A stretch of DNA of 64,000 bases from positions 1 through 64,000 of IMG/VR virus record IMGVR_UViG_3300031787_000096. One strand, given 5' to 3'. Numbering within the stretch: position 1 is the first letter of the stretch; each line of letters begins with the position of its first letter. This DNA comes from a virus. This document shows positions 1-64,000 of the stretch, in pieces. The notes under the pieces were generated by a model. The model was given only the letters and a program-made list of their open reading frames with translations, did no database searches and had not been told where the DNA came from. The position numbers were made by a program, and so were the translations under genes.

Positions 1-20
1 GCCGATCCAGTCGGATCGGC
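1..20 (+). terminator. Hairpin at window edge, possible terminator of an upstream gene
   Basis: GCCGATC (1-7) pairs with GATCGGC (14-20) around a six-base loop and is followed by CCCCTTTCC. The 7 bp stem with a short pyrimidine tail resembles a weak intrinsic terminator for a plus-strand gene left of the window. The T tract is poor and the gene is not visible, so this is tentative. Confidence 0.25.
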
Positions 21-83
21 CCCTTTCCTGAAAACCCCTGCGGTGACTGGCGTAAACCCCTGTCCCTGCTTGGTTTCTTGTCA

Positions 84-125
84 CGCCCCCTGTTGGATTC
101 GAACCAACGACCGGCTGCTTAGAAG
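84..125 (-). other. 3' half of a tRNA-Arg(UCU) gene, probable att-site scar
   Basis: Read on the minus strand, this stretch has an anticodon loop CTTCTAA (UCU), the 3' anticodon strand GCAGC, a five-base variable loop, a perfect T arm (GTTGG-TTCGAAT-CCAAC), a seven-base 3' acceptor strand AGGGGGC and a G discriminator base. Upstream of the anticodon loop the sequence no longer pairs (only the two loop-closing pairs form) and no D arm or 5' acceptor strand is present. Phage and island integrases commonly cross over in the anticodon-to-T-arm part of tRNA genes, leaving such a fragment at one end. I infer attL or attR. No tyrosine integrase is seen in the window. Confidence 0.6.
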
Positions 126-255
126 GCTCAGCGTGTAATGCCCGAGAATCACTGCGATAGCTGGCGCCTGTGGCTCTAGTGCCTTGGGTGTGAGAAGGTT
201 TGTGAGAAGGTTCGGGGGTTTCGCGCCCCTTGGAGCCTCTCAGGAAGGTCCTGGG

Positions 256-288
256 ATCGAGCAGCTGCTTCGCAGGCAGCTGCTCGAT
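256..288. other. Perfect 13-bp stem-loop
   Basis: Bases 256-268 (ATCGAGCAGCTGC) are the exact reverse complement of 276-288, with a seven-base loop. Neither flank has a T run, so it is not a standard intrinsic terminator. It lies between the tRNA remnant and the first gene; an operator, a processing site or a relic of a terminator are all possible. Confidence 0.5.
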
Positions 289-310
289 TGACGGTATTCG
301 AGGGTTGGGC

Positions 311-955
311 TCATGCAGTTCCGATGCCGCGGGCTGAGCGATGAGGGCTTCGTGGCCAGGGCCCCTTATTCAGGGGAAAGGGAGCTCCCTTTGATTGGGG
401 GCGGACCAAATCAAAGTTCGCGCAGAAGCCGCATCCACCCTGGGTGCCAGGAGCACCGATCGGGGCTGATTGTTCTGATCCACGGGCTGGGCCTTGGTGG
501 CGGCCATGCCGCAGGGCTCTATCGGACACCGCAGGGCTCCGGTCGGCGACGACCGTCCTTCAGCGTGCCACGGCTGCGCCGTGGCGTGCATCGGCCAGCC
601 GCCGCCACCCTCCGCTCCGGGGCCGGTGTGGGGGTGGCGGGCATGGCTGCTCTCCCGCGGCTGCGGTGGCCGGGCAGTTGCCCCGTGCATGGGGCTGGGC
701 GCTGCCCCAAGTTTCCTCGCGCGGCTGCGCGGCCAGCTGGCTATTCCGTGCTGAATCTGGCGGCCTTGCTTATCAACTCTTCGATCCCTTAGCGCATGGC
801 TTTGCTTTGCGCAGATCCATTGCCCTGCAGCAGCTCTGCCCGCTGCTCAGTGCGTTTGTACTGGTAGAATAAGAGCTGCGCCAAAGGCCACGAGCCCATC
901 GCCTGCGGCAACGAAATCCTCGGACAACTTGCCCCGTTCGTTTGCTCTGTAGCCC
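311..955. other. Gene-poor GC-rich stretch with hairpins
   Basis: I find no convincing gene here; the reading frames are arginine- and proline-rich and look like GC-driven shadows. It contains a self-complementary AAAGGGAGCTCCCTTT at about 385-400 and a strong hairpin, GCCACGGC (567-574) with GCCGTGGC (578-585) around a three-base loop. The last 100 bases hold a promoter-like sequence for the DUF2493 gene. Confidence 0.5.
862..870 (+). promoter_or_regulatory. Extended -10 promoter-like sequence ahead of the DUF2493 operon
   Basis: TGGTAGAAT fits an extended -10 element (TGn followed by TAGAAT) and lies about 85 bases before the start codon at 956. No good -35 is seen, as is usual for extended -10 promoters. 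This is the only promoter-like sequence I could find before the DUF2493, Gp157 and Rad52-like genes. Confidence 0.35.
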
Positions 956-1477
956 ATGAGCTTGTCCTCTGCTGCAGTGGCCCAGGCCGCTGCATTGCCT
1001 TCCCTTAGCCTCCTGCCGCCGCCGGCGTTGGCCCATCGCTCGGTCGTCATCGTCGCCGCTGGTGGTCGCGATCTCGTCTGGCCCCAGGAGCGCATCGCCT
1101 CCGCCCTGCTCCAGCGCAGTGGTGGCCGGCCTGTCCATCTGCTGCTTCATGGCGGTGCCCGTGGCGCTGATCGCGCCATCGGCCGTGCCGCCCAGCAGCT
1201 CGGCTGGCGGGTCCAGTCCCTCGCCGCTGATTGGCGCCGCCATGGCCGCGCTGCTGGCCCCATCCGCAATCGCCTTCTGCTGGAGCAGGCCCTGGTCGAG
1301 GCCCAGGCCCACACCTCCCCATCCTTCAGCGCCTCAGTGCTGGTGATCGCCTTCCCAGGTGGTGCAGGCACGGCCTCGCTGGTGCAGCAGGCCCGCCGCT
1401 GCTCCTCCCGGTCCCCGGTGCCGGTGGTGGTGATGGAAGTTCCGCCCCCGTTCTCACCGGAGCCCCTCGCCGCCTGA
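956..1477 (+). CDS. DUF2493 (SLOG-fold) family protein
   Basis: The 173-residue protein carries the DUF2493 pattern: GGRDLVW at about residue 36, LLHGGARGADRAIG at about 62-75, QLGWRV soon after, then AGPIRNRLLLE at about 99-109, and a late AFPGGAGTA glycine-rich loop. DUF2493 belongs to the SLOG superfamily, proposed to bind nucleotides or nucleotide-derived ligands; the GGARGAD loop is the expected binding site. It is common in phage and plasmid accessory regions, but its exact reaction is unknown. The alanine-rich first 25 residues may mean the true start is later. It opens a co-directional run with the Gp157-like and Rad52-like genes, which suggests early expression. Confidence 0.75.
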   Translation: MSLSSAAVAQAAALPSLSLLPPPALAHRSVVIVAAGGRDLVWPQERIASALLQRSGGRPVHLLLHGGARGADRAIGRAAQQLGWRVQSLAADWRRHGRAAGPIRNRLLLEQALVEAQAHTSPSFSASVLVIAFPGGAGTASLVQQARRCSSRSPVPVVVMEVPPPFSPEPLAA

Positions 1478-1528
1478 GCGGCATTTGCCGCCCCGTTCTT
1501 TTCGTTCACTTCTCACATTCCCATCCCC

Positions 1529-2149
1529 ATGGCCGTTCTCACCGCCCCCGCCGCACCTCTCTCCCCGGCTCTCCTTCAGGCCGCCGGACCGTCCTGCTCC
1601 CTGCAGCGCTCCGGTTCCCTGTGGCAGCTGGGCATCGAGGCCCAGGAGCTCACCACCGCCATCGGTCAGCTGGCTGAGCAGCTGGAAGCCGATGACGACG
1701 ACACCCGCGCCCAGGCCCTCGGCGAGCTCGAGGCCGCCCTGCTGGCCGAGGAGGGCAACAAGACCGCCCTGGCGGCCAAGGCCGATGCCACCTGCTGGGT
1801 GATCGAGCACCTGCGTGGTCAGGCCGCCTACCGGCAGCAGCAGGCAAAGCGGCTCACGGAGCTGGCCCGCTCTGATGCCTCCCGTGCCGATGCCCTGGAG
1901 GACTCCCTGGTCCTCGTGCTCACCCGGCTGCAGCCCACGGCCACCCGTTTCTCGTTCCCGAACCACGAGCTCACGTCCCGCAAGTCGCAGGCGGTCGAGA
2001 TCGAGAACGAGGCCCTGCTCGATCCCGAGTGGCTCTGCGTCAAAACCACCTTCTCGGCCGACAAGACCGCCATCAAGGCGGCTCTCAAGGCAGGCCAGCA
2101 GATCACCGGCGCCCAGCTCCTCTCCCGCCGCTCCTGGCGCATCCACTGA
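1529..2149 (+). CDS. Siphovirus Gp157-like protein
   Basis: The 206-residue protein has a helical, Ala/Glu/Gln-rich N-terminal half (about 30-140) predicted to be coiled coil, then a C-terminal segment with FPNHELTSRKSQAVEIEN and LDPEWLCVKTTFSADKTAIKAALKAG, the arrangement seen in the phage Gp157 family (R-x-nS-ppavei-de-iP-ey...pdK.aIk.alk.G). Gp157-like proteins sit beside recombination and ssDNA-binding genes in many phages; a biochemical role is not established. It lies 51 bases after the DUF2493 gene and 100 before the Rad52-like gene, which supports a recombination setting. Confidence 0.75.
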   Translation: MAVLTAPAAPLSPALLQAAGPSCSLQRSGSLWQLGIEAQELTTAIGQLAEQLEADDDDTRAQALGELEAALLAEEGNKTALAAKADATCWVIEHLRGQAAYRQQQAKRLTELARSDASRADALEDSLVLVLTRLQPTATRFSFPNHELTSRKSQAVEIENEALLDPEWLCVKTTFSADKTAIKAALKAGQQITGAQLLSRRSWRIH

Positions 2150-2249
2150 CGGCCATAGGCCGTAGGGGCCATAGGCCCCCCGCATGTGGGGTTCCGGTGG
2201 TGCAGCCGGGCCCCTTCTCCTTCCTCCTCACACCATTGCGTCCACCGTC

Positions 2250-3242
2250 ATGACCGTCGCCGCTCCTTCCACCAACGGGGCCAGCACCACCAGCCGGCCC
2301 GCTGCTCCTCGTCCTGTCCAGAGGCCTCCCTCAGCTCTGGAGCTGATCCGCTCCGTCGATCGCGCCGTGGAGACTCCAGCGCCAGAGCCTGCAACAGCCT
2401 CGGCACCGGAAGCCCCCCAGGCTCCGCCCTCCGGCTTCTCCCCAGAACAGCTCGCTGCCCTCTCCGCCCCCCTCGATCGGGCCAACGTCCGCCAGCGGGA
2501 GCAGGGCCGCAGCCGTGTGAGCTATCTGGAGGGTTGGCAGGTGATCGCGGAAGCGAACCGCATCTTTGGCTTCGATGGCTGGCAGCGGCAGACCATCGCC
2601 GTCTGCTGCGTCGCCCAGGCCGAACGGCCGATCGGCCGGGACCAGAAGCCTGGCTGGGGCGTCACCTACACCGCTCGCGTGCGCGTCACCGTCACCGCTG
2701 GTGGGCTGCCCCCACTCATCCGCGAGGGCAGTGGCGCCGGCCACGGCATCGACGTGGATCTGGGCCAGGCCCATGAGTCCGCCCTCAAGGAGGCGGAAAC
2801 CGACGCCATGAAGCGGGCCCTGATGACCTTCGGGAATCCGTTTGGCCTTGCCCTCTATGACAAGCGCCAGCGGGAGGTCAGCAGTGCAGCGGGCCAGGGT
2901 GATGGGGCCCAGCGGCCTGGTGGGCAGCGGTCTTCTCTGAGCCGGCCGGAGTCTGGTTCTCCCTCCGCCGACGCTGCCTCCCCGGCTCAGGGCCGCACCC
3001 AGACCACGGCCCCGACGCCAACGCCCTCAGCCCCAGCCGACCCCGGCCAGGTGGCCCTCGATGCCGAGACGATCCAGCGCCTCCACAGCACCCTGCGGGC
3101 TCTCCCCCGCCCCCAGCTGGAGAGCCTCACCCGGGCCTTCCGCAAGCGCTTCCAGGTGCCAGACGATGCCGTGACGATCGCCGATCGGATCAACCAGAAG
3201 TGCCACCACGACTGGATCGAGGCGTTTCTCGTCCAGCAGTAG
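2250..3242 (+). CDS. Rad52-like single-strand annealing protein
   Basis: The 330-residue protein is read from ATG 2250; an upstream in-frame start at 2184 would add an unlikely low-complexity leader. After a Pro/Ala-rich N terminus, about residues 65-205 match the Rad52/Rad22 annealing core: LSAPLDRANVRQREQGRSRV, YLEGWQVIAEANRIFGFDGW, GHGIDVDLGQAHESALKEAETDAMKRAL and FGNPFGLALYD. These proteins coat ssDNA and pair complementary strands in phage recombination. A disordered Ser/Pro linker leads to a C-terminal module (about 278-330: LTRAFRKRFQVPDDAVTIADRINQ) that reappears in the protein at 61398-62168. No partner exonuclease lies beside it; one is at 52.3 kb. Confidence 0.88.
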   Translation: MTVAAPSTNGASTTSRPAAPRPVQRPPSALELIRSVDRAVETPAPEPATASAPEAPQAPPSGFSPEQLAALSAPLDRANVRQREQGRSRVSYLEGWQVIAEANRIFGFDGWQRQTIAVCCVAQAERPIGRDQKPGWGVTYTARVRVTVTAGGLPPLIREGSGAGHGIDVDLGQAHESALKEAETDAMKRALMTFGNPFGLALYDKRQREVSSAAGQGDGAQRPGGQRSSLSRPESGSPSADAASPAQGRTQTTAPTPTPSAPADPGQVALDAETIQRLHSTLRALPRPQLESLTRAFRKRFQVPDDAVTIADRINQKCHHDWIEAFLVQQ

Positions 3243-3304
3243 TCATGGGCAGTTGGGGGCTCCACCGGCCTGGGGCCCCATCGGATCGCCCGACTATCCC
3301 AGGG

Positions 3305-3616
3305 TCAGCCAGCTGCACAGGTCTGGGGCTCGAGCGAGAGCTCGGAGAGCTGTTCAGCCACTTGATACCGGACTTCCTCACTCTGCTGACTCAGCGGCAG
3401 CACCTCCAGACATGGGCTCCCAGAAGTGAGGCTGATCTCCTGGCCCTTCATCAATGGCAGAAGCCTGGGATCCTCAAAGTTGGCGCTGGTCGCAAAGACC
3501 AGGTGCCTGTCGTGATCCGCATCAAAGACGTAGCCCACGACGTAGAACGTCCCGTCGGGACTGGTCGCGCTGGTCACCACCTCGTGGAGAAAAGCTCGGG
3601 TTGGTTGCGCCGCCAT
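3305..3616 (-). CDS. Hypothetical 103-residue protein
   Basis: A small minus-strand gene convergent with the Rad52-like gene. AGAGGAG stands about nine bases before the ATG, a strong ribosome binding site that supports the reading frame. The protein is acidic and mixed alpha/beta in appearance (TFYVVGYVFDADHDRHLVFATSANFEDPRLLPLMKG is split over about residues 23-59), with no signal peptide or membrane segment. I do not recognise the family. Confidence 0.6.
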   Translation of the reverse strand: MAAQPTRAFLHEVVTSATSPDGTFYVVGYVFDADHDRHLVFATSANFEDPRLLPLMKGQEISLTSGSPCLEVLPLSQQSEEVRYQVAEQLSELSLEPQTCAAG

Positions 3617-4342
3617 CGGTGGTTCTCCTCTTCAAGCGATGGGGCTGCTGCTGCACCACAGCCGCACCCTCGGGGGTGCAGTTCGGTGCGCCGCGGTTTC
3701 ACTCGATCGCTTCTGGCAGAGCGAGGGGCGGAAGGAAGTGGACTGGTCGGGCGGCGTGGAAGGCCCGGAATCACTGGCCATGGGCTGACTGCAGAGTCAT
3801 GAACAAGGGACCGCATGGGTAGAAGCAGAGGGCTCCAACTTCCCCCGGCCTTTCTCGTTCCGAAAGGCCAGCCCCGCGGACTTCAAGGTCTAACACCGGG
3901 TTTTGGGGGCGGACACCACCGGTAGCGTCAAGCGGCTTTACGACTTGCCACATTTGGTGGTCAGCCGTAGGATCGCCCCACTTGGAGGGTTGGCTCAGAG
4001 AGTTGTCGCGATAGGGCATCCCGAGAACCGCCGCAACCTACCGCCAGACCCGAAATTGAGAGCCCCTGCGCCGCAGCGGCTCTCATGCGCTCTCAATAAG
4101 CCCTTGTGCCAGTCGAGAAGCTGGCGGCGTTGGTGCACTGCGTTCCGGCCCCCAGCCGGGATGAGTTGAGGCGCAATTACAACGCGGGCTATTGAACGCC
4201 TCGACTGACCCGCAATGAGCAGAGGCCACAGACGCACTTACGTGGCGTAGTTGATGGCGCCTCGTCGTCCCCGTGGGTGTTGGCTGCCAAGAGTGATGCT
4301 GGTCTGCGAACTCGAAAGAGACTTAATCACGGATCATCCGGC
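3617..4342. other. 726-bp intergenic stretch with two stem-loops
   Basis: No reading frame here looks like a gene. Two clear hairpins are present: GGCCTTTC (3847-3854) with GAAAGGCC (3862-3869), and TGAGAGCC (4057-4064) with GGCTCTCA (4078-4085) around a loop that holds a further CTGCG/GCAG pairing. They could be terminators or a structured RNA. The stretch separates the early-type module from the AT-richer island that follows, so it may contain an insertion boundary. Confidence 0.45.
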
Positions 4343-5533
4343 TTAGAAGGGAGCTTGATACCTTGCAAGCAGCTGATCAATTTCACGGGAGAACTGCGCT
4401 TCCTGCTCAGCCAATGAGAAACCGCGTGACATGCCGATGATCCTGGATTGGAACTCTGGCAGCGCTTTTAACTCAGCATAGGACCCCACACCATTTTGAA
4501 GAGCTTGCCTCACAATTGGACGCTGAAGAATATTGTGATAGTGCTTGAAGCCAGGCAACTGATGCTGCATGCTTTCATAGATTTCATCGCGCAGCGTGAT
4601 GAGGTCCCTCCCCAAGTCCCCTGTAGCTTCTCGAGCTCTCGACGCATCACCGTGAGCCTTCACATCTGACTGCTCTTGGGGTAATTGGGCTCCAGCCGGA
4701 GCAAGCGGTAACAACTGCCTTGAATACGACTGGAGCTCACCACGCATCGATGCCAGCTCTTGTCGAACAAAATCGCGCAGCTCTTGGATTGGGGCAGTGC
4801 TTGCCTCCAGTCCATCTTGCATGATTTGCTCGATTTGGCTCAGAAACTCAGGCGTAGAGACCATCTCACCCTCGGATGAGCTTTGAATATCAGGAGCCTG
4901 GGCAGATCCGGGCGATGGTTGCCCAACCTGAAGAATGCCAGAGCTTGCAACCTCAGAAGATATGTGGAAACGATATGGCTCAATTTCCTCTCGTGAGGGT
5001 CGAGCGATGCGAAAACTAAATCGCGTTGCCTCTTCTCGATTGGCATGAGCAACCTGAAGCACGAGATCGTACAGCGCTTGGGCCACGTCAAAAAGTCTCA
5101 GCGATTGAACCCCATAGCAACCGTTAAAAGCAGCCTCGCCGCCAGCAAAGCATCGATGAGCTTCTGAATCCCTGGCTGAACGTAGAGAGAGTGCAAGTCC
5201 TCGAAATTCGCTAAAATAAAATGCAAGGCTTCTCTTCTGTTGCGCATTCAAGCCGAGCGTCAGAGATCTTGAGCTCCTGCGAATACTGCTTATCAAGAAG
5301 CTGGCATAGATCCGCATGTCCCGATTGTCACTGAAAAGCTCCCACCACTGTCCTGATTCACTGAGGTCCCTCGCCCGGTTCTTGGCAACATGCTCCAAGA
5401 TGAATTGCACATCATCCAGCTTGCTAGCCGCTCTTTCATCTGCGGAGAGGCAGAGGTAGCTGACAAAGCAGAGCCATTTGTAGACCTCGGAAACCTGCGC
5501 TCCCATTAGCTCTGTATTAACGAGACTAGCCAT
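4343..5533 (-). CDS. Hypothetical 396-residue helical protein, last gene of a four-gene operon
   Basis: I set the start at ATG 5533 because AGGAGG lies five bases before it; the longer frame (5638) has no such site. The protein appears mainly helical: residues 1-170 are compact, about 190-250 are Ser/Gln-rich, about 225-285 look like a coiled coil (FLSQIEQIMQDGLEA, ELRDFVRQELASMRGELQSY), and a conserved-looking tail follows (LRDEIYESMQHQLPGFKHYH, QSRIIGMSRGFSLAEQE). No catalytic motif or membrane segment is evident. It follows the 64-residue and nuclease-like membrane genes and is noticeably less GC-rich than the phage modules. I do not recognise the family. Confidence 0.7.
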   Translation of the reverse strand: MASLVNTELMGAQVSEVYKWLCFVSYLCLSADERAASKLDDVQFILEHVAKNRARDLSESGQWWELFSDNRDMRIYASFLISSIRRSSRSLTLGLNAQQKRSLAFYFSEFRGLALSLRSARDSEAHRCFAGGEAAFNGCYGVQSLRLFDVAQALYDLVLQVAHANREEATRFSFRIARPSREEIEPYRFHISSEVASSGILQVGQPSPGSAQAPDIQSSSEGEMVSTPEFLSQIEQIMQDGLEASTAPIQELRDFVRQELASMRGELQSYSRQLLPLAPAGAQLPQEQSDVKAHGDASRAREATGDLGRDLITLRDEIYESMQHQLPGFKHYHNILQRPIVRQALQNGVGSYAELKALPEFQSRIIGMSRGFSLAEQEAQFSREIDQLLARYQAPF

Positions 5534-5720
5534 CGAGGCCTCCTGACTGGCACTGGCTTTGCTTATGCCATAACCAATCCTTGTCCACGGGCGTAGTCTC
5601 AATACGAAGGTCAGGGTAAATAGCCTGGCCTTGGTCAACGACTCTCATCTTTTCATCGATGCCAATCGCATGCGGATGGTGAATACAAATATATCGAATA
5701 GACGCATCAAGCGTTTGCAT
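5526..5720 (-). CDS. Small 64-residue protein, translationally coupled
   Basis: The start codon overlaps the stop of the upstream 286-residue gene (TAATG at 5718-5722), and its end overlaps the start of the next gene by eight bases. Such stop-start coupling on both sides supports a real gene despite its size. The protein contains YICIHHPHAIGIDEKMRV and VDKDWLWHKQSQ, a polar His-rich sequence without a membrane segment. The family is unknown; it could be a small adaptor or antidote within the operon. Confidence 0.5.
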   Translation of the reverse strand: MQTLDASIRYICIHHPHAIGIDEKMRVVDQGQAIYPDLRIETTPVDKDWLWHKQSQCQSGGLDG

Positions 5721-6580
5721 TATGTTCGCAACCAGCCAAGAGGCCGAAATCCCATCGCCTCATTGACAAACGCCGTACTAGACATCACCAAGGAAGCGAG
5801 GAGATACGCAGCGACCACAATGTTCAGCCCTGGCACCGATAAGGCGGCGAACAGAGCTGCATATTTGGCTGCCTTGATACCAAGGGTTTTCAGGGTTAGG
5901 TCTCGGAACTGATCCGAGGTGATGCGTCCATCACGAAAGCGCCGCCAGAGCTCAAAGACGATGACTCCCGATGAAAGCAGTGGCAGAACCGGGAAGAAGG
6001 CCCAGATTGTTTCATCAGCTGCATCATTAAGCTCTTGCATCTTGTCTACGAAGTCCTCTACCCGTATCGTCAGATCCTCATTGCTCATGCCGGAGGACTC
6101 CAGAGCCAAGCGTTCAGCCAGCTCCTCAGTCACGAGAATCTCCGTGTCTGGATTGGACTCGATCCAGGCATTGATTAGGCTCGGATTGTCAGTCGCTTTA
6201 AGCTGAATCTCCCATGACTCGTTAGTTGACTGATCAAAGAGCTGGACGTCGACGGATTGGTGGTTCGTTTCCGGGAACAGAGCCGCAAAGACACTGTCAC
6301 CATCAGTGTTTTCAATGATCTGAAACTCCATTTCGTGGAGGATTCCCTTCACATTATTTACCAAACCCGCAACTTGGTCATCGCTAAGGCCATCGAGCTT
6401 CTCAGTGATCTGCTCAAGGGGAAGGTCCCACTCTGGGGAGCTCCTCTTTAACGCTGCCAAAACCCCATAGTCAGGCTCCTCAAGCGAGTCGGATGAAAAG
6501 AGGATTTTGGCCAGAGCGGCCAAAATGGACGCTTCATCAAAGCGGCAGCTGATGTAGCGAATCCCTGGAGTCCGGTTCAT
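5720..6580 (-). CDS. Predicted nuclease-like membrane protein
   Basis: The 286-residue protein begins with a helical domain (1-90). A central alpha/beta part (about 95-160) follows with SVDVQLFDQSTNESWEIQLK: an acidic strand then a (E/Q)-x-K-like strand, reminiscent of PD-(D/E)XK-type folds, although the full signature is not certain. After a linker come hydrophobic helices (FFPVLPLLSSGVIVFELW; AAKYAALFAALSVPGLNIVVAAYLLASLVM), so the C terminus is probably in a membrane. Its start overlaps the stop of the DUF697 gene by four bases (ATGA). The nuclease reading is an inference from one motif; a non-catalytic substrate-binding domain is the alternative. Confidence 0.6.
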   Translation of the reverse strand: MNRTPGIRYISCRFDEASILAALAKILFSSDSLEEPDYGVLAALKRSSPEWDLPLEQITEKLDGLSDDQVAGLVNNVKGILHEMEFQIIENTDGDSVFAALFPETNHQSVDVQLFDQSTNESWEIQLKATDNPSLINAWIESNPDTEILVTEELAERLALESSGMSNEDLTIRVEDFVDKMQELNDAADETIWAFFPVLPLLSSGVIVFELWRRFRDGRITSDQFRDLTLKTLGIKAAKYAALFAALSVPGLNIVVAAYLLASLVMSSTAFVNEAMGFRPLGWLRT

Positions 6581-7113
6581 GATTCCGGCTTGAAGTCTTT
6601 TCCACGTTTACGCCCCTCTGCCTTGGCTTCTCTCCACATCTTCTTCAACTCGGGTGCGGAGACAACCTTGCCTCTTGATTTCTCCTTAAGGTAGTAGTCC
6701 ATGGTCCGCCCCACCGCGTAGGTCAGTCCGTAGACAAGTGGAATCGTTGTAAAGCCAGCCAAGAATGGCAGCCCCACCTTGTACAGGCCCAAAGCTGCTT
6801 GTTGGGCCAACATTCCCATGCCAACGGTCCCTAAAATTTCCTTAAGCAACTCATTGGCCTTCGCCTCAGTGATGGGCATGCCGCGAATAGCGCTCAACCT
6901 TGAGCCCATATAGGCTTGAATTGGCGTCAAGATAAAGATATCGGCGAATGGCAGCGGCTGAGCGGCGGCAGCTGCGCAAGTTGCCGAGAATATATGGATT
7001 GTTCTGGAGATCTTTTCTTCAGTGCTAAGGTCCTCCCTGATTTCGATTTGGGTAACTTCGCGCTCAATCTTTGTCTTGATACGATCTATCCAGTTGCTAT
7101 TGGCGTCAGTCAT
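6577..7113 (-). CDS. DUF697-family membrane protein
   Basis: The 178-residue protein has a charged N terminus (1-45), then hydrophobic helices with the DUF697 pattern: AQPLPFADIFILTPIQAYMG (about 53-72), a polar stretch, GTVGMGMLAQQAALGLYKVG (about 95-114) and LPFLAGFTTIPLVYGLTYAVG. DUF697 regions usually stand beside or are fused to small GTPases or dynamin-like proteins and are thought to act at membranes; no GTPase is present here. GGAG lies five bases before ATG 7113. It heads the operon that runs to 4343. Confidence 0.72.
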   Translation of the reverse strand: MTDANSNWIDRIKTKIEREVTQIEIREDLSTEEKISRTIHIFSATCAAAAAQPLPFADIFILTPIQAYMGSRLSAIRGMPITEAKANELLKEILGTVGMGMLAQQAALGLYKVGLPFLAGFTTIPLVYGLTYAVGRTMDYYLKEKSRGKVVSAPELKKMWREAKAEGRKRGKDFKPES

Positions 7114-7164
7114 GGCTCCAGCCTTCCGGGGCGTGCAATAGTTGCATCACGCCTGGGCAGAGCA

Positions 7165-7170
7165 ATTATA
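7165..7170 (-). promoter_or_regulatory. -10 promoter element of the DUF697 operon
   Basis: On the minus strand the sequence is TATAAT, a consensus -10 box, about 50 bases before ATG 7113 in an AT-richer intergenic stretch (7114-7295). A matching -35 (around 7188-7193) is poor. It is the best promoter candidate for the four genes 7113-4343. Confidence 0.5.
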
Positions 7171-7295
7171 CAAGAACCCGCGGGAGAAATCTAGCTTCCA
7201 TCAATAGCTTTGCTCTTCCGCGCATGAATACGTGTGCACGGCGTAATCGTGCTAAGGCTATTGTGGGCATTGCTACGGCATCTAGAACTTGCATT

Positions 7296-7961
7296 TCAAG
7301 CTTGTATTGGGATCCAACCAGCCAGTAGCTTCCAGCCCACAGGCCCCTCAGGCCAGTCCTCTATCGGCGGAGTCCAAGGAACACTGAGACTGATCACTGC
7401 ATAGCCCTGCTGCCCAGTGATTTCCCGACCATTGAGCTTTTCAGTAAGTACGCAGTCAGTGACGCTGATTCCCCGAAGCTCAATGCCTTCGGTTGTGGAC
7501 AGCGTTGCTTTCCACTTGCCGCCACTTTGGTCAAAATCAATACGGCGTACTTTGCGAAGTTCAAGAGTCGTGCGCTCAGCAAGTGGCTTTAACTCGATCA
7601 CGTCGGGACGTGTGTATTTGGCTTGGGAATGCAGGATCCGAGCAGCGGTGCAGAGATAGCGATGAAGATCTCTGGTGCCAGCCACACCTAACTTTGTCCA
7701 GGGTGTCGCTTCGATCCAGCGATTTTCTTTGGCATGGCAGTAGTCAAACCCAGCAGGACCATCGTGAGCTAGATCCATCTGGATTAGATCTAGGGGTTGC
7801 GGCTCTTGGCCATTTGCCTGACGCTCGCGAAGAGGCACCTCCCCTTTTGGAGTATGGCGGCTTACGGGGCGCACCCACTGCCCGGTACGCACATCGATGC
7901 CGGCGATGCAGCGTTCGCCCTCCTTTTTAGAGTTGGCCAGGCAGAGCACAGTAGTTTCCAT
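7296..7961 (-). CDS. Dual OB-containing domain protein
   Basis: The 221-residue protein starts METTVLCLANSKKEGERCIAG and continues with GQWVRPVS, the usual opening of dual OB-fold proteins found next to DUF488 genes. Two beta-rich halves are suggested: about 1-60, and about 120-200 with LELRKVRRIDFDQSGGKW and ELRGISVTDC. A nucleic-acid-binding role is plausible from the fold, but the target is unknown. It follows the second DUF488 gene with only three bases between, so the three genes are one transcription unit. No catalytic residues are evident. Confidence 0.7.
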   Translation of the reverse strand: METTVLCLANSKKEGERCIAGIDVRTGQWVRPVSRHTPKGEVPLRERQANGQEPQPLDLIQMDLAHDGPAGFDYCHAKENRWIEATPWTKLGVAGTRDLHRYLCTAARILHSQAKYTRPDVIELKPLAERTTLELRKVRRIDFDQSGGKWKATLSTTEGIELRGISVTDCVLTEKLNGREITGQQGYAVISLSVPWTPPIEDWPEGPVGWKLLAGWIPIQA

Positions 7962-7964
7962 ACC

Positions 7965-8414
7965 TCAGAGGTGCACGATCTCCACTCCTCCTCCAAGATG
8001 ATTCTTGAAGAACTCTGCTGCCAGCCTTCTGTGGCAATGGTGTGGAGTTGCCTCACTGCAAAGCAAGCAAGCCCCATCCAGCAAGTCGGCTGGAAAGAGC
8101 TCTTCGACATGGCGCTTGTCGATCAGATCGTTGTAAGCGGTGGCATATGTGTCCCAGGTGATCTCGCCTTTCTTGTAGCTCTTTAGAATGTCGTCAGTAG
8201 GCGCGAGCTTCAGGGCATGATCATAGCTTACCCCAGCCACCTTATCCAAGAAGAATGCAAGATCATCCTTCTTGGTGAATCCCGCCAGCTGCGAAACATT
8301 GTTCAGTCGCGTGTCCAGCACTTTATTTACTCCACTCTTCTGTATCAATTCAAAGAATTGCTTGGCGTTCTTCTTGGTGAATCCAATCGTGTAGAGCGTG
8401 ATCTTCTTACCCAT
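7965..8414 (-). CDS. DUF488 family protein (second copy)
   Basis: The 149-residue protein has the DUF488 plan: LYTIGFTKKNAKQFFELIQK at the start, VLDTRLNNVSQLAGF, then a C-terminal CLLCSEATPHHCHRRLAAEF motif, equivalent to the LLC-E-x-P-x-CHR signature. The conserved Cys, Glu, His and Arg suggest an enzyme-like centre, but the reaction is not known. It lies nine bases after the first DUF488 gene and is more divergent and less GC-rich than it. The pair has probably diverged into different roles. Confidence 0.82.
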   Translation of the reverse strand: MGKKITLYTIGFTKKNAKQFFELIQKSGVNKVLDTRLNNVSQLAGFTKKDDLAFFLDKVAGVSYDHALKLAPTDDILKSYKKGEITWDTYATAYNDLIDKRHVEELFPADLLDGACLLCSEATPHHCHRRLAAEFFKNHLGGGVEIVHL

Positions 8415-8423
8415 GGGAATGCA

Positions 8424-9098
8424 TCAGGCGGCAATCAGTGGTTTGGTGTAAGCAATCCGCCGCCCTTGTTGGCGGTAGGCCTCATCAAGCTCTTCTTCTG
8501 GGCTGATTAGTCGGCCCTGAGTGACCTCGCGACCTAGAAGATCCAACTGCACATCTCCTCCTGAGACCTCCAGGATGCCGAGTCTCTGCAAGGCCCGGCG
8601 CATGCGGTGTTCTAGCTCCTGATGGCTCTCCAGTGATCCATCTCCAAGGATGTGCTGCACGTCCACCCCCCTGGCCTGAAGGTGCCGGCTGACTAGGATC
8701 GATCGATGGCATGTCAGGGGGTCCCGCTCTGCGCATAGCAGCGCCAGGGTCAGCCCTCGTCCCAGCCCCTTCAGCACCCGGCTCAGGCCTAGTTGAAAGG
8801 CTGGCAACTGAGCCACACGTTCATAGGCAGCCTGCAGCCCGTCGTAGGCCGATTCCTCCTCCCTCCGGGCGCCCAGCTCCTCCCCAAGGAACACGTAGCG
8901 GATGCCGTGCTGGTGGAACTCCGCCTCAAGCTCAGGCCTGTTGAACTGTGGTAGACGGCGGCTGTAAGGCATGGAGCGGACATCCGCCACAGCGTTGATC
9001 CCATGCAGCTGGAGCAGTCCCACCAGCTGGCTCAGAGTCTGGTTGGAGTGGCCGACCGTGTAGAGACGCACGGGATGCACGCTGCTCAGCGTCCCCAT
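8424..9098 (-). CDS. DUF488 family protein (first copy)
   Basis: I start at ATG 9098 (MGTLSS); the longer frame would read through low-complexity intergenic DNA. The 224 residues include LYTVGHSNQTLSQLVGLL, VADVRSMPYSRRLPQFNRPE, IRYVFLGEELGAR and LALLCAERDPLTCHRSILVS, the full DUF488 signature (DVR-x-P-x-SR, LGG-like turn, C-x-E-x-P-x-x-CHR). A C-terminal extension (about 165-224) is specific to this subgroup. It is the first gene of the DUF488-DUF488-dual-OB operon, a gene arrangement I have seen as a conserved set but cannot assign a function. Confidence 0.85.
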   Translation of the reverse strand: MGTLSSVHPVRLYTVGHSNQTLSQLVGLLQLHGINAVADVRSMPYSRRLPQFNRPELEAEFHQHGIRYVFLGEELGARREEESAYDGLQAAYERVAQLPAFQLGLSRVLKGLGRGLTLALLCAERDPLTCHRSILVSRHLQARGVDVQHILGDGSLESHQELEHRMRRALQRLGILEVSGGDVQLDLLGREVTQGRLISPEEELDEAYRQQGRRIAYTKPLIAA

Positions 9099-9212
9099 TC
9101 TGTCAAAGACGCCCCGGATCGAGCAGGGCCTGGCGGGTCCTTCAGTTGCGGACTGGGATTTCGGCGTGCCGGGCCTCGACTCGACCCCATGACAGGCGTT
9201 GTGGGCGGTCAT

Positions 9213-9224
9213 GGGGGGGGGGGG
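9213..9224 (+). repeat. Run of 12 G
   Basis: An uninterrupted run of 12 guanines lies in the intergenic region upstream of the DUF488 operon. Such runs slip in replication and are also prone to sequencing error. At this place it would affect promoter spacing rather than a reading frame. Confidence 0.8.
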
Positions 9225-9274
9225 CTGGCCATGGGGCTGGCGATCACGCCACTCGGCCTGCCCCGGCTTGCGCA

Positions 9275-9327
9275 CCGCGCAAGGGCTGACGCGAGTCGCT
9301 CCGCTGCGCTGCGCGACCCTTGCGCGG
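9275..9327. repeat. Bulged palindrome element 1
   Basis: CCGCGCAAGGG (9275-9285) pairs perfectly with CCCTTGCGCGG (9317-9327). Inside, bases 9286-9295 (CTGACGCGAG) are an unpaired one-sided bulge and TCGC (9296-9299) pairs with GCGA (9313-9316). The loop contains CTCCGCTGCGCTGCG, shared with element 3 (27.4 kb) and resembling element 4 (37.7 kb). It lies 48 bases before a small plus-strand gene. Confidence 0.65.
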
Positions 9328-9375
9328 CGCTGGCGGCGCCGGGGCTGAACGGCGGTGTCGTTCGCCAGCCCAGCC

Positions 9376-9588
9376 ATGGCCGCCACTCCCCTGGTCCGCG
9401 CCTGCCCGATCCGCATCATCTCGGTGCACCTGCTCGATGCCGCCGGCCAGCTGCTGCGGGTGCTGTTCCTCGATCGCGAGGGCCATATCAGCGCCCAGCC
9501 GCACTACGTGCCCAGGGCCGAGGCCCTGATCCTGGCCTCCAATCAGCAGCGAGTGCTTGGGCCCCAGGCCAGGGTGCACGTGCTCTGA
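9376..9588 (+). CDS. Small hypothetical protein (70 residues)
   Basis: From ATG 9376 the product is MAATPLVRACPIRIISVHLL and onward, a compact beta-like protein ending in LGPQARVHVL, with no signal peptide. It stands alone after palindrome element 1 and before the DUF6932 pair. The style (short, ATG without a Shine-Dalgarno site, preceded by a large palindrome) matches the small plus-strand genes at 37800 and 38311. Family unknown. Confidence 0.45.
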   Translation: MAATPLVRACPIRIISVHLLDAAGQLLRVLFLDREGHISAQPHYVPRAEALILASNQQRVLGPQARVHVL

Positions 9589-9800
9589 GGCGCCAGCGCC
9601 TCTCCCGGCTGGCACTGCCGGCCGGGATTTACCGGATCCCTGTCGGAGGGTTCCGCCTGGCGATCGGGCTGGGTATAAACCGGGAGCACCTTCCGGCCGA
9701 TGCTCAGTTACACCGCCGCCTCCCATCGTGGCAACGATGGCCCCACAAGCGCCTGGGGCATCAGAGGGGGGTGCGCACGGGGAACCGGAGGTTGGTGAGC

Positions 9801-10259
9801 ATGCCAATCCCTGGGTTCAATCGGTATGGATTGCTACCTGACGGAGTTTACGGATGCACGATGTCAGAAGTGGAGGCAGCACTGGCATGGAATGACCAAC
9901 GCCGCAGGCTGACTGATTCGCTGCAGGCGTTCATCAGAGATGAGCTCCTAGATCGCTTCACAACGATTCCGCCACTTGTGCTCGATGGCAGCTATGTCAC
10001 CTCAGAAGAGCACCCAGCAAATATCAACCTCGTGATTGAGCTGCAGGGCCTGCCGAGTGATCAGCAATGGGAGGGGCAAATGCTCTACGTGCGCAACGCC
10101 GAGCTGTTTGGCACCTACAACATTGACATGCGACCCAGCCTGGAGAAGCTTGGCCAGGACTTTGTCAGCTATTTCCGCTCCTGGGATCCCAAAAAGGCGC
10201 TTGAGAAGGAACTTGATTGCAAGCTCGTCAAGAAAGGGCTGCTGAGGTTGATGTCATGA
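9801..10259 (+). CDS. DUF6932 family protein
   Basis: The 152-residue product starts MPIPGFNRYGLLPDGVYGCT, the typical opening of DUF6932 proteins (IP.f...G.LP.GiH..t..E), followed by AALAWNDQRRRLTDSLQAF and LVLDGSYVTSEEHPANINLVIEL. The Gly-Ser plus spaced acidic pattern is suggestive of a nucleotidyltransferase-like fold; that is an inference. GGAGG lies about ten bases before the ATG. The stop overlaps the start of the next gene (ATGA at 10256-10259), so the two are co-translated. An in-frame extension back to 9003 runs through a palindrome and is not credible. Confidence 0.68.
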   Translation: MPIPGFNRYGLLPDGVYGCTMSEVEAALAWNDQRRRLTDSLQAFIRDELLDRFTTIPPLVLDGSYVTSEEHPANINLVIELQGLPSDQQWEGQMLYVRNAELFGTYNIDMRPSLEKLGQDFVSYFRSWDPKKALEKELDCKLVKKGLLRLMS

Positions 10260-11266
10260 GCAGCTGGATCGACATCGTCGAGGGCAAAGCCCGCATCATC
10301 CACCGAGAGCTCCTGGCAGCGCGAGAACTGGCCGTGCAGCTGGGCAAAGACCCTGAGATGGTCAGCACACCGTATTTCGAGCTGCTCGCCAGGCTCTATC
10401 GCGACGAATTCCCCTACGCATCACTGGCTGATCAGGCCGATCTGGTCGCTCGATTCACGGGGCCTGGTGTGATGACCCACGAGCCGCCCATCTCCCTTGT
10501 CACCGGCGCATTCTCGAAGCTGCGCACCCAGATTCAGAAGATCGCCAAGTCAATCGCAGGTCTCAGCGAAGAGAAGCGCGTTCGCTGGCCGGCAGACCTG
10601 GATCCGTATCTCTCAGGGCTGGCCTATGGAAGCCTGGTCGTGGGAATGCGGGTCCCGAGGCCAGATGATGTCGGGGTCCAGGGGCAACTGGTGCTTGAGG
10701 GGGTGACCGATGGCCTCTATGAAGCCGTGCGCGAGGCGGTGTGCAGCCTCCCCTTGATTCCCAGGCTCATCAAAGATGAAGCCGTCAGTGAGGATGTCTA
10801 TTCCCTGTTCCCTGACCCGGCTGTTCGCGACACCGTCATGGTGGCAGCCCAGAAGCTTGCACCCACCCCCAGGAGCAAGGCCATCACCGAGCTGTTCCTC
10901 AGTTGTCCTGGGGAAAGCCAGGTGGCGCCCGCGGCACTCACCCGAGAGAGCGGCAAGATCCTGCAGCGATCCTTGGATCAGGCATCAGGGCAGCGCTTCC
11001 GGGGGACTGATGCCTTCGAGGGGGTGGTGCGCGAGATCGACCTGGATGCTCTGCGCTTTGAAATCCGAGGAGCCCGGTATCAACGCGGAATCCGCTGCAT
11101 CTACGACGAACGGCATAAAGGGCAGGCGCGCGAGATCCTGGACTGCACTGTCCGGGTCAGTGGTAGCTACGAGGCCGCGGCCGATGAACAGCCCAGGCTT
11201 GTGGCGGTGGAATCGATCGAGATCCTCAAGAGACCACCGGAGCAGATGGCCCTGTTGGGGCAGTGA
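10256..11266 (+). CDS. Hypothetical 336-residue partner of the DUF6932 protein
   Basis: Starts at ATG 10256, sharing four bases with the stop of the DUF6932 gene. Residues 1-150 are helical (WIDIVEGKARIIHRELLAAR, LRTQIQKIAKSIAGLSEEKR); about 240-336 look beta-rich with REIDLDALRFEIRG, RGIRCIYDERHKGQAREILD and ending LKRPPEQMALLGQ. The size and the tight pairing suggest the two proteins act together, perhaps as a toxin-antitoxin or defence pair. I recognise no catalytic motif. Confidence 0.65.
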   Translation: MSSWIDIVEGKARIIHRELLAARELAVQLGKDPEMVSTPYFELLARLYRDEFPYASLADQADLVARFTGPGVMTHEPPISLVTGAFSKLRTQIQKIAKSIAGLSEEKRVRWPADLDPYLSGLAYGSLVVGMRVPRPDDVGVQGQLVLEGVTDGLYEAVREAVCSLPLIPRLIKDEAVSEDVYSLFPDPAVRDTVMVAAQKLAPTPRSKAITELFLSCPGESQVAPAALTRESGKILQRSLDQASGQRFRGTDAFEGVVREIDLDALRFEIRGARYQRGIRCIYDERHKGQAREILDCTVRVSGSYEAAADEQPRLVAVESIEILKRPPEQMALLGQ

Positions 11267-11298
11267 TCCCCTCTCCGACGCCTGCCAATCTCGGAAGC

Positions 11299-12279
11299 TC
11301 AGCCGAGCCCCACGTACACCGGCTGAAACCACTGCATCCGCCGGCTCTGACGCTTCTCGCCATGCAGCACGGTGTGCCAATGGCCCCGGCGCCAGTGGGG
11401 CCGGCGCGCGGTGCCGCTGCTGTTGGTGCCAGCCGTGGCCCCTTCTGAAGGAGCCCTTGGGGTGCGATCGAGCCGGAAGTCCTTGCCGATCCAGACCGGG
11501 CCTTGGGGTTTCACGGGGCCGGCGTCATCGGCACTGCCGGCCGAGAAACCCTTGCCGCTCGGCACCTTGGCCGCCGGGCCCGTGGTGAGCAGCTCCGGTT
11601 GGTAGAGCTGCATCAGGAGGGCGTTGATCGCCAGGCCCTCCATCCGTTGGTTGGTGCTCTGCACCGCCTGTTCGTCCCACTGCCAGGCCGGGTGGCTCAG
11701 GTCTTCCACAGTCGGCTGCCGTTCGCCGATCTGCTGAAAGGAATGGCGGGTGAGATAGCTGGTGCCATCGAGGGCCAGGCCGACGCAGCTGATGCCGCTG
11801 ATCCGCTTGGCCTCAGCCGGCAGCCAGTCGGCCATCGCTCGCAGGTCGGCCACGATCACCACCGGGATTGGCACGCCGTCTTCTGTGAACAGAGCTCCAT
11901 CGGGAAGCATCAGCCGGAAGCAGGGCAGCACCAGCGGCAGCTCGTCATCCAGGTGGGGTGAGGGTGTGCGGCGGAAGGCCTCCGCCAGCTCCGGCGCCAG
12001 GAAGCGAGGCGGAGCTTCGACGATCCGCGCCCAGCGGCAGGTGGTGGCGGCCCAGAAGCCGATCGGATCGGCCAGCTCGTTCATCACCTCCGCGCCGGCC
12101 TCGATCAGGGCGGCGTAGGCCAGGTGATTGGCCCAGTGCTGGAAGCCCCGCGGGGAGCGGTAGCGGTGCTGCTCCTGCTGGATGTACGGATCCTGGCGGC
12201 GCAGTTCCGTGATCACCGTGCCGATCGGTGGCAGGTCCGCCTGGCTGGCCCGGATCGATTCAGGCGTCAGCCGGCTCAT
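11299..12279 (-). CDS. Hypothetical 326-residue protein with a C-terminal RRPHWRRGHW motif
   Basis: A soluble protein with aromatic-rich N-terminal part (FQHWANHLAYAALIEAGAEV, about 46-65) and a disordered Ser/Gly/Pro linker (about 235-290). It ends in RRPHWRRGHWHTVLHGEKRQ and MQWFQPVYV. Similar HWR-G-HW...W-P-V tails occur on many proteins of phages, plasmids and islands. From memory this tail resembles proteins annotated as the AcrVA2 anti-CRISPR family, but I could not verify this. Its start overlaps the stop of the 88-residue gene before it by four bases. Confidence 0.6.
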   Translation of the reverse strand: MSRLTPESIRASQADLPPIGTVITELRRQDPYIQQEQHRYRSPRGFQHWANHLAYAALIEAGAEVMNELADPIGFWAATTCRWARIVEAPPRFLAPELAEAFRRTPSPHLDDELPLVLPCFRLMLPDGALFTEDGVPIPVVIVADLRAMADWLPAEAKRISGISCVGLALDGTSYLTRHSFQQIGERQPTVEDLSHPAWQWDEQAVQSTNQRMEGLAINALLMQLYQPELLTTGPAAKVPSGKGFSAGSADDAGPVKPQGPVWIGKDFRLDRTPRAPSEGATAGTNSSGTARRPHWRRGHWHTVLHGEKRQSRRMQWFQPVYVGLG

Positions 12280-12542
12280 CGAGGGGTGAGCGGCGGGTTG
12301 CCCGGCTGGATCTCGAGGTTGGTCACGTTCACCTGGGTGGTGACGCCATCGGCCCAGCTCACCGTCGCCACCACCACCGGGCTGCTGGGGATGATCGGCC
12401 CAATGGCGGTCACCGTGCCCCGCGCGAATGGTCCGCTGCTGGTGGGGGCCTCAGGGCCGCTCACCATGGCCATCGACTGCAGGAAGGCCCGGGTGAAACG
12501 AACGGTGTCGCCGATCTGCAGGGGTGCGCTCACGTTGCTCAC
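12276..12542 (-). CDS. Small hypothetical protein (88 residues), GTG start
   Basis: From a GTG at 12542: LQIGDTVRFTRAFLQSMAM, GTVTAIG and VVATVSWADGVTTQVNVTNLEI, a predicted small beta-barrel of the SH3/KOW style (a G-D-x-V-R start and repeated beta strands). Its end overlaps the start of the 326-residue gene, so they form a two-gene unit, divergent from the 12576 gene. Function unknown. Confidence 0.6.
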   Translation of the reverse strand: MSNVSAPLQIGDTVRFTRAFLQSMAMVSGPEAPTSSGPFARGTVTAIGPIIPSSPVVVATVSWADGVTTQVNVTNLEIQPGNPPLTPR

Positions 12543-12575
12543 TGGCGGGCGTGACCCATCCTGACCGGATCACGG

Positions 12576-12986
12576 ATGCTGGGTGCACTGCTCACACCCA
12601 GCCCTGTCGTGAAGGACATCCGGATCACCACCCAGGACGATCTGCCTGGGCCCGATGGCGACGAGCCGTACGACACGTTCGTCAACCAGACCGAGTACGG
12701 CAACGGCCGCTTCCTGCGCACCAACGTGCTCTCGGCCCGGCCCGATCTCAAGAAGTACACGGCCCTGCGGTTCCAGCAGGACGTCAAGCGCCATCCCGAT
12801 GCCGCCGGTCCTGGGCAGGACGTGGTGCTGGTGTTCATGGAGGCGCTGGAGCTGGAGCCGCCGCTGACCCTGGTCTGCAGCGACATCCACCTGCAGATGG
12901 AGGGCTACCCGGTGGAGCAGGGTGCAGTGATCGAGATCCCGCTGCTGCCGCCGTGCAACCGCGGGCCAGCCAAGGGATTCGGCTGA
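12576..12986 (+). CDS. Hypothetical protein (136 residues)
   Basis: The product has a charged, beta-like sequence (VKDIRITTQDDLPGPDGDEP, DTFVNQTEYGNGRFLRTNVL, QDVVLVFMEALELEPPLTLV), ending in a proline-rich tail. No membrane or catalytic motif is seen. A longer frame that joins it to the next gene crosses non-coding sequence and is rejected. It lies 66 bases before the 254-residue gene and is probably the first gene of a three-gene unit with the TPR protein. Confidence 0.55.
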   Translation: MLGALLTPSPVVKDIRITTQDDLPGPDGDEPYDTFVNQTEYGNGRFLRTNVLSARPDLKKYTALRFQQDVKRHPDAAGPGQDVVLVFMEALELEPPLTLVCSDIHLQMEGYPVEQGAVIEIPLLPPCNRGPAKGFG

Positions 12987-13051
12987 GGGGGCTGGGGCCC
13001 GGCACGCTGCCGCCGATACCGTGGGGACCCTGCTCTCCCCTCGGCCCGGCG

Positions 13052-13816
13052 ATGCCTGCCCATGCGCTCCTGCCGGCCGTCAACCGTCTGCTCAAGCAGG
13101 TGGAAGAGGTGAGCGGCCTGCCGGTGGCGGTGGCCCAGCAGAGCGACCTGAGCACCCTGGCCACCCTGCGGCCGGCGACGCCCGAGTACCAGGCCCACCT
13201 GATCGCCTATCGCGATGCCGATGAGGCCAGCAGCTACCACGTGGCCTTTGAGGCCGCCCTGCTGCTGCGCATCGTGCAGGTGCCCCCCGAGCAGCGGGTG
13301 AACCTCACCGAGAAGCGCGAGGCCAGGGAGAAGGTGGTCTCCCAGGTGGAGAAGCTGTTCAAGGGCCGCCTCGGCCTGGCCCAGGCCCGGCAGGCCGGAC
13401 TGCGCTTCTACGACGGGCTGATGGTGCAGCTGCGCTCCACAGGGCCTGGGCTGTGGGCTGACCGCTGGCTGTTCGAGCAGGTCCCGGAACTGCGGGGCCT
13501 GCAGGCGGCGGTGCTGCAGAGCCAGGTGCAGCAGAACGTGCCCTGCCTCAATGCGGAGGTGGACAAAATGAGCCCCGCCGATGTGGTGAAGGCCAGTCGG
13601 GCGATGAATGCCGCCTACGCCTTCCAGGCCGCCGAGCTGGTCGGCATCCCTCCCTTGGCGATCCCGTACCAGGCGGCAGGGTTTGAGGCCATGGCCAAGG
13701 AGCTGATCGCCATCACCCGCGCCGAGCCCACCACAGCGGATCCGGATCGGGAGATCGTCGATGGCTGGGCCGAGAAGCTGGGCCTCTCCCGCTGGTACTC
13801 CTGGAAAACGACCTGA
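13052..13816 (+). CDS. Hypothetical protein (254 residues) paired with a TPR protein
   Basis: Mostly helical: ALLPAVNRLLKQVEEVSGLP, DEASSYHVAFEAALLLRIVQ, REAREKVVSQVEKLFKGRLG, and a C-terminal GFEAMAKELIAITRAEPTTA. It might be a degenerate relative of the IrrE/ImmA type of zincin, but no HExxH is present, so I leave it unassigned. Its stop overlaps the start of the TPR gene by one base (TGATG), a sign of coupled translation and joint function. Confidence 0.6.
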   Translation: MPAHALLPAVNRLLKQVEEVSGLPVAVAQQSDLSTLATLRPATPEYQAHLIAYRDADEASSYHVAFEAALLLRIVQVPPEQRVNLTEKREAREKVVSQVEKLFKGRLGLAQARQAGLRFYDGLMVQLRSTGPGLWADRWLFEQVPELRGLQAAVLQSQVQQNVPCLNAEVDKMSPADVVKASRAMNAAYAFQAAELVGIPPLAIPYQAAGFEAMAKELIAITRAEPTTADPDREIVDGWAEKLGLSRWYSWKTT

Positions 13817-14913
13817 TGGAAGGCACGGCGTTCTCGATCGAAGAGGCCAGCTTTGATGCCTCCCTGCTGCCCGAGGGCAGCCGCACCCCAGGCACGGTGG
13901 CATTCCACCGGGCAGTGACCGACTACTTCCAGAAGTCCTATGCCTCCATGGGCGGCCAGCTGTCGGTGGTGTTCGCCGCCGGCCGCATCGAGGTGGCCTG
14001 GGAGCCGACGGCACCGGAAGCACCAGCGATGGCCACGATCGGCCCGCTCCTGCAGCAGCGCCGGCTCGATGAAGCCCGCCCGCTGCTGGAAACCCTGCTG
14101 CAGCTCCAGCCCGAGCACCCGGAGGCCCTTTACAACCTGGGCGTGCTCGCCAGCGAAGAAGGCCGGCTGGAGGAGGCCCGGCTGCTGCTGCGCCGGGCGG
14201 TGATCGCCAATGCGTCCGATGCCCACGCCCAGGCCAATGCCCAGGTGGCCCTGGCGCTCGCTGCGATGCGGCTCGGCGACAAGGCAGAAGCCCGCCAGTC
14301 GCTGGAGGCCGCGATCGAGCTGGAGCCGGGCAACAGCTTTGCCCTGCGCAGCCTCGGCAGCCTGCTGGTGATCGCCGGGGCCCTGGCCGCCGGCATCGAA
14401 CGCTTTCGCCAGGCGCTGGCGGTGGCACCGGATGACCTGGTTACCACCTTCAACCTGGCCCAGGCGTTGCTGGAGCTGGATCCAGGCGAGCACCGCGACG
14501 AGGCCGATCGGCTGCTGCTGCGCGTGATCGAGGCCCAGCCCTACGGCGAGCTGGCCCACAAGGCCAAGGACCTGCGGGGCAGCATCGCCAGACGCGACCT
14601 GCGGGCCGACCAGCCCGATGGTCTGCGGCAGGACGCGGTGAGCTACTGCCTCCAGGCCCTGCAGCTGTTCGAGGGGATGGACCAACAGCGCTTCCTGGCG
14701 GTGCTCAGCGAGGTGGCGGCTGTCGGCCAGGGCGGGCTGCAGATCAATGAGCCCGGCACCTCCCGCAGCCTCAAGACCCTGCCAGGCAGCTGGAGCGACC
14801 TGGCCCTGGCCTGTCTGATCCACGTGGGCATGAAGCGGCTGATGCCCAATGAGGACTCAGGACTGGGGATCGGGGCGGAGTACGAGGAGGCGGTGCGGTT
14901 GGATGGTCGGTAG
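13816..14913 (+). CDS. Tetratricopeptide repeat protein
   Basis: The 365-residue protein has an N-terminal domain (1-65) and then about four TPR units between about residues 68 and 240: LQQRRLDEARPLLETLLQLQ PEHPEALYNLGVLASEEGRL and the following EEARLLLRRAVIANASDAHA, EARQSLEAAIELEPGNSFAL and AGIERFRQALAVAPDDLVTT. TPR arrays bind partner proteins; the partner here is probably the 254-residue product, whose gene overlaps it. The C-terminal 110 residues are not TPR. No catalytic motif is visible. Confidence 0.8.
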   Translation: MEGTAFSIEEASFDASLLPEGSRTPGTVAFHRAVTDYFQKSYASMGGQLSVVFAAGRIEVAWEPTAPEAPAMATIGPLLQQRRLDEARPLLETLLQLQPEHPEALYNLGVLASEEGRLEEARLLLRRAVIANASDAHAQANAQVALALAAMRLGDKAEARQSLEAAIELEPGNSFALRSLGSLLVIAGALAAGIERFRQALAVAPDDLVTTFNLAQALLELDPGEHRDEADRLLLRVIEAQPYGELAHKAKDLRGSIARRDLRADQPDGLRQDAVSYCLQALQLFEGMDQQRFLAVLSEVAAVGQGGLQINEPGTSRSLKTLPGSWSDLALACLIHVGMKRLMPNEDSGLGIGAEYEEAVRLDGR

Positions 14914-15211
14914 GCCAAAACAATGCACAGGCTGCATAGTTCTGGCCTGGAGGGGTACGGCCTTGAGACGCTTGGCTGCGCCTGCGCTGCCCTAGCGGCA
15001 CAATGGGGACGACAGGCGGGCGGAGAGCAACTCCATGACAACCACCCCAGCCGCCAGTTGGGCTTGCTGTGACGCCGCTCCATCCCGACGGCAGATCCGT
15101 CGTGACGTTGTCACCCTTGACGACCATGGCCGAGCAGGCCCCCACTTCGAAGATAGTTACCAGTGGCGTGACTGGGCTTCCTTGACAACAGTCAGTGGGG
15201 GGCGGGCCTGA
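14914..15211. other. 298-bp intergenic stretch before the restriction-type locus
   Basis: No gene is apparent. The sequence contains TTGACA (15182-15187) shortly before the helicase start at 15212, probably too close to act as a -35 for a usual leader. A GCTTGGCTGCGCCTGCGCTG stretch near 14970 loosely resembles the loop of the bulged palindromes but the flanking stems are missing. Confidence 0.4.
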
Positions 15212-18200
15212 ATGGAGATAATCGACAATTCCTCGGCCTTGCTAGGCGAAGACCTGAAGAAAGCACTCGGGAAAGGAAGTCGATTAAGAATTGCCGCATC
15301 ATGTTTTTCGATCTATGCCTTCGAAGCCCTCAGGCATGAGCTAAGCGCAATCGACGAGCTGAGATTTATTTTTACAGCGCCAACATTTATTCCGGCTCAG
15401 GCGACAGATAGACTTAAAAGAGAGCACAGAGAGTTTCACATACCAAAGAGCAGCAGAGAAAGGGGGCTATACGGAACCGAATTTGAGATACAGCTACGCA
15501 ACAAGCTGACACAAAGAGCTGTGGCACGTGAATGCGCCGAGTGGATACGCAGAAAGGCCAAGTTCAGCTCGAACACATCGCCCGCCCCAATGCAGCAATT
15601 TATCCACGTCTCACAGCCGGGGACGGATGCTGCATATATGCCGGTCAGCGGATTCACGATGGTTGACTTGGGCTACCAGAGAGGTGATGCGGTCTCGAAC
15701 TTTGTGACCAGGTTCAGCGAGCCTAGTCACACACAGGTCTACCTTCAGCTCTTTGAGCAGATTTGGGCAGACCCCGAGAAAGTAAAAGACGTAACCGAAT
15801 TAATCTGCGATCACATAGCGTCAGTATATCAAGAAAACTCGCCAGAGAAAATCTATTTCCTCATTCTGCATAATATTTTTAGAGACTTTTTGGAGACGGT
15901 GGACGCCGACAGTCTCCCAAATGACCGAACTGGGTATCAAGAAACCAAGATCTGGCAGAAGCTCTTTAACTTCCAAAGAGACGCTGCCACAGGAATAATC
16001 AACAAACTAGAGTCTTTTAATGGGTGCATTCTTGCAGACAGCGTCGGCCTTGGCAAAACCTTTACTGCACTCGCCGTCATTAAGTACTACGAGTTACGGA
16101 ATAGATCCGTTTTGGTGCTCTGCCCCAAAAAGCTTGCGGATAACTGGCGCAACTACAACACGAATCTGACAACAAACATATTTGCGAAGGATCGCTTTAA
16201 CTATGATGTATTGAACCACACGGATCTCTCTCGTAGCTCCGGGGAGTCGTACGGAATCCCGCTGAACCGAGTGAATTGGGGCAACTATGATTTAGTCGTG
16301 ATTGACGAATCGCACAACTTTCGCAATAACGATATCTATAAAGATCGAGAGACGCGTTATCAGAAGCTTATGAACCAGGTGATTCGGGCAGGCGTCAAAA
16401 CAAAAGTCTTGATGCTATCGGCGACTCCAGTGAACAATCGATTCACGGATCTCCGCAACCAACTTGCGCTTGCCTACGAGGGAGAGTCTGATGAACTTAG
16501 CAGGTATCTCAAAACAGAGGTCAGCATAGAAGAGATCTTTCGTCAGGCCCAGAGAGCATTCAACGAATGGTCATCTCAGTCTCCCGAAGAGAGGACGGCC
16601 GCTTCAATTCTGAATGCTCTCAGCTTCGATTTCTTTGAACTTCTTGATGCCGTCACGATAGCACGCTCAAGAAAACATATTGAGACTTTCTATGACACGA
16701 AGGATATCGGAAAGTTTCCACAGCGGCTGAAGCCACTCTCGTTTCACTGCCCGATCACATACCGCACTGACGTGATGGGGCTGAATGATATTTTCGCCCA
16801 ACTCTCCGTTCTCAAGTTGGCCGTCTATGCGCCGATCAGTTACGTACTGCCAAGTCGGCTTCGCAAATACGAGGAGATATATGACACACAAGTTGAAGGC
16901 GGAAGAGGAAAACTGAAGCAAGCTGATCGAGAGCGCAGCCTACAAGCTCTCATGACAACTAATCTGCTCAAGCGCCTGGAGAGCTCAGTTCAAGCCTTTC
17001 GGCTCACGCTCAGGGCTCTTTCCAGCAATATCTCGCGAAACCTGGAAGCCATTGAAACCTTTGAAAAGACAGGCCGTAATATTGAGGTGAGCGACTTCCT
17101 TGCCCAATCGAGTCAGTTTGATACAGAAGACGAAGATCTGTCTGGCCTTGATGAATTCACGGTAGGCAAGAAAATCAAGATCAGTCTTGCAGATATGGAT
17201 CTGCCGACATGGAAGCATGACCTAGCTGCTGATCTGATCTTGATCGAGGACCTCATTGCCTCAATGGAGAAGGTAGAACCTGGCGACGACTCCAAGCTGC
17301 AACATCTGCTCGGGCTGATCAAGCAGAAGGTTGATGCTCCATTGAACCCAGGTAACCGCAAGCTGCTGATCTTCACGGCTTTTGCTGACACTGCAAATTA
17401 CCTCTTCGCTAATTTGGCGCCCTTTGCACAGCAGCTGGGACTCCACGTTGGGAGGGTTACGGGCTCCGAATCGCCCAAGACCACGCTGAAGAAGGTGTAT
17501 GACTTCCAGGGTGTCCTGACGCTGTTCTCACCAAGATCGAAAGAAAAGGCCATTGTGTTTCCGGACGAGACAGCGGAGCTCGACATTCTGATCGGGACTG
17601 ATTGCATTTCCGAAGGCCAAAACCTACAGGACTGTGACTTTTTAATCAACTATGACATCCACTGGAACCCAGTCAGGATTATCCAGCGGTTTGGTCGGAT
17701 TGACAGGATTGGCTCACCCAATAGCCAGATCCAGCTTGTTAACTACTGGCCAGACATCACGCTCGATGAGTACATCAACCTCAAAGAACGTGTCGAGAAC
17801 CGAATGGTCATCACGGATATCACCGCCACAGGCGACGATAACGTGCTCACTGCCAAGTCAAGCGAGATAACCTACCGAAAGGAACAACTCAAGCGGCTCC
17901 AGGACGAGGTCATCGAGCTTGAAGATGTAAAGGCCGGCATCTCTATTACGGATCTCGGGCTGAACGATTTCCGAATGGACCTGCTCAATTACGTCAAGGA
18001 ACATGGCGATCTCGATACCGTGCCATTCGGCATGCACGCTGTCGTGCCGGCACTGCCGGAGATGGGCCTCCAGCCAGGCGTCATCTTCGCGCTAAAGAAC
18101 ATTCACGACAGCGTCAATGTCAACCAGCAGAACCGGCTGCACCCGTTCTACCTTGTCTACATCGCTGGAGACGGTCAGATCGTCGCTGACCATACAGAGG

Positions 18201-18484
18201 TCAAGCGCGTGCTCGACTTGATCCGATCCAGTTGCAAAGGGCGCATCGAGCCCATTCGCGACGTCTGCCGCATTTTCAATGAATGCACAGATGACGGGCG
18301 CAAGATGGATCATTATTCAGACCTTCTCTCAAGCGCTATCCGTTCCATGGTCGAGGTCAAGGAGGGAAAAGATATCGACAGCCTATTTAGCGGCGGAAGC
18401 ACTACAGCGTTAACCAACATCATTCAAGGGCTGGAAGACTTCGAGCTGATTGCGTTTCTGGTCGTACAAGGAGGTCACGTATGA
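15212..18484 (+). CDS. SNF2-type helicase with N-terminal PLD-like region
   Basis: The 1090-residue protein has an N-terminal alpha/beta region (1-170) resembling a PLD-like module without a visible HxK motif, then a SWI2/SNF2 ATPase: motif I DSVGLGKTFTA (about 278), II VVIDESHNF (about 365), III LSATPVNNR, and in the C-terminal half ISEGQNLQDCDFLINYDIHW with RIIQRFGRIDRIGS (about 795-835). Such proteins translocate on duplex DNA. It is the first gene of a tight locus (stop overlaps the DUF4391 start by four bases), so it probably works with the Mod and Res products in restriction of foreign DNA. Codon use is less GC-rich than the phage modules, suggesting separate acquisition. Confidence 0.88.
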   Translation: MEIIDNSSALLGEDLKKALGKGSRLRIAASCFSIYAFEALRHELSAIDELRFIFTAPTFIPAQATDRLKREHREFHIPKSSRERGLYGTEFEIQLRNKLTQRAVARECAEWIRRKAKFSSNTSPAPMQQFIHVSQPGTDAAYMPVSGFTMVDLGYQRGDAVSNFVTRFSEPSHTQVYLQLFEQIWADPEKVKDVTELICDHIASVYQENSPEKIYFLILHNIFRDFLETVDADSLPNDRTGYQETKIWQKLFNFQRDAATGIINKLESFNGCILADSVGLGKTFTALAVIKYYELRNRSVLVLCPKKLADNWRNYNTNLTTNIFAKDRFNYDVLNHTDLSRSSGESYGIPLNRVNWGNYDLVVIDESHNFRNNDIYKDRETRYQKLMNQVIRAGVKTKVLMLSATPVNNRFTDLRNQLALAYEGESDELSRYLKTEVSIEEIFRQAQRAFNEWSSQSPEERTAASILNALSFDFFELLDAVTIARSRKHIETFYDTKDIGKFPQRLKPLSFHCPITYRTDVMGLNDIFAQLSVLKLAVYAPISYVLPSRLRKYEEIYDTQVEGGRGKLKQADRERSLQALMTTNLLKRLESSVQAFRLTLRALSSNISRNLEAIETFEKTGRNIEVSDFLAQSSQFDTEDEDLSGLDEFTVGKKIKISLADMDLPTWKHDLAADLILIEDLIASMEKVEPGDDSKLQHLLGLIKQKVDAPLNPGNRKLLIFTAFADTANYLFANLAPFAQQLGLHVGRVTGSESPKTTLKKVYDFQGVLTLFSPRSKEKAIVFPDETAELDILIGTDCISEGQNLQDCDFLINYDIHWNPVRIIQRFGRIDRIGSPNSQIQLVNYWPDITLDEYINLKERVENRMVITDITATGDDNVLTAKSSEITYRKEQLKRLQDEVIELEDVKAGISITDLGLNDFRMDLLNYVKEHGDLDTVPFGMHAVVPALPEMGLQPGVIFALKNIHDSVNVNQQNRLHPFYLVYIAGDGQIVADHTEVKRVLDLIRSSCKGRIEPIRDVCRIFNECTDDGRKMDHYSDLLSSAIRSMVEVKEGKDIDSLFSGGSTTALTNIIQGLEDFELIAFLVVQGGHV

Positions 18485-19203
18485 CTCTCTACGAATGGCC
18501 ACGCGCCGCTGCATTCGGTCGCGTGATCCCCAAGAACAAGATCTACGAACACGCTGGAGCAAACACTGCACTGAAAGCGACATTCGTGCGTGAGGTTGAT
18601 CAAATTATTTGGTCGCATAAGCTTGCACCTGAGACGGTGAATGTGGTGGCGACCAAGCAGGTGAGTGAAATCCAGGTTTTCCGTATTGCCGCACACAGCG
18701 CAACATTGGATCAGGAGGTGCTGAGTGCTATTGACCAAGCCATTCCCTTTCCGCTCTTTTTTGAGGTGACTAATGGTGAACATGTCATGGTAGCCGCCGC
18801 CTACAAGCGACCAAGCGAAGCCGACAGTAGCCGCTTCGTCCTCGGCAACTACTTTCTGAGTGATTGGTTTCCAGCGAGTGGGCAGCGCACAGCCTTCCCC
18901 GTAGCGCTGAACATGTGCACGCTGTACGAACGTCTTCTTGAGCCTCTGGTAAGGCGGCAGTTGGCCCAGCTGGTTGCCAATGCGAGCGGAATCATGAACT
19001 CGCCGATCGCCCCTGAGGTCGCAGATCAACCAGTTTCACTGGAGGCCCGCATCGCCCAGGCCGAGGCGATCAAGGCAAAGGTCCATGAGGTCATGCGTAT
19101 CAGGGCACGGCTGGCACGAGAGAGACAGTTCAATAAGCGAGTTGCGATCAATGCCGAGCTACGGACAGCCAAACAAGAACTTGAACGATTATCTACAGGG
19201 TAA
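18481..19203 (+). CDS. DUF4391 domain protein
   Basis: The 240-residue protein starts LYEWPRAAAFGRVIPKNKIY EHAG and continues with FVREVDQIIWSHKLAPETVN, EIQVFRI, PFPLFFEV, FPVALNMCTLYERLLEPLV, the DUF4391 pattern, ending with a coiled coil (about 185-240). DUF4391 proteins are known mainly from loci with helicases and type III-like methyltransferases; their role is unknown. AGGAGG precedes the start, and its ATG overlaps the stop of the helicase gene. Confidence 0.85.
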   Translation: MTLYEWPRAAAFGRVIPKNKIYEHAGANTALKATFVREVDQIIWSHKLAPETVNVVATKQVSEIQVFRIAAHSATLDQEVLSAIDQAIPFPLFFEVTNGEHVMVAAAYKRPSEADSSRFVLGNYFLSDWFPASGQRTAFPVALNMCTLYERLLEPLVRRQLAQLVANASGIMNSPIAPEVADQPVSLEARIAQAEAIKAKVHEVMRIRARLARERQFNKRVAINAELRTAKQELERLSTG

Positions 19204-19243
19204 TCCCGTCAAGGCTCCAACCAACTTCTCTAAGACCACCAGC

Positions 19244-21196
19244 ATGGACAAGCTAAAGATGCACAGCCCGAATCTAAGTCAGGAGAACATCTCAAAGATT
19301 CGTGAACTGTTCCCCGCCTGCGTGACGGAAGCACGCGATGAGGCGACAGGCACAGTCCGTCTTGCGGTTGATTTTGATCAGCTCCGTCAGGAGTTGAGTG
19401 ATGAAAGCATAGAAGGTTCGCAGGAGAGATATAGATTAGATTGGCCGGGGAAGAGAAATGCAACTCTACTCGCAAATAGTCCAACGACACAAACCCTCAG
19501 GCCACTCTTAGATGAGAGCGTCGAATTTGAAACCGCAAGGCATCTGGTTATCGAGTCAGACAACATAGACGCGTTGAGGATGCTGCAGGATGCATACCTA
19601 GGTGCATGCAAGGCTATTTACATCGATCCTCCATATAACACAGGTTCCGACTTTATCTACCAAGATAGCTTTGCAACGGACAAGAGATCCTACGGCCTTA
19701 GTTCTGGTGTTGCTGATAGTGAGGGCCGGAAACTTGTTGCGAACACGAATGCCAATGGCCGCTTTCACTCTGATTGGCTCAGCATGATCTATCCAGCCCT
19801 TAAGATAGCCAGAAATCTCTTGACCGAAGATGGCCTTATATTTATCAGCATCGATCAGAACGAGGTATATAATCTTCAACGGCTTGCCTGCGAGGTTTTT
19901 GGAGAAAACAATTTTCTGAATGACTTTATTTGGGTAAACAATCTCAAAGGAAGGCAGATTAGCGGTAGTGGAGCTGCCCGCACGCATGAACACGTGCTTT
20001 TATTTGCCAAGAATGCTGAGGCAGTAGGACCTTTATATACAGACATTGCTTACGTCAAACGCCTAATGCCATCTGTATATCGTGGCTTCGATTATGAAGT
20101 CGAGGAGGATGAGCGCGGTCCCTATGTCATAAAGAATGAGCTTTACAATACAAACTCCAAGTTTAATGAAGATACACGACCAAACCTTGTATACAAAATT
20201 TTCTATAATCCCGCCACAGGTGCGGTGGACACGGGCGATCTTTCTGAGTCACCGGCCAGTGACGACTGGGTAGAAATCCTGCCTCACTCCAATAACAATG
20301 GTAGAAATAGATATCACGCATGGAGGTGGGGGCGAGATAAGGTTAAGAACGAGTATTTTGATCTGCTCTTCAAGAAAGTTGGTTCTAAATGGAAGGTTTA
20401 TACCAAGGTCAGAACCGTTAACAATACGGCGGTTAAAGATCTTATCATGGATATCTCAACTCAGTCCGGATCGCGGGACTGCGAATCTAGGCTTGGAGAA
20501 AGTTTCTTCGACTTCCCAAAGCCGGTTGATCTAGTGGAATTTCTACTCGGGTCGTGTACTAGTTGTGACTCAGATCATATTGTACTTGACTTTTTTGCAG
20601 GATCTGGAACGACCGGTGAAGCAGTATTAAGACTTAATTCCAAGGATGGAGGTAATCGTAGGTTCATCTTAGTTCAGGCCCCAGTTCTCATCAAGGCCGT
20701 CTCTCTAGAAGATTCTACTTATTCGACCATTGCTGATATTACGCGTCAACGCATTCGTGCCGTTATTGAATCACTAAACTCGCCAATTGACTCGGGCTTT
20801 CGATCTCTTTTGGTGGATTCATCAAATATGAAGGACGTGTACTATCTGCCAGATCAGCTGTCGCAGGCTAACTTGCTGGATATGGTGGACAATGTGAAGG
20901 AGGACCGAACGGGAGAAGACCTTTTATTCCAAGTATTAATCGATTGGGGAGTCGACCTTACTCTGCCCATCCGCCGCAGAACGGTGCAGGACAAGACCGT
21001 TTTCTTTGTAGATGATAATTCTCTTATCGCCTGCTTTGAGTCAACTGTTACTGAAGATCTAGTAAAAGAGCTTGCAAGTCTTGAGCCTCTGCGAGTTGTA
21101 TTCCGCGACAATGGCTTTGTCTCGGACGCGGTGAAGATCAACGTCGAGCAGATCTTCCGCCAGCTTTCGCCGACAACCGAAGTAAAGGCAATTTGA
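19244..21196 (+). CDS. mod: Type III restriction-modification DNA methyltransferase (Mod)
   Basis: Read from ATG 19244 (650 residues); the longer frame overlaps the DUF4391 gene too far. Motif IV DPPYNTG is at about residue 128, followed by a long target-recognition region, and the AdoMet-binding motif I appears late as [12 protein letters not shown] (about 448). This beta-class order and DPPY are typical of Mod subunits making N6-methyladenine. The recognition site cannot be read from sequence. It should form the modification part with the Res subunit encoded just after, whose gene starts eight bases after its stop. Confidence 0.92.
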
Positions 21197-21204
21197 GGAC
21201 TGTC

Positions 21205-24200
21205 ATGAAGCTCAGATTCAAGGTCCAGCCCTACCAGACTAATGCGGTCAATGACGTAGTCGACTGCTTCGTTGGTCAGCCAATGATCTCTAGCCTCGCA
21301 TATCGCATCGACCCCGGTAGAAATGGACAGGCAAACTTGTTCGACGAAGGTTTCAAAAATGCCGATCTTGCCCTAACGGAGGTACAAATTCTTAAAAATA
21401 TCCAAGATATCCAACGGCGCCAAAACTTACCAGTTTCGCAATCGACTTCTGAGTTCACCACCTTCGATGGTAAGAGTGCTCGAGTCCCTGCAAAGACGTC
21501 TTACAAGAATGCCGCTTTAGCAGCTTCTCGTATTCATCTCGATGTCGAGATGGAGACCGGTACGGGGAAGACATACTGCTACATCAAGACCATCTTCGAG
21601 ATGAACAAACGTTATGGTTGGTGCAAATTCATTATCATAGTCCCATCTATCGCTATTAGGGAGGGAGCCTATAAGTCGCTCCAGATTACGGCGGAACACT
21701 TCTCTGAAATTTACAGCAAGAAAGCTCGGTTCTTTATCTATAATTCCCAGCGTCCAAATGAGCTGGAAAGCTTTTCATCCGATGCTGGTATCAATGTGAT
21801 GGTGATCAATATTCAGGCGTTCAACGCTCGTGGAGCCGAAAATCGCCGCATTTATGAGGAGCTGGACGACTTCCAGTCACGCAGGCCCATCGATGTGATT
21901 GCCTCGAACCGTCCAATTCTGATCTTAGACGAGCCGCAGAAGATGGAAGGTGCTGCGACGATGGAAGCCCTGCCAAAGTTCAAGCCTTTGTTTATCCTTC
22001 GCTATTCGGCAACCCACCGTACTCATCACAACCGTGTTCACCGGCTGGATGCGCTCGACGCCTACAACCAAAAGCTGGTCAAAAAGATTGCCGTGCTTGG
22101 CATCCAGACCCGCGGGCTAGCCGGTACCAGCTCCTACCTGTATCTAGAGAGTATCGACATCTCAACCAAGGCTCCTGTGGCCCGAATCGAGTTGGAGGTA
22201 AGGCTCAAGTCTGGCGAGATCAAACGCCAAGTCCGCCGGCTTGAATTCCGCGACGACTTGTTCGTCAAGTCCGGTGAGCTTGACCAGTACCGCGGCTTTA
22301 CGATCAGCCAAATCGATGCCGTCAACGACACGGTCGAATTCACCAATGGCATCGTGTTGAGGGCTGGTGAGGCGAATGGCGATGTCTCCGAGCGTGATAT
22401 CCGCCGCATCCAGATTCGTGAAACTATTAAGGCACATCTCGATAAGGAAAAGCAGCTGTTTGTGCAGGGTATCAAGACCCTCTCTCTTTTCTTCATCGAC
22501 GAAGTGGCAAGGTATCGAGATTACGAGCAGGTTGACGAGAAAGGTGAATATGCTCGGGTCTTCGAAGAAGAATATGAACTGCTTAAGACTGAGTATCTCT
22601 CCGAGCTTGCTATTGATAATGAGGCCTATCGGGAGTATCTCGCGGCCATCGATCCAGCCAAGACCCACAATGGTTACTTTTCTAAGGACAAGAAGAGCGG
22701 CCGAGACATCAATGGAGCCATCAAGCAAGAAACTGATGCTGAGACTGGGAAGAAGGTCTCGGTCTCTCAAGACGTTGATGCTTACGACCTAATCTTAAAG
22801 AGAAAAGAGCAGCTCCTTTCTTTTGACGAGCCAACTCGTTTTATCTTCTCCCACTCGGCATTACGTGAAGGGTGGGATAATCCTAATGTATTTACTCTCT
22901 GCATGCTGAAGCACAGCGACAACGTCGTGATGCGTCGCCAAGAGGTGGGACGAGGCTTGCGATTGAGCGTCAACCAGCACGGGGACAGGATGGACCATCC
23001 GGCTGTCGTACACGACATCAACGTGTTGACCGTAGTGGCGAGCGAAAGCTACAAGGACTTTGTGGCCGGTCTCCAAAGGGAAATCGCAGAATCTCTCTCC
23101 TCGCGACCGCGGCAGGCCAATGAGGAGTATTTCACGGGCAAGACATTCACGACCGAACACGGGCCTGTTGAGGTCACCTCTGCTATGGCCAAACAGATCT
23201 ACCGATATTTGGTCAAGAATGACTACACGGACGCCTCGGATCAGATTGCGGATGCCTACCACGTAGCCAAAGCATCGGGGACGCTGGCCGACTTGCCCGA
23301 AGAACTAAAGCCTAACGAAGAGTTGGTGTTTCAGCTTATCGACAGCGTTTTCAGTGATGCTCAACTACCTAAGGTGGATGATGGTCGCAAGCCCAAGACT
23401 AATCCTCTGAACTCGAACTTCGAAAAGAAAGAGTTCCAGGAGCTTTGGGCTCGCATCAACCGCAAGGCGATCTACAAGGTGGAGTTTGACTCAGCAGAGC
23501 TCATCCGTAAGTGCGTTGGCGCGTTGGATAGCGAGCTGCGCGTTACCCCCTTGCAGTACACCGTTCAGGCTGGCGTGCAGATCGAGCAATTGACTGACGG
23601 CCAGCTTCGTGATGGAGATGCCTTCACTGTCACAAGTACGACGACGGAATATGGAAACTCTATCCACTCCCTAGTCAAATACGACCTGGTGGGGAAAGTG
23701 GCCGAGATCGCACATCTGACTCGAGACACAACAGCTACCATACTCTCTCGGATTGCCCCTGGAGTTTTCGAACAGTTCACGAAGAACCCTGAGTCTTTCA
23801 TCACAGAGGCCTCACGGATTATTTCCGAGCAGAAGGCGGCCATGGTGATCGAGCGTCTGGTGTACGACGGAGTCGACGAGAGGTACGATGTTGATATCTT
23901 TACTGCAAACCAGGCCGGCCAAGACTTCTCCCGCGCAACCTCAAAGCTGATGAATCATATTTATGACTACGCGATAACGGATTCAGATGTCGAGAGGGAT
24001 TTCGTGAGGGATCTTGATGCAAGCAGTGAAGTTGTAGTCTACGCAAAGCTGCCGCGTGGATTCCTCATCCCAACGCCGGTCGGCGACTACAACCCCGACT
24101 GGGCAATCTCGTTTAAGGCTGGGAGTGTTAAGCATATCTATTTTGTGGCAGAAACCAAGGGCACAATGTCTTCGATGAAGCTGCGAGCAATCGAGGCGGC

Positions 24201-24324
24201 CAAGATTCAATGCGCCCGCCAGTTTTTCAGCGAGATAAGTCGTTCTGTCGAATCGAATTCCGTCAAATACGATGTGGTTGACAGCTATTCAAGCCTTATG
24301 GATCTTGTTTCCCCACGTGCCTAA
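21205..24324 (+). CDS. res: Type III restriction enzyme, Res subunit
   Basis: I place the start at ATG 21205, with GAGG seven bases before it, rather than the TTG 12 bases upstream. The 1039-residue protein has an SF2 helicase: Walker [10 protein letters not shown] (about 118), Walker [10 protein letters not shown] (about 241), SATHRTHH, and [15 protein letters not shown] with [11 protein letters not shown] (about 550-590). The C terminus has an endonuclease motif, NPDWAI followed about 20 residues later by AETKG, the PD...ExK site (about 968-990). It needs ATP and pairs with Mod to cleave unmodified DNA. All key residues seem intact. Confidence 0.93.
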
Positions 24325-24328
24325 TTGT

Positions 24329-24350
24329 CGTCGTTGTCGACGGGATTTTT
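24329..24350 (+). terminator. Probable intrinsic terminator after the restriction locus
   Basis: CGTCG (24329-24333) pairs with CGACG (24338-24342) around TTGT, followed by GGATTTTT with five T. It lies five bases after the Res stop codon on the same strand. The stem is short, so termination may be partial. Confidence 0.5.
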
Positions 24351-24517
24351 GCCGTCCTGCTGTTCCCGAGTACTAATGACAACAACGGCGATGCCACCTT
24401 GGTCTGGCATGGCTGCAGCCAAAAAGCATCCTCACACTTTCTGAGGCCACTGAGGTGGGGTTGGCCAATAAGCCGGCGCACACCCACCGCATCCCTCGGC
24501 CGTTCCTCCCGCCGCGT

Positions 24518-24555
24518 CAAGGATCGGGCCATGCGCCCCCAGGGGGGCGTCCTTG
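24518..24555. repeat. Bulged palindrome element 2
   Basis: CAAGGA (24518-24523) pairs with TCCTTG (24550-24555). Between them lie a 10-base one-sided bulge, TCGGGCCATG, and an inner stem CGCCCCC/GGGGGCG (24534-24540, 24543-24549). The same plan with a different inner stem occurs at 38221-38261. It sits about 50 bases before the sigma-like gene. Confidence 0.65.
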
Positions 24556-24606
24556 CCGTGGCGCTGCGGCCGGCCGGTGGGGGTGGGGTTCTTCGCCGTC
24601 TCCCAG

Positions 24607-25233
24607 ATGGCTCCCCTCGCTTCCCCTTCTCGCCAGCAGCCGGCCCAGGCCCTCAGCCGTTTTGCCCTCAAGGTCCGCAATGCCCTGGTGCTGGTGCACC
24701 TGCCCCTGGCCGATGCCATCGCCTCAGCCGCTGCCCGGCGGCTGTTCCCGCTGGTGGAGCGGGAGGATCTGATCCAGGTGGCCCGAGAGGCACTGGTCCG
24801 CTCCGCTCCCCGCTGCAGAGCCGGCGAGCCACCAGCGCCTTATCTCCGCCGCTGCATCAGCGGGGCCCTGCAGCATCACCTGCGCGATCGGGTGCGGCTG
24901 GTGCGCATTCCCCATTGCCTGCATGAGCAGGGCAGCTGCCCGCTGGGGCACTTCAGCCTCGATGCCAGCACTGATGGCGAGCACTGCCTGCTCGATCAGC
25001 TGGCTTCCCCTGAGCCCGAGCTGGCTTCCAGCGGGGCCGAGCAAGAGCTGGCGCTGGAGCAGTTGGTGGATCAGCTGCCCGCCGCCCAGGCCACGGCCCT
25101 GAGGCTCACGCTCCTGGAGGGCCTGTCGCTCCGCGCTGCAGCCGAGCGGCTCGAGATCAGCGCCATGTCGGTGCAGCGGGCCCAGAAGAAGGCCATCGCC
25201 GCCCTGCGTCAGCAGCTGGCAGGTGGGGGCTGA
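24607..25233 (+). CDS. Sigma-70 family RNA polymerase sigma factor, phage-type
   Basis: From ATG 24607 the protein has 208 residues. Region 2 is seen in ADAIASAAARRLFPLVERED and LIQVAREALVRSAPRCRAGE followed by YLRRCISGALQHHLRDRVRL; region 4 in LEQLVDQLPAAQATALRLTL LEGLSLRAAAERLEI and VQRAQKKAIAAL, a helix-turn-helix. It therefore has both core-binding and -35-reading parts and could direct host RNA polymerase to phage promoters. It precedes the lysis genes on the same strand. The first residues (Ser/Pro/Gln-rich) are uncertain. Confidence 0.75.
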   Translation: MAPLASPSRQQPAQALSRFALKVRNALVLVHLPLADAIASAAARRLFPLVEREDLIQVAREALVRSAPRCRAGEPPAPYLRRCISGALQHHLRDRVRLVRIPHCLHEQGSCPLGHFSLDASTDGEHCLLDQLASPEPELASSGAEQELALEQLVDQLPAAQATALRLTLLEGLSLRAAAERLEISAMSVQRAQKKAIAALRQQLAGGG

Positions 25234-25318
25234 GGCCCCTTCCTGCGAGCTGGGCTGTGGGCCGGCCTGGCAAAGGCCCATGGAGGGCTGGCCGATCTGC
25301 CTGCGGCGGCCCCAACTG

Positions 25319-25687
25319 ATGCCGATGGCACCACGTCAACTGAGCAGCAACACCGCCCCGATCCTGGCCCTGGTCGGGGCTGAGATCCTCTCGCTGATGG
25401 CCTTTGTGGGGGTCTGCGAGGTCCGCGCCAAGGACATCGCCCTGTGTGAGAGCCGTTGGGCGTTGGCCCTGCCGGCGATTGCCCTGGCGGGCCAGTCGGC
25501 CGCCACCTACTTCATTGACTCCGGCCGGGGGCATGGCCCCGGAACCGGTGGTCGCGGTCCAGGTGGCGGCGGCCCCGATGGCGGCATCCCGGCTGGCGTG
25601 GTGCGTCACCTGCCGCCCAGGAACCGGTTGGGGCAGTTCCGCACAGGCGCCAAGGATGAGGACGGGGACGATGCACTGGCTGCTTGA
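25319..25687 (+). CDS. Small membrane protein, holin candidate
   Basis: From ATG 25319 (122 residues) two hydrophobic segments are predicted: APILALVGAEILSLMAFVGV (about 13-32) and WALALPAIALAGQSAATYFI (about 45-64), then a Gly/Pro-rich charged tail. Two membrane helices and a charged end directly upstream of an endolysin fit a holin, but the sequence does not match a holin family that I know. The end overlaps the following gene by 17 bases. Confidence 0.5.
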   Translation: MPMAPRQLSSNTAPILALVGAEILSLMAFVGVCEVRAKDIALCESRWALALPAIALAGQSAATYFIDSGRGHGPGTGGRGPGGGGPDGGIPAGVVRHLPPRNRLGQFRTGAKDEDGDDALAA

Positions 25688-26042
25688 TCTGGCCGTCGCC
25701 TTCCTGGCCCTTGGGGTCCTGGAGGTCGTGGTGAAACCGCTGGCACGGCGGTTTGTGCAGCGCCGCATCCTGAGCGTCGCACCGCTGCTGTTTCGCCAGC
25801 TCGATCCCCTGCTGCCTGGGCTGCTGCAGCGCTGCTCCGGCGCCGAGCTCGAGCAGGTGGTGCGCCAGAAGCTGGAGGCCCTGACCGGTGAGAGCTGGGC
25901 CACAGACGATCTGGACCCGTTGTTTGCCCTGTTTGATCCACGGGCCGCAGCGGATCACGCGCTGGGGCAGATGGGCGATGAGGCCTTTGCGGCCTGGCTG
26001 GACGGGGCGTCGCCCGACGATCTGGATCGGTGGCAGCCATGA
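25671..26042 (+). CDS. Small protein with N-terminal membrane anchor, lysis region
   Basis: From ATG 25671 (123 residues): MHWLLDLAVAFLALGVLEVV forms an N-terminal membrane segment or signal anchor, followed by a charged helical body with an acidic C terminus (DGASPDDLDRWQP). Its stop overlaps the endolysin start by four bases. A spanin-like, holin-partner or structural role are possible; no lipobox is seen. Confidence 0.55.
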   Translation: MHWLLDLAVAFLALGVLEVVVKPLARRFVQRRILSVAPLLFRQLDPLLPGLLQRCSGAELEQVVRQKLEALTGESWATDDLDPLFALFDPRAAADHALGQMGDEAFAAWLDGASPDDLDRWQP

Positions 26043-27364
26043 GCAAAACCACCAAGCAGGGGAAGCCTGCGGTCCCCACCAGCAACTACGTCAGCCACTA
26101 CGACCCGGCCAAAAGCCATCACCGTGCCTGGCTGCAGGCGGTACTGGATCGGCTACTGCAGTACGAGCCCGAGGCCCTGGCCGAGGGCAGTGAGCTGCGG
26201 GACCTGTGGAAGGCCGCGGTGGAGACCAAGGCGCCACAGGCGTGGCCGGAAAAACCGGCCACGACCACCGGCATCTCTGCAGCCGTCGCAGTAGCCCTGC
26301 CCCTGGTCAAGGAGTTCGAGGGCTGCCGGCTCAGCGCCTACCCCGATCCCGAGACCGGCGCTGAGCCCTGGACCATAGGCTGGGGCAGCACCAGTTACGA
26401 CGACGGTGCACCGGTCAAACGCGGCGATCGGATCAGCCAGGAGCTGGCCGATTTACTGCTGGCCGGTCGCCTGGAGCGGGACCATCGCCTGCTGACCCAG
26501 CGCATCCCCAGCTGGGGAGAGCTGACCACCAACCAGCAGGCGGCGTTGCTGTCGTTCACCTACAACTGCGGCCCGGCCTGGTTCGGCAGCAAGGGGTTCA
26601 CCACCATCACCAAGGTGCTGCAGGCCGGCGAGCTGGAGAAGATGCCCGCGGCGCTGATGCTCTACGTCAATCCCGGCGGCCCCAGCGAGGCCGGCCTGCG
26701 GCGGCGGCGCAAAGCAGAGGCCGCGCTCTGGAGCGCATCACCCATTCGGGTGAATAGCAAGCCCCCAGATGGGGGAGGCGCCATCCGCCATCCCAACCCG
26801 CTGGTGGGTGTGCCCCGGTTCAATCAGCGCGATTCCGCCCAGCTGACCCAGCGCGACCGCACCTGCTTCTCCTCCAGCTGCGCCATGCTCCTGGAGGCCA
26901 TCAAGCCCGGCACGCTCAAGGGCGCCAATGGCGACGACCAGTACCTGGCGGTGGTTCAGCGCTTTGGCGACACCACCGACGCCAGCGCCCAGCTCCGTGC
27001 CCTCGCCCACTTCGGTGTCACGGCCCGGCTGGCGCAGAACGCTGACTTCCGGCTGATTGAACAGCAGATCAACCGCGGAGTCCCCGTCCCCTGCGGCTAC
27101 ATCCACCGCGGGCAAGTCGATCGGCCTACGGGTTCAGGCCACTGGCTGATCGTCTACGGCCACACCCCCACCCATGTGGTGGTGAACGACCCCTGGGGTG
27201 AGCCCGATCTGATCCACGGCACCACCCTCAATGCCAGCGGCATGGGGCTGAGTTTCAGCCGACACAACTTCGGCAAGCGCTGGATGGTGGAGCCCATCGG
27301 CGGCGGCGCCTACCGCTATGCCCCGGGCAAGGGCTGGGCGGTGGTGGTGGACAGCTTCCGCTGA
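26039..27364 (+). CDS. Two-domain endolysin: GH24 lysozyme plus C39-like peptidase
   Basis: The 441-residue protein starts at ATG 26039 and, after a linker of about 75 residues, has a phage-lysozyme (GH24) domain: LVKEFEGCRLSAYPDPETGA with the catalytic Glu, WTIGWGST, NQQAALLSFTYNCGPAWFG and GLRRRRKAEAALW (about 84-235). A second domain (about 260-430) begins VPRFNQRDSAQLTQRDRTCF SSSCAML and has SGHWLIVYG and VVVNDPWGE, giving Cys, His and Asp of a C39-like cysteine peptidase. It would cut both glycan and perhaps peptide links in peptidoglycan at lysis. There is no signal peptide, so it needs a holin. The double-warhead plan is unusual among cyanobacterial phages that I know. Confidence 0.85.
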   Translation: MSKTTKQGKPAVPTSNYVSHYDPAKSHHRAWLQAVLDRLLQYEPEALAEGSELRDLWKAAVETKAPQAWPEKPATTTGISAAVAVALPLVKEFEGCRLSAYPDPETGAEPWTIGWGSTSYDDGAPVKRGDRISQELADLLLAGRLERDHRLLTQRIPSWGELTTNQQAALLSFTYNCGPAWFGSKGFTTITKVLQAGELEKMPAALMLYVNPGGPSEAGLRRRRKAEAALWSASPIRVNSKPPDGGGAIRHPNPLVGVPRFNQRDSAQLTQRDRTCFSSSCAMLLEAIKPGTLKGANGDDQYLAVVQRFGDTTDASAQLRALAHFGVTARLAQNADFRLIEQQINRGVPVPCGYIHRGQVDRPTGSGHWLIVYGHTPTHVVVNDPWGEPDLIHGTTLNASGMGLSFSRHNFGKRWMVEPIGGGAYRYAPGKGWAVVVDSFR

Positions 27365-27409
27365 GGCGATCGGCTGCGTTGTGAGGTCGGTGCCGCAGGC
27401 CCTTCCATG

Positions 27410-27510
27410 CTCCGCGCCTTGGCAAGGGTTTCACCAGCCAGCCAGGCGGAACGTTGGGCTCCGCTGCGCTGCGCCATTGGGTGGTGGCTGGCCCTTGCCT
27501 GGCGGCGCGG
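27410..27510. repeat. Bulged palindrome element 3
   Basis: GGCAAGGG (27421-27428) pairs with CCCTTGCC (27492-27499), with a lower CCGCGCC/GGCGCGG stem outside. Inside are a nine-base bulge TTTCACCAG (27429-27437) and the inner stem CCAGCCA/TGGCTGG (27438-27444, 27485-27491). The loop carries CTCCGCTGCGCTGCGCC, shared with elements 1 and 4. It lies between the endolysin and the next gene. Confidence 0.65.
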
Positions 27511-27540
27511 CTGCAGGGCGGGTCCTGCGTCATCCCTCCT

Positions 27541-28266
27541 GTGGCTGCTGCCGAGTCCCACCGTGCCTCCCTGTCCTTCCCTTCTGACAACGGCAAAACC
27601 GGCCCGATCGCTGTCTCCAGCACCAGCCGTCGCACCTGCCCCTCCAGCTGCCCCCTGGCCGGTGATCAGGGCTGTTACGCCGAGGCTGGCTTCCACACGC
27701 GGCTGCATTGGGATCGGCTCAGCCGGGGCGAGAGCGGCCTGCCGGCGGCGGCCTTCATCAAGCAGGTGCTGGCGCTGCCGGCCGGGATCCTGTTCCGCCA
27801 TTGCGTGGCCGGCGATCAATGGCCCGAGCCGGGTGATCCGCTGCGCATCGATCAGGCCCTGTTGCTCCAGCTGGCCCGGGCTACACGCCATCTGCGGGCA
27901 GCCTGGTCCTTCACCCACTTCCCGATGGGCCCGGAGAATCAGGCCGCCGTGCGGCAGGCAGCCACCAGAGGGCTGGTGATCAATGCCTCCACTGAGTCCC
28001 GCTCGGTCGCCGCGGGGCTGCAGCGCCAGGGCATTCCGGCGGTCTGCGTGGTGCCGTCCGATGCGCCAGCCGTGTTCCACCACGAGGGCGTGCGCTTTGT
28101 GGCATGCCCCGCCAGTCGTCGGGGGAGAGGCGGCCGCAAGATCCAGTGCATCAGCTGCGGCGGCCGCTTTGGCATCCCTCTCTGCGCCCAGGCCGATCGG
28201 CCATTCGTGATCACCTTTCCCGCCCATGGCCCGCGCGCGGCGGCGGCAGCGGCCCACTGCAGCTGA
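27541..28266 (+). CDS. DUF7227-like phage protein
   Basis: About 241 residues from GTG 27541; an ATG at 27454 lies inside palindrome element 3 and is less likely. The sequence has NGKTGPIAVSSTSRRTCPSS CPLAGDQGCYAE, WDRLSRGESGLP, ALPAGILFRHCVAGDQWPEP GDPLRID, AWSFTHFPMG and a final Cys pair (CISCGGRFGIPLC). This matches a family common in phages and plasmids (DUF7227 in current naming), with several conserved Cys that may bind metal. Function is unknown. Confidence 0.7.
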   Translation: MAAAESHRASLSFPSDNGKTGPIAVSSTSRRTCPSSCPLAGDQGCYAEAGFHTRLHWDRLSRGESGLPAAAFIKQVLALPAGILFRHCVAGDQWPEPGDPLRIDQALLLQLARATRHLRAAWSFTHFPMGPENQAAVRQAATRGLVINASTESRSVAAGLQRQGIPAVCVVPSDAPAVFHHEGVRFVACPASRRGRGGRKIQCISCGGRFGIPLCAQADRPFVITFPAHGPRAAAAAAHCS

Positions 28267-28395
28267 GGGCTCGCCCCTCTGGGGCTTGCCCCCGTTGAAG
28301 GGGCTTGCTCGGGTCCTCTCCAGTCTGGGGCCTTCCTGACGTCAGGCCCCCACTGGGATCGGTCCCGTCGCTGCGCCGCTCTCGGCGCCGATTCC
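28267..28395. other. Intergenic stretch with stacked hairpins
   Basis: Directly after the DUF7227-like stop there are short GC-rich inverted repeats (GCCCC tctg GGGC and CCTGACGTCAGG near 28336-28347). They may act as a terminator, but no T tract follows. Confidence 0.35.
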
Positions 28396-28719
28396 ATGGC
28401 CCTGCTCTCTGCCGCTGCCTCGCCGTTCTGCCGGCCTGAGGAGGATCCGTTCCTGCTGCTCGAATCCAGCCTCAAGGCGATCGAGCGGATCCTGCAGCTG
28501 CGGCGGGGGCTGCCGCTGCGCCGCACCTGGATCGAGCAGCCCTATGGCGAGGAGGAAATCACCCTGCTGGAGGAGGAGGTGATTCCCGCGATCCAGCAGT
28601 GCTTGGCGCGGGTGGATGAGCTTGATGAGCGGCTGCTGGCCCAGCAGGAGCTACTGCAGCGCTGCCAGCTGGAAGCCGATCGTGAGGCTCTGGGTGCGTT
28701 GAGGCTGCAGATGGCCTGA
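28396..28719 (+). CDS. Hypothetical coiled-coil protein (107 residues)
   Basis: The product is highly helical: PFLLLESSLKAIERILQLRR, then EEITLLEEEVIPAIQQCLAR VDELDERLLAQQELLQRCQL up to the end, heptad-like with Leu and Glu. No membrane segment. The stop is followed by TGAGGGCCAGGGCC, also found after the stop of the 37800 gene. Function unknown. Confidence 0.55.
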   Translation: MALLSAAASPFCRPEEDPFLLLESSLKAIERILQLRRGLPLRRTWIEQPYGEEEITLLEEEVIPAIQQCLARVDELDERLLAQQELLQRCQLEADREALGALRLQMA

Positions 28720-29232
28720 GGGCCAGGGCCCGCCGGGAGCCCTGATCCCGGCATTTCTCTCCTCTGGTGTGCCTCTTCGGCAGTGGGATTGGTCAGTCCG
28801 GGGCCGAGGGCCTGGTCATGCCGGCGGTGGCGAAGCGCTGCGGCAGGTCAATACAGGGTTGGCGGTGGTCCACGGCACAGGAGAGCACTTCCCCGATGGT
28901 CCGCCCCTCGGCCAGCAACCACCAGAGGCGGTGGGCTGGCCGCACCACAGCGTCAAGGCCAAGGCGAGCACCCAACGGATGGCCTTGACCCCGTGGCTCA
29001 GGGGCGTGGAGGGGGGCGTTTCTTCTCCAGTTCGCCATGCAAGCCACCACCACCGCTCCCTGCCGTTCCCGCCAGCGCAAGCCACAGCGCCGTCATCCAG
29101 TGCAGGTCACCCGGCAGCTGGTGCTCTTCTCCCTGCCGGTTCCGCAGCCGATCGGCTGCTGCTGGGATCTGATCTGCCCAGAGGCCGGCTGGGAGGAGCC
29201 CCTGCGCTGGAGCGTCTAGAGCCAGCCGGCTC
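28720..29232. other. Gene-poor stretch with two weak small-gene candidates
   Basis: Two overlapping divergent frames are possible: plus 29037-29219 (60 residues, QLVLFSLPVPQPIGCCWDLI) and minus 29038-28793 (81 residues, with LWWLLAEGRTIGEVLSCAVD HRQPCIDLPQRF). They cannot both be optimal, neither has a clear ribosome binding site, and composition does not decide. I treat both as unproven. Confidence 0.3.
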
Positions 29233-29460
29233 TCAGCGCCGTGCGCCCGTGGCGGGCTCGCGCGCGCTGGGCTCCTGGGCCTCGCCCTCCTGGAGGTGCT
29301 GCGTCCAGGCCTGACGCAGATCGTTGTGGGTCACCCGATACCCCAACCGCCGTGCCGTCTGCAGCAAGTCGTTGCGGCTGCGGCACCGACGCAGGACGCC
29401 CTGGAGTTGGGCACTGGCTTCTGCATCCACCACCAACCGCTCCAGATCCGACCAGCTCAT
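29233..29460 (-). CDS. Nif11-like leader domain peptide
   Basis: The 75-residue product starts MSWSDLERLVVDAEASAQLQ GVLRRCRSRNDLLQTARRLGY and RVTHNDLRQAW, closely fitting the Nif11 domain (M-s-...l..f...v..d..L...l......dll.lA...Gy..t..dl). Nif11 domains serve as leader peptides of cyanobacterial ribosomally made peptides or as stand-alone small proteins. The short tail (LQEGEAQEPSAREPATGARR) lacks Cys and a Gly-Gly cleavage site, so a modified-peptide precursor is unlikely. No maturation enzyme is nearby. It lies just downstream of the last virion gene on the same strand. Confidence 0.72.
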   Translation of the reverse strand: MSWSDLERLVVDAEASAQLQGVLRRCRSRNDLLQTARRLGYRVTHNDLRQAWTQHLQEGEAQEPSAREPATGARR

Positions 29461-29588
29461 CTCTCAGCGCTCTGGGGATCTGGTCACCATCGCGCAGGTG
29501 GCGAGGTTCACCAGGTTCAGCGCGGCACGCTGGGCGCGATCCGTTGCATTCAGCTGGGAGGGCCTGAGGGGCTCTTGGATGCCGCGGC

Positions 29589-30821
29589 TCAGATCCCCCT
29601 CGGCCAGAGCAGCCCGGCGGAAGGTCGCGTCGGTCCGCCGCCTGACTCCCCTCCACCACCGGTTCCTCCTCCCCCACCAGCGGAGCCGGAGAGCAGCGGG
29701 CCCTGCTGCGGGTGCTGGCGGGCACCTACCGCGCTCATCGGCGGGAAGTGGCGGATGAAGTCCGCCGAACCGGAGACCAGCTGCATCCCACCCGGGGGCA
29801 GGCTGCTGATGAAATGCAGCTCGTTGCTCTCCCGCCAGTGGCTCAGGGTCAGGGGTGTGCTCCAGGGGCTGGCCTGGTTGTGGCTGGTGCCCGCCGGCAC
29901 CCACAGCCACACGTCCCGATCGCTGGAGCGCTGGCCCAGCTGCAGCATCACCCCATCGGGCCGCGTCACCTTGCCGAAGTGGGTGCTGGCGCCGCGGATC
30001 GAGGTGGAGCCGATGAACAGCGGCGCTGGCAGCTGGATCAGCGGCGGCGGTGAATCAAAGAGACCCTGGTTCTGGAGAGTGAATTCGTAGTGGCCCAGGG
30101 CGATGCCACTGCGCAGCTGGTGGCCGTTGGCGTAGATGCTGGTGCTGATCGCCGACGGCAGCCCCCCGAAGCTGTTGCCGGAATAGCCGTGCAGCACCAC
30201 CTGCCCATAGAACTGCTTGCTGGTGCGGGGGAAAACGGCGATCGAGCACCAGCCCGTGGTGCCAGGGCTCTTGTAGAGCGCATGGCAGCTGTCGCGATGC
30301 AGCTCGTCGTTGCCGCCATGGGTCTTGAGGGCCCAGCAGAAGAACTCCTTGCCGGGGGTGGTGTCCTGGGCGATCAGCAGGATCGCGCCGATCGACGTGG
30401 CACCGCTGAGGGTGCTGTCGACGTAGGCCAGCGCGGTGCTGCTGATGGTGGAGTTGTTGTAGGAGCCGTAGCCGCCGTTGCTGGTGTTGTTGGTGAAGGT
30501 GCTGGCCAGCGCGTTCCCAAAAACCGCACTGCTGCTGGTTTGAGTTTCCCCCTGGGCCGTGGTGCTGTCGGCGAGGAACCAAAGGTGAGCGGGTTCCACG
30601 GGATGGCCCAGCTGCCAGGTGTAGCCCCAGCGGTTGGCGGTGGCATCGGCATGGGAGCGGATCACCGAGAGCGGAGTGCTGGCGTTGCCGGGCAGGGCGT
30701 TGACGGCCGCGGCGAAGGACCGGAAGGCCCCGTCGAGCTGCATGCCGATCGAGGCCGGATCCTTGCTGGTCCACTTCCAGCTGCCGGGGGCAAAGCTCTG
30801 GCAGAACACCTGATAGGTCAT
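29589..30821 (-). CDS. Predicted virion appendage protein (410 residues)
   Basis: I start at ATG 30821 (MTYQVFCQSFAPGSWKW), which overlaps the stop of the upstream gene by four bases. Residues 1-350 are Ser/Thr/Gly-rich and beta-like, without charge clusters, as in phage tail proteins; the C terminus is a Gly/Pro-rich tail. No enzyme motif is apparent. Position after two similar proteins and the collagen-like protein supports a fibre or baseplate role. Virion role is inferred. Confidence 0.6.
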   Translation of the reverse strand: MTYQVFCQSFAPGSWKWTSKDPASIGMQLDGAFRSFAAAVNALPGNASTPLSVIRSHADATANRWGYTWQLGHPVEPAHLWFLADSTTAQGETQTSSSAVFGNALASTFTNNTSNGGYGSYNNSTISSTALAYVDSTLSGATSIGAILLIAQDTTPGKEFFCWALKTHGGNDELHRDSCHALYKSPGTTGWCSIAVFPRTSKQFYGQVVLHGYSGNSFGGLPSAISTSIYANGHQLRSGIALGHYEFTLQNQGLFDSPPPLIQLPAPLFIGSTSIRGASTHFGKVTRPDGVMLQLGQRSSDRDVWLWVPAGTSHNQASPWSTPLTLSHWRESNELHFISSLPPGGMQLVSGSADFIRHFPPMSAVGARQHPQQGPLLSGSAGGGGGTGGGGESGGGPTRPSAGLLWPRGI

Positions 30822-31723
30822 GACCCACCTCCTGCCTGCACAGCGGGTGCGTCTTTGGTGCGCAGCAGCAGGCCATGGCCGCCGATCGCCAGCCACTCGC
30901 TGCCATCGGGCGCCTTGTAGTAGCTCATCGCTGCGCTGCTGATGTTCACCGCCGCGAAGTCGGGGGGAAGGATGAGCGGCTCCCAGAACTGGGCCGGTTC
31001 GTTGGCGCTCTCGTAGTAGCTCCAGTCGGTGGTGGCGATCACCAGCTCGGCGGGCCGGCTGATCCGCACCACGGTGAGCAGGCCATCGCGCAGCAGGCCG
31101 CGGGAGCCGGAGGGCTGGCCGGAGCGCACGTTCCAGCTCACGGCCCGCAATCCGTCAAAGCTGGAGGTGGAGGGGGGTGTGGCCGCCAGGATCCAGTGGC
31201 CAGACACCTGATCACGAGCGATCAGCAGCGGCACCGCTTGCCTGTTCGTGAAGCGGTGCTGGCTGTAGGCGAAGAAGAAGTATTCAGCTCCCGGCGCCAG
31301 CGACCAGCCCACCTGGGCATTGAAGGGCAGCGGCGTGGTGCTCCAGGTGCCGCTGGTGTAGCCCACGTCTCCAGCGGGGAACACCCAGCCCTGTTCGGTG
31401 TCAGCCCCCACGTAGGGCTCGTTGTTGCCAATCCCCGGGCGAATTTGAAGGGTGGTGCCGGTGAGGAACACCTCCAGCAGCAGCACCGCCGGATTGCCGC
31501 CCGGTGTGAGCTGGGAGAGGGTCGCCTCGATGCGCCAGCCGCAGGGATCAGTGGCGGTGGCATCCGGGTTGGGCGCGGTGGCAATGCGCAGCTGGTGCTG
31601 GCTCACCTGGGCGTTGGCCGCGGCGATCCAGTTATGCAGATAGCCGTTCACCTCGGTGGCCACTGATGGCCAGGTGGTGTCGGTGCCGAGGCGGCTGATG
31701 TCGATCAGGGTGCGGTTGCTCAT
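30818..31723 (-). CDS. Predicted virion protein (301 residues)
   Basis: A beta-rich protein (LIDISRLGTDTTWPSVATEV at the start; VLLLEVFLTGTTLQIRPGIG; PLPFNAQVGWSLAPGAEYFF) with a repeat-poor but Gly/Ser-rich tail. It is co-transcribed with its neighbours (overlap with the next gene, ten-base gap to the previous one). Placement in the tail part of the late operon is the main evidence for a structural role. Confidence 0.6.
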   Translation of the reverse strand: MSNRTLIDISRLGTDTTWPSVATEVNGYLHNWIAAANAQVSQHQLRIATAPNPDATATDPCGWRIEATLSQLTPGGNPAVLLLEVFLTGTTLQIRPGIGNNEPYVGADTEQGWVFPAGDVGYTSGTWSTTPLPFNAQVGWSLAPGAEYFFFAYSQHRFTNRQAVPLLIARDQVSGHWILAATPPSTSSFDGLRAVSWNVRSGQPSGSRGLLRDGLLTVVRISRPAELVIATTDWSYYESANEPAQFWEPLILPPDFAAVNISSAAMSYYKAPDGSEWLAIGGHGLLLRTKDAPAVQAGGGS

Positions 31724-31733
31724 GGATCAGTCC

Positions 31734-32153
31734 TCAGGGCGCCAGCACGACGGCGGTCACGGTCACGGCAATGGCGGCCTGGCTGGTGCCGGTGTTGCGC
31801 ACCAGCGCCCGCAGCAGCGATGTGGCCGCAGCGGTTTCGGTGGAGAAGTAGGTGCCGCCCGGCGGTGCCGTGATCGTCTGGGCAGCTGCGGTGGTGACCA
31901 GATCGAGCAGCACCCCACTCCCCGGGGCCGGATCCTGGGTGATCGGGCGGCTGCCATCGGCCTCGCGTGCCGCCCCCGAGCTGTAGAAGCTCACCCAGCC
32001 CGGTGCATCGGTGCTCACCGCCAGGAAATGGCCCAGCCGCCCCAGGCCGGGGAGGTCGAGCAGGGCGCTGGCACCCGGCAGCAGGGGCGTGGTGGTGTGG
32101 GTCACGCTCACCTGCTGGCCAGGGACCTGGGTGCGCGGCAGCCAACTGGCCAT
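31734..32153 (-). CDS. Predicted virion protein (139 residues)
   Basis: Small, almost free of Lys, and beta-like (QVSVTHTTTPLLPGASALLD LPG; GHFLAVSTDAPGWVSFYSSG; AIAVTVTAVVLAP). The composition and size are similar to the protein at 33654-34040, with which it may share a fold (both end in a hydrophobic beta strand and have STDAPGWV/HWLWLQITTA-type segments). It may be a tail fibre-associated or decoration protein. Confidence 0.6.
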   Translation of the reverse strand: MASWLPRTQVPGQQVSVTHTTTPLLPGASALLDLPGLGRLGHFLAVSTDAPGWVSFYSSGAAREADGSRPITQDPAPGSGVLLDLVTTAAAQTITAPPGGTYFSTETAAATSLLRALVRNTGTSQAAIAVTVTAVVLAP

Positions 32154-32174
32154 CGCTGCTGTTCTCCCTATCGG

Positions 32175-33419
32175 TTACGGCAGCACCTCGATGCGACGGA
32201 TCGCCCGCACCTGGGTGATGAAAGCGCTCGTCTTGGACTCGGCGTACTGATCTCCCATGTAGGTCATCCGCAGATAGGCCGTGCCACTGGCGGCCTGGGT
32301 GGAGGTCCAGTGGAAGAAGGGATCGTCGCCGACGTTCTCGTCGAAGTGCTTGAGCGTCTCCGCCCCACCAGCGCGGAAGGCGAGCACACTCGTCAGCGCT
32401 GGGTTGCTGTCGGTGTAGTTGCCGCCCGCCGGCACTGCATAGGGGTTGGCGCCATAACCCGCCCCGGAATAGGTGCCGTTGGCGGTCGCCTCCGGCTTGA
32501 AGGCCCGGTACAGCACATCCCACTCCTGGGTGGCGGGCAGGTACCAGTCGTCGTAACCGCCGATGTTGAGCGAGCGACAGAACTGCGCCGCCGGATGGCT
32601 GGCGTTGTTCATCGCCTCGCTGTTCGACCAGCCATCGAACACGCTCGTCGTGCCGGTGCTGGCGGTGTTGGCGGTCTTCCAGGCCACGTTCAGCAGCGAG
32701 CCGGCGGCCTTGGGCGAAATGATCAGCGCATGGGTGGCCACGCCATTGGCGGTGTGGCTGATCAGGCCGGCGTAGTAGCCGCCCTGGAAGGAGCTGCCGA
32801 TGGCGGGCAGATCAGCCACGCGGATCGGGCCGAGCTGATAGACGGTGCCCGTGAGCAGGTCGAGGTAGAGGTCGCCATCGACCGCACCAGGGATGTTCAG
32901 CGGTGGAGCGCCGCTGCCGGTGAACCAGCCGGTGCCGCGGGGACCGATCGCCCCATCGATGCCGGCAGGTCCCTGAATGCCCTGGGGTCCTTGCGGCCCA
33001 GCCGGGCCCTGAGGCCCTGTCGCCCCAGCAGGGCCCGCCACACCCGCAGGGCCTTGCGGGCCCTGGATCGAGCCGCCATTCACCCAGCTGCTGGTGCCGC
33101 TGTCCCACACCCGCAGCGAGTCGTCGGCCTGCACCAGATAGGCGTCGCCCTGGGCAGCATTGGCGGGCAGGTTGGCGATCGCCGCCACCGAACCCTTGAA
33201 GTTGATGCCGATGCCGGCTGGACCCTGGATGCCCTGCGATCCGGTCGGACCAGCCGGACCAGAAGGGCCAGCGGGACCCTCGGGGCCCTGCAGACCGGCC
33301 GGGCCCTGGGGTCCCTGGGGGCCAGCAGGCCCCTGGTTCCCCTGAACGCCGGGCGAACCCTGCGGGCCGGCAGGTCCCTCAGGGCCGCGGATTGAACCGG
33401 TGGAATTCCAGGACCCCAT
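32175..33419 (-). CDS. Collagen-like tail fibre with DUF1566 C-terminal domain
   Basis: The 414-residue protein has about 20 Gly-X-Y triplets near residues 11-69 ([20 protein letters not shown]), a small globular spacer with a [12 protein letters not shown]-like strand motif, a second triplet block (about 116-160), and a C-terminal domain (about 205-414). That domain has [20 protein letters not shown] and [16 protein letters not shown], the DUF1566 pattern. Collagen blocks trimerise as fibre shafts and DUF1566 is a C-type-lectin-like binding fold, so this is a good candidate for the receptor-binding fibre. Confidence 0.85.
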
Positions 33420-33446
33420 GGCAGCCAGACGGGTGTTGCGTCATCG

Positions 33447-33458
33447 GCTATTGCCAGG
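33447..33458 (-). promoter_or_regulatory. TGGCAATAGC motif, copy upstream of the collagen-like gene
   Basis: CCTGGCAATAGC on the minus strand, 28 bases before ATG 33419. It is one of six copies of TGGCAAnAGC placed ahead of minus-strand virion genes, in the only non-coding gaps of that operon. Confidence 0.5.
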
Positions 33459-33619
33459 GAGCGGGATTGTCCCCATCGGGGGACGGCCAAGGCTGGCAGG
33501 GTCCGAATAGAGGTGGAGTGTTGCCGGCGCAGGCTGCGCCACCCCAGCCACCTGCTGATCCAGACCGGCGACGCCGGGCGCGTGCAGTTCCGCGCCCCAG
33601 CTTTCCCAAGCCCGGCCCA

Positions 33620-33652
33620 GCCTCCTGTCTTCCCTTCCGGAAGGCAGGAGGC
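33620..33652 (-). terminator. Strong hairpin just after the 33654 gene
   Basis: Bases 33620-33633 and 33639-33652 form a 14-bp stem (one G-T pair) with a five-base loop, immediately after the stop of the 128-residue gene on the minus strand. No T run follows in that direction, so it may attenuate or protect RNA ends rather than terminate. The next gene has its own TGGCAATAGC motif. Confidence 0.5.
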
Positions 33653-33653
33653 C

Positions 33654-34040
33654 TTACTGCATCGCGATCGAAACCGTCAGTACCGCCGGTGAGCCAGAGG
33701 CAGTAGTGATCTGCAGCCACAGCCAGTGACCTGCGGGGATTTCTGGGACCTGAAAACTCGTGCTCGCACTGCCGGTCGTGGTGCTGGTGACGGTGATCGG
33801 ATCCGTCGTGGCAGCTGTGCCTGTGGCGGAAACATCGGCGCCATGGCGCAGTGAGAAGGAGACACTGGGGCTGGTGCCGCCGCTGAGCACGGCATCGACG
33901 CGGCTGATGGTCAGGTCCTGGGGTGCCCGCAGCAGGATGCGCCGGTCATTGGCCTGGGGGCTCGCCAGCAAGGCCAGCTGGGGCGGCATCGGTCCAGCGG
34001 GTCCGAGCAGCGAGGCGAGCTGACGCCAGGAGAGGGGCAT
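33654..34040 (-). CDS. Predicted virion protein (128 residues)
   Basis: A small beta-type protein, RILLRAPQDLTISRVDAVLS, SFSLRHGADVSATGTAATTD, EIPAGHWLWLQITTASGSPA and a final hydrophobic strand. Low in Lys and Cys. It resembles the 139-residue protein at 31734-32153 in plan. It has the TGGCAAGAGC motif 22 bases before its start and the strong hairpin after its stop. Confidence 0.6.
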   Translation of the reverse strand: MPLSWRQLASLLGPAGPMPPQLALLASPQANDRRILLRAPQDLTISRVDAVLSGGTSPSVSFSLRHGADVSATGTAATTDPITVTSTTTGSASTSFQVPEIPAGHWLWLQITTASGSPAVLTVSIAMQ

Positions 34041-34061
34041 GGAGCACAGGCGGCATCACTG

Positions 34062-34073
34062 GCTCTTGCCAGC
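34062..34073 (-). promoter_or_regulatory. TGGCAAGAGC motif, copy upstream of the 34040 gene
   Basis: GCTGGCAAGAGC on the minus strand, 22 bases before ATG 34040, within a 97-bp gap between two virion genes. With the following bases it can form CTGGC-aaga-GCCAG. Confidence 0.5.
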
Positions 34074-34137
34074 GGCCGTCAGACGGGCTGCCCAACTCCA
34101 AGCGAACTCCTAATCGACGCCAAATTTGGAGTTGCGC

Positions 34138-34836
34138 TCAGCGCTGCTCCAGGAGCTGGCCGAGTCGCTGGGACATCAGCTGCAACTGCTTCTGCTGCCG
34201 CTGGTGCAGGCCACCAGCGGTGTCTGGCCGCCCTTGGTCATAGAGCGCCAGCAGTAGCCCCTGGCTGCGCCCTGCACTGGTGCAACCCACAGGACAGACA
34301 AGGATCACGCCGTTGCTGCCGGCCGGCGAACGCACCGCCATCGGCAGAGCGGCGGATGCGTCGCTGGCGCACAGGCCCAGGGCGGCGTGGCCGAGGGCCT
34401 CCGCCATCTCCACACCCAGCAGCGGTTGCTGACCCGGCGTCAGCGCTAGTTGGCCATGGCGCCCGTCGGCTGCCAGCACGGTGACGCTGCCGCCGCCCTC
34501 CCACTGCAGCAGCGCCAGGGTGTGGAGACCATCACCACTGCTTTCGATCGCGCTGCGCAGCAGGATTTGCACCTGCCCCTGATGCGCCCTCACCTGCTCC
34601 TGCAGGGTGGCGGCGGTGGTGGTGCTCATCCGTTTGGCCAGATCCGGCTGCAGGGTGATCAGCAGCCAGGCGGTGTAGAGCACCAGGCCCAGCAGCACGA
34701 TGCGCGAGAGCCGGTAGAGCAGCTGCCAGGGATTGCGGGCATCGAGCACATCCCCCACAGCTTTCTGCAGGGCATCGCTGGTGGCGCGGGTGAACACCTC
34801 CACCCGCTCGGCCAGGCCCTTGTTGGTGTCGGGCAC
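34138..34836 (-). CDS. Single-span membrane protein in the late operon (232 residues)
   Basis: From GTG 34836. An N-terminal helix with charged residues (1-40), one membrane span IVLLGLVLYTAWLLITL (about 46-62), then a larger soluble domain (about 70-210) with VTVLAADGRHGQLALTPGQQ and SNGVILVCPVGC, and a Gln-rich coiled tail. The fold of the outer domain (short strands, ADGR and VGCTS) is reminiscent of a PAS/GAF-like sensor, but I would not assert this. Role in virion or membrane interaction is unknown. Confidence 0.55.
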   Translation of the reverse strand: MPDTNKGLAERVEVFTRATSDALQKAVGDVLDARNPWQLLYRLSRIVLLGLVLYTAWLLITLQPDLAKRMSTTTAATLQEQVRAHQGQVQILLRSAIESSGDGLHTLALLQWEGGGSVTVLAADGRHGQLALTPGQQPLLGVEMAEALGHAALGLCASDASAALPMAVRSPAGSNGVILVCPVGCTSAGRSQGLLLALYDQGRPDTAGGLHQRQQKQLQLMSQRLGQLLEQR

Positions 34837-34841
34837 GGCGA

Positions 34842-35618
34842 TCAGGCGGAGAGTTCGTAGACCTGGCCGCTGAGGCGGTCCAGGTAGAAGTCCCCTACCG
34901 CGGGAGCAGGCTGCAGGGTGGATGGCGGCGGGCCGTCACCGGAGTACCAGCGGGTGGCGCGGCTGCCGACACCCGATTCCTGCACCACCGCCAGGGCGGG
35001 TTCGCCGCTGCTCGGGTCGGGCATGAAACCCAGGCCGCCATTCGGGTGAAGCCGCAGGCGCCAGACCACGGCATGGCGGCCGTCGTAGGGCTCGCCGCTG
35101 ATGCCGCCGCTGGGGATCAGCGGCTGGATCACACCACCGGTGCCGCCGCCGCCGTCGCGGTTGTTCAGCAGCTGCTGGGGCGGCACCGGGCACCCCACCA
35201 GGGCAACGCGGAGGGTGGCGATCAGCATCCCCAGCTGCACCTGCACGGTCACATCGGCCCGCTGGGCGTAGACGTGCCGCAGCCGAGGCGCCTGCCTGGA
35301 GACGGCAGGCCAGGGGACGACGTTGCTGCTGCCATCACCCCAGGTCACCGAGATCGGTGAGGGGATGGTCTGCCTTGGGTTGATCAGCAGCTCGATGGCG
35401 GCTGAGCCGATCGGCTCATTCCAGCGGCTGTCGGCCGGCAGCCAGAAGAGTTCGAGGTCATCGGCAGGGATGGGGCCCTTGCGGTAGCCCAGCTCGGCCC
35501 AGCGGCTGAACTCCATCGGCAGCACCCACTGCTCTACCCCTGGGCAGCCGACGGGTGGAAGCAGCCGTACCCGTTGACCGCCCACGGTGCTTGGTTGCTG
35601 GGGCAGGGGGTAGGGCAT
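34842..35618 (-). CDS. Predicted virion protein (258 residues)
   Basis: Contains AAIELLINPRQTIPSPISVT WGDGSS and, near the end, VGDFYLDRLSGQVYELSA; the latter resembles the strand motif [17 protein letters not shown] of the collagen-like protein. This repeat (gDlYlD..tg.vyel) is common in phage fibre proteins next to collagen blocks. The middle has a Gly-rich linker (NRDGGGGTGGV). It is likely a tail or fibre-attachment protein. Confidence 0.6.
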   Translation of the reverse strand: MPYPLPQQPSTVGGQRVRLLPPVGCPGVEQWVLPMEFSRWAELGYRKGPIPADDLELFWLPADSRWNEPIGSAAIELLINPRQTIPSPISVTWGDGSSNVVPWPAVSRQAPRLRHVYAQRADVTVQVQLGMLIATLRVALVGCPVPPQQLLNNRDGGGGTGGVIQPLIPSGGISGEPYDGRHAVVWRLRLHPNGGLGFMPDPSSGEPALAVVQESGVGSRATRWYSGDGPPPSTLQPAPAVGDFYLDRLSGQVYELSA

Positions 35619-35637
35619 GGCCAGCAGCTCGGGTGGT

Positions 35638-36135
35638 TCAGATCAGCGGGTCGTCAAAGAGGTCATCCGGCAGGGCGGTCAACGACAGCTCACCGTCTGC
35701 AGTGGAGTCGTCACCTGGATTGGTGGTGGACTCTGCCGCCAGGTCAGCGGCTACCGGGGGCTCAGAGTCAGCCGCGTCCGCCTCAGCAGTCGTCCCGGTT
35801 GGCTCTGGCGTGGCCTCAATGGCTGCAGGGGGCTGCTCCTGCTCTTCCTTGCGGCGGCGTCCGCGCCGACCGCGGGTTGATGCAGGTTTTGCATCGTCCG
35901 GCTCCAGCAGCTGGCTCATATCTGCGGCGATGGGAGCCGGCGGCTCGGCTGCGGCGATCCCAGCCGATGACGCTCCGGCTGTGGCTTCAGCCCCAGCCAC
36001 GCGCCAACCCAGCCCCAGCCAGCCGGGCAGGTGCACCGGCCAGACATAGCGCTCCTGGTTGCCCAGGCGGATGCGCAGCATCCCAGCGGGAAGCGGACCC
36101 TGAGCGGCCATTCCCGTCATCTGCGGTCCTGCCAT
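35638..36135 (-). CDS. Acidic, low-complexity protein (165 residues)
   Basis: Residues 1-45 are ordered-looking (GMLRIRLGNQERYVWPVHLP GWLGLGW); the rest is disordered, rich in Ala, Pro, Glu and Asp, with one basic patch RGRRGRRRKEEQEQ. Such short adaptor-plus-tail proteins are common next to capsid genes. It is two bases upstream of the next stop on the same strand, so it is co-transcribed with the capsid genes. Function unknown. Confidence 0.5.
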   Translation of the reverse strand: MAGPQMTGMAAQGPLPAGMLRIRLGNQERYVWPVHLPGWLGLGWRVAGAEATAGASSAGIAAAEPPAPIAADMSQLLEPDDAKPASTRGRRGRRRKEEQEQPPAAIEATPEPTGTTAEADAADSEPPVAADLAAESTTNPGDDSTADGELSLTALPDDLFDDPLI

Positions 36136-36137
36136 GG

Positions 36138-36575
36138 TCAGGCCGGCAGGGTGGCGGTCAGGCCGACGACCATCCCCTCCGGGGTCGAAGGGGTGACGAC
36201 GGCCTTGGCGAAGCAGAGCGCCGGCAGGTCGGCGTTGTCTGCATCAGCGGCATCGAGCAGGATGTCGTGGCCGGAGATGTAGGCCTCCACCCGGCCGCCC
36301 TCTGCCGGCACAGCGACGGTGGCGACGGGGACAAAGGTGCCCATCGTTCCGTCACGCAGCTCAGGCGCCAGATGCAGCACCACCGTCACCGCAGCGCTAT
36401 GGCCAGGGTGGGAGACCAGCAGCGAGAACTGCGATGCGGCGTCGAGCTTGGTGTTGAGCTTGACCACCTCACCGCTGGTGAACACCTTCTCGGTGTCGCG
36501 GGTGGCGGAACGGTTGGTCCAGCCCACCAGCACCGTGGCGGCATCGAGGAGGGCGTTGGCTTTGAGGCGAGTCAT
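36138..36575 (-). CDS. Predicted capsid-associated protein (145 residues)
   Basis: The protein lies directly after the major capsid gene. It is beta-rich (FSLLVSHPGHSAAVTVVLHL, TFVPVATVAVPAEGGRVEAY ISGHDILL), almost without aromatic residues. Position and size fit a head decoration or stabilisation protein; no known family is recognised. Confidence 0.5.
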   Translation of the reverse strand: MTRLKANALLDAATVLVGWTNRSATRDTEKVFTSGEVVKLNTKLDAASQFSLLVSHPGHSAAVTVVLHLAPELRDGTMGTFVPVATVAVPAEGGRVEAYISGHDILLDAADADNADLPALCFAKAVVTPSTPEGMVVGLTATLPA

Positions 36576-36627
36576 CGGTCGATCTCCAGATCAGGGGGAT
36601 GGTGTGCGGCTCAGGCAATGAGGGCGA

Positions 36628-37545
36628 TCAAGCGATCGGAGCAATGGAATGCAGGCGCCCAGCAGCGCGGGGGTGCATGACGCCAAAGCCCACGTACCAA
36701 TCGATCCGGGTACGAAACACCGGGGCGTCGGGCACTTCGCCGAGGTCGCGGACGGAGATGCCGTAGCGGCCCTGGAACGGCCCCTGCAGGCCAGTCACCG
36801 CCTGATCCCCGAAGGTGCAGCAGTAGATCGAGCTGGTGCCTCCGGCTTCCCCGTAACCCAGCACCTCCAGGCCCTGGGCGTCACGGTCGACGGTGAGGAT
36901 CTGGCACTCCTGGTAGTGATGCACCATCACGCCCAGGTTGTTGGTGGAGACGTTGTAGACGCCCTGGCCGACGGTCTGGCGGGCAAGGGCGTTGAGCTGG
37001 CGGCGCATCGCCTTGCTCATCACCAGATATTTCCTGCCGCCGTAGGAGTTCACCGAGTCGATCAGCTCATCGAGCTTGTCGAAATCAAGCGCCCCGCCAC
37101 CGTTGTTCAGCGCCATCTCGCTGCCGGGGGCAAGGCGCTTGGCCAGGCCGTCAAAGCCCCGGCCCTGGCTGGCGGTGGCATCGCCGTTGATCAGCGCCGC
37201 CTCCAGGGTGAGGCGCATCGAGCGGACCTTCATCTCGGTCTGCGCAGCTCGGGCCTCAGGACCCTGCAGGTCGACGATCGAGCGGTCCACATCCACGTCT
37301 CCACCGAACAGGTGGACGGCTTCTGACTGGGGGTCCACGACGCCGTAGCTCTGCTTGTAGCCCTCGTTCACCGCCCGGAAGCCCACCGAGGGGAGCTCCT
37401 TCTCGACGGAATAGAAGAGGCCGCCGCCGGCGATGTTCATGAACGGCAGCCAGCTGAGCAGTTCGCCCTCAGCGAAGGTCTTGATCACCGCCAGGTGCTC
37501 CAGGCGGGTCTCGTACTTGGCTGCCTCGATCAGGGTGAGGCCCAT
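36628..37545 (-). CDS. Major capsid protein
   Basis: The 305-residue protein has the features of HK97-fold capsid proteins: an N-terminal helical arm (TLIEAAKYETRLEHLAVIKT), a strand rich E-loop zone (GLFYSVEKELPSVGFRAVNE G), DPQSEAVHLFGGDVDVDRSI VD, a spine helix MKVRSMRLTLEAALINGDA, a P-domain core NSYGGRKYLVMSKAMRRQLN and late SIYCCTFGDQAVTGLQGPFQ G, ending in FRTRIDWYVGFGVMHPRAAG. It follows a scaffold gene (39837) upstream on the same strand, as in many tailed phages. It has no obvious delta domain. Confidence 0.82.
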   Translation of the reverse strand: MGLTLIEAAKYETRLEHLAVIKTFAEGELLSWLPFMNIAGGGLFYSVEKELPSVGFRAVNEGYKQSYGVVDPQSEAVHLFGGDVDVDRSIVDLQGPEARAAQTEMKVRSMRLTLEAALINGDATASQGRGFDGLAKRLAPGSEMALNNGGGALDFDKLDELIDSVNSYGGRKYLVMSKAMRRQLNALARQTVGQGVYNVSTNNLGVMVHHYQECQILTVDRDAQGLEVLGYGEAGGTSSIYCCTFGDQAVTGLQGPFQGRYGISVRDLGEVPDAPVFRTRIDWYVGFGVMHPRAAGRLHSIAPIA

Positions 37546-37587
37546 CGGTGCTGCACTCCCGGGGTCCGGCCCCAGATCACGTCACCG

Positions 37588-37598
37588 GCTATTGCCAT
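37588..37598 (-). promoter_or_regulatory. TGGCAATAGC motif, copy upstream of the major capsid gene
   Basis: ATGGCAATAGC on the minus strand, 43 bases before ATG 37545, followed by a GGGG-CCGGA-CCCC hairpin-like sequence. Part of the six-copy set. Confidence 0.5.
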
Positions 37599-37670
37599 GG
37601 GGAGTGAGCAGCGCGGCGGGGATGCAGCCACCAGCTCCTGAACGGGCTCCGCTCCGGCCCTCCTCATGGT

Positions 37671-37768
37671 CGGGGGGCGCGTCAAGGGTGATACGAGCCC
37701 GCCACTGGGACGTTGGCTGCGCTGCGCTCCGCGTCTCAGTTGTGGACGGGCCCTTGACCCGCCCCCCG
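37671..37768. repeat. Bulged palindrome element 4 (18-base arms)
   Basis: Arms CGGGGGGCGCGTCAAGGG (37671-37688) and CCCTTGACCCGCCCCCCG (37751-37768) match at 17 of 18 positions. Inside are a nine-base bulge TGATACGAG, close to the TGACGCGAG of element 1, and the inner stem CCCG-CCAC/GTGG-a-CGGG. The loop holds GCTGCGCTGCGCTCCGC. It is the largest copy and lies 32 bases before the small gene at 37800. Confidence 0.72.
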
Positions 37769-37799
37769 CCGGCTGAGGGGTCCTACGCGGAGCCCTCCC

Positions 37800-37985
37800 A
37801 TGGCCCCTCTGTCCCGCAAAGCTCAGCTGCAGCAGTTCTCCTGGCAGGTGCTGGAAGATCTGGCTTTCTGCAGCGGGCGCTGGCCACGGCTGGCTGAGCT
37901 GGCCTCACAGGTGCTGTTCGAGCAGCAAGCAGCCGCCCCGGCGGTGCCGGTTGATCCAGAGCTGGAGGCACTGCTGCCCTTCTGA
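37800..37985 (+). CDS. Small hypothetical protein (61 residues)
   Basis: A plus-strand gene in a minus-strand virion region. The product is helical, LSRKAQLQQFSWQVLEDLAF, WPRLAELASQVLFEQQAA, ending acidic (DPELEALLPF). It follows palindrome element 4 closely, and GAGGGCCAGGGCC after its stop repeats the sequence after the 28719 stop. Family unknown. Confidence 0.5.
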   Translation: MAPLSRKAQLQQFSWQVLEDLAFCSGRWPRLAELASQVLFEQQAAAPAVPVDPELEALLPF

Positions 37986-38310
37986 GGGCCAGGGCCAGCA
38001 GCCGGCGGGGCTCCCCAGGGCCCTGCCTTTCTGCTGGTCGCGACCGCTGGGGGGGGGCGGGGGGAGACCTCAGCAGAGCCAGCGGACCTGGCAGCCCACC
38101 GATCCACCGGGAGCGGATCAAACGACCGAGCTGGCGGGGGTTCAGCACGCGCGGGGCCGGAAGGCCTCACGGTCGGCGAGGGGGAGAAGAGGGGCACCGC
38201 TGCCCCAGCCGTCTCGCCCTGGCAAGGATCGGGCCAGGCGCCTCTGCGAGGCGTCCTTGCCAGGTCGCTACAGCCGGGGCCTGACGCGGGTGTCCCTCGC
38301 CTCATTCGTG
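37986..38310. other. Intergenic stretch with G-run and palindrome element 5
   Basis: Contains GGGGGGGG-C-GGGGGG (around 38048-38062) and the fifth palindrome. An in-frame upstream extension of the 38311 gene passes through both and is not credible. No other gene is seen. Confidence 0.5.
38221..38261. repeat. Bulged palindrome element 5
   Basis: GGCAAGGA (38221-38228) pairs with TCCTTGCC (38254-38261). A 10-base bulge TCGGGCCAGG (38229-38238), differing in one base from element 2, precedes an inner stem CGCCTC/GAGGCG (38239-38244, 38248-38253). The inner stems of elements 2 and 5 differ in sequence on both arms but still pair. Confidence 0.7.
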
Positions 38311-38523
38311 ATGGCCTCCTTTTCTCCCCGCTGCGAGATCCGCCAGCTGGCGGTGTTCGTCTATCCCGGCGGGATCAAGGCACCCGATGCTGAGCGCATC
38401 ACGGTCTTCTATGGCCGGCGCGGCCGCCCCGTGAAGAAGCCCCGTTTCATTCCGGCGCAGCTGGCCCATCAGCTGGCCCGCAAGCTGCAGGCCAAGCGGC
38501 TCGGCACCGTGGCGGTGCTGTGA
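38311..38523 (+). CDS. Small hypothetical protein (70 residues)
   Basis: From ATG 38311: SPRCEIRQLAVFVYPGGIKA PDAERITVFYGRRGRPVKKP, a basic protein with a beta-type centre and a helical C terminus (AQLAHQLARKLQAKRL). It could bind nucleic acid. The stop is followed by CAGGGGC-tgcg-GCCCCTG (about 38530-38547) and CCCCGGGGCTTTT, a possible terminator. Preceded by palindrome element 5. Family unknown. Confidence 0.5.
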   Translation: MASFSPRCEIRQLAVFVYPGGIKAPDAERITVFYGRRGRPVKKPRFIPAQLAHQLARKLQAKRLGTVAVL

Positions 38524-38586
38524 GCCGCCAGGGGCTGCGGCCCCTGCCCAGGCGGGCCTGCGGGCCCCCGGGGCTTTTCAGCTGAC

Positions 38587-38763
38587 TCAACGAACCGACT
38601 GATTCCGCTGCCAGCTGCGCTCCAGCTCCGCCCGATAGCGCTCGATTCCCCAAGCGCTGCTACGCATCTGACGGTTGATCAGCCGAGTCACCTTCCAGGC
38701 CTTGAGCCCCATGCCGACAGCGAAGACCAGCCAGGGCAGCAGGAGCCAGAGCGGATGGTCCAT
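38587..38763 (-). CDS. Small single-span membrane protein (58 residues)
   Basis: Translating the minus strand from ATG 38763 gives MDHPLWLLLPWLVFAVGMGL, then KAWKVTRLINRQMRSS and a charged amphipathic tail ending QRNQSVR. There is one N-terminal membrane helix. Its ATG overlaps the stop of the zinc-finger-like gene upstream by one base (TGATG), so the two are coupled. It is a typical size for a lysis or membrane-modulating phage peptide, but the function is unknown. Confidence 0.55.
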   Translation of the reverse strand: MDHPLWLLLPWLVFAVGMGLKAWKVTRLINRQMRSSAWGIERYRAELERSWQRNQSVR

Positions 38764-39056
38764 CAGGCCGGCAGCGGCGTCCTCGCCCTTCTACAGCGCT
38801 GGCTCTGCTGGTGTTGGCGGACGGTCCACTGGTTGCCCTTGATCGCCACACCGCAGTGCTCGCAGATCGTCACCGGCCGACTTCTGCACCACTGCTCGGG
38901 TCGCTCACCCACCAACTCGCGGCGGCTGGGGTCGATGCCCCGGCCCTGCTGGTAGCGAGTGAGGGCTGGTGCCGTGGTCACGAAGCCCGTCTCCAGACAA
39001 CGAAACAGCAGAGACTGGCCCCGCAGGTTCTGGACGTTGAAGGTGGTGGCCGTCAT
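38763..39056 (-). CDS. Small zinc-finger-like protein (97 residues)
   Basis: From ATG 39056 (MTATTFNVQNLRGQSLLFRC). The C-terminal part has ICEHCGVAIKGNQWTVRQHQ then QSQRC, a CxxC-x12-H-x5-C arrangement that fits a single zinc finger. The middle is basic. It may bind DNA or RNA, or be a small structural protein. It lies between a virion gene (39434) and the 58-residue membrane gene, on the same strand. Confidence 0.58.
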   Translation of the reverse strand: MTATTFNVQNLRGQSLLFRCLETGFVTTAPALTRYQQGRGIDPSRRELVGERPEQWCRSRPVTICEHCGVAIKGNQWTVRQHQQSQRCRRARTPLPA

Positions 39057-39433
39057 CAGCGCAGGGTCCGCTGCCACTACTGATGGTGGCACGGGCTCCC
39101 TATCTCCACCACCGGTGGCGGGTTATCAGGCGGCTGGCACGGGAGCCGATCGGGACAGCAGGGCCTGAGAAGGGGGATTTCCCAGAACCTGAAAAATTTC
39201 CGAGGCACCCTGCGCCGGTCCCGGAAACAGGGGGAATACCCCCCGAGCTTGCGTTTTTCTACGAGGAGCTGCGGCGCTCTCCAAGGAGTTGCAGGGAGCT
39301 GATTTTGAAACGCGAATTATGAGGAGAATTCGCGATTTTTTTCGCGTCAGTTTCTCCCCTTTTGATGTGTTGATCGCTTGGCTGGCGGCGTTTTCCAGGC
39401 TCCGGGTGGTTGCAGGGTTGATCGGCTCGCGCG
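39057..39433. other. 377-bp stretch with a plus-strand terminator and no firm gene
   Basis: A plus-strand frame at 39083-39322 (79 residues, GIPPELAFFYEELRRSP near the end) closes inside the hairpin of a good plus-strand terminator, which hints at a short plus-strand transcript here, protein-coding or not. Base composition falls toward AT near 39300-39360. Unresolved. Confidence 0.35.
39311..39342 (+). terminator. Intrinsic terminator, plus strand
   Basis: CGCGAATT (39311-39318) pairs perfectly with AATTCGCG (39327-39334), followed by ATTTTTTT. This is the best-formed terminator in the window, yet no clear plus-strand gene precedes it and the flanking genes run the other way. Confidence 0.7.
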
Positions 39434-39820
39434 TCAGCGGCGGCGGGGTTGTTTGCTTGAGCGCTGGGCTGCTTGCTCCGCTGCATCCATCCGCCGCGCG
39501 ACAGCCGTGGCCCAGCGGCGGCCGGGGTCACCACCCCAGCCATCCCAGGCCTGGCGACCCTTGCCGTAGATCTCCCAGCTGGAGCCCTGCTTGTCGACCT
39601 CGTGGCGAGCGAAGTAGCTGACCATTCGATCGATCGTCTGGGGTGAGAGCTGCTGACGGTTGAGCAGCTGCCGGGCCCGTGCCAGCCCCACCGGCGTCAT
39701 GCCCCGGTTGGAAGGCGGCTGCTGGGCCCGGCGCTCCAGGGCACGGCGGGCGGCAGCGGCCACAGGGGCCGGCGGCCGGAACGAGAGTCCGGCGTAGAAG
39801 CTGCGGGGTCGCCGTGCCAT
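39434..39820 (-). CDS. Phage head-region protein (128 residues)
   Basis: A basic protein with MTPVGLARARQLLNRQQLSP QTIDRMVSYFARHEVDKQGS and GRQAWDGWGGDPGRRWA. This GL..A-x-R..(D)L...-LS..TI.RM.SYFARHEVDK...W.gWGGD-G-RWA pattern recurs in phage head-region proteins, sometimes fused to proteases or portals. Its reaction is not known. It is located between the scaffold gene and the accessory small genes. Confidence 0.65.
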   Translation of the reverse strand: MARRPRSFYAGLSFRPPAPVAAAARRALERRAQQPPSNRGMTPVGLARARQLLNRQQLSPQTIDRMVSYFARHEVDKQGSSWEIYGKGRQAWDGWGGDPGRRWATAVARRMDAAEQAAQRSSKQPRRR

Positions 39821-39836
39821 TGGGCTTCCAGCGGCC

Positions 39837-40733
39837 TCAGCGACGAGCCCCGCGGCCGTTCACTGCAAAGGACGCCCGGTAGAGCTCCGACGCCGACATG
39901 GCCTGGGGGTTGATCGGTTCGCCGTTGCTGCCGATCCCAGACACCGTCAGCCCACCGGCAGCCTGCATGCCGGCCGGGCCCCGCTGCTGGAACAGAAAGC
40001 CGTAGACGGGATGCACGCGCATCTGATCGAGGAACTCCGTGGTGGTCATCGGCCGGCCGTCATCGCCGAGCAGGGGCTTGCCCTGGGAGTCGAGCGGTTC
40101 GAGCACGTCCTTGCCGTCCCCGCCGGTGCTGAGACGGAAGCAGGTGCCGAGCTGCCCCTTGAAGATGTCGAAGAACGTGCCCCTGGCATCCCCACCAGTG
40201 CGGCCCTCGGCCTGGGAGAAGGCTCGCTCCAGCAGGCGGTCCTTGCGGAGCTGGAGGATCTGCTGCTTGGCCTCGTCGCGTTCGGCGGCGACGGCGGCCA
40301 CCTTCTGGGCGGAGGCCTCCTCCATCTGGCGTTCGCGCAGTTCCATCTGCTGCTCGAGGATCTGCTTCTGGCGTTCGGCCTCCTGCAGGCGGGCGTACTC
40401 CTCGGGGTTGATCTCGGAGAAGCGGTTCAGCTGCTGGCGCAGGGTGCGGATTTCTTTTTCGAGCTGGTTGCTCTTGCGCCGTTCGGCCCGCAGGGGCTCG
40501 GTGAGGCGGCTGTCGTCCGCAGGTGGAGCACCGGCCTCGGATTGAGCAGCGCCGGAGCTGTCGCCGCCGCTGGCAGCAGTGCCGCCCTGGCCGCCGGCGC
40601 CGTTGGAGTCGCCCGAGGGACCACCAGTGGTCGTGGTCTCACCGGGCTGGCCGGTGGCGGCGTAATTCTCGTCAGCGCCCTGGCCGCTGGTGGCGGTGGT
40701 GCTGGAGGTGGAAGAAGCAGTGGCAGTGGCCAT
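39837..40733 (-). CDS. Capsid scaffold-like protein
   Basis: The 298-residue protein has a disordered Ser/Thr/Gly N terminus (1-75), a long coiled coil (about 80-170: LRAERRKSNQLEKEIRTLRQ, QKQILEQQMELRERQMEEAS), and a C-terminal part with TTTEFLDQMRVHPVYGFLFQ and a basic end. This layout is typical of phage scaffolding proteins that help capsid assembly. It lies upstream of the major capsid gene on the same strand, though with five small genes in between. Confidence 0.72.
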   Translation of the reverse strand: MATATASSTSSTTATSGQGADENYAATGQPGETTTTGGPSGDSNGAGGQGGTAASGGDSSGAAQSEAGAPPADDSRLTEPLRAERRKSNQLEKEIRTLRQQLNRFSEINPEEYARLQEAERQKQILEQQMELRERQMEEASAQKVAAVAAERDEAKQQILQLRKDRLLERAFSQAEGRTGGDARGTFFDIFKGQLGTCFRLSTGGDGKDVLEPLDSQGKPLLGDDGRPMTTTEFLDQMRVHPVYGFLFQQRGPAGMQAAGGLTVSGIGSNGEPINPQAMSASELYRASFAVNGRGARR

Positions 40734-40753
40734 GACCCATCGCGGCTGTCGTG

Positions 40754-40783
40754 GAGGAGCACCCCGTCCGGGCTGTGCTCCTC
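40754..40783 (-). other. Leader hairpin of the scaffold gene
   Basis: GAGGAGCAC (40754-40762) pairs perfectly with GTGCTCCTC (40775-40783). On the minus strand it lies between the TGGCAATAGC motif and the scaffold ATG and would form in the mRNA leader, about 20 bases before the start codon. It may modulate translation or RNA stability. Confidence 0.5.
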
Positions 40784-40784
40784 A

Positions 40785-40796
40785 GCTATTGCCAGC
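40785..40796 (-). promoter_or_regulatory. TGGCAATAGC motif, copy upstream of the scaffold gene
   Basis: GCTGGCAATAGC on the minus strand, 52 bases before ATG 40733, directly followed by the leader hairpin. Part of the six-copy set. Confidence 0.5.
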
Positions 40797-40878
40797 CATC
40801 GATCTGTGAGGAGAACGCAGTGGAGCACAGCCGAAGGAGCCCGAGCTGCCTACGGTCAACCGCAGATGCCTGCCCCCC

Positions 40879-41010
40879 GTGAAGCGCCTGCTCTCGATTG
40901 CGTTACTCGCCGCAGCGGTGTTGGGAGGCAGCGGTGCCATGGCCTGTGAGAAGCACCTGAACGGCCACCAGAACAGCAGCGACACCAACACCGAAGGCGC
41001 CAAGAAGTAG
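40879..41010 (+). CDS. Small exported peptide with signal sequence (43 residues)
   Basis: From GTG 40879 the translation is MKRLLSIALLAAAVLGGSGA (start read as Met) followed by MACEKHLNGHQNSSDTNTEG AKK. The basic start, hydrophobic core and small residues before MA-CEK fit a signal peptide; the Cys after a short spacer could also be a poor lipobox. It lies on the plus strand between two minus-strand virion genes and was too short for ordinary gene finding. The mature part is only about 20 residues, His/Asn-rich. Function unknown. Confidence 0.5.
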   Translation: MKRLLSIALLAAAVLGGSGAMACEKHLNGHQNSSDTNTEGAKK

Positions 41011-41036
41011 GGCCTCTTTCGTTCTGAGCAGTTGAG

Positions 41037-41936
41037 TCAGCCCCGCGACAGTTCCAGCTGCCGCGCCAGCCACAGCTCCACGTCCTCGTAGGTGTAGCGA
41101 ACGAGGTTGCCCAGCTTCACGAAGGGTGGGCCGTAGCCGCTGGAGTTCCAGCTGTAGATGGTGGAGAGCGACACCCCCAGGTAGGTGGCCAGAGTTTCCG
41201 GTGTGTAGAAGCCAGCCGGCAGGCTGGTGGTGCTGGTGTCGGCGTTGGCGGCGGCGCGGCGCTTGGGCAGGAACAGCCAGCTCCCCAGCGGCAGTTGATC
41301 CGATGGCCGAGCAGTGATGGTGGGGTTGAGGCCTCGCAGAGTGGTCACGGTGGTGCCGTGGCGCTCGGCCAGAACGTTGAGGCTGTCGCCGGTGCCCACC
41401 ACCGCGACGCGGTTGGGCTTGAGCGCGGCCTGGATCCGTTCGCCCAGCAGGGGCTGGGTCAAGGAGCCGATGCCACCGGCGCCGTAGAGACCACCGAACT
41501 CAGTCACCGAGAAGGCCGCCAACTGGCCCCGGCTGGGGGAGGGAAGCAGACCTGGGGTGCGCAGCTCCGTGAGCGGACCCAACCAGACGGCACCGAAGCA
41601 GGGGGTAAGCAGTGCCGGTGTGGTGGCTGACACGGGCCGGATGCCGCTGGTGCTCCAGGCGATGTCCGTGGCCAACCAGTCCCAGGGTTGGGACGGTGTC
41701 AGTGGCAGCACCGCCCCACGGGTGAGGTAGCCCTCGTAGGTGAAGTCCCCCGTATCGAGCCCCGGGGCGTTCTCCTTGCTGGAGATCCCCCGCAGGCGCT
41801 TGAGGAACCCCTCGAACAGGAACCTTCCCGTGCGCTCGGAATCGAGCACGCCCGGTAGTTGGTTGGAGAACAGCAGGATGCGGGCGTTGGCGTAGGGCTG
41901 CAGCGCAGAAGGCGGCAGCACAGGGGTGCTGCTCAC
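41037..41936 (-). CDS. Virion-region protein with LysM and C-terminal helix-turn-helix
   Basis: The 299-residue protein starts at GTG 41936. Residues 1-170 have no recognised domain. About 175-225 is LysM-like (VAVVGTGDSLNVLAERHGTT VTTLRGLNPTIT ... LPLGSWLFLP), which binds peptidoglycan or chitin-like glycans. About 240-299 is an excisionase/MerR-like HTH_17 (FYTPETLATYLGVSLSTIYS WNSSGYGPPFVKLGNLVRYT YEDVELWL). A glycan-binding and a DNA-binding module in one chain is odd and may indicate a virion protein with a second regulatory job. The stop-start gap to the upstream gene is three bases. Confidence 0.75.
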   Translation of the reverse strand: MSSTPVLPPSALQPYANARILLFSNQLPGVLDSERTGRFLFEGFLKRLRGISSKENAPGLDTGDFTYEGYLTRGAVLPLTPSQPWDWLATDIAWSTSGIRPVSATTPALLTPCFGAVWLGPLTELRTPGLLPSPSRGQLAAFSVTEFGGLYGAGGIGSLTQPLLGERIQAALKPNRVAVVGTGDSLNVLAERHGTTVTTLRGLNPTITARPSDQLPLGSWLFLPKRRAAANADTSTTSLPAGFYTPETLATYLGVSLSTIYSWNSSGYGPPFVKLGNLVRYTYEDVELWLARQLELSRG

Positions 41937-41939
41937 GGC

Positions 41940-42467
41940 TCAGCCCCGCTCCAGCGCTGCGGTGAAGCCGCCGCCGCTGCCGCTCAACTGAGGGTCGCGG
42001 CTCCAGTTCGCCAGGGTGGGGAGCATCAGCAGCAGGGCCTGGGCATGGCTTCCCCGTTGGCGGCGGAGAGCGGCCTCGATCGAAAGCCCCTCGCCGTAGC
42101 GGGTGATGGTCTCCTCCCGCAGCAGCTCGGTGTCGTACTCGATCACATCCGCCTTCTTGACCGGCAGGGTGCCGTCCTCCGGCAAAGCGTCGGGGCCAAC
42201 GGCCTTCCTCCGGGTTTCGATCGGGGCCTGCAGCTGCTCGGGAGCCAGCCCCGCCAGCTCGGTGTCGATGGCGGCGATGGCATCCAGCTCGCGCCTGGCG
42301 GTTGGGATGGCATCGGGGTAGAGCTGCTCGAGATCCGCCATGGCGTCGTTGATGGCGCGGACCGCCGGCAGGCGGGCCGGGATCGACAGGGCAACCCGGA
42401 TGCCCTCCAGGTCAGCAGCCCGCCAGCGGTGGGGCGAGTCTTGAGGCGTAGGAATGATGGTGGTCAT
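41940..42467 (-). CDS. Predicted head-completion/neck protein (175 residues)
   Basis: I use ATG 42467 (MTTIIPTPQDSPHRW). The product is helical, with LPAVRAINDAMADLEQLYPD, RRELDAIAAIDTELAGLAPE and VIEYDTELLREETITRYGEG LSIEAALRRQ. Its place two genes after the portal fits an adaptor that closes the head, but the sequence does not identify a family. The longer frame from 42905 covers the opposite-strand membrane gene and is rejected. Confidence 0.55.
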   Translation of the reverse strand: MTTIIPTPQDSPHRWRAADLEGIRVALSIPARLPAVRAINDAMADLEQLYPDAIPTARRELDAIAAIDTELAGLAPEQLQAPIETRRKAVGPDALPEDGTLPVKKADVIEYDTELLREETITRYGEGLSIEAALRRQRGSHAQALLLMLPTLANWSRDPQLSGSGGGFTAALERG

Positions 42468-42471
42468 GCCT

Positions 42472-42483
42472 GCTGTTGCCAGC
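42472..42483 (-). promoter_or_regulatory. TGGCAACAGC motif, copy upstream of the 42467 gene
   Basis: GCTGGCAACAGC on the minus strand only five bases before ATG 42467, in the ribosome-binding position. The closeness differs from the other copies (22-52 bases) and argues that the motif may act at RNA level, or that this gene starts later. Confidence 0.4.
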
Positions 42484-42560
42484 AGCCGATCCCTCTGCTG
42501 GCCAGCAGTGCCAAGAGGCCTGCCTGACCGCGCCAAGATGGTGAGCCCTGCGCCTGGGCC

Positions 42561-43481
42561 ATGGCAGATCTCACCGCTGTTGCTGGTGCTGGCCTGGCCG
42601 CGGGCGCTGCCGCCGCTGCCAAGGTCCGCAAGGGTCTCGATCGCACCACCCAAGCCCTGGCTGTGGCTGCCGGCACGGTGGCGGCATCGCTCAGCGAGCT
42701 CAACAACTTCGGGGTTGATCCCCAGCTCATCAGCCGCATCACATCTGCAGCCTCCAACCACGGCGTGGCAGCGGCAGATCTGCTGGCCAAGCTGCCCGGT
42801 GAGCTGGAGCACTACGGCACCGCAGCGGTTGATGCCTTCCTCAAGGGAGGCGATGCCCTTGGCAAGCACTGGTCCCACATCGAGAGCCGTTTCAACTCCC
42901 CCCACCTGGCCGCTGATGCAGCCAATGGGATTTGGGAGGACGGCTCGCTCAACATCAGCCGCGGCTCCAGCGACATGGGCTGGTTAGAGCGTCTCCGGGC
43001 CAGCACGGACAACCACCTCGATGGACTGCTAGCCGCAGCCCAAACCCCGGAGTTCTGGCAACGCACCCTGGGCAATGCAGTGGAGGCCAGTGCCTATTCA
43101 GCCGCGATCACAGCCGTGGATCAGCTGCTGGTGCACCGCGATGCCTTGCTCAACGGCACCCCGGAAGATCGAAAAGAGCGGCTGCTGCAGATCCTGCAGA
43201 CTAGTGGCCTGATGGCCGCCGGAGCCCTGCCGGTGTCGGTGTTTTTGGCCTTGGCCCTGATGCTCGTGCCGGGCCTGGCGGTGGTGATGGGCCCGCTTGG
43301 GGTGATCGGCAGTGCCGGCCTGGGGTTGAGGCTGATCACCTCAGCCGTGCGTCACCCCAGCCAGCAGGAGCGGCAGGCGGTCCAGCAGTTGCAAGGCCTG
43401 TTGCAGGAGCTGATCTATGCCCTGCAGCGCGACAGCGACGGCAATCTGACCATCACTGTGAAGGCCCAGCCGGCGAGCTGA
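42561..43481 (+). CDS. Membrane-associated protein inside the structural module (306 residues)
   Basis: Transcribed opposite to the portal and neck genes, its end overlapping the portal end by 29 bases. It has an Ala-rich amphipathic N terminus (LTAVAGAGLAAGAAAAAKV), a helical middle (LGKHWSHIESRFNS; TDNHLDGLLAAAQTPEFWQR), and a hydrophobic C-terminal zone, LPVSVFLALALMLVPGLAVV MGPLGVIGSAGLGLRLIT (about 215-255), then a charged coiled tail. Position and direction suggest a moron (cargo gene), perhaps for superinfection control. Family unknown. Confidence 0.58.
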   Translation: MADLTAVAGAGLAAGAAAAAKVRKGLDRTTQALAVAAGTVAASLSELNNFGVDPQLISRITSAASNHGVAAADLLAKLPGELEHYGTAAVDAFLKGGDALGKHWSHIESRFNSPHLAADAANGIWEDGSLNISRGSSDMGWLERLRASTDNHLDGLLAAAQTPEFWQRTLGNAVEASAYSAAITAVDQLLVHRDALLNGTPEDRKERLLQILQTSGLMAAGALPVSVFLALALMLVPGLAVVMGPLGVIGSAGLGLRLITSAVRHPSQQERQAVQQLQGLLQELIYALQRDSDGNLTITVKAQPAS

Positions 43482-45021
43482 TCGGCTGACCAGTCGAGGA
43501 AGCGGGATTGTGGCTCCCCTCTCCGGCTTTGGTCGCCGGGCTGTCATCCAACGTCGGGCTGCTGATGGCGTTGGCCGTGGCCAGCGCTAGCTGGTGGCGC
43601 AGCTCCTCCCGGCTGATCACTTCCTTGTCGAACAGCTCAATCCATTCCTTCACCTGGGGCTGTGGCTGGATCGGTGGGGTGAGCGGGCTGACAGTCACCT
43701 GCAGGCCCGCTCCTGGATCTAGGGGTTCGCCGGTCAGGGCCGTCCAGTGCTGGAGCAGGGTCGAGAACAGCGACGCCTTCTGGATCGCCATCGCCTGCAG
43801 CAGCGCGTAGCTCTGGCTGGCGGTGAGGCTGATCTCCATCTCAGTGCGGGCCGCGCCCCGGTTCTGCGACGGGATCAGGGCATCACGACGCATGGTGTCG
43901 TCGAGGATCTGCAGCCAGGCACGGTGCTCCGCCAGGGACCGTGCCCGGATCTCCACGAACTCGAAGGACGCATCCGCGGGCAGGTCCATGCAGGTGTTGG
44001 GGCCCAGCACCACAGGCCCCGCCTGGCTATTGCCCATGGCATCGACCATGCCCTTGCGCACGCCCACCGGCAGGGCCGTGCGGCTCAGGAGTTCCTCGTA
44101 CTCGCTCTTGCAGCGGAAGTGGTTGAGGTACTGGTGCGCCAGGCCCAGGTGCGGCAGGTCCCCCTCCCCGAAGGCGGAGCCATCGGAGGTGTACCAGCAG
44201 GCCGGCAGCCGGCTGATGCCCTCAAACGTGGTGACCACTGGCTCCTCGCATCGCCAGCCGCTGGTGGCCTGGGGGTCGGCGCAGACAGGGTGATGGGCCA
44301 GCTGCAGCCCCGTGACAGCGTCAGCAGTGAGCAGCTGCAGGCTGCGGAAGTGCCAGCGGTCGGGGGCGTCCGCATCGCTCAGCAGGGCGTTGATCTGCTC
44401 GGTCACCGCTCCTTCGCTGCCGGGGAGCTCTGCGCTGATCGGCCGGTTCACCGGCTCCCGCCAGATGATCCGGCCCGGCAGGCCGTAGGAGACGGGCAGC
44501 TCCCAGTTCAGGCAGTTGGCCCGGGGAACCAACTGCAGGCGAGGCAGCGACAGCCGATCACCGCGGCGCAGGGCCTCCTGCCGGTCACCCTCGCTGGGCC
44601 AGCTGTGCTCGGGGGGAAGCACCAGCACCAGAGCGGCGCCATCGCGGAGCACCAGCAAGTCAGCAGCGGCGAAGAAGACACCAAGGTCCGTGCCCCGCCC
44701 GTCCACGTCGGTGAGCACCGAGCTCAGGCTGGCCGGGAGGCTGATCCAGCTGCCCCTGCTAAGCATCCCGGCATACGTGCGCAGGGCGTCCCGGAAGAAG
44801 CCCGAAGGGCGGGCGGCATCAAGTCGCTTGCGGTAGGCGGTCTCAGGCTCTCGTTCCCCCTTGGGCAGGTAGTGCTCCTTGCGGCTGCTGCCGTCGGGGG
44901 CAGAGAGCAAGGCCCAGCAGTCAGCAGTGATCTGCAGGGAGGGCTGCAGGGTGGTCAGGGTTGGGTGGTTGCCCCAAGGAGCGTCGGAGACAGCATTTTG
45001 CGGCTTGGCAGCTGCGAGCAC
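43453..45021 (-). CDS. Portal protein (DUF4055 family)
   Basis: The 522-residue protein, from GTG 45021, has the DUF4055 pattern: YLPKGEREPETAYRKRLDAA RPSGFFRDALRTYAGMLSRG, LVLRDGAALVLVLPPE, WREPVNRPISAELPGSEG, LPHLGLAHQYLNHFRCKSEY EELL and GAARTEMEISLTASQSYALL QAMAIQKASLFSTLLQHWT. DUF4055 proteins serve as portals in a subset of tailed phages. It lies between the head genes and the terminase genes, with the big helicase insertion separating it from the terminase. Confidence 0.82.
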   Translation of the reverse strand: MLAAAKPQNAVSDAPWGNHPTLTTLQPSLQITADCWALLSAPDGSSRKEHYLPKGEREPETAYRKRLDAARPSGFFRDALRTYAGMLSRGSWISLPASLSSVLTDVDGRGTDLGVFFAAADLLVLRDGAALVLVLPPEHSWPSEGDRQEALRRGDRLSLPRLQLVPRANCLNWELPVSYGLPGRIIWREPVNRPISAELPGSEGAVTEQINALLSDADAPDRWHFRSLQLLTADAVTGLQLAHHPVCADPQATSGWRCEEPVVTTFEGISRLPACWYTSDGSAFGEGDLPHLGLAHQYLNHFRCKSEYEELLSRTALPVGVRKGMVDAMGNSQAGPVVLGPNTCMDLPADASFEFVEIRARSLAEHRAWLQILDDTMRRDALIPSQNRGAARTEMEISLTASQSYALLQAMAIQKASLFSTLLQHWTALTGEPLDPGAGLQVTVSPLTPPIQPQPQVKEWIELFDKEVISREELRHQLALATANAISSPTLDDSPATKAGEGSHNPASSTGQPISSPAGPSQ

Positions 45022-45394
45022 GGGTGCAGGAGGGAGCTGCTTGCTCTTGCCATCGGCGATCTATAGACCTGCTAAGTCTGTGTAGGTAGCTGAACGGGTG
45101 GCCTCCGCCGCGGGAACCATTGCTAATCCTAGGGGACATTGCAGAAAGCCCATGGCTCCCCGGAATAGCCAAACTGCACACAAAGGCCGCTCGGCGTGTT
45201 TCGCTGGACAGGATGCACGAGATCCCTTATTCGAGAGATTGCCAGGGATGAGGCAAGTTGGCGACACCATAAATCATTCAGCCTGAATAGGTATTGGTCC
45301 TCGAAATTACCATGCAAAAGCCGAGAAGCCGAGTCGGCTCGAGGCAACAAACGCGTCTCGCCTTGAATTACAGCTCAGATCAACGAGCAGTCCC
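45022..45394. other. 373-bp junction between portal gene and helicase cargo gene
   Basis: No gene is apparent. It contains the TGGCAAGAGC copy (45043-45053) next to the portal start and then shifts to AT-richer sequence by about 45250-45394, the likely insertion boundary of the helicase gene. No terminal repeats or target duplications were found by eye. Confidence 0.4.
45043..45053 (-). promoter_or_regulatory. TGGCAAGAGC motif, copy upstream of the portal gene
   Basis: ATGGCAAGAGC on the minus strand, 22 bases before the GTG at 45021. Part of the six-copy set; this copy would restart transcription or processing of the virion operon below the inserted helicase gene. Confidence 0.5.
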
Positions 45395-48300
45395 ATGAAC
45401 GAGGTCAACAATCACGTTGATGAAATTTTAAGGATTTGCCAAGAGGCAAATCAACGCCTGCTTATAGCTATGCCTTGGTGGGCAGACGACGAAACGGGCA
45501 AACGAATCCGTCAAGAGGTTGAGACTGCAGCTAGGCGGGGCATCGAAGTGAGAGTTCAGATCAGACCAGATCACTCCAATCGGCGCACAATCCAATCACT
45601 AAGAAGCAGTGGAGCTTATGTCACTGGTTTGCCTCAACTGCACGGGAAAGCGGTATGCAGTGAACAAGAACATGCCCACATCACACTCAACTTCTTCAAC
45701 AAGGATGCACTCAAGAACATAAATTTCGCCGAGTTCAGCAAAGACCAAGGCAAGATCAATGAATTCAGTAGTCAGTTCCGAGAGAGAGAGCAGAGCGTTT
45801 CAGGGCAGCTCGATGGCCCCGAGCTTCATGCTGATGTTAAAGGCCTAATCGAAGAGGCCGACATTCGCAATGCATTGCCTTACAGCAAGCTCAACCCTCT
45901 ACAAAGCCTTTGCGCACGTCACGCGCTGTATGGAGAAGATAATTTACTGGTAATCGCACCAACCGGTGCTGGCAAGACCTTAGTTGGTATTTTAGCGCTG
46001 CTCAGTGCTGCGATTAGGCAAGATGCCAAGGCAGTCTGGCTCGTACCGTCTAGAGCTTTAGCAAAGGAGATAACGAAGGCCCTTGAGAGCTTAAGGCATC
46101 CAAAACTCAACGCCTTATCACTGCTGGGAGGCGAAGACGTGCCAAACGAACTCCTCGAAAGAAATAATTTATGGATTTGCACAACAGAAAAGTATGAATC
46201 TATTTTGAGGAGACAGAGCGCAAATAAAATCACGAATCAGATTTACACGATTGTCATCGATGAAATACATCTCTTGGCAGACAAGGCAAGGGGTGCTCTG
46301 ATCGAGTCGATCATTGCACGCATCAAGGATCAAGCCCCATACCCGCGGATCATTGGCTTGTCAGCCACGCTTGAAAACGAAGAAGAGTTCGCTGGCTGGT
46401 TCAATGCTCGTGTACTAAAAAGCACTTGGAAACCGAATAGCCTCGACAAGGAAGTCATTAGCTATCAGGCTGATAAACGAGAAGATTTTTGGATAATAGA
46501 CAAGAGACGAGAACAGACATTGATTCAAACGCTTAGATCCATCAAGGATGACGACAAAAAGAACGGAGCTACGCTTGTTTTCTGTAGGTCCAAGAATAAA
46601 TGCTTTAAGCAAGCTATATCTCTACTTCGAGACCTCACCGGAGCAGAGGATCTGCTTAAAGGAGTTGACACAAAGCAGCCTCCGTCTAGCGATGTAAGCG
46701 CGCTTCTCTTTCAGAATAGAATTGGAATATACTTTAATGGCTACAGCAAAAGCAATGAGTCTCTGCGTAGGTTTAACAATGCCGAGATAGATTTCCTGTT
46801 CTCAACAACCGGCCTTGCTCAAGGCGTTAATACTAAGGCGAGAACTGTTGTTATTAGCGAGACGACGCTCGGGTGGGATGAACCCCTGGAAATCAATACA
46901 GCCAATCAGATGCTAGGCCGTGCTGGAAGGGGAGAGGGAAACGAAGGATGGGGAATCATTATTTGCCCTGAATATGAAAGAGAAAAGTGGTGCGAGGGGA
47001 TTGATAGAAGTAGCGAAGTTAGAAGTGCTATGAGCAGCAAGCTAATCGATGTCATTCTGGCAGAGATTGCACTACAGAACATTCAGTCTAGTAACGAAGC
47101 AAAGGCGTGGTATTCAAGAACTTTTCAGGCTTTCTGCAGTCAAAAGACCAGTGAGATCGAGCTTGAGATAGATAAGTCTATCAGCTTTCTGCTGCAAGAA
47201 GGCCTTGTGATTCATGGGAAAGATGGTGGCCTTGAGGTTTCAAAGTTTGGCGCTGCGTGCATACGGTTAATGACAGATATTAATAGCTCGATTGACCTGG
47301 TAAAAGCCTTGCACTGCATCACGCCAACTCAGGACATAGAGTGGAATGAGATGCAACTTGTTCTGGCCGTTTCGCAAGCAATAAGATGCGAAGATTTTAC
47401 GGCATTGAAAGAGGACAAGTCATTCTTGCAAATAGCGAGTGAGTGCATAAGCAGGTATCGCCTAGCAGAGAATGGCTCAATGCCGGACTATCTTTTGAAT
47501 CTTATTGCAATCGACTTGCTACTCTACCGAAGGGATGAGATTGACAGCCTGCCTGATGAGCTTTCTGGAATTAAGACTAGATGTCTTCAGTATATCCCTG
47601 AGTCTATCCCAAGATACTTGGCTCTAGTAAATCAGATAGGCGCCCTGGCAAACAACCCATGGATCACTATGTGTGCGCATGATGTATCTAAGCGCATCAA
47701 CTGGCATGGATTGCGCCCAAGGCCTGAAAGAGGTTCTTCTCGTATCATTGGCTTTATTGAATCTCTTAGTGACCCATTGCTTCTCAGGTCAAATTTACCA
47801 GAAGCCTGGAAAGCGGCTCAGGATAAGAACATATCTAGCCCAGATAAAATTCCCAAAGGGACAGAGCGATTTTCGTTCTGCACGAACAAAGAGAGAGCTA
47901 GAGATGGAATGCACAATACTTTTTACATCAACAGGATTGCGATAGAATATATAGATACGGATGACAGTATTAGGATTTCAAATCTACCGGAGGGAACACT
48001 AGAAACGTTTGCGCGTGTTGATTCGTCATGCGGCAGCAATCAGAAGTTTATCGATAGGGCATCAACACTTGACATTAAACTTCCTGTAACAAATAAAGAG
48101 GCCGAAGATTACTCCATTCTGATCTACTCTGCAACACGAAATGACAGAATTCTCTTTAGTGTGACAAAGCAAATCACTAAAGAGATTGTATCCAGCCCGG
48201 AAGATCAACTCAAAAAGATATTTGAAGTGCTTTCCACATCATTGCCCCAGGTGACGATTGCACGAAAGCAACATGGGATAAGAAAGTATCTAAGGGAAAA

Positions 48301-48823
48301 ACTTTTCGGTCCTATGCCACATTCGGATGAATTTGCAGAAGCGATCGCAAAAAAAGATTATCTTGTCGAGATAGCATCCATGTTTAGATTTGCTCATGAA
48401 GCTGATGCTATGACGGCTTGGCGGATCAATGATCTGATCAATGAAGCCATAAAACTAAAGCCCTCCTTGGATTCTGCGCCATTTGATTTCCAGTCAGTTG
48501 CAAATACAATTAGAACGAGAGAAGGTTCGATTCTTGAACGAGAGCTCGTCAAGGCATCACTAGGTATTAATTGCGGTCTAGAAATGGGGCTGGCTTACGA
48601 TAGTAGTGGAGGCGCTATATATGCCCTATTTAGGCAGGATTCGGGGTGGGGTCTATTTCAAAACATTCCATCTCACCGCACACATCATCTGAGAGCAATT
48701 TACCCCGAGTCCTTGGCTGGCAGCATACGGGCAATGACACGTCCGGAACAGACTAAGGAGGCGACAACCCCAAGCTATGCTTGGGTTAACGCCTACTCGC
48801 TCTGCTCGGATTTACTGGCATGA
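45395..48823 (+). CDS. PLD-like domain fused to a Ski2/Hel308-like helicase (1142 residues)
   Basis: Residues 1-110 form a PLD-like module: RLLIAMPWWADDETGKRIRQ, VETAARRGIEVRVQIRPDHS, and PQLHGKAVCSEQEHAHITL with an HxK half-motif and Glu where Asp is usual. The helicase follows: motif I APTGAGKTLVG (about 187), II VIDEIHLLADKARG (about 286), III IGLSATLEN, IV ATLVFCRSKNKC, V FLFSTTGLAQGVNTKARTVV, VI QMLGRAGRGEG (about 504). The C-terminal 550 residues match nothing I know. The gene runs against the virion operon, is distinctly AT-rich, and fits a stand-alone phage-carried defence gene. This function is inferred. Confidence 0.82.
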   Translation: MNEVNNHVDEILRICQEANQRLLIAMPWWADDETGKRIRQEVETAARRGIEVRVQIRPDHSNRRTIQSLRSSGAYVTGLPQLHGKAVCSEQEHAHITLNFFNKDALKNINFAEFSKDQGKINEFSSQFREREQSVSGQLDGPELHADVKGLIEEADIRNALPYSKLNPLQSLCARHALYGEDNLLVIAPTGAGKTLVGILALLSAAIRQDAKAVWLVPSRALAKEITKALESLRHPKLNALSLLGGEDVPNELLERNNLWICTTEKYESILRRQSANKITNQIYTIVIDEIHLLADKARGALIESIIARIKDQAPYPRIIGLSATLENEEEFAGWFNARVLKSTWKPNSLDKEVISYQADKREDFWIIDKRREQTLIQTLRSIKDDDKKNGATLVFCRSKNKCFKQAISLLRDLTGAEDLLKGVDTKQPPSSDVSALLFQNRIGIYFNGYSKSNESLRRFNNAEIDFLFSTTGLAQGVNTKARTVVISETTLGWDEPLEINTANQMLGRAGRGEGNEGWGIIICPEYEREKWCEGIDRSSEVRSAMSSKLIDVILAEIALQNIQSSNEAKAWYSRTFQAFCSQKTSEIELEIDKSISFLLQEGLVIHGKDGGLEVSKFGAACIRLMTDINSSIDLVKALHCITPTQDIEWNEMQLVLAVSQAIRCEDFTALKEDKSFLQIASECISRYRLAENGSMPDYLLNLIAIDLLLYRRDEIDSLPDELSGIKTRCLQYIPESIPRYLALVNQIGALANNPWITMCAHDVSKRINWHGLRPRPERGSSRIIGFIESLSDPLLLRSNLPEAWKAAQDKNISSPDKIPKGTERFSFCTNKERARDGMHNTFYINRIAIEYIDTDDSIRISNLPEGTLETFARVDSSCGSNQKFIDRASTLDIKLPVTNKEAEDYSILIYSATRNDRILFSVTKQITKEIVSSPEDQLKKIFEVLSTSLPQVTIARKQHGIRKYLREKLFGPMPHSDEFAEAIAKKDYLVEIASMFRFAHEADAMTAWRINDLINEAIKLKPSLDSAPFDFQSVANTIRTREGSILERELVKASLGINCGLEMGLAYDSSGGAIYALFRQDSGWGLFQNIPSHRTHHLRAIYPESLAGSIRAMTRPEQTKEATTPSYAWVNAYSLCSDLLA

Positions 48824-48946
48824 AATAATCGTGTTACTCCAAGGGGGCTTGGGTTTTACGGATAGATGCTGCGCGTTCCTGGCTGATGGTCTATTGGCGA
48901 GGATCTCACTTGATGTTTCCATGCTCCCCATCACTGCGGAGTAGAC
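48824..48946. other. Right-hand junction of the helicase cargo gene
   Basis: A 123-bp tail-to-tail gap between the helicase and the minus-strand sigma-like gene. CCAAGGGGGCTTGG (48839-48852) is a short inverted repeat followed by GTTTT and may terminate the helicase transcript. Confidence 0.4.
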
Positions 48947-49591
48947 TCAGTCCTGTGCATCCCATGCCACCACCCGCTGACTGCAGGCGGCTGTGATCTC
49001 ATTCCACCTCTCAGGCTTAACACCGAGAGCAGCAGGCAAATCAGCAAAAGCCGTTCCCAGCCTGTGCATCTTCTGCCCCCGCGCACAAAGCTCCCGCCAG
49101 GAGGCCGGCACCTTGATCAGGAACCCTTTGTCGCGCAGATAGTGATACACCTCCCCATTGGCATAGGTACGGGCATAGGGCCGAAAGGTTCCCCGCTCCG
49201 GTGAATAGCGGCGGGCGGCTTGGATGATGCCCAGCATGGCGATCTGCTCCAGGTCTTCTTTCGGGTGGCCCGTGCGACGGGAGATGTTTCCTGCCACGGT
49301 GGCGGCGATGTCGCGGTGCTGCAGTGCCAGGGCATTGGCAGCGGCGTGGGGATTGACTGGCCGGTGACGACGCGGCTTGGCCGGGAAGGCGATCACCAGC
49401 TGAACGGCATCGCCCAGGTGCTGGGGTCGCGGCCTCGGTCGAGGACCGATCCGAACACGCTGAGCACTGCTGGGCCGCGGCAGACACGTCGCCACCACGT
49501 GCGGCCGCAGCGCCAGTTCGAGCTGGCTTGCCGGTGCCGCCGCACCACGACAAGCGGGGGTTCGCAGGGGCCGGGCGATGGCGTCGGTCAT
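48947..49591 (-). CDS. Short sigma-like protein (region 2 only)
   Basis: The 214-residue protein has a basic, Pro/Arg-rich first 95 residues, then a sigma-70 region 2: NALALQHRDIAATVAGNISR, DLEQIAMLGIIQAARRYSPE RGTFRPYARTYANGEVYHYL RDKGFLIKVPASW. A complete region 4 is not evident; the end (KPERWNEITAACSQRVV) may be a short remnant. It starts three bases after the terminase stop on the same strand. It may work as a late transcription factor that needs a partner, possibly the 24607 product, or be a terminase accessory. Confidence 0.7.
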   Translation of the reverse strand: MTDAIARPLRTPACRGAAAPASQLELALRPHVVATCLPRPSSAQRVRIGPRPRPRPQHLGDAVQLVIAFPAKPRRHRPVNPHAAANALALQHRDIAATVAGNISRRTGHPKEDLEQIAMLGIIQAARRYSPERGTFRPYARTYANGEVYHYLRDKGFLIKVPASWRELCARGQKMHRLGTAFADLPAALGVKPERWNEITAACSQRVVAWDAQD

Positions 49592-49594
49592 TGC

Positions 49595-51295
49595 TCAGCG
49601 GCTGAACACCATCGGCACCGGCGAGCTGCCGTAACCCCGACCCCGCCAGAACTGGGCCTCGATCCAGAGCACCCCCTGGCAGAAGGCATCCACCTGGTCA
49701 TCCACCCCGCCCCGGGGGGAGAAGGCCAGCAGCTCCTCGATCAGGGAGTCGGCCTTGCGGGCAAAGCGCACCTGGCCCGCCTCCACCAGCGGGGCGACGG
49801 CATGGGCGCGTGAGGCCTTGCTGCCCTTGGGCGGGATGGCGATCAGGCCCGGCAGCTGGCGCTTGAGTAGCTGGCAGACGGCTGGGCCGTTCGCCGCGTC
49901 CTCGATCAGGACTGCGTTGGGGCGCAGACCCTGCCGCTCCAGCGACGCGAGTGAGGCCAGCAGGAACTTGATCACCCCCGGCAGATCCAGCCGCTGACGT
50001 TGGGCCCAGAGCGCTTCGATCTGAAGCTCCGCCCACGGGTCCGGGCCGCCCGCGAGGGGGTGAGTGACGTTCACACCCCTGCTCGCTCCTTGGGCTCCGG
50101 CCGCGTTGGCGGCCAAGGCCAGGCCTTGTCGCCGCGCCTCAGCTGCCGGATGCCGCTGGGGCTCCAGCAAGCCCAGCAGGGCAAAGCCGCAGGCGTCGTT
50201 CTCCTTGCCGTCCTTGAAGCTCAGGTCGCAGCTCAGCACCAGGGGCGCGTATCGGCGGGGCTGGCCTGGGGCGACCGGCAGCGGCGACTGAATCCAGTCC
50301 TTGCGGAACAGCAGACCCTCCGCTGGGCTGGGCCGCTGCTGGTAGAGGGCATTCCACCAGTAGGACCCAAGGCGGGTGCGGATGCGCTGCAGCACTGCCA
50401 GCGGCACCCGCTCCGGGCAGAGGGGCTCCCCGGGCTGACGCCAGTCGGGGACCTTCTTGCAGGTATGCGGAATCTGCATTGAAATCGCTTCCGGCTCGGC
50501 GATGGCCGGCAGGTTGAGCACCGTCCAGTGCTCAGGGTTCTCCTCGGCCTCCTGCTCCAGCAGCCAGGCGGTCATGTCGTGGTGGTCCCAGCGGGTCTGC
50601 ACCACCACCTGGGCCGCCGGGAGCAGAGCTCCATCGGCTGTGAGGCCAGGTTCGGCGCGGGTGAACCAGACGCTCTTGAGCCAGTCGATCAGCCGTTCGC
50701 GCTGTAGCGCCGACTTGGCGTCCTCCGGCCCCTTGTAAGGGTCATCGATGATCCCGAGGTTGTAGCCCTTGCCCGTAAACGGCCCCCTCACACCGGCTGC
50801 GATGCAGCCACCGCGCTGGGGGGTGAGCCAATTGCCCACGGCGGCGGAGTCCTTGGAGAGGGCGTGGCCGGTGAGGCGGTAGTAGTGCCGGGCCTCGCGG
50901 GAGTGGGCATAGGCAAGCTCACCGGAGTAGCTGGCGATCGCGCAGAACAGCTCCGGGTGCCGGCTCACCCAGTAAGCAGGGAACAGGCGCGAGACCAGCT
51001 GACTTTTTCCGTGGCGGGGCGGACAACAGACGATCAGCCGGGTCACCTGGCCATCAGCCACCTGCTGCAGGAGATCGATCAACAGCTCGGACAGCCGGTG
51101 GAACTGGAAGCTGGGGAAGGCCGAGCGGATGAAGTCGCGGAACAGCAATGCCTGGCCCGTTGTTGTGACCCGATCGGGGTCGGGAACGCCCAGCAGGCCC
51201 CAGTCGGCCCACAGGTCGGTGGCGGGGTCCAGCAGCAACCCGCCACCGCTGGTCGCTGTTGGTGTGGGCCTGGTCGTGGAGGCGATGCGACCCAT
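49595..51295 (-). CDS. Terminase large subunit
   Basis: The 566-residue protein has an ATPase with a Walker A variant CCPPRHGKSQLVS (about 89-101), the phage TerL form, FCAIASYSGELAYAHSREAR, and Walker B LGIIDDPYKGPEDAKS (about 180), followed by QTRWDHHDMTAWLLE. The nuclease half has LVLSCDLSFKDG (first Asp), ALWAQRQRLDLP, NAVLIEDAANG and GVDDQVDAFCQG (late Asp). It cuts and pumps DNA into the prohead at the portal. About 75 residues between the two nuclease aspartates (QRHPAAEARRQGLALAANAA GAQGASRG) look like a low-complexity insertion. Overlaps the TerS-like gene by one base. Confidence 0.92.
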   Translation of the reverse strand: MGRIASTTRPTPTATSGGGLLLDPATDLWADWGLLGVPDPDRVTTTGQALLFRDFIRSAFPSFQFHRLSELLIDLLQQVADGQVTRLIVCCPPRHGKSQLVSRLFPAYWVSRHPELFCAIASYSGELAYAHSREARHYYRLTGHALSKDSAAVGNWLTPQRGGCIAAGVRGPFTGKGYNLGIIDDPYKGPEDAKSALQRERLIDWLKSVWFTRAEPGLTADGALLPAAQVVVQTRWDHHDMTAWLLEQEAEENPEHWTVLNLPAIAEPEAISMQIPHTCKKVPDWRQPGEPLCPERVPLAVLQRIRTRLGSYWWNALYQQRPSPAEGLLFRKDWIQSPLPVAPGQPRRYAPLVLSCDLSFKDGKENDACGFALLGLLEPQRHPAAEARRQGLALAANAAGAQGASRGVNVTHPLAGGPDPWAELQIEALWAQRQRLDLPGVIKFLLASLASLERQGLRPNAVLIEDAANGPAVCQLLKRQLPGLIAIPPKGSKASRAHAVAPLVEAGQVRFARKADSLIEELLAFSPRGGVDDQVDAFCQGVLWIEAQFWRGRGYGSSPVPMVFSR

Positions 51296-51816
51296 CAGCT
51301 TTTCGCCTCCGGCGGCTTGATGGGGGCTCGCAGCAGACCACCGATCTCAGCAATCACCCGGAAGGCGCCAACGGCGGCATTGAACTGGCCCGCATCCATC
51401 GCCCGTCGGGCGCAGTCGTTCAGCGCAAAGATTTGTTCGGCCTGATGCCTGCGCCGGTCAGAGATCAGCTCCTGAACCATGCGCTCACGCGCAAGATTCA
51501 GGTAGCGGTTGATCGTTTGGGTGTTGTGGATTCCCCAATTTTCACGAGCATTTTCAATGATCTGCACCAGAGGTAGGCGTTGAGCCACCCAGAGCTGTGC
51601 CTGAGCAATGCGCCGTTCCACCTCCAGCCGCGAGGGCCTGGGGGGCCGATGAACCGCCACGCCCTTGGGGCGGCGCGGTGGATTGGCATGGCCGATCGGC
51701 CGGGCCGGATCGGTGGGCTCATACAGCGGCTGGCCGTTGTCGTCCTCCGCGCTGGCCGCAGCGCGCAGCTCCTCCACCGGATCAGCGGGAGGCAGGGCGT
51801 GGGCACGCTGCGGCAT
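51295..51816 (-). CDS. Terminase small subunit-like protein
   Basis: From ATG 51816 (173 residues), rather than the longer frame. After a Pro-rich basic N terminus there is a helical region, EVERRIAQAQLWVAQRLPLV QIIENARENWGIHNTQTINR YLNLARERMVQELISDRRRH, with a helix-turn-helix appearance, then DAGQFNAAVGAFRVIAEIGG LLRAP. The position next to TerL and this layout fit a small terminase that recognises the packaging site. The sequence does not give the site. Confidence 0.7.
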   Translation of the reverse strand: MPQRAHALPPADPVEELRAAASAEDDNGQPLYEPTDPARPIGHANPPRRPKGVAVHRPPRPSRLEVERRIAQAQLWVAQRLPLVQIIENARENWGIHNTQTINRYLNLARERMVQELISDRRRHQAEQIFALNDCARRAMDAGQFNAAVGAFRVIAEIGGLLRAPIKPPEAKS

Positions 51817-51820
51817 CAGC

Positions 51821-52219
51821 TCAGAACGGTTGGTCCTGGGCCTTCGGGGGGCGGATTGTCCAGAAGGGTTTGCCGCGCTTTTCGGTGGCCCTGCCCTGCT
51901 GGATCGCGGCATCCTTGGCAGCCTTGAGCTGCTGCTCGATCTGTTGCACCGCCGCCGGGAACTCGTAGCTCAGCCGCCCGGAGCTGTGAGCGAAAGCCCA
52001 GTTGTCGTGGGAGAAGGAGGGATCCAGCTGGCCGGCAGCCATGGCCTCACTGAGAGCCTCCAGCAGCGGTTCGAGCTGCTGCTCCAACAGCTTCTGCTGC
52101 GCCTTGAGGGCCGTGATCGCATCGAGCAGCGCATCAATGGCGTCCGCCCCATCCGCCGCTCCGCGTGGCGCGTCTGACGGCATAGGGGCGACTTCAGCAA
52201 GGGCAGCAGGCATCACCAT
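51821..52219 (-). CDS. Hypothetical protein at head of the late operon (132 residues)
   Basis: I use ATG 52219; an upstream TTG at 52234 is less likely. The protein is a helical hairpin (DAIDALLDAITALKAQQKLL EQQLEPLLEALSEAM) followed by DPSFSHDNWAFAHSSGRLSY EFPAAVQQIEQQLKAAKDAA and a basic end. The second part resembles phage Gp157-like or nuclease-inhibitor-like proteins found beside terminases. It is the first gene of the operon and follows the shared 47-bp element. Confidence 0.55.
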   Translation of the reverse strand: MVMPAALAEVAPMPSDAPRGAADGADAIDALLDAITALKAQQKLLEQQLEPLLEALSEAMAAGQLDPSFSHDNWAFAHSSGRLSYEFPAAVQQIEQQLKAAKDAAIQQGRATEKRGKPFWTIRPPKAQDQPF

Positions 52220-52270
52220 GAGCACGGCGTTCAAAGGTCAGCAGACCAGAGCCCGCCAGGGCTTCACTGT

Positions 52271-52317
52271 ATGGGCTCTGTCCTAAGAGCCGCAATCACA
52301 GGGGCTGTTAATTCCTA
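52271..52317 (-). promoter_or_regulatory. Shared 47-bp element, copy A (late operon)
   Basis: Read on the minus strand: TAGGAATTAACAGCC-C-CTGTGA-T-TGCGGCT, an eight-base variable part, then AGAGCCC. It matches copy B (61312-61358) at about 38 of the first 45 positions with no gap. It lies about 50 bases before ATG 52219. AGCC...GGCT is an imperfect inverted repeat. It is a promoter or operator for the terminase operon. Confidence 0.7.
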
Positions 52318-52335
52318 ACCGGTCTCTCCCTGCGT

Positions 52336-53031
52336 TCAGAAGGGCCTGTGGGCGAGGCAGTAGCTGCTCCAGGCCGCCGCCCAGGCCGAGAGGCACTGCT
52401 CACGGCTGTAGAAGGTCCTGCAGGAGGCCTCGCCGGGCTTGCTCCAGATCGTCTGGCCCAGCTCGTAGTGGTTCCCCTGGGCGGCCTCCAGCACCATGTA
52501 GCCCCCCAGCTGGGCGGCGGTGGAATAGGGCCGGCCGTGGGCCGAGAGGGTCTTGAGGTCGTAGAGCACCCGCACTTCGCGTCCCCGCCGCTCGCTCAGT
52601 GCCGGTGAGACGTAGGCGCCATCGAAGGCCCCAGCCACGTTGCGGGTCAGGCAGCAGGTCAGCCGCTCGCTGGCGATCACCTGAACTTCATCCCAGAGCG
52701 GCAGCTGCAGCAGCGGCAGGATCCAGTCCCGGTACTGGTGATGGCCCGGCAGCTGCTCCACATCCAGCAGGGCATCGGCGGCGCTCCGGCCCACCAGGAA
52801 GCGGGCCTGGGTGTAGTGCTCCAGGGCCGCGTGCACCGTGACGCCGCGCGGTTCCCAGATCGCTCGCTTGGCCTCGATCGCCCGTTTGGCGGTGTCGTTC
52901 AGGCCATGGGCCAGCACGCCGGTGATCGACACCGGGAACAGGTGATCGCCGAGCCAGTACCGGTGCGCCGCCTCGTCCCGCCAGAGGCTGGGGATGGGCT
53001 CAAGCCAGGTGGTGGCGGAGTGGACGGCCAC
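52336..53031 (-). CDS. PD-(D/E)XK exonuclease-like protein
   Basis: I choose GTG 53031, four bases after the upstream stop; a TTG at 53085 would overlap by 50 bases. The 231 residues include RDEAAHRYWLGDHLFPVSIT GVL, GVTVHAALEHYT, RYRDWILPLLQLPLW-like helix (YRDWILPLLQLPLWDE), SERLTCCLTRNVAGAFDGAY V and VLYDLKTLSAHGRPYSTAAQ LGGYMVL. The AG..D..yv / v..DLKT / Y..Q..gY set is the RecB/Cas4-type nuclease motif (Asp, Asp-x-Lys, Gln/Tyr). It could supply the 5' resection for the Rad52-like protein. Confidence 0.72.
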   Translation of the reverse strand: MAVHSATTWLEPIPSLWRDEAAHRYWLGDHLFPVSITGVLAHGLNDTAKRAIEAKRAIWEPRGVTVHAALEHYTQARFLVGRSAADALLDVEQLPGHHQYRDWILPLLQLPLWDEVQVIASERLTCCLTRNVAGAFDGAYVSPALSERRGREVRVLYDLKTLSAHGRPYSTAAQLGGYMVLEAAQGNHYELGQTIWSKPGEASCRTFYSREQCLSAWAAAWSSYCLAHRPF

Positions 53032-53035
53032 GGGC

Positions 53036-53209
53036 TCAGGCCATCCGGGTGCAAGTGGTTTGGCCGCCTTCTCGCATGAAACCAAAGCCAGTGCCGGGGT
53101 TCTCTCGGATGTAGGCCCTGGCCAACCGCATCACCAGCTCACGGGGCAGGTCAACGGCGAACTGCTGGCCCACGGCCAGGCAGTCAAAGGGCAGGTCGTG
53201 ATGCGACAT
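53036..53209 (-). CDS. Small hypothetical protein (57 residues)
   Basis: From ATG 53209: MSHHDLPFDCLAVGQQFAVD LPRELVMRLARAYIRENPGT, ending MREGGQTTCTRMA. The L...G..F.vD.p..lv.rla.ayir...g sequence looks like a real small domain. It directly precedes the exonuclease gene and lies just right of the iteron region. Function unknown. Confidence 0.5.
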   Translation of the reverse strand: MSHHDLPFDCLAVGQQFAVDLPRELVMRLARAYIRENPGTGFGFMREGGQTTCTRMA

Positions 53210-53232
53210 GTCAGCAGGGTAAGCGGAATCGG

Positions 53233-53430
53233 GATCCAACGATCCAACATCGATCTAACGGTCGAGTGTTAGATCGAAAACCCTTGCCGCCACTACGGTC
53301 TGACCACCCCTCTAACAATCAAACATCTATTTCAATAGAGATAGATATGAGAGGGGGTCTCTCTGGTGCGCACACGCACTATGTGTCTATGGGGGTGTAT
53401 CGGCTGGGACAAGCGTTAGATCGTTAGACT
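53233..53430. repeat. Iteron-like repeats, candidate replication origin
   Basis: Copies of GATCYAAC occur at 53233-53240, 53241-53248 and 53252-53259 on the plus strand and as GTTAGATC at 53268-53275 and 53415-53422, plus GTTAGACT at 53423-53430. CGATCTAAC (53251-53259) and GTTAGATCG (53268-53276) form a 9-bp inverted repeat. The centre (53311-53355) is AT-rich with ATCTAT...ATAGAT. Direct and inverted short repeats next to an AT-rich stretch and a primase-helicase gene fit a phage origin, or a cluster of repressor sites. Confidence 0.6.
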
Positions 53431-53493
53431 TCCTAAGATCTCCTGTGCCGCAATCGTTTTCGGGCTAACGATCGCTGTTGGAGGGCTGTTCGA

Positions 53494-56211
53494 TCAAACG
53501 TTTTCCAGGTCAGCGGCATCAATGGGCACCATGACGCAGCGTTTGGTCCCGATCCCTGCGAAGTGGACCACACGCTTGGGGAGATAGGCACCGTCGATCC
53601 GTCTGAGCGCGGAGCGGTGAGCACCACCACTCCAGGGGGTACTGCGGAGCACGTGGTCGAGCTGGGCGTTGGCGTTGGCGACCGCCAGGAAATGCCCCTC
53701 GGTGCGCTCTCCATCCGGCAGGGGCTGGCAAGCGCGGAACACCCGCAGGCCGTAGCGGCCAAGCACCGGCACCAGCCGGTCCCAGATGGTGCCGGCGAGT
53801 GACTCCTGCAACGCGACGCAGCGAACCATCTCCCCGAAGGAGGCCTCGGCCCCGATGTCGTACCGCACGATCTGCTGGAGGATGGTGTCGCGGCACTTGA
53901 TCTCATCGGCCTCGGTGTGATCTGGCTGCTGGTGCTGCCAGTCCATCTGGTCCAGCCACTGGTCCGCCATCACCAGGTTGAGGTGGCCGCCGCCTGCTGC
54001 CTCCAGGCTCCAGGCCCCGGCCAGCAGGGTGCCGTGCTGATCCCCGAAGCGCTGACCAAAGCGCCGGCCAAGGGCCTGGGCCAGGACGCGGGCGTTTTCG
54101 ATGATGAAGGGCAGATGCTGCAGGGTGCGATGGATCAGCGCTCTGCCGTTGTCGATCGTGGCGACTGTTGCGATCTCGCGCTCGAAGTCCAGCCACTCGC
54201 TTTTATCCATCGGGTCCTTGCGCAGGCCGAGCACACAGAACCGGTCGATGTCGGCCTTCTGAATCAGCGACACGTTGATCGAGGAGACGCAGAACATCGA
54301 GCGGATCTCGAAGCTGTTCGCGCCGCCGGAGGTGGTGCCTTTGTAGATCTTGCCGCCCTCTGAGCTGGCGATACGGGCCAGGGCCAGCACGTTCTGAACG
54401 ATCAGCTTGTCCTTCTGCTCGTTCTGCTCAAACTCATCGAAGACCACCGGGATGGCGTCGGACTTGAGGGTGCCGCGCAGGCCGGCCTCGGTGGTGCCGC
54501 CCGTGGCGGATTGGACAACGCCACCCAGCAGGGGCCGGAGGAACAACTTGAGGATGGTGGTCTTGCCGGTGCCGGCCCCACCGGTGAGCCAGATGTGGGG
54601 ACGCCAGTTCAGGGCGCCGCAGACGGGGGCCAGCACCAGCCAGCCGAGGAGGAAGTGCGCGGAGGCGGGCATCTCCCAGCGAAAACGCTCGGCGATGTAG
54701 CGGATCTGCATCGCGTCGGCATCGGGCAGGGGCAGATCGCCAGGGCCGTCGAGGTGACGGGCCTGCTCGTAGAAGAAGCGGGACGCTGGCGGCTGCAGAA
54801 CGGAGCAGGGGCGGCCGTCCACGTTGAGGCGATCGCCGAGGTGAAAGATGACGCGACCCTCATCCAGCCAGGCGCCACGGCCGCGCACCCGCTCGGGGTC
54901 ATAGACGCCGATGCTGGCCTGCTGCTCGAACAGATCCGAGGCTGCAGCAGCCCAGTTGATGCCGGTCCTGCTGGGGTAGAGCGTCTCCCAGTAGCTGAGG
55001 GCGGCGAGCGCGACGAGGTTGGTGGCGGTGTGGGCGCTGCGCGAGAGGCGCATCACCTGACCGGTGTTGTGCGGTTGGTAGTAGTAGGAGTCGCCGTCAA
55101 AACCCAGGCAGAGGAAGGGCGCTGCCGATCTGGGTGCTGTCGGTCCAGGGGGAGGCGGAGCGTCATCACCGCTGCCAGCGGCACCGGTGACTGGTGGAGT
55201 CCATGGCTGAGCTGCTTTCGCCAGCTGCCTTGCGGCCTGCCGGGGCGTCCAGTCGGCATCGGCCAGGTCCCAGCCCTGGGGCAGGTCCGCCGGTGGGTCC
55301 ACCAGCTGCACCCGGCAGCCCTGCTCGCTCAACAGAGCGGCCAGCCGCGCCATGGCCTTGCGGCCGGGCGCGTCGGCATCGGGCCAGAGCGTCACCGCCC
55401 GCCCCGCCAGCCCCAGTGGGGCCAGCGGCTGCCAGTCGGCCTTGGCGATGGCGTTGGTGCCGTTGGCCCAGCTGATCACCACGTGCTCGGGAAACAGCTT
55501 GGCGGCGGCATCGGCGGTGCCCTCCCCTTCCACGACCAGCACCGGTGCCTCGGGCCGTTCGCTTAGGCCCGGCAGGCCGTAGAGCGGCCGCGGTGCTGGC
55601 CACTCGCAGGAGAAGGGATCGCGGCGGCTGGGCCGATGCCAGCCACCATCGAGCCACACCCGATGCAGAAAGGCCTTGCGGCCCTTGCCGCCCAGGCAGA
55701 GGCGCTGAATCCAGAACAGCTGGTTGCCTGCCGCATCGCGGTAGCACCACTGGGCGATGGCACCCTGATCGACGAGCGGTGGGGAGGCGTCAGCCGGTGG
55801 GATTTCCGGTTGTCGCCAGGGCCGGCTGCCGTGGCCGGGAAGGCCGGTGACAGAAGAGGGGCTGCCGCCGGTGCCGGTGCTCACCGGCTGGGGCCGATGC
55901 CGCCCGCTCCCGCCTGGCTCCAGGCCCAGGTGGCGCTCCACCTCCTCGCAGGCCTGGCGAAAACTCCAGCGCCGCACCCGCATCAGCAGGTCGATGCCGG
56001 TGCCACCACCACCGAGGTGGTCCTTGCCGCCGCACTGGTTGCAGAACCAGGAGCCGTTGCCGTCCCGGTCGTCAAAGCGGAAGCGGTCCCGCCCGCCGCA
56101 GGCCGGACAGGGCTGGTGGCGATTGCTGAGCTGCTCAGCGCGCAGCCCCGCCAACGCCTCGAGGATCTCCCGCCAGCGGCCTGAGGCCGCCGTGAGCACG
56201 TCGGTTGTCAT
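53494..56211 (-). CDS. Phage primase-helicase (905 residues)
   Basis: Zinc finger: CPACGGRDRFRFDDRDGNGS WFCNQCGG (about 35-62), the P4/T7-primase zinc form. Toprim: APVLVVEGEGTADAAAKLFP (about 223), LWPDADAPGRKAMA with the DxD (about 275). The helicase part has Walker A LTGGAGTGKTTILKLFLRPL (about 546), Walker B VVFDEFEQNEQKD and arginine-rich motifs typical of DUF927/D5-like ATPases. It unwinds DNA and makes primers. The order primase-toprim-helicase in one chain is usual for satellites and phages. Proline-rich linkers separate the domains. It lies beside the iteron repeats. Confidence 0.88.
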   Translation of the reverse strand: MTTDVLTAASGRWREILEALAGLRAEQLSNRHQPCPACGGRDRFRFDDRDGNGSWFCNQCGGKDHLGGGGTGIDLLMRVRRWSFRQACEEVERHLGLEPGGSGRHRPQPVSTGTGGSPSSVTGLPGHGSRPWRQPEIPPADASPPLVDQGAIAQWCYRDAAGNQLFWIQRLCLGGKGRKAFLHRVWLDGGWHRPSRRDPFSCEWPAPRPLYGLPGLSERPEAPVLVVEGEGTADAAAKLFPEHVVISWANGTNAIAKADWQPLAPLGLAGRAVTLWPDADAPGRKAMARLAALLSEQGCRVQLVDPPADLPQGWDLADADWTPRQAARQLAKAAQPWTPPVTGAAGSGDDAPPPPGPTAPRSAAPFLCLGFDGDSYYYQPHNTGQVMRLSRSAHTATNLVALAALSYWETLYPSRTGINWAAAASDLFEQQASIGVYDPERVRGRGAWLDEGRVIFHLGDRLNVDGRPCSVLQPPASRFFYEQARHLDGPGDLPLPDADAMQIRYIAERFRWEMPASAHFLLGWLVLAPVCGALNWRPHIWLTGGAGTGKTTILKLFLRPLLGGVVQSATGGTTEAGLRGTLKSDAIPVVFDEFEQNEQKDKLIVQNVLALARIASSEGGKIYKGTTSGGANSFEIRSMFCVSSINVSLIQKADIDRFCVLGLRKDPMDKSEWLDFEREIATVATIDNGRALIHRTLQHLPFIIENARVLAQALGRRFGQRFGDQHGTLLAGAWSLEAAGGGHLNLVMADQWLDQMDWQHQQPDHTEADEIKCRDTILQQIVRYDIGAEASFGEMVRCVALQESLAGTIWDRLVPVLGRYGLRVFRACQPLPDGERTEGHFLAVANANAQLDHVLRSTPWSGGAHRSALRRIDGAYLPKRVVHFAGIGTKRCVMVPIDAADLENV

Positions 56212-56226
56212 GGGTGTCGCTGCAGC

Positions 56227-56421
56227 TCAACGACGCTCAGCAGCTGCCGACAACACAGGCCCTGGCACGGCCGAAGCGCGCGTCTCTGCTGCGATCGCGG
56301 CGTCGATCACCTGGCGCAACACCGCCGAGCGACTGAGGGTGCCATGCAGGCGGCGCTGGTCAAGCCAAGCCAGCTGCGCCTCGGTGATGGAGACGCTCAG
56401 GGGAGGCGCGAAGGAGGCCAT
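56227..56421 (-). CDS. Ribbon-helix-helix-like small regulator (64 residues)
   Basis: From ATG 56421: MASFAPPLSVSITEAQLAWL DQRRLHGTLSRSAVLRQVID, an RHH plan (beta strand PLSVSIT, two helices, S-R-S turn). Such proteins bind short palindromes as dimers. It is divergent from the 56525 helicase gene; the 103-bp gap contains GATAAGTTAGACATTGC (56468-56484), which includes the iteron core GTTAGAC. It may regulate both genes. Confidence 0.6.
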   Translation of the reverse strand: MASFAPPLSVSITEAQLAWLDQRRLHGTLSRSAVLRQVIDAAIAAETRASAVPGPVLSAAAERR

Positions 56422-56524
56422 GGATGCCTGGAGTTCTGAGCACACCCTAAGCGCACCCGGCAGGGCTTGATAAGTTAGACATTGCTGAGGTCTTCTGCCC
56501 AGCGCAAAGCCTGCCGTCACGCCA
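56422..56524. promoter_or_regulatory. Divergent intergenic region with an iteron-like core
   Basis: This short region separates the RHH gene (minus) and the SF2 helicase gene (plus). It contains TTGATAAGTTAGACATTG, with GTTAGAC as in the 53.4 kb iterons, suggesting a common DNA-binding protein. No clear -10/-35 pair is evident. Confidence 0.35.
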
Positions 56525-57940
56525 ATGGCCCCGATCGTCCTGCGCGACTATCAGCAGCAGCTGCTGGCCGACCTCCGCGCTGCCCTCAAGATCCACCGCC
56601 GGGTCTGTGCGGTGATGCCCACCGGTGCGGGCAAGGGCCAGACCATCGGCGCCATCGTCCAGGGCGCGGCCGGCAAGGGCCGGCGGGTGCTGGTGCTCGC
56701 CCACCGGGCCGAGCTGATCGAGCAGCTCACCGGAACTGTGCGTGCCTGGGGGCTGGAGCCTGACGTGATCGCTCCTGGCCAAACGCTGCAGGGACGGCAG
56801 GTCGCCGTGGGCTCGGTGCAGACCGTCGCCCGGCGGCTTGAACTGCTGCCGCCGCCGGATCTGATCATTCAGGACGAGGCCCACCACCTGGTCGCCGGCA
56901 ACGTCTGGGGCCGGATCATCGAGGCCTGGCCGGGCGCCCATCTGATCGGCAAAACCGCCACCCCGGAACGCCTCGACGGCAAGGGGTTGGGAGTAGAGGC
57001 CGGCGGCTATTTCGAGGCCCTGGTGCTGGGTCCCTCAGCGGGCTGGCTGGTCGAAGAGGGCTGGCTGGCAAAACCCCGAGTCTTCTCCTGGCCAGGTGCC
57101 AGGAACAGCAAGCTCCGCCGCCGCATGGGCGAGTTCGACCTGGAGCAGGCGGCACGCGCCTACGGGGACCGGGCCGCCATCGGCGATGCGGTGTCGCACT
57201 ACCGCCGCCGGCTTCACCCAGGCACCGCCATCTGTTTTTGCTGCACGATCGACCATGCCGAGCAGATGGCCTCGGCTTTCCGCGCTGCGGGAATCCGGGC
57301 CGCGGCGGTGAGCGGCGGTACCCCAGCCGAGGAACGCAAACGCCTGATCGCCGGGCTCGGTACCGGCGAGGTGGAAGTGCTCAGCAGCTGCATGATCATT
57401 TCCGAGGGCACCGACATCCCCTCAGTCGGCGGCGCGATCCTGATGCGCCCCACAGCCTCCCTGAGCCTCTACTTGCAGATGGTCGGCCGGGCCCTGAGGC
57501 CCGCGCCGGGGAAGCAGGAGGCGGTGATCCTCGATCACGTCGGCAATGCCCATCGCCACGGCCTGCCGACCGATGAGCGCGAGTGGAACCTGGCCGGCCG
57601 CCGCCGGCGGGTAGGCGTCTCGATTCCGATCAAGGACTGCTCGGTCTGCTTCTGCAGCTGTCCCAGCGCTGCGCAGGTTTGCCCCGACTGCGGCCACCTG
57701 TTCCTCGCCGAAGAACGGGATGAGCAGCGCCGCGGGTTGCAGCAGCTGGAGGGCGAGCTGGTTGAAGTGACGGGCGCCGCCCGCCACCGGCCCAAACCCA
57801 ACCAGCAGCAGCGGCCCCGGCGCACGCACCCGGCAGCCGGCTGCAAGACCTTCGAGCAGCTGCTGCAGCGCGAGCAGGAGCGCGGCTACAAGCCGGGCTG
57901 GGCCAGGCATGTGTGGGCCGCCCGGCAACGCAGCGCATAG
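56525..57940 (+). CDS. SF2 DEAD/DEAH helicase, phage type
   Basis: The 471-residue protein has PIVLRDYQQQLLADL at the start, Walker A MPTGAGKGQTIGAI (about 35-48), Walker B LIIQDEAHHL (about 118-127), GKTATPERLDG, and C-terminal motifs SSCMIISEGTDIPSVGGAIL with YLQMVGRALRPAPGKQEAVI LDH (about 322-342). After this comes a Cys cluster CSVCFCSCPSAAQVCPDCGH LFLAEERDE, a zinc-binding site. The size and composition are usual for phage helicases that help recombination or replication. The zinc part is an addition to the common form. Confidence 0.88.
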   Translation: MAPIVLRDYQQQLLADLRAALKIHRRVCAVMPTGAGKGQTIGAIVQGAAGKGRRVLVLAHRAELIEQLTGTVRAWGLEPDVIAPGQTLQGRQVAVGSVQTVARRLELLPPPDLIIQDEAHHLVAGNVWGRIIEAWPGAHLIGKTATPERLDGKGLGVEAGGYFEALVLGPSAGWLVEEGWLAKPRVFSWPGARNSKLRRRMGEFDLEQAARAYGDRAAIGDAVSHYRRRLHPGTAICFCCTIDHAEQMASAFRAAGIRAAAVSGGTPAEERKRLIAGLGTGEVEVLSSCMIISEGTDIPSVGGAILMRPTASLSLYLQMVGRALRPAPGKQEAVILDHVGNAHRHGLPTDEREWNLAGRRRRVGVSIPIKDCSVCFCSCPSAAQVCPDCGHLFLAEERDEQRRGLQQLEGELVEVTGAARHRPKPNQQQRPRRTHPAAGCKTFEQLLQREQERGYKPGWARHVWAARQRSA

Positions 57941-57978
57941 TCGGTGTGCAGTCGAGCAGCGGCCGGAGGCCTTAGCGT

Positions 57979-57995
57979 TGACAGCAGTGCTGTCA
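57979..57995. promoter_or_regulatory. Operator palindrome of the FitAB-like pair
   Basis: TGACAGC (57979-57985) and GCTGTCA (57989-57995) form a perfect palindrome around AGT, overlapping TTGACA (57978-57983), a consensus -35. It lies 20 bases before the antitoxin ATG, the place expected for autorepression by an antitoxin. Confidence 0.6.
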
Positions 57996-58014
57996 GTGCA
58001 AGCGGGAGTCGCCC

Positions 58015-58287
58015 ATGGCCACCCTCACCATCCGCAACCTCGACGAGCGCACCAAGACCCAGCTGCGCATCCAAGCGGCCCGCCATGGACGATCTATGGA
58101 GGAGGAAGCGCGCACGATCCTCCGCTCTGCCATCGAAACCCGGCAGCCCGTCGCTGGGGGTAAGGGCCTGGGCAGTCGCATCCATGAGCACTTCGCCCAG
58201 CTCGGTGGCGTGGAGCTGGAGCTGCCCGAGCGCTCCTCCCTACCAACACCAGCCGAATTCGGCAGTGATGCGGAGCTTGCGCGCTGA
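58015..58287 (+). CDS. FitA-like antitoxin
   Basis: The 90-residue product starts MATLTIRNLDERTKTQLRIQ AARHGRSMEEEARTILRSA, the FitA/Arc ribbon-helix-helix (strand TLTIRNL, helix, S-M-E-E-E-A-R turn). The C-terminal part (about 55-90) is suited to bind and neutralise the PIN toxin encoded next. It should repress its own promoter through the palindrome at 57979-57995. Confidence 0.85.
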   Translation: MATLTIRNLDERTKTQLRIQAARHGRSMEEEARTILRSAIETRQPVAGGKGLGSRIHEHFAQLGGVELELPERSSLPTPAEFGSDAELAR

Positions 58288-58319
58288 GGACACCTGGTCA
58301 AGCAAGGGGAGGGTTGGCC

Positions 58320-58742
58320 GTGATCGTGCTCGACACCAATGTGATCTCGGAGCTGATGCGCCCGCAGCCAGAGCCACGGGTGCTGGCCTGGGCCGATGGC
58401 CTCGATCCAGAGGCGGTGGCGATCACGGCGATGAACGAGGCCGAAATCCTGCATGGCCTGGCCCGGCTGCCGGATGGCCGCCGCAAGCAGCGACTGCAGC
58501 AGAGCTGGGATGCGCTGGCAGCCGAGCTGTTCGCGGGCCGGATCTGGCCCTTCACCAGCGAAGCGGCCCACTGGTATGGCGAACTGCTGCGGCGACGCGA
58601 ACGGCTGGCCCGGCCAATGGCCACAGCGGATGCGGTGATCGCGGCCACGGCGCTAGCCCATGGAGTTCCCCTGGCCACCAGAGACACGGCCGACTTCGCG
58701 GAGATCGGCCTGGAGTTGATCAATCCCTGGGACGTCCCCTGA
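58320..58742 (+). CDS. FitB-like PIN-domain toxin
   Basis: I start at GTG 58320, six bases after AAGGGGAGGG; a TTG at 58314 lies against the ribosome binding site. About 140 residues: VLDTNVISELMRP (first Asp), TAMNEAEILHGLARLP (Glu), MATADAVIAATALAHG (Asp), LATRDTADFAE (Asp), all acidic PIN residues present. PIN toxins cut RNA using metal. The pair can stabilise the element or limit superinfecting phage. Confidence 0.87.
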   Translation: MIVLDTNVISELMRPQPEPRVLAWADGLDPEAVAITAMNEAEILHGLARLPDGRRKQRLQQSWDALAAELFAGRIWPFTSEAAHWYGELLRRRERLARPMATADAVIAATALAHGVPLATRDTADFAEIGLELINPWDVP

Positions 58743-58973
58743 GCCGCCCTGGCCTTTGCACCTCCAGCCGCATGGTCTGGATGGCTGCCACCGCGCTAGA
58801 GCTCTGCTCGGGCAGGGATTCCCTCAGGGCCCCGAGCCGGGGCAAGAGGTCGCGCAGCGAGCGGCGCGGCACCAGTTGCGCAATGGCCATGCCGCGGCCA
58901 ACCATCGCCAGCCGCGATTGCGAAGGGGAAAGCAGCGAAGGCTGCCAGGCTGGCAGTTGAAGCGATTGAGACC
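58743..58973. other. Short intergenic stretch with a weak minus-strand frame
   Basis: A minus-strand frame (59013-58720, with MAIAQLVPRRSLRDLLPRLG ALRESLP) overlaps both neighbours. It could be a small gene or a relic but has no ribosome binding site I can see. I leave it as unproven. Confidence 0.3.
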
Positions 58974-59927
58974 ATGCAGCAGCTTCCAGAGCCGCAGGCC
59001 CCTGCCAGGCCACCGCATCGCTATGGCGTGCTGGGCACCGGTGCGGTGGGGGCGCTTTATGGCAGCCGGCTATGGCAGGCGGGCCATCCAGTGCGGTTCT
59101 GCATGCGGAGCGACCTGGAGGCCGGCCTGGCCCAGGGGCTGCGGGTGCAGTCGCCCACCTGGGGCGATGTGACCGTGCCCCCCGAGCATCTCTGCGGGAG
59201 TGCGGCTGAGCTCGGCCCGCTGGATGGTCTGCTGGTGGCGCTCAAAACCACGTCCAATGGCGATCTGTCGGCGCTGTTGGCAGCCATGGAAACACCGCCG
59301 CGCTGGATTGTGATGCTGCAGAACGGCCTGGGAAGCGAGGAACAGGCCGCAAAGGCGGAACCCCGCGCCGAGCTGCTGGCGGGGGTATGCGATGTGGCCT
59401 GTTCGCGGCTGGCGCCTGCCACGGTGCGGCATTTTGGCCATGGCCTGGTGCATCTCGCGCCCCTGTCGCGCACCCCGGCAGGCGATCAGGCTTGCGCTGC
59501 CGTGGCGGCAGATCTGGCGGCGGCGGGGGTGCCGATCGATCGCAGCGAATCACTGGCCACGATTCGCTGGCGCAAGCTGGTGTGGAACATCGCTTTCTCC
59601 GGCCTCTGCGTGGTGAGCGGCCAGCACACGCTGGAGGTGATGGCAGATCCAGAACTGCGCAGGCGCCTGGAGCTGGTGATGCGGGAGGTGATCCAGGCGG
59701 CGAATGCCGAGGGGGCGCCCCTGACATCCGATGTGATCGACGATTTCCTCGCCCGCACCGCCGCCATGCCTAGCTATGCCCCGAGCATGCAGCTCGACGC
59801 CGAGGCCGGCAGAGCGATGGAACTCGAGGCGATCTACCGGATCCCCCTGGAGCGCGCCCAGCGCCATGGCGTGGCCATGCCCGAGACAACCCGGCTGCTG
59901 CAGGAGCTGGAAGTGCTGGGAGCCTGA
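58974..59927 (+). CDS. PanE/ApbA-type 2-dehydropantoate 2-reductase-like protein
   Basis: The 317-residue protein has an NAD(P)-binding start YGVLGTGAVGALYGSRLWQA G (GxGxxG), LDGLLVALKTTSN (the Lys of the KTT/KAY motif), WIVMLQNGLGSEEQ (NG motif), RKLVWNIAFSGLCVVSG (K and N), and a C-terminal TAAMPSYAPSMQLDAEAGRA MELEAI (S-S-M-x-D, E). All are the PanE active-site positions, so it could reduce ketopantoate for pantothenate/CoA or a similar 2-oxo acid. It is placed between a toxin-antitoxin pair and a VRR-NUC gene, so it is either an auxiliary metabolic gene or host DNA. Confidence 0.85.
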   Translation: MQQLPEPQAPARPPHRYGVLGTGAVGALYGSRLWQAGHPVRFCMRSDLEAGLAQGLRVQSPTWGDVTVPPEHLCGSAAELGPLDGLLVALKTTSNGDLSALLAAMETPPRWIVMLQNGLGSEEQAAKAEPRAELLAGVCDVACSRLAPATVRHFGHGLVHLAPLSRTPAGDQACAAVAADLAAAGVPIDRSESLATIRWRKLVWNIAFSGLCVVSGQHTLEVMADPELRRRLELVMREVIQAANAEGAPLTSDVIDDFLARTAAMPSYAPSMQLDAEAGRAMELEAIYRIPLERAQRHGVAMPETTRLLQELEVLGA

Positions 59928-59965
59928 GGAGCACCAACAAGTAAGCGTGCCCGGCAACAGGAGGC

Positions 59966-60343
59966 ATGGCCTCCTACCCCAGCGAACACGAGATTCAGCA
60001 GCGCATCCGCCTGGCCTGCGGCCGCGGGGCCGTGCGGCTCTGGAGGAACAACACCGGTGCCCTTGTCGACCAGCAGGGGCGGTTCGTGCGCTTTGGGCTG
60101 TGCAAGGGCAGCAGCGACCTGATCGGCCTGCGCTCGCTGGAGATCACGCCGGAGATGGTCGGCCAGCGGCTCGCCCAGTTCGTTGCCCTGGAGGTCAAGA
60201 CCGCCAGTGGAGTCGTCAGCCCTGAGCAGCGCGCGTTCCTGCGCCTCGTGCAGGAGCTCGGTGGCGTGGCGGCGGTCTGCCGCTCTGTGGAGGAGGCCGA
60301 GCAGCTGCTTGGCAGCCCGAGGCAAGTGCTGCTGGGACACTGA
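59966..60343 (+). CDS. VRR-NUC nuclease
   Basis: The 125-residue protein has HEIQQRIRLACGRGAVRLWR NNTGAL, LCKGSSDLIGLRS, QFVALEVKTASGVVSPEQRA FLRLVQELGGVAAVCRSVEE A. These are the VRR-NUC motifs (G-x-sD, lE-vK-x..g-x-x-s-x-x-Q). VRR-NUC is a PD-(D/E)XK nuclease; phage forms are thought to act on branched DNA. GGAGG lies close to ATG 59966. Its stop overlaps the next small gene by one base. Confidence 0.88.
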   Translation: MASYPSEHEIQQRIRLACGRGAVRLWRNNTGALVDQQGRFVRFGLCKGSSDLIGLRSLEITPEMVGQRLAQFVALEVKTASGVVSPEQRAFLRLVQELGGVAAVCRSVEEAEQLLGSPRQVLLGH

Positions 60344-60507
60344 TGGATCCGGCAGAACTGCAGCAGCGGCTGAGGCGTCTCGCCAAGGCCCACCCAGGCG
60401 AGCACCCCTACACCCTTGCGCTGAGATTGCAGGCAGAGACAGGGAAGGTGATCACCGGGCAGCTTGCCAAGCAGATCCTGCAGAAGCTCGGACAGGATCA
60501 GACCTGA
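60343..60507 (+). CDS. Small coupled protein (54 residues)
   Basis: The ATG overlaps the VRR-NUC stop (TGATG, 60341-60345). Translation: MDPAELQQRLRRLAKAHPGE, then HPYTLALRLQAETGKVITGQ LAKQILQKLGQDQT. It is a short basic helical protein with no membrane segment. The stop-start coupling and the good coding look support it. It may assist the nuclease. Confidence 0.6.
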   Translation: MDPAELQQRLRRLAKAHPGEHPYTLALRLQAETGKVITGQLAKQILQKLGQDQT

Positions 60508-60554
60508 TATGCCAGGACGTGTCAGGAAGTGACTAGGAGTGCCAAGTTTGCCGT
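60508..60554. promoter_or_regulatory. Short repeats ahead of the repressor-like gene
   Basis: In CAGGACGTGTCAGGAAGTGA and the following CTAGGAGTGCC, AGGAnGTG-like words recur at about 10-base steps (60512-60542). Phased short repeats directly upstream of a regulator gene may be its operator sites. Confidence 0.35.
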
Positions 60555-61307
60555 ATGGTTCGGGAAATCCCATTCAGGATCCTGAACGTGGCCATCACCT
60601 ACGCGGAGCTGCTGGAGCGCCAGGAGGAGAACCGCGCAGCGTTCGGTCGGATGCTGCTGAACTGGCGAAGAACCAACGGCTGGACCCAGTACACCGCCTG
60701 CAGCTGGGCGGAAGAGGCCGGCTTCGATGCGATCTCCTACGGCAACCTCTCGGTGATCGAGCAGGGCAAGGCTGGCGAGCTGCGCCAGAAGGCCTTCTGG
60801 CAGCTGGGCGAGCTGAACCGCCGCATCGCCGAGAAGGACTGGGGGCCGGTCAAGAGCCAGGCGATCAAGGACAAGCTCGAGAACGCCATCCCGCTGGGCG
60901 ACGACGAGTGCCCAGCCTGGACGCCGCTGGAGCTCTGGGCCTGCTACTGCGGCCTGAGGGAGGTGCCGGAAGCGTTCCAGACCACCCCCGCGCCGACCGT
61001 TGGTCAGCGCAAAGCCACGGAGCTCTCGGCCAAGTGGCGCAACCAGATGCGCCGGGTTGTCGATGAATGCGGCCTTGAGCCCAGCGACGCCCTCAATTCC
61101 CTGGCGGTCGAGGCCAGCGAAGAGCACCGCAAGCGCTTCTTTGCAGTGCTCACGGGCTTCGGCGACTACAAGCCGGAGGAGCTGGCCCCGCTGTGGATCG
61201 AGGGCGACATCTATCTGCCCAAGCGCTGGCTGGACCAGTGGGAGGCCGCCAACAAAAAGGACACCAAGCCCAGCGGCCGCAAAGGCAAGAAGCCAGTCAC
61301 AGCCTGA
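60555..61307 (+). CDS. Phage repressor-like helix-turn-helix protein (250 residues)
   Basis: The N-terminal part (about 15-85) has ELLERQEENRAAFGRMLLNW RRTNGWTQYTACSWAEEAGF DAISYGNLSVIEQGKAGELR, an XRE-type plan (R...W...nGwtq......a.....is....s.iE.G...). The rest (about 90-240) holds PAWTPLELWACYCGLREVPE AF and PEELAPLWIEGDIYLPKRWL, which suggest a dimerisation or sensing domain. It stands just before the shared element copy B and may bind it. I would not call it CI with certainty. Confidence 0.68.
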   Translation: MVREIPFRILNVAITYAELLERQEENRAAFGRMLLNWRRTNGWTQYTACSWAEEAGFDAISYGNLSVIEQGKAGELRQKAFWQLGELNRRIAEKDWGPVKSQAIKDKLENAIPLGDDECPAWTPLELWACYCGLREVPEAFQTTPAPTVGQRKATELSAKWRNQMRRVVDECGLEPSDALNSLAVEASEEHRKRFFAVLTGFGDYKPEELAPLWIEGDIYLPKRWLDQWEAANKKDTKPSGRKGKKPVTA

Positions 61308-61311
61308 TGGC

Positions 61312-61358
61312 TAGGAATTAACAGCCGCTGTGAGTGCGGCTTCCAGCAAAGAGCCCTA
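61312..61358 (+). promoter_or_regulatory. Shared 47-bp element, copy B (recombination operon)
   Basis: TAGGAATTAACAGCC-G-CTGTGA-G-TGCGGCT, an eight-base variable part, then AGAGCCC. It matches copy A (52271-52317) at about 38 of 45 positions without gaps. AGCCGC (61323-61328) pairs with GCGGCT (61336-61341). The element ends about 40 bases before ATG 61398. Confidence 0.7.
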
Positions 61359-61397
61359 AGATCCGGATCAGCGGGCAACCGCCCGATCTGATCCGTC

Positions 61398-62168
61398 ATG
61401 GCTCCACCCCCCAGGCCTCCAGAGGCCGCCATTGAGGCGCCCCCGGCCGTCCCGGCCGACGCCACACCCGAGCAACAGCTCACCCATGCCCTGGCCAGCT
61501 TTCAGGCCGAGGTGCGCCCCATCGCCTCCGCCGATCTGGCGGCGGTGGTGCACTCAGCCCGTCCCGCCTTCCGCCGCGGAATCGGCTGGTCCGCTCACCT
61601 GCGCGAGCAGCAAGGCCGCTCCAGGCTGCAGGTCACGGTGATGCATGTCGCCGGGGCCGAGCTCTGCAGCGAGTCCTGGGCTGACGAGGCCAATGATCTG
61701 GCCGAAACCACCGGCCTGATGTTGGCCATGCTGCTGGGCATTCCTGTGTCCGCTCAGGCTCGGGCTGTACAGCCCAATGCAAATGTAGAAGAGCAGATGG
61801 CTGAAAAGTCTGATGTGGATCCTGCGCAGCAGGCTTGCCTCGATCAGCAGTCAGCAAGCCCGTCTGCTGAGGAGCCAGTCCCCTTGGCTCACACCAGCGA
61901 TGACGGCACTTCTGCAGACGGTGATCCAGCACTGGCTCCCCTCACCCCTGAGGAGGTCAGCGAGGTCCGCCGCCGTGTGCTCGACCTGTCCCAGGCCGCC
62001 CGTCAGGAGCTGACCAAGGCCTTCCGCGAGCACTTCCAGGTGCCGCGCAATGCCCGCTCCATCGGGGATCGCATCACCCAGCGCCAGCACAGCGACTTCA
62101 TCGCGCTCTTCCTCGAAGAAGCGCAGGGTCAGGTGCAGCCCGAGCCTGCTGCGGAGCCAAGCCCATGA
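61398..62168 (+). CDS. Phage protein with Rad52-linked C-terminal module (256 residues)
   Basis: Residues 30-115 (ATPEQQLTHALASFQAEVRP, VHSARPAFRRGIGWSAHLRE, ANDLAETTGLMLAMLLGIPV) form an unrecognised alpha/beta domain. A Gln/Ser/Ala-rich linker follows. The C-terminal part (about 190-245: LTKAFREHFQVPRNARSIGD RITQRQHSDFIALFLEEA) matches the C terminus of the Rad52-like protein at 2250-3242 (LTRAFRKRFQVPDD...I.DRI.Q..H.D.I..FL). A shared protein-protein interaction module for recombination is likely. It starts the operon with an RHH-like gene, an ssDNA-binding-like gene and KilA-N (four-base overlap). Confidence 0.68.
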   Translation: MAPPPRPPEAAIEAPPAVPADATPEQQLTHALASFQAEVRPIASADLAAVVHSARPAFRRGIGWSAHLREQQGRSRLQVTVMHVAGAELCSESWADEANDLAETTGLMLAMLLGIPVSAQARAVQPNANVEEQMAEKSDVDPAQQACLDQQSASPSAEEPVPLAHTSDDGTSADGDPALAPLTPEEVSEVRRRVLDLSQAARQELTKAFREHFQVPRNARSIGDRITQRQHSDFIALFLEEAQGQVQPEPAAEPSP

Positions 62169-62410
62169 GCGAGAGCCATCGCCCCCGGCCGCCACGCCGC
62201 TACGGCGAGCAGCCCCGTTCTCTGGCTGGTCGCCATTTCATCCAGACCCAGGTGCGCAGCGATGTATTCCTCCGGATCCGAGAGGTGATGGAGAGGCACA
62301 ACATCTCCGCCAGCGGAGCGGTGCATCACCTGCTGCGCGAGCGCTTTGGCTTGCCGCCCCTGCCTCCGTTCGATCAACCCCCGATTTCCACCAATTCATC
62401 CGATGGCTAA
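62165..62410 (+). CDS. Small ribbon-helix-helix-like protein (81 residues)
   Basis: The start overlaps the stop of the preceding gene (ATGA). HFIQTQVRSDVFLRIREVME RHNISASGAVHHLLRERFGL has a strand followed by two helices, RHH-like, with a basic N terminus and disordered Pro-rich end. The stop overlaps the next start by eight bases. May be a regulator or accessory DNA-binding protein. Confidence 0.55.
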   Translation: MSESHRPRPPRRYGEQPRSLAGRHFIQTQVRSDVFLRIREVMERHNISASGAVHHLLRERFGLPPLPPFDQPPISTNSSDG

Positions 62411-62990
62411 AGACATTTTTCGCAGCCCCCTCGCCGAAGTGCGCTGGGCCCACCTGATCACCCCAAGGCATCAGCTCGACAAGAGCAAACCCAAGGCCTG
62501 GACAGCAGACCTACTGCTTCCTAACAGCGACGAGAAAGCCCAGTCTTTCCTGCTGGCGATGGAGGACCAGTTCATCGCCCTGCACGGCAGCCGGAAGCGC
62601 CGCGCCGAGAAAGGCTTCCCCTGGAAGCCCGACAAGGAGAAGCCCAGCGACGTCACCGTGGTGCGCTTCAAGGTGCCGCAGTTCCAGCGGCGTGACGGCT
62701 CCCTTTCCGAGGGGCCCCGCATCGTCGATGCCAAAAAGCAGCCCTGGGATGGGGCTGCCATCGGCAACGGCTCCAAGGTTGTCGTCGCCTTTGACATCTA
62801 CGACTGGGACGGCGAGAACGGCTGCGGCATGACCTTCCAGCCCCGCGCCGTTCAAGTGGTCGACTTCGTGCCCTACGAGCAGGTCGACCCCACCGACGGC
62901 TTCGAGGAGGTCGAGGGCTACACCACCACCGGCAGTGGTGCCGGTGATTGGAGCACTGGCGCTGCCGACGACGGTGAGGAGTTGTTCTGA
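62403..62990 (+). CDS. Phage ssDNA-binding-like protein (DUF2815/gp2.5 type)
   Basis: From ATG 62403 (195 residues). The sequence has AKDIFRSPLAEVRWAHLITP, SKPKAWTADLLLPN, KVPQFQRRDGSLSEGPRIVD AKKQPWDG, IGNGSKVVVAFDIYDWDGEN GCGMTFQPRAVQVVDFVPYE and an acidic C terminus (DDGEELF). This is the layout of phage ssDNA-binding proteins of the DUF2815 group: OB-like core plus acidic tail for partner binding. It lies with the other recombination genes. Confidence 0.78.
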   Translation: MAKDIFRSPLAEVRWAHLITPRHQLDKSKPKAWTADLLLPNSDEKAQSFLLAMEDQFIALHGSRKRRAEKGFPWKPDKEKPSDVTVVRFKVPQFQRRDGSLSEGPRIVDAKKQPWDGAAIGNGSKVVVAFDIYDWDGENGCGMTFQPRAVQVVDFVPYEQVDPTDGFEEVEGYTTTGSGAGDWSTGAADDGEELF

Positions 62991-63298
62991 TGCCGCTCGA
63001 TCGTCAGGGCATCAACTCCGGGGCCTGGAGCGGCAGGCCCCCGCACCGGCCCGGTCCCCAGCTGCCTGCTTTCTGCCGCACCCGCCGGCCCACCACCGTC
63101 GCGGTCACGGCCTCCAGCCTGGCTTGCCTGCGCGGGCTGGTGCTGCTGGGGCTGGCATTTCAGCTCAGCACCCTGCTGCTCGTGCTCGCCGGGCCCGTGC
63201 CGCCGCGGCCGATGGCCAGCACCAACACCGTCTTCCGCCCCGATGCCGGCACGAATGCCGGTGAGGTCCACCCCGTCACACCGCACTCAGACCGATGA
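62990..63298 (+). CDS. Small membrane protein (102 residues)
   Basis: The ATG overlaps the stop of the SSB-like gene (TGATG). Residues 1-40 are basic and Pro-rich; LRGLVLLGLAFQLSTLLLVL AGPV (about 47-70) is one membrane helix; the tail is polar. The stop overlaps the KilA-N start (ATGA). A membrane protein in a replication operon is unexpected; it may anchor replication or act on host membrane. Family unknown. Confidence 0.52.
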   Translation: MPLDRQGINSGAWSGRPPHRPGPQLPAFCRTRRPTTVAVTASSLACLRGLVLLGLAFQLSTLLLVLAGPVPPRPMASTNTVFRPDAGTNAGEVHPVTPHSDR

Positions 63299-64000
63299 AC
63301 AAGACGACGACGTCATCCCATTCAGCTGCAACTCTCGCCTCGATGGATCACCCCGCTCTGGTCTCCCGCTCCTGGAATGGCACGCCGATTTCTCGGCGCA
63401 CCGCCGACGGCTATGTCAATGCCACGGCCATGTGCAGGGCCAACGGCAAGCAATGGTCGAAGTACCGGGAGAGCGACCGCTGCCAGACCTATCTCGATGC
63501 CCTGGCTGAAACCTCCGAAATTCGGATGTTTGACCTGATCGAGTCCCGCCAGGGTCAGGGCGGCGGAACCTGGGTCCATCCCCAGGTCGCGGTCGATCTG
63601 GCCCGCTGGATCAGCGCACCGTTCGCGGTGTGGATGGACGGCTGGTTCCTGGAGAGCATCCAGCAACCCCAACCGGCACCGGTGCAAGAAAGCACGCTGC
63701 AGCTCAGGGAAGCCGAGGTGATCGCCCTGGTGGAACGCAGCATCGTCGTGTTCGAGCGGCTCGGCGGCCTGGATGAACGCGACCAGCTCCTGTTCAAGGA
63801 CATCGTGCGCAGCAAAGTCTTGACCGCCAGCGCGGGACTGCTGTCAGACGATGCCGTTGATGAAGAGCTCACCCTCAGCGATGCCTGGCTGGAAGTGTTC
63901 CAGCAAGTGCTGCCGCGAACCAAATACCGCTCGGCCGGGATGCTTGTGGCCGAGGCCTACCGGAACGACTTCGGGCAGGAGCCGCCGCTGCGTCAGCAAT
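63295..64000 (+). CDS. KilA-N domain protein, cut by the window end
   Basis: Translation from ATG 63295 stays open to the end of the window (at least 235 residues). VSRSWNGTPISRRTADGYVN ATAMCRANGKQWSKYRESDR, TYLDALAETSEIRMFDLIES and GTWVHPQVAVDLARWISAPF AVWM give a complete KilA-N domain (DNA-binding, common in phages and large DNA viruses). The following helical part, LREAEVIALVERSIVVFERL and ILF-type segments, is a C-terminal domain. KilA-N proteins are often anti-repressor-like. Start overlaps the membrane gene stop by four bases. Confidence 0.88.
   Translation, partial: MNKTTTSSHSAATLASMDHPALVSRSWNGTPISRRTADGYVNATAMCRANGKQWSKYRESDRCQTYLDALAETSEIRMFDLIESRQGQGGGTWVHPQVAVDLARWISAPFAVWMDGWFLESIQQPQPAPVQESTLQLREAEVIALVERSIVVFERLGGLDERDQLLFKDIVRSKVLTASAGLLSDDAVDEELTLSDAWLEVFQQVLPRTKYRSAGMLVAEAYRNDFGQEPPLRQQ

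What the first reader, a model, noticed from the sequence alone, without database searches (positions are those of the whole stretch)
4343..7113. Undescribed four-gene operon: DUF697 membrane protein, nuclease-like membrane protein, 64-residue protein, 396-residue coiled-coil protein
All four genes run on the minus strand with coupled starts (ATGA 6577-6580, TAATG 5718-5722, eight-base overlap at 5526-5533), a TATAAT box ahead and an AGGAGG before the last gene. One product combines a D...E-x-Q-L-K-like alpha/beta domain with membrane helices; another is DUF697, which usually needs a GTPase partner that is absent here. The set is AT-richer than the phage modules and sits in a cargo island next to restriction genes. 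I infer a membrane-associated defence or abortive-infection operon; this is not established.
Basis: partly seen in the sequence, partly recalled or inferred. Interest (0 to 1): 0.8.

Follow-up and report, generated by a model that had tools for sequence, protein, structure and literature searches.

The report
Membrane-nuclease gene pair in phage island
Two coupled genes, one for a small membrane protein and one for a membrane-anchored protein that looks like a DNA-cutting enzyme, travel together across distant bacteria and repeatedly sit inside known anti-virus systems, so they are probably a two-part antiviral defence that has not been tested in the laboratory.

Summary
The coordinates and overlaps are correct, but the four genes are not one unit. 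The unit is genes A (DUF697, 6577-7113) and B (5720-6580). A and B are adjacent, mostly with coupled starts, or fused, in 17 other loci from Cyanobacteria, Pseudomonadota, Desulfuromonadales, Bacteroidota, Marinimicrobia and Bacillota. Searching with A alone found two new genomes; both have B next to it. B belongs to PDC-M72B, an unvalidated PADLOC defence candidate. Its predicted core has the alpha-beta3-alpha-beta order of PD-(D/E)XK nucleases, with invariant E83, D111 and K128 and near-invariant Q126, followed by hydrophobic helices. A-B lies inside two BREX operons (4 nt from pglX), beside type III CRISPR genes in two loci, and near a type ISP restriction enzyme. In the window it lies with PDC-M45 genes in a roughly 6 kb island. 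A sibling phage has 0.4 kb there; another has Hma genes. The 64-residue ORF C is not conserved and is probably not a gene. The 396-residue gene D is real, but a cyanobacterial prophage with A-B at 97-99% identity lacks it. Most likely A-B is a membrane-anchored nuclease defence module. Nuclease activity, trigger and antiphage activity are inferred.

The parts
6577..7113 (-). Gene A: DUF697 membrane-type helical protein, 178 aa; first gene of the conserved pair
   Evidence: Pfam DUF697 1.8e-06, 28.2 bits; found beside or fused to B in 17 other loci; 11 synonymous against 2 non-synonymous codon changes to the G226 copy
5720..6580 (-). Gene B: PDC-M72B protein, 286 aa; PD-(D/E)XK-like core (about residues 67-158) followed by hydrophobic helices
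   Evidence: PADLOC PDC-M72B 1.1e-21; AF2 model pLDDT 84.8, core mostly above 95; invariant E83, D111, K128 in 56 sequences
6068..6481 (-). Conserved core of B (residues 34-171) used for the family search
5526..5720 (-). ORF C, 64 aa: probably not a gene
   Evidence: no conserved counterpart between B and D in L005; absent from G226
4343..5533 (-). Gene D, 396 aa: optional accessory with a conserved RDSEAH motif (possible HEPN-type RNase, weak lead)
   Evidence: relatives only in Vulcanococcus, one piece directly after A-B; absent from the G226 prophage
5539..5544 (-). AGGAGG ribosome-binding site ahead of D
   Evidence: sequence
7296..9116 (-). Upstream neighbours: PDC-M45A (DuOB, 7296-7961), PDC-M45C (DUF488, 7965-8414), PDC-M45B (DUF488, 8424-9116); same island, probably a separate candidate system
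   Evidence: PADLOC and Pfam; kept together with A-B in G226
3239..9222 (.). Cargo island: present here, 396 bp in sibling phage G001, Hma genes at this site in sibling G012

Best explanation
A and B form a two-component, membrane-anchored defence module. A (DUF697) and the C-terminal hydrophobic helices of B hold a PD-(D/E)XK-like nuclease domain at the inner face of the membrane. There it most likely cuts incoming phage DNA, or cuts nucleic acid once a phage-triggered membrane or DNA signal is sensed. A is the anchor, sensor or control subunit and B the effector. In the window the pair travels with PDC-M45 genes in a cargo island of a cyanobacterial temperate phage, where it would protect the lysogen from rival phages. 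Shown: the A-B linkage and fusion, the embedding in defence operons, the island, and conservation of the putative active-site residues. Inferred: membrane location, nuclease activity, the trigger and antiphage function. D would be an optional extra.
For: Linkage: A and B adjacent in 13 genome loci and fused in one 470-residue ORF, L012; each of those genomes has exactly one strong A copy, the one by B. A-first searches of 399 genomes of the cyanobacterial order and 321 of the gammaproteobacterial class found only A copies with B next to them, two of them in new genomes. A-partnered B proteins form one clade, support 0.96, together with L014, where A is replaced. Embedding: BREX operons L016 and L017 (PglX, A, B, AlkB-like ... 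PglZ, gaps of a few nt; BrxC seen in L016); Card1/Cmr in L013 and Cas10 in L063, with B beside a Csm6-type gene and Cmr2 in L027; type ISP enzyme in L011. Fold: AF2 core mostly above pLDDT 95 with the alpha-beta3-alpha-beta order; Foldseek lists repeatedly contain influenza PA endonuclease, DdmD, Bse634I, Ecl18kI, FokI and FAN1. Island: 0.4 kb empty site in G001, Hma genes at the same site in G012. Selection: A 11 to 2 and B 25 to 9 synonymous to non-synonymous codon changes.
Against: No significant fold or profile match to a proven nuclease: best Foldseek E 0.07, and that to a flagellin; hhalign to one Mrr domain gave probability 0.7%. E124 varies (E in 40 of 56), so the motif is D...QxK rather than the classical ExK. 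Hydropathy shows one marginal segment in A and two in B, so membrane insertion is not certain. Several loci (L006, L009, L012, L193) show no known defence neighbour in what was scanned, and no shuffled-neighbour control was made. No antiphage or toxicity data exist.
Confidence: 0.6

Rival explanations
1. B is a catalytically dead PD-(D/E)XK-like domain that only binds DNA or nucleotides, and the defence effect is membrane damage by the A-B helices (abortive infection by depolarisation).
For: The E of the ExK motif is not conserved; A and B both have hydrophobic helices, and most B relatives checked are fused or adjacent to a Gly-rich membrane partner of the PDC-M09A family.
Against: E83, D111 and K128 are invariant in 56 sequences and Q126 in 55, the pattern of a kept active site with Q in place of E.
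Confidence: 0.2
2. A-B is an accessory of larger systems (BREX, type III CRISPR, restriction) and does nothing alone.
For: It sits inside BREX operons and beside type III CRISPR genes with spacings of a few bases.
Against: Other carriers, including the window and G226, have it without BREX or CRISPR genes next to it; the same pair with three unrelated hosts systems suggests self-sufficiency.
Confidence: 0.1
3. A-B is not defence but a membrane or DNA-handling module, for example DNA uptake, entry exclusion or plasmid/phage maintenance.
For: Some loci have no known defence neighbour; relatives occur on plasmids.
Against: Embedding in BREX operons, a phage cargo hotspot with other defence genes, and a patchy, rare distribution: 2 of 399 genomes in the cyanobacterial order.
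Confidence: 0.1

Closest known systems
PDC-M72 (PADLOC phage defence candidate, unvalidated)
   Same: B matches the M72B models at 1.1e-21 and 1.6e-20
   Different: no match to an M72A model among the eight genes scanned in the window; the partner here is DUF697, which matches no PADLOC defence model at a convincing level
PDC-M09A plus M72B fusions and pairs of Rhodobacteraceae and others
   Same: same B core, also joined to a hydrophobic partner, adjacent or fused
   Different: the partner is a different Gly-rich family, not DUF697, and B lacks the A-group C-terminal helices in the alignment
DUF697 / YcjF-type proteins
   Same: A passes the Pfam DUF697 cut-off
   Different: no GTPase domain or GTPase neighbour; partner is a nuclease-like protein
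PD-(D/E)XK nucleases (Mrr-like D...QxK, influenza PA, DdmD nuclease domain)
   Same: predicted topology and order of conserved acidic residue, Q and K
   Different: no significant sequence or fold score; unusual invariant N-V-K-G-I-x-H-E helix
Kiwa and Zorya (membrane component plus DNA-acting component)
   Same: general plan of membrane protein plus DNA-acting partner (from own knowledge)
   Different: no PADLOC profile match of A or B to their components

Membership tests
PDC-M72 | M72B protein | tested here: met
   E 1.1e-21
PDC-M72 | M72A partner protein | tested here: not met
   no M72A match at E up to 1 among the eight genes scanned around B in the window, nor for the A homologues of L016, L010, L063 at E up to 0.01
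PDC-M72 | antiphage activity | not testable with these tools
   no experiment; candidate system is unvalidated
DUF697 / YcjF | DUF697 profile | tested here: met
   28.2 bits against cut-off 27.7
DUF697 / YcjF | GTPase domain or partner | tested here: not met
   none in A, B or the neighbours scanned
PD-(D/E)XK nuclease superfamily | alpha-beta-beta-beta-alpha-beta core | tested here: met
   AF2 secondary structure H67-92, E97-101, E112-116, E121-128, H133-142, E147-150; a prediction
PD-(D/E)XK nuclease superfamily | conserved D and (D/E/Q)xK residues | tested here: met
   D111 and K128 in 56 of 56, Q126 in 55 of 56
PD-(D/E)XK nuclease superfamily | significant fold or profile match to a known member | tested here: inconclusive
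   many family members in the Foldseek lists but none with E below 0.001; hhalign to Mrr not significant
PD-(D/E)XK nuclease superfamily | metal-dependent nuclease activity | not testable with these tools
   needs biochemistry
Kiwa / Zorya | KwaA/KwaB or Zor protein profiles | tested here: not met
   no such hits for A-D
HEPN RNase (gene D) | R-x4-6-H motif in a helical domain with profile support | tested here: inconclusive
   RDSEAH conserved in the window and Vulcanococcus D proteins, but no Pfam match

The most novel reading that the evidence does not exclude
DUF697, normally linked to GTPases, is here the dedicated membrane partner of a D...QxK nuclease, making a new class of membrane-docked nuclease that destroys phage DNA at entry and is used both alone and as a plug-in of BREX and type III CRISPR operons.
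Probability: 0.3. Interest if true: 0.75.

Novelty: new variant of a known kind. Interest (0 to 1): 0.55.

Why it matters
If true, it gives a function to a widespread domain of unknown function (DUF697) outside its GTPase role. It also adds a small, testable two-gene module to the set of membrane-linked defences, and shows that BREX, type III CRISPR and phage cargo islands draw on the same plug-in. Two short genes are easy to clone, and the predicted catalytic residues make a clear test possible.

Tried and rejected
Single-sequence scans of genome and viral collections with B found nothing; the three-sequence core alignment found 77 genome and 5 viral loci. Viral scans with D and with the A alignment found nothing. 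PDB profile searches gave only helical or chance matches. Foldseek top hits to flagellin and other filaments were rejected as helix matches. The L012 fusion model has low overall pTM (0.49), so no A-B interface is claimed from it. C as a gene was rejected. The four-gene unit was rejected on the G226 comparison. A Kiwa or Zorya label was rejected for lack of profile hits. The literature search for DUF697 with phage defence gave nothing relevant, and PDC-M72 is not named in any held paper.

Full report
Observation. A is DUF697 just above the Pfam cut-off; B, C and D have no reliable Pfam or NCBIfam match. The promoter is not supported beyond the -10 box. GC is 51.5% against 62.7% for the window, but other cargo, such as the type III restriction genes at 49.1%, is as low.

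What B is. PADLOC names B PDC-M72B at 1.1e-21. PDC entries are unvalidated candidates found by embedding in known defence systems (PMC12988326; PMC10855318). PDC-M72 itself is not discussed in any held paper. A three-sequence core alignment led to 77 genome loci and 5 viral loci. Over 56 aligned B proteins G72, N76, K78, G79, I80, H82, E83, D111 and K128 never vary; Q126 is Q in 55 and E124 is E in 40. AlphaFold2 gives a confident core: a helix carrying N76-E83, then three strands with D111 just before the second and Q126/K128 at the end of the third, then helix and strand. This is the order of PD-(D/E)XK nucleases, in the D...QxK form known from Mrr-like enzymes (family knowledge). Foldseek lists for the window model and for the L012 fusion model both contain influenza PA endonuclease, DdmD and restriction enzymes, but no match is significant. 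An Mrr domain aligns in the expected register without significance. The nuclease fold is therefore likely, not proven. After the core come helices with two strongly hydrophobic segments.

What the unit is. The A profile finds one strong copy per carrier genome, always directly upstream of B in the same direction, with overlaps or gaps of a few bases in most loci, or fused to B in L012. Searching with A alone gave only the two carriers in 399 genomes of the cyanobacterial order (G015, G226). In 321 gammaproteobacterial genomes it gave two known carriers and two new ones, both with B overlapping by four bases. With the window that makes 18 loci. B proteins with a DUF697 partner form one clade with support 0.96, which also holds L014, whose partner is replaced. 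The cyanobacterial copies sit next to gammaproteobacterial ones, which suggests horizontal transfer. Most other B relatives checked use a Gly-rich membrane partner of the PDC-M09A family, adjacent or fused.

Context. In Algibacter (L016) and Saccharicrinis (L017) A-B lies inside BREX operons between pglX and an AlkB-like gene, followed downstream by pglZ. In Thiothrix (L013) it adjoins a Card1 gene and Cmr genes; in Desulfovirgula (L063) a Cas10 gene lies downstream, and in Desulfotomaculaceae (L027), where the contig begins within B, B adjoins a Csm6-type gene and Cmr2. In Seonamhaeicola (L011) a type ISP restriction enzyme lies a few genes on. Several other loci show no defence neighbour in what was scanned. 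There is no shuffled-neighbour control, so the association is argued from the close embedding, not from a statistic.

The island. The window is part of a 66.9 kb IMG/VR record with terminase, endolysin, primase and helicase genes. Sibling contigs align to both sides of window 3239-9222. G001 has 396 bp there instead of 5,984; G012 has HmaC- and HmaB-like genes directly after the left flank; G002 has a BnzA-like gene a few kb from the right flank. The site is therefore a cargo hotspot. A 3.2 Mb cyanobacterial chromosome (G226) carries window 5744-11428 at 92% identity, with A 98.9% and B 96.8% identical, but lacks window 4125-5743, that is C and D. Changes in A and B there are mostly synonymous.

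D and C. D has clear relatives only in Vulcanococcus limneticus, as two pieces at two contig ends. Their best conserved stretch contains RDSEAH, which fits the HEPN R-x4-H motif; this is a lead without profile support. C has no sign of coding conservation.

How it likely works. The anatomy suggests a membrane-anchored nuclease: A and the B tail in or at the membrane, the B core facing the cytoplasm, cutting phage DNA on entry or after a signal. Steps shown: linkage, fusion, clade, embedding, island, conserved residues. Steps inferred: membrane insertion, catalysis, trigger, protection. Main rivals are a dead nuclease domain with membrane damage as the effect, an accessory role for the larger systems, and a non-defence membrane or DNA-handling role.

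Novelty. B was already a listed candidate; its DUF697 partnership, the BREX, CRISPR and phage-island embedding, and the nuclease-like fold were not found described in the held literature. I file it as a new variant of a known kind.

Noticed in passing
window 15212-24324: Further defence-type cargo: an HKD/Snf2 helicase matching PADLOC C3a139 (3e-130) and a complete type III restriction-modification pair.
   Followed up: partly
window 7296-9116: PDC-M45A/C/B set (DuOB plus two DUF488 proteins) directly upstream of A, kept with A-B in the G226 prophage.
   Followed up: partly
L177 3331-9001 (sibling contig G012): HmaC- and HmaB-like genes at the island site where the window carries A-B.
   Followed up: partly
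L178 308-4263 (sibling contig G002): A BnzA-like TerB/membrane protein, an HNH-like protein and an ArdC/zincin-like protein near the same site.
   Followed up: no
L002, L024, L035, L070 and other B loci: M72B fused to a PDC-M09A-like membrane domain; L035 and L043 follow type I restriction HsdR genes. A second, larger branch of the family.
   Followed up: partly
L192 5998-6795, L193 6932-7939: A carries extra N-terminal sequence of unknown kind in these two gammaproteobacterial genomes.
   Followed up: no
L176 5050-5838 (contig G004): A psbA (photosystem II D1) reading frame shortly after phage-like genes, so this contig probably runs from a prophage into a cyanobacterial chromosome.
   Followed up: no
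L016 11377-12948: A two-component ADP-ribosyltransferase/glycohydrolase-type protein inside the same BREX operon as A-B.
   Followed up: no

What the first reader, a model, noticed from the sequence alone, without database searches (positions are those of the whole stretch)
45395..48823. AT-rich PLD-like/helicase cargo gene between terminase and portal
A 1142-residue gene on the opposite strand splits the packaging genes from the portal. It has full SF2 motifs of the Ski2/Hel308 kind, an HxK half-site in a PLD-like domain, and a 550-residue C-terminal part I cannot assign. Low GC content against the flanks indicates recent gain. It looks like a single-gene defence system carried by the phage.
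Basis: partly seen in the sequence, partly recalled or inferred. Interest (0 to 1): 0.75.

Follow-up and report, generated by a model that had tools for sequence, protein, structure and literature searches.

The report
Prophage nuclease-helicase gene in defence hotspot
A virus integrated in a bacterial chromosome carries one large foreign-looking gene that fuses a DNA-cutting domain to a DNA-unwinding motor, at a site where related viruses carry a wide range of other genes including known anti-virus systems, so it is probably a new one-gene weapon against competing viruses.

Summary
The gene is real: 45395-48823 (+), 1142 codons, alone between a sigma-factor-like gene beside terL and the portal gene, GC3 0.45 against 0.84-0.86 in core genes. 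It encodes a single-HKD PLD-type N-terminal domain (residues 1-147), a complete Ski2/Hel308-type SF2 helicase (163-605), a middle region shared with PLD-less relatives (to about 817) and an unassigned C-terminus. The record looks like a whole prophage: a 45-bp tRNA-Arg repeat bounds it.

In 28 of 28 comparable sigma-portal gaps of related viruses (56-95% identical terminase) the gap differs and is GC-poorer than its flanks. 5 of 28 hold established defence systems (ietAS, Shedu, Lamassu, two GmrSD); 7 more carry TIR, OLD-type ATPase (2, identical), FRG, HNH, DUF3800 or antitoxin domains. A 79% identical copy sits next to a truncated portal in another contig, with dN/dS near 0.08. A 30% identical copy with the same architecture lies on a Rhodococcus plasmid.

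Best reading: a one-chain nuclease-helicase defence gene that works like Hachiman or DruE but belongs to neither. Activity is inferred. Structure prediction of the C-terminus failed. PLD-less relatives sit among replication genes, the main counter-evidence.

The parts
45395..48823 (+). Cargo gene: PLD-type domain + Ski2/Hel308-type SF2 helicase + C-terminal region, 1142 aa; only gene in the gap
45395..45835 (+). N-terminal single-HKD PLD-type domain (aa 1-147); catalytic-type motif aa 83-110 at 45641-45724 (HGKAVCSE...TLNFF...NIN)
   Evidence: Pfam PLDc_2 E 0.0028, sub-gathering; same motif spacing in the Rhodococcus homologue; Foldseek of a low-confidence model ranks PLD3, Zucchini and Nuc highest
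45881..47209 (+). SF2 helicase core of Ski2/Hel308 kind with winged-helix-like segment (aa 163-605)
   Evidence: Pfam DEAD 5.5e-27, Helicase_C 5e-8, HTH_61 weak; NCBIfam Hel308 models; PDB Slh1/Brr2/Hel308
47210..47845 (+). Middle region (aa 606-817), conserved in PLD-less relatives; helical in a low-confidence model; taken here as a Hel308-like helical domain (inference)
47846..48823 (+). C-terminal region (aa 818-1142), unassigned; weak similarity of the last ~67 aa to the Rhodococcus homologue
   Evidence: dN/dS about 0.09
45068..48961 (.). Variable (cargo) segment; DNA similarity to close relatives stops at the sigma stop codon on one side and just upstream of the portal start on the other
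48947..49591 (-). Sigma-factor-like gene, conserved left border of the hotspot
   Evidence: phrog_351
43453..45021 (-). Portal gene, conserved right border of the hotspot
   Evidence: phrog_145
49595..51295 (-). Terminase large subunit
   Evidence: phrog_38
83..127 (.). Left copy of a perfect 45-bp direct repeat; the other copy is the 3' part of tRNA-Arg(UCU) at record 66739-66783 (putative att sites)

Best explanation
A prophage-borne, single-gene anti-phage defence enzyme held in a cargo hotspot. Shown: the architecture, the complete helicase motifs, the hotspot with swapped cargo, and purifying selection. Inferred: a Hel308-type motor loads on single-stranded tails or forks made when another phage replicates or is recombined, and translocates 3' to 5'. 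The N-terminal half-PLD domain pairs with that of a second protomer to build one HKD active site, and cuts the engaged DNA. The C-terminal half helps hold or sense the substrate and keeps the nuclease quiet on intact chromosomal DNA. This is the division of labour shown for HamB/HamA of Hachiman and for DruE, here in one chain. The host lysogen is protected and the prophage gains by excluding competitors.
For: Site: 28 of 28 sigma-portal gaps in related viruses carry different, GC-poorer DNA (mean 0.504 against 0.677 in flanks). By family search, 5 of 28 hold ietAS (L009), Shedu (L012), GmrSD (L020, L029) or Lamassu (L030). 7 of 28 hold FRG, AAA_15/OLD type (L023, L024, identical DNA), TIR, HNH_5, DUF3800 or an addiction antidote (L024 was not scanned itself, its gap is identical to L023's). 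Control: 1 of 10 core phage proteins matched any PADLOC model, a small HTH. The same prophage carries two more low-GC islands with defence-type genes: HKD+Snf2 helicase with type III methylase and restriction enzyme, and PDC-M45/M72 genes. Cargo/phage discordance: phages with 89-95% identical terminase or portal carry other cargo, while the only other copy found at such a site (79% identical, L002) sits beside a portal fragment 71% identical and truncated after about residue 88. dN/dS about 0.08 over the whole gene, 0.09 in the C-terminal half. Full architecture kept at 30% identity on a Rhodococcus plasmid, including HxK(x4)D and N-x-N. Precedent: defence hotspots next to the portal gene in P2-like phages (PMC9122126, passages); HamAB (PMC12278908, passages); DruE helicase with PLD domains (PMC13192584, passages). 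The phage has its own helicase (56525-57940) and primase, so the cargo is not needed for those roles.
Against: No activity data. The PLD motif is degenerate (D to E, GS to IT, one residue shorter) and Pfam is below gathering. PLD-less relatives of the helicase (L093, 30% over 161-804; Frondihabitans, Embleya) exist, and two (L093, Frondihabitans) lie near SNF2, RNase H and DnaB-like genes, a replication-type setting. 16 of 28 relatives' gaps showed no match to a defence system or typical conflict domain clearly above gathering in the ORFs scanned. dS is about 1.5, near saturation, and could not be estimated for the PLD part. The Rhodococcus neighbourhood is not a recognisable defence island. 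Among the 25 PADLOC families shown of 57 hits none matches full length.
Confidence: 0.62

Rival explanations
1. An accessory replication or recombination helicase-nuclease that helps this phage itself (restart, junction processing, host-DNA breakdown) and happens to sit at a variable site.
For: Closest viral relative outside the prophage group (L093, 30%) and the Frondihabitans copy lie near SNF2, RNase H and DnaB-like genes. The best PHROG match is named 'Holliday junction branch migration helicase'. Hel308 itself acts at stalled forks (recalled).
Against: Those relatives lack the PLD domain and the long C-terminus. The phage already has primase, helicase and SSB. 0 of 30 related phage records carry it anywhere (many are fragments), so it is dispensable. 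Its site is a swap site for defence genes.
Confidence: 0.17
2. A toxin or addiction-like or exclusion cargo that acts by abortive damage to host DNA or RNA rather than by targeted cleavage of phage DNA.
For: Other gaps carry TIR, FRG, HEPN and addiction-antidote domains. PLD domains can act on RNA or DNA (Zucchini, NucT, PLD3 among Foldseek neighbours). Ski2 relatives include RNA helicases.
Against: No partner or antitoxin gene in the gap; nearest helicase models are DNA-acting Hel308.
Confidence: 0.13
3. A nuclease-dead relic or a captured host repair gene without defence function; the PLD motif is degenerate.
For: D to E and GS to IT changes; Pfam sub-gathering.
Against: Intact frame, dN/dS about 0.08, invariant H83, K85, N99 and N108 in three homologues as far apart as 24% over the domain; no host-repair neighbourhood in any copy looked at.
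Confidence: 0.08

Closest known systems
Hachiman (HamA/HamB) and its variant AbpAB
   Same: Ski2-like SF2 helicase coupled to a nuclease; HamB models match the helicase core (E 5e-28); HamB is a DNA helicase resembling Hel308 that controls the HamA nuclease (PMC12278908, passages)
   Different: No hamA/DUF1837 gene; nuclease is PLD-type and in the same chain, N-terminal; match limited to the helicase core; C-terminus unrelated by sequence
Druantia III DruE
   Same: One large SF2 helicase-nuclease with PLD domains (PMC13192584, passages)
   Different: DruE is YprA-family with C-terminal double PLD domains and a DruH partner; here Ski2/Hel308-type with one N-terminal half-PLD and no partner
HKD-helicase of Type-2 BREX-related systems (and PADLOC C3a139 HKD+Snf2)
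   Same: N-terminal HKD DNase fused to an SF2 helicase (PMC12839542, passages)
   Different: Those are Swi2/Snf2 helicases in multi-gene systems with a methylase; an HKD+Snf2 protein occurs elsewhere in this prophage (15212-18484)
Hel308/HELQ DNA-repair helicases
   Same: Best curated helicase models (193 bits over 165-644)
   Different: Far below equivalog cut-off (887 bits); adds PLD domain and about 325 aa C-terminus
P2-like phage defence hotspot
   Same: Variable anti-phage cargo beside the portal gene (PMC9122126, passages)
   Different: Different phage group and left border (sigma-like gene and terminase instead of the replication gene)

Membership tests
Hachiman | Adjacent hamA (DUF1837) effector gene | tested here: not met
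   No second gene in 45022-48946; only ORFs of 104 and 90 aa inside the cargo gene, at the 80-aa floor used
Hachiman | Full-length HamB match | tested here: not met
   Best-scoring stretch of the top PADLOC HamB model only 176-343 (157-324 of 864 model positions), two stretches in all
BREX type 2 (BrxHI) | BrxHI helicase beside pglX/pglZ/brxC core | tested here: not met
   Helicase-core match only (156-402); single gene in gap
Druantia III (DruE) | YprA-family helicase with C-terminal PLD pair and druH partner | tested here: not met
   PLD is N-terminal; nearest models Hel308/Ski2; no partner gene
Type-2 BREX-related HKD-helicase | N-terminal HKD + Swi2/Snf2 helicase with DUF499 ATPase, methylase, DUF3780 | tested here: not met
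   Helicase is Ski2/Hel308-type; single gene in the gap
Hel308 equivalog | Score above curated cut-off | tested here: not met
   193 of 887 bits
PLD superfamily nuclease (single-HKD, Nuc type) | HxK(x4)D(x6)GSxN motif (recalled) | tested here: inconclusive
   HxK(x4)E...TxNF...NxN in window, HxK(x4)D...SxNF...NxN in Rhodococcus homologue; Pfam sub-gathering
PLD superfamily nuclease (single-HKD, Nuc type) | PLD fold | tested here: inconclusive
   Model pLDDT 48, but the 18 best of 50 listed Foldseek matches are all PLD-superfamily structures, FAM83 pseudo-PLD included
PLD superfamily nuclease (single-HKD, Nuc type) | Nuclease activity and dimeric active site | not testable with these tools
   Needs purified protein
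SF2 helicase, Ski2/Hel308 group | Motifs I-VI and group-specific sequence similarity | tested here: met
Prophage defence hotspot | Same flanks, unrelated cargo rich in defence genes across relatives | tested here: met

The most novel reading that the evidence does not exclude
A new class of one-gene nuclease-helicase immunity, in effect a self-contained Hachiman-like machine built from a half-PLD nuclease fused to a Hel308-type motor with its own C-terminal sensor, spread by prophages and plasmids of distant bacterial phyla. Its home, the sigma-portal gap of a family of tRNA-integrating prophages of probable picocyanobacteria, would be a defence hotspot not described before, whose unassigned cargo (for example L008, L013, L027, L032, L034) are further new systems.
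Probability: 0.4. Interest if true: 0.75.

Novelty: new variant of a known kind. Interest (0 to 1): 0.6.

Why it matters
Helicase-nuclease immunity (Hachiman, Druantia, AbpAB, BREX-related systems) usually needs several proteins, which makes sensing and cutting hard to separate. A one-chain version with a Hel308-type motor would be a simple system in which to ask how such helicases tell phage DNA from host DNA. The hotspot matters more widely: it gives a list of about 27 distinct cargo segments at one defined site in phages of a group (probably picocyanobacterial) whose defences are little known, several of them with no recognisable family.

Tried and rejected
Whole-gene structure prediction (4-row alignment) gave pLDDT 39 and no usable view of the C-terminal half; Foldseek on it only recovered Ski2/Brr2/Hel308 and, lower, HamB. 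The PLD domain alone gave pLDDT 48. The C-terminal half found nothing convincing in the PDB by sequence (best E 0.14). Scan of viral contigs with the protein and with alignment A1 found no relative; A2 gave 11 relatives among 67 candidate stretches, of which only L093 and L094 were looked at. Search of 58 genomes of the phylum of the L002 genome found only that genome itself. Promoter and terminator scans were at chance level. No terminal inverted repeats of a transposon were seen around the gene. Named host: not settled; the nearest named terminases are cyanophages S-CBS2, S-CRES1-3 and PSS2 at 33-40%. Literature: in the listings of the paper search I saw no paper on a PLD-Ski2/Hel308 one-gene defence or on this hotspot; only those searches were made, in one open-access library. 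Rejected: filing the gene as Hachiman, BrxHI, DruE or BREX-related (membership rows).

Limits: of 79 distinct terminase loci fetched only the 31 with 56% or more identity (L007-L037) were examined, and 28 of these span both borders (L014, L015, L016 end early). L023 and L024 have identical gaps; L007 and L034 lie on one contig. Only some gap ORFs were scanned: 20 entries and 10 by Pfam, and 10 by PADLOC (several ORFs appear in both Pfam and PADLOC calls). No ORF of L019, L024 or L035 was scanned (L019's resembles L018's). ORFs were called mechanically.
Full report
What is there. The ORF at 45395-48823 (+) encodes 1142 residues. It is the only gene between a sigma-factor-like gene (48947-49591, -) and the portal gene (43453-45021, -); the large terminase follows at 49595-51295 (-). 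GC falls from 0.66-0.69 to 0.44-0.52 across 45-49 kb, and GC3 is 0.454 against 0.843-0.863 in portal, terL, major head protein, primase and helicase genes.

Anatomy. Residues 1-147 match Pfam PLDc_2 weakly (E 0.0028, below gathering). The motif is H83-G-K85-x4-E90, then T97-x-N99-F100 and N108-x-N110. In the Rhodococcus homologue it reads HEK-x4-D, S-x-N-F and N-x-N with the same spacing. Against the canonical single-HKD motif (recalled) the window has D to E, GS to IT and one residue less. A low-confidence model of this domain (pLDDT 48) still ranks PLD3, PLD4, Zucchini, a phospholipase D and Nuc highest in the PDB; weak support only, because low-confidence models can mislead. Residues 163-605 hold all SF2 motifs and match Hel308 models best and, by sequence, Slh1, Brr2 and Hel308 chains in the PDB. 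Similarity to PLD-less relatives in a viral contig (L093) and two actinobacterial plasmids runs on to about residue 817, so the helicase unit probably ends there. Residues 818-1142 are unassigned: no PDB relative for residues 641-1142, only a short weak match of the last 67 residues to the Rhodococcus protein (E 0.002 in a single comparison), and whole-protein prediction failed (pLDDT 39).

The element. The record is 66865 bases. A perfect 45-bp repeat lies at window 83-127 and at record 66739-66783, where the second copy is the 3' part of a tRNA-Arg(UCU) gene. Next to it is a 430-residue protein with tyrosine-recombinase-like motifs by eye (L104:3321-4613; no Pfam match). I read the record as a whole prophage integrated in tRNA-Arg (inference). 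The nearest named terminases are cyanophages at 33-40% identity, so a picocyanobacterial host is likely but not shown.

The hotspot. A scan of IMG/VR with the terminase gave 79 loci. I examined the 31 with 56-95% identity, and 28 of them span both borders. In these 28, the sigma-portal gap is 614-5043 bases long (median about 2080), GC-poorer than its flanks in 28 of 28 (mean 0.504 against 0.677), and none resembles the window's gap by DNA or translated comparison; L023 and L024 are identical to each other, and others share short edge segments or one accessory ORF. The longest gap ORF lies opposite to terL in 22 of 28, as in the window. DNA similarity between the window and its closest relatives stops at the sigma stop codon and resumes just upstream of the portal start.

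What the other gaps carry. Established defence systems in 5 of 28: ietAS (L009: IetA E 2e-73, S8 protease E 8e-30), Shedu (L012: SduA_C E 1e-23), GmrSD (L020, with a RiboL-PSP-HEPN gene beside it, and L029), Lamassu (L030: LmuA E 8e-118, LmuB E 3e-165). Domains often seen in conflict systems in 7 of 28: FRG (L021), AAA_15/OLD type (L023, and L024 by identity), TIR (L037), HNH_5 (L017), DUF3800 (L028), addiction antidote (L036). The other 16 of 28 have pentapeptide repeats (L007), an alpha/beta hydrolase (L033), a methyltransferase (L026), an HNH match just above its cut-off (L034), only sub-threshold matches (L010, L011, L022, L025, L031), no match (L008, L013, L018, L027, L032), or were not scanned (L019, which resembles L018, and L035). 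As a control, 1 of 10 core phage proteins of the window matched any PADLOC model at E 0.001; 3 of 10 gap ORFs, chosen mostly because Pfam was blank or not yet run, did. The samples are small and not random. The prophage has two further low-GC islands, 15212-24324 with an HKD+Snf2 helicase, a type III methylase and a type III restriction enzyme, and 4343-8414 with PDC-M45 and PDC-M72 matches.

Evolution of the gene. One 79% identical full-length copy lies in contig OMIY01000379.1 (L002), beside a portal fragment (71% over 69 residues) that breaks off near residue 88; the contig is only 4378 bases, so an assembly break is possible. Similarity of the region between gene and portal is also kept. 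Phages with 89-95% identical terminase carry other cargo, so cargo and phage backbone are not inherited together. Between the two copies dN is 0.12 and dS 1.5, ratio about 0.08 (C-terminal half 0.09); the PLD part is saturated at synonymous sites. The gene was found in 0 of 30 related phage records, many of them fragments; the 31st record searched, L093, has the PLD-less helicase. It matches no phage in INPHARED beyond the helicase region (17 records, none covering 80%). A 30% identical homologue with the same architecture is on a conjugative Rhodococcus plasmid.

Interpretation. Site, composition, mobility and selection fit a defence gene. Mechanism is inferred from HamAB, where a Ski2-like DNA helicase controls a nuclease (PMC12278908, passages read), and from DruE, a helicase with PLD domains acting on ssDNA-containing replication intermediates (PMC13192584, passages). 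A single half-site PLD domain implies that two protomers must meet to cut, a natural way to keep it inactive until several motors load on phage DNA; this is my proposal, not a result.

Evidence against. PLD-less relatives in L093 and Frondihabitans lie next to SNF2, RNase H and DnaB-like genes (in L093 read by eye; in Frondihabitans RNase H, DnaB-like and a DEAD/DEAH helicase by annotation), so the motor may derive from phage replication. The PLD motif is degenerate. Nothing has been assayed. I put defence at about 0.62, self-help in replication at 0.17, a toxin-like cargo at 0.13 and a relic at 0.08.

Known or new. It is not a member of Hachiman, BREX type 2, Druantia III or the BREX-related HKD-helicases, each failing a tested defining feature. 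It works like them in outline. I therefore file it as a new variant of helicase-nuclease immunity in a hotspot that the searches made here did not find described (open-access papers only).

Noticed in passing
window 83-127 and record 66739-66783 (L104 4740-4784): Perfect 45-bp direct repeat, one copy inside tRNA-Arg(UCU), with an integrase-like gene beside it: the record looks like a whole prophage of about 66.7 kb.
   Followed up: partly
window 15212-24324: Low-GC island with HKD+Snf2 helicase (PADLOC C3a139, E 3e-130), a 240-aa unknown, type III methylase and type III restriction enzyme: a second N-terminal HKD-helicase in the same prophage.
   Followed up: partly
window 4343-8414: Low-GC island with PADLOC candidate genes PDC-M45A/M45C and PDC-M72B plus two unmatched ORFs.
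   Followed up: no
L007 and L034 (contig IMGVR_UViG_3300034063_001922, 76044 bases): One contig carries two terminase-portal modules (95% and 58% identical terminases), each with its own different cargo in the gap: two neighbouring prophages or a chimera.
   Followed up: no
L008:8362-10245, L013:4724-6160, L027:2402-3379, L032:13270-14160, L034:12419-14236: Hotspot cargo ORFs of 296-627 aa; no Pfam match at E 0.01 in any of the five, no PADLOC match at 0.001 in the four scanned (L027 was not). Candidate unknown defence genes.
   Followed up: partly
L020 12840-14769: GmrSD_N protein next to a RiboL-PSP-HEPN protein in the same gap, a restriction-like and toxin-like pair.
   Followed up: no
L093 2191-4800; L004 about 11444-14052: PLD-less relatives of the helicase (869 aa in L093; frame-broken in Frondihabitans) in a matching neighbourhood of SNF2, RNase H and DnaB-like genes, on a viral contig and a plasmid: apparently one phage-plasmid lineage.
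   Followed up: partly
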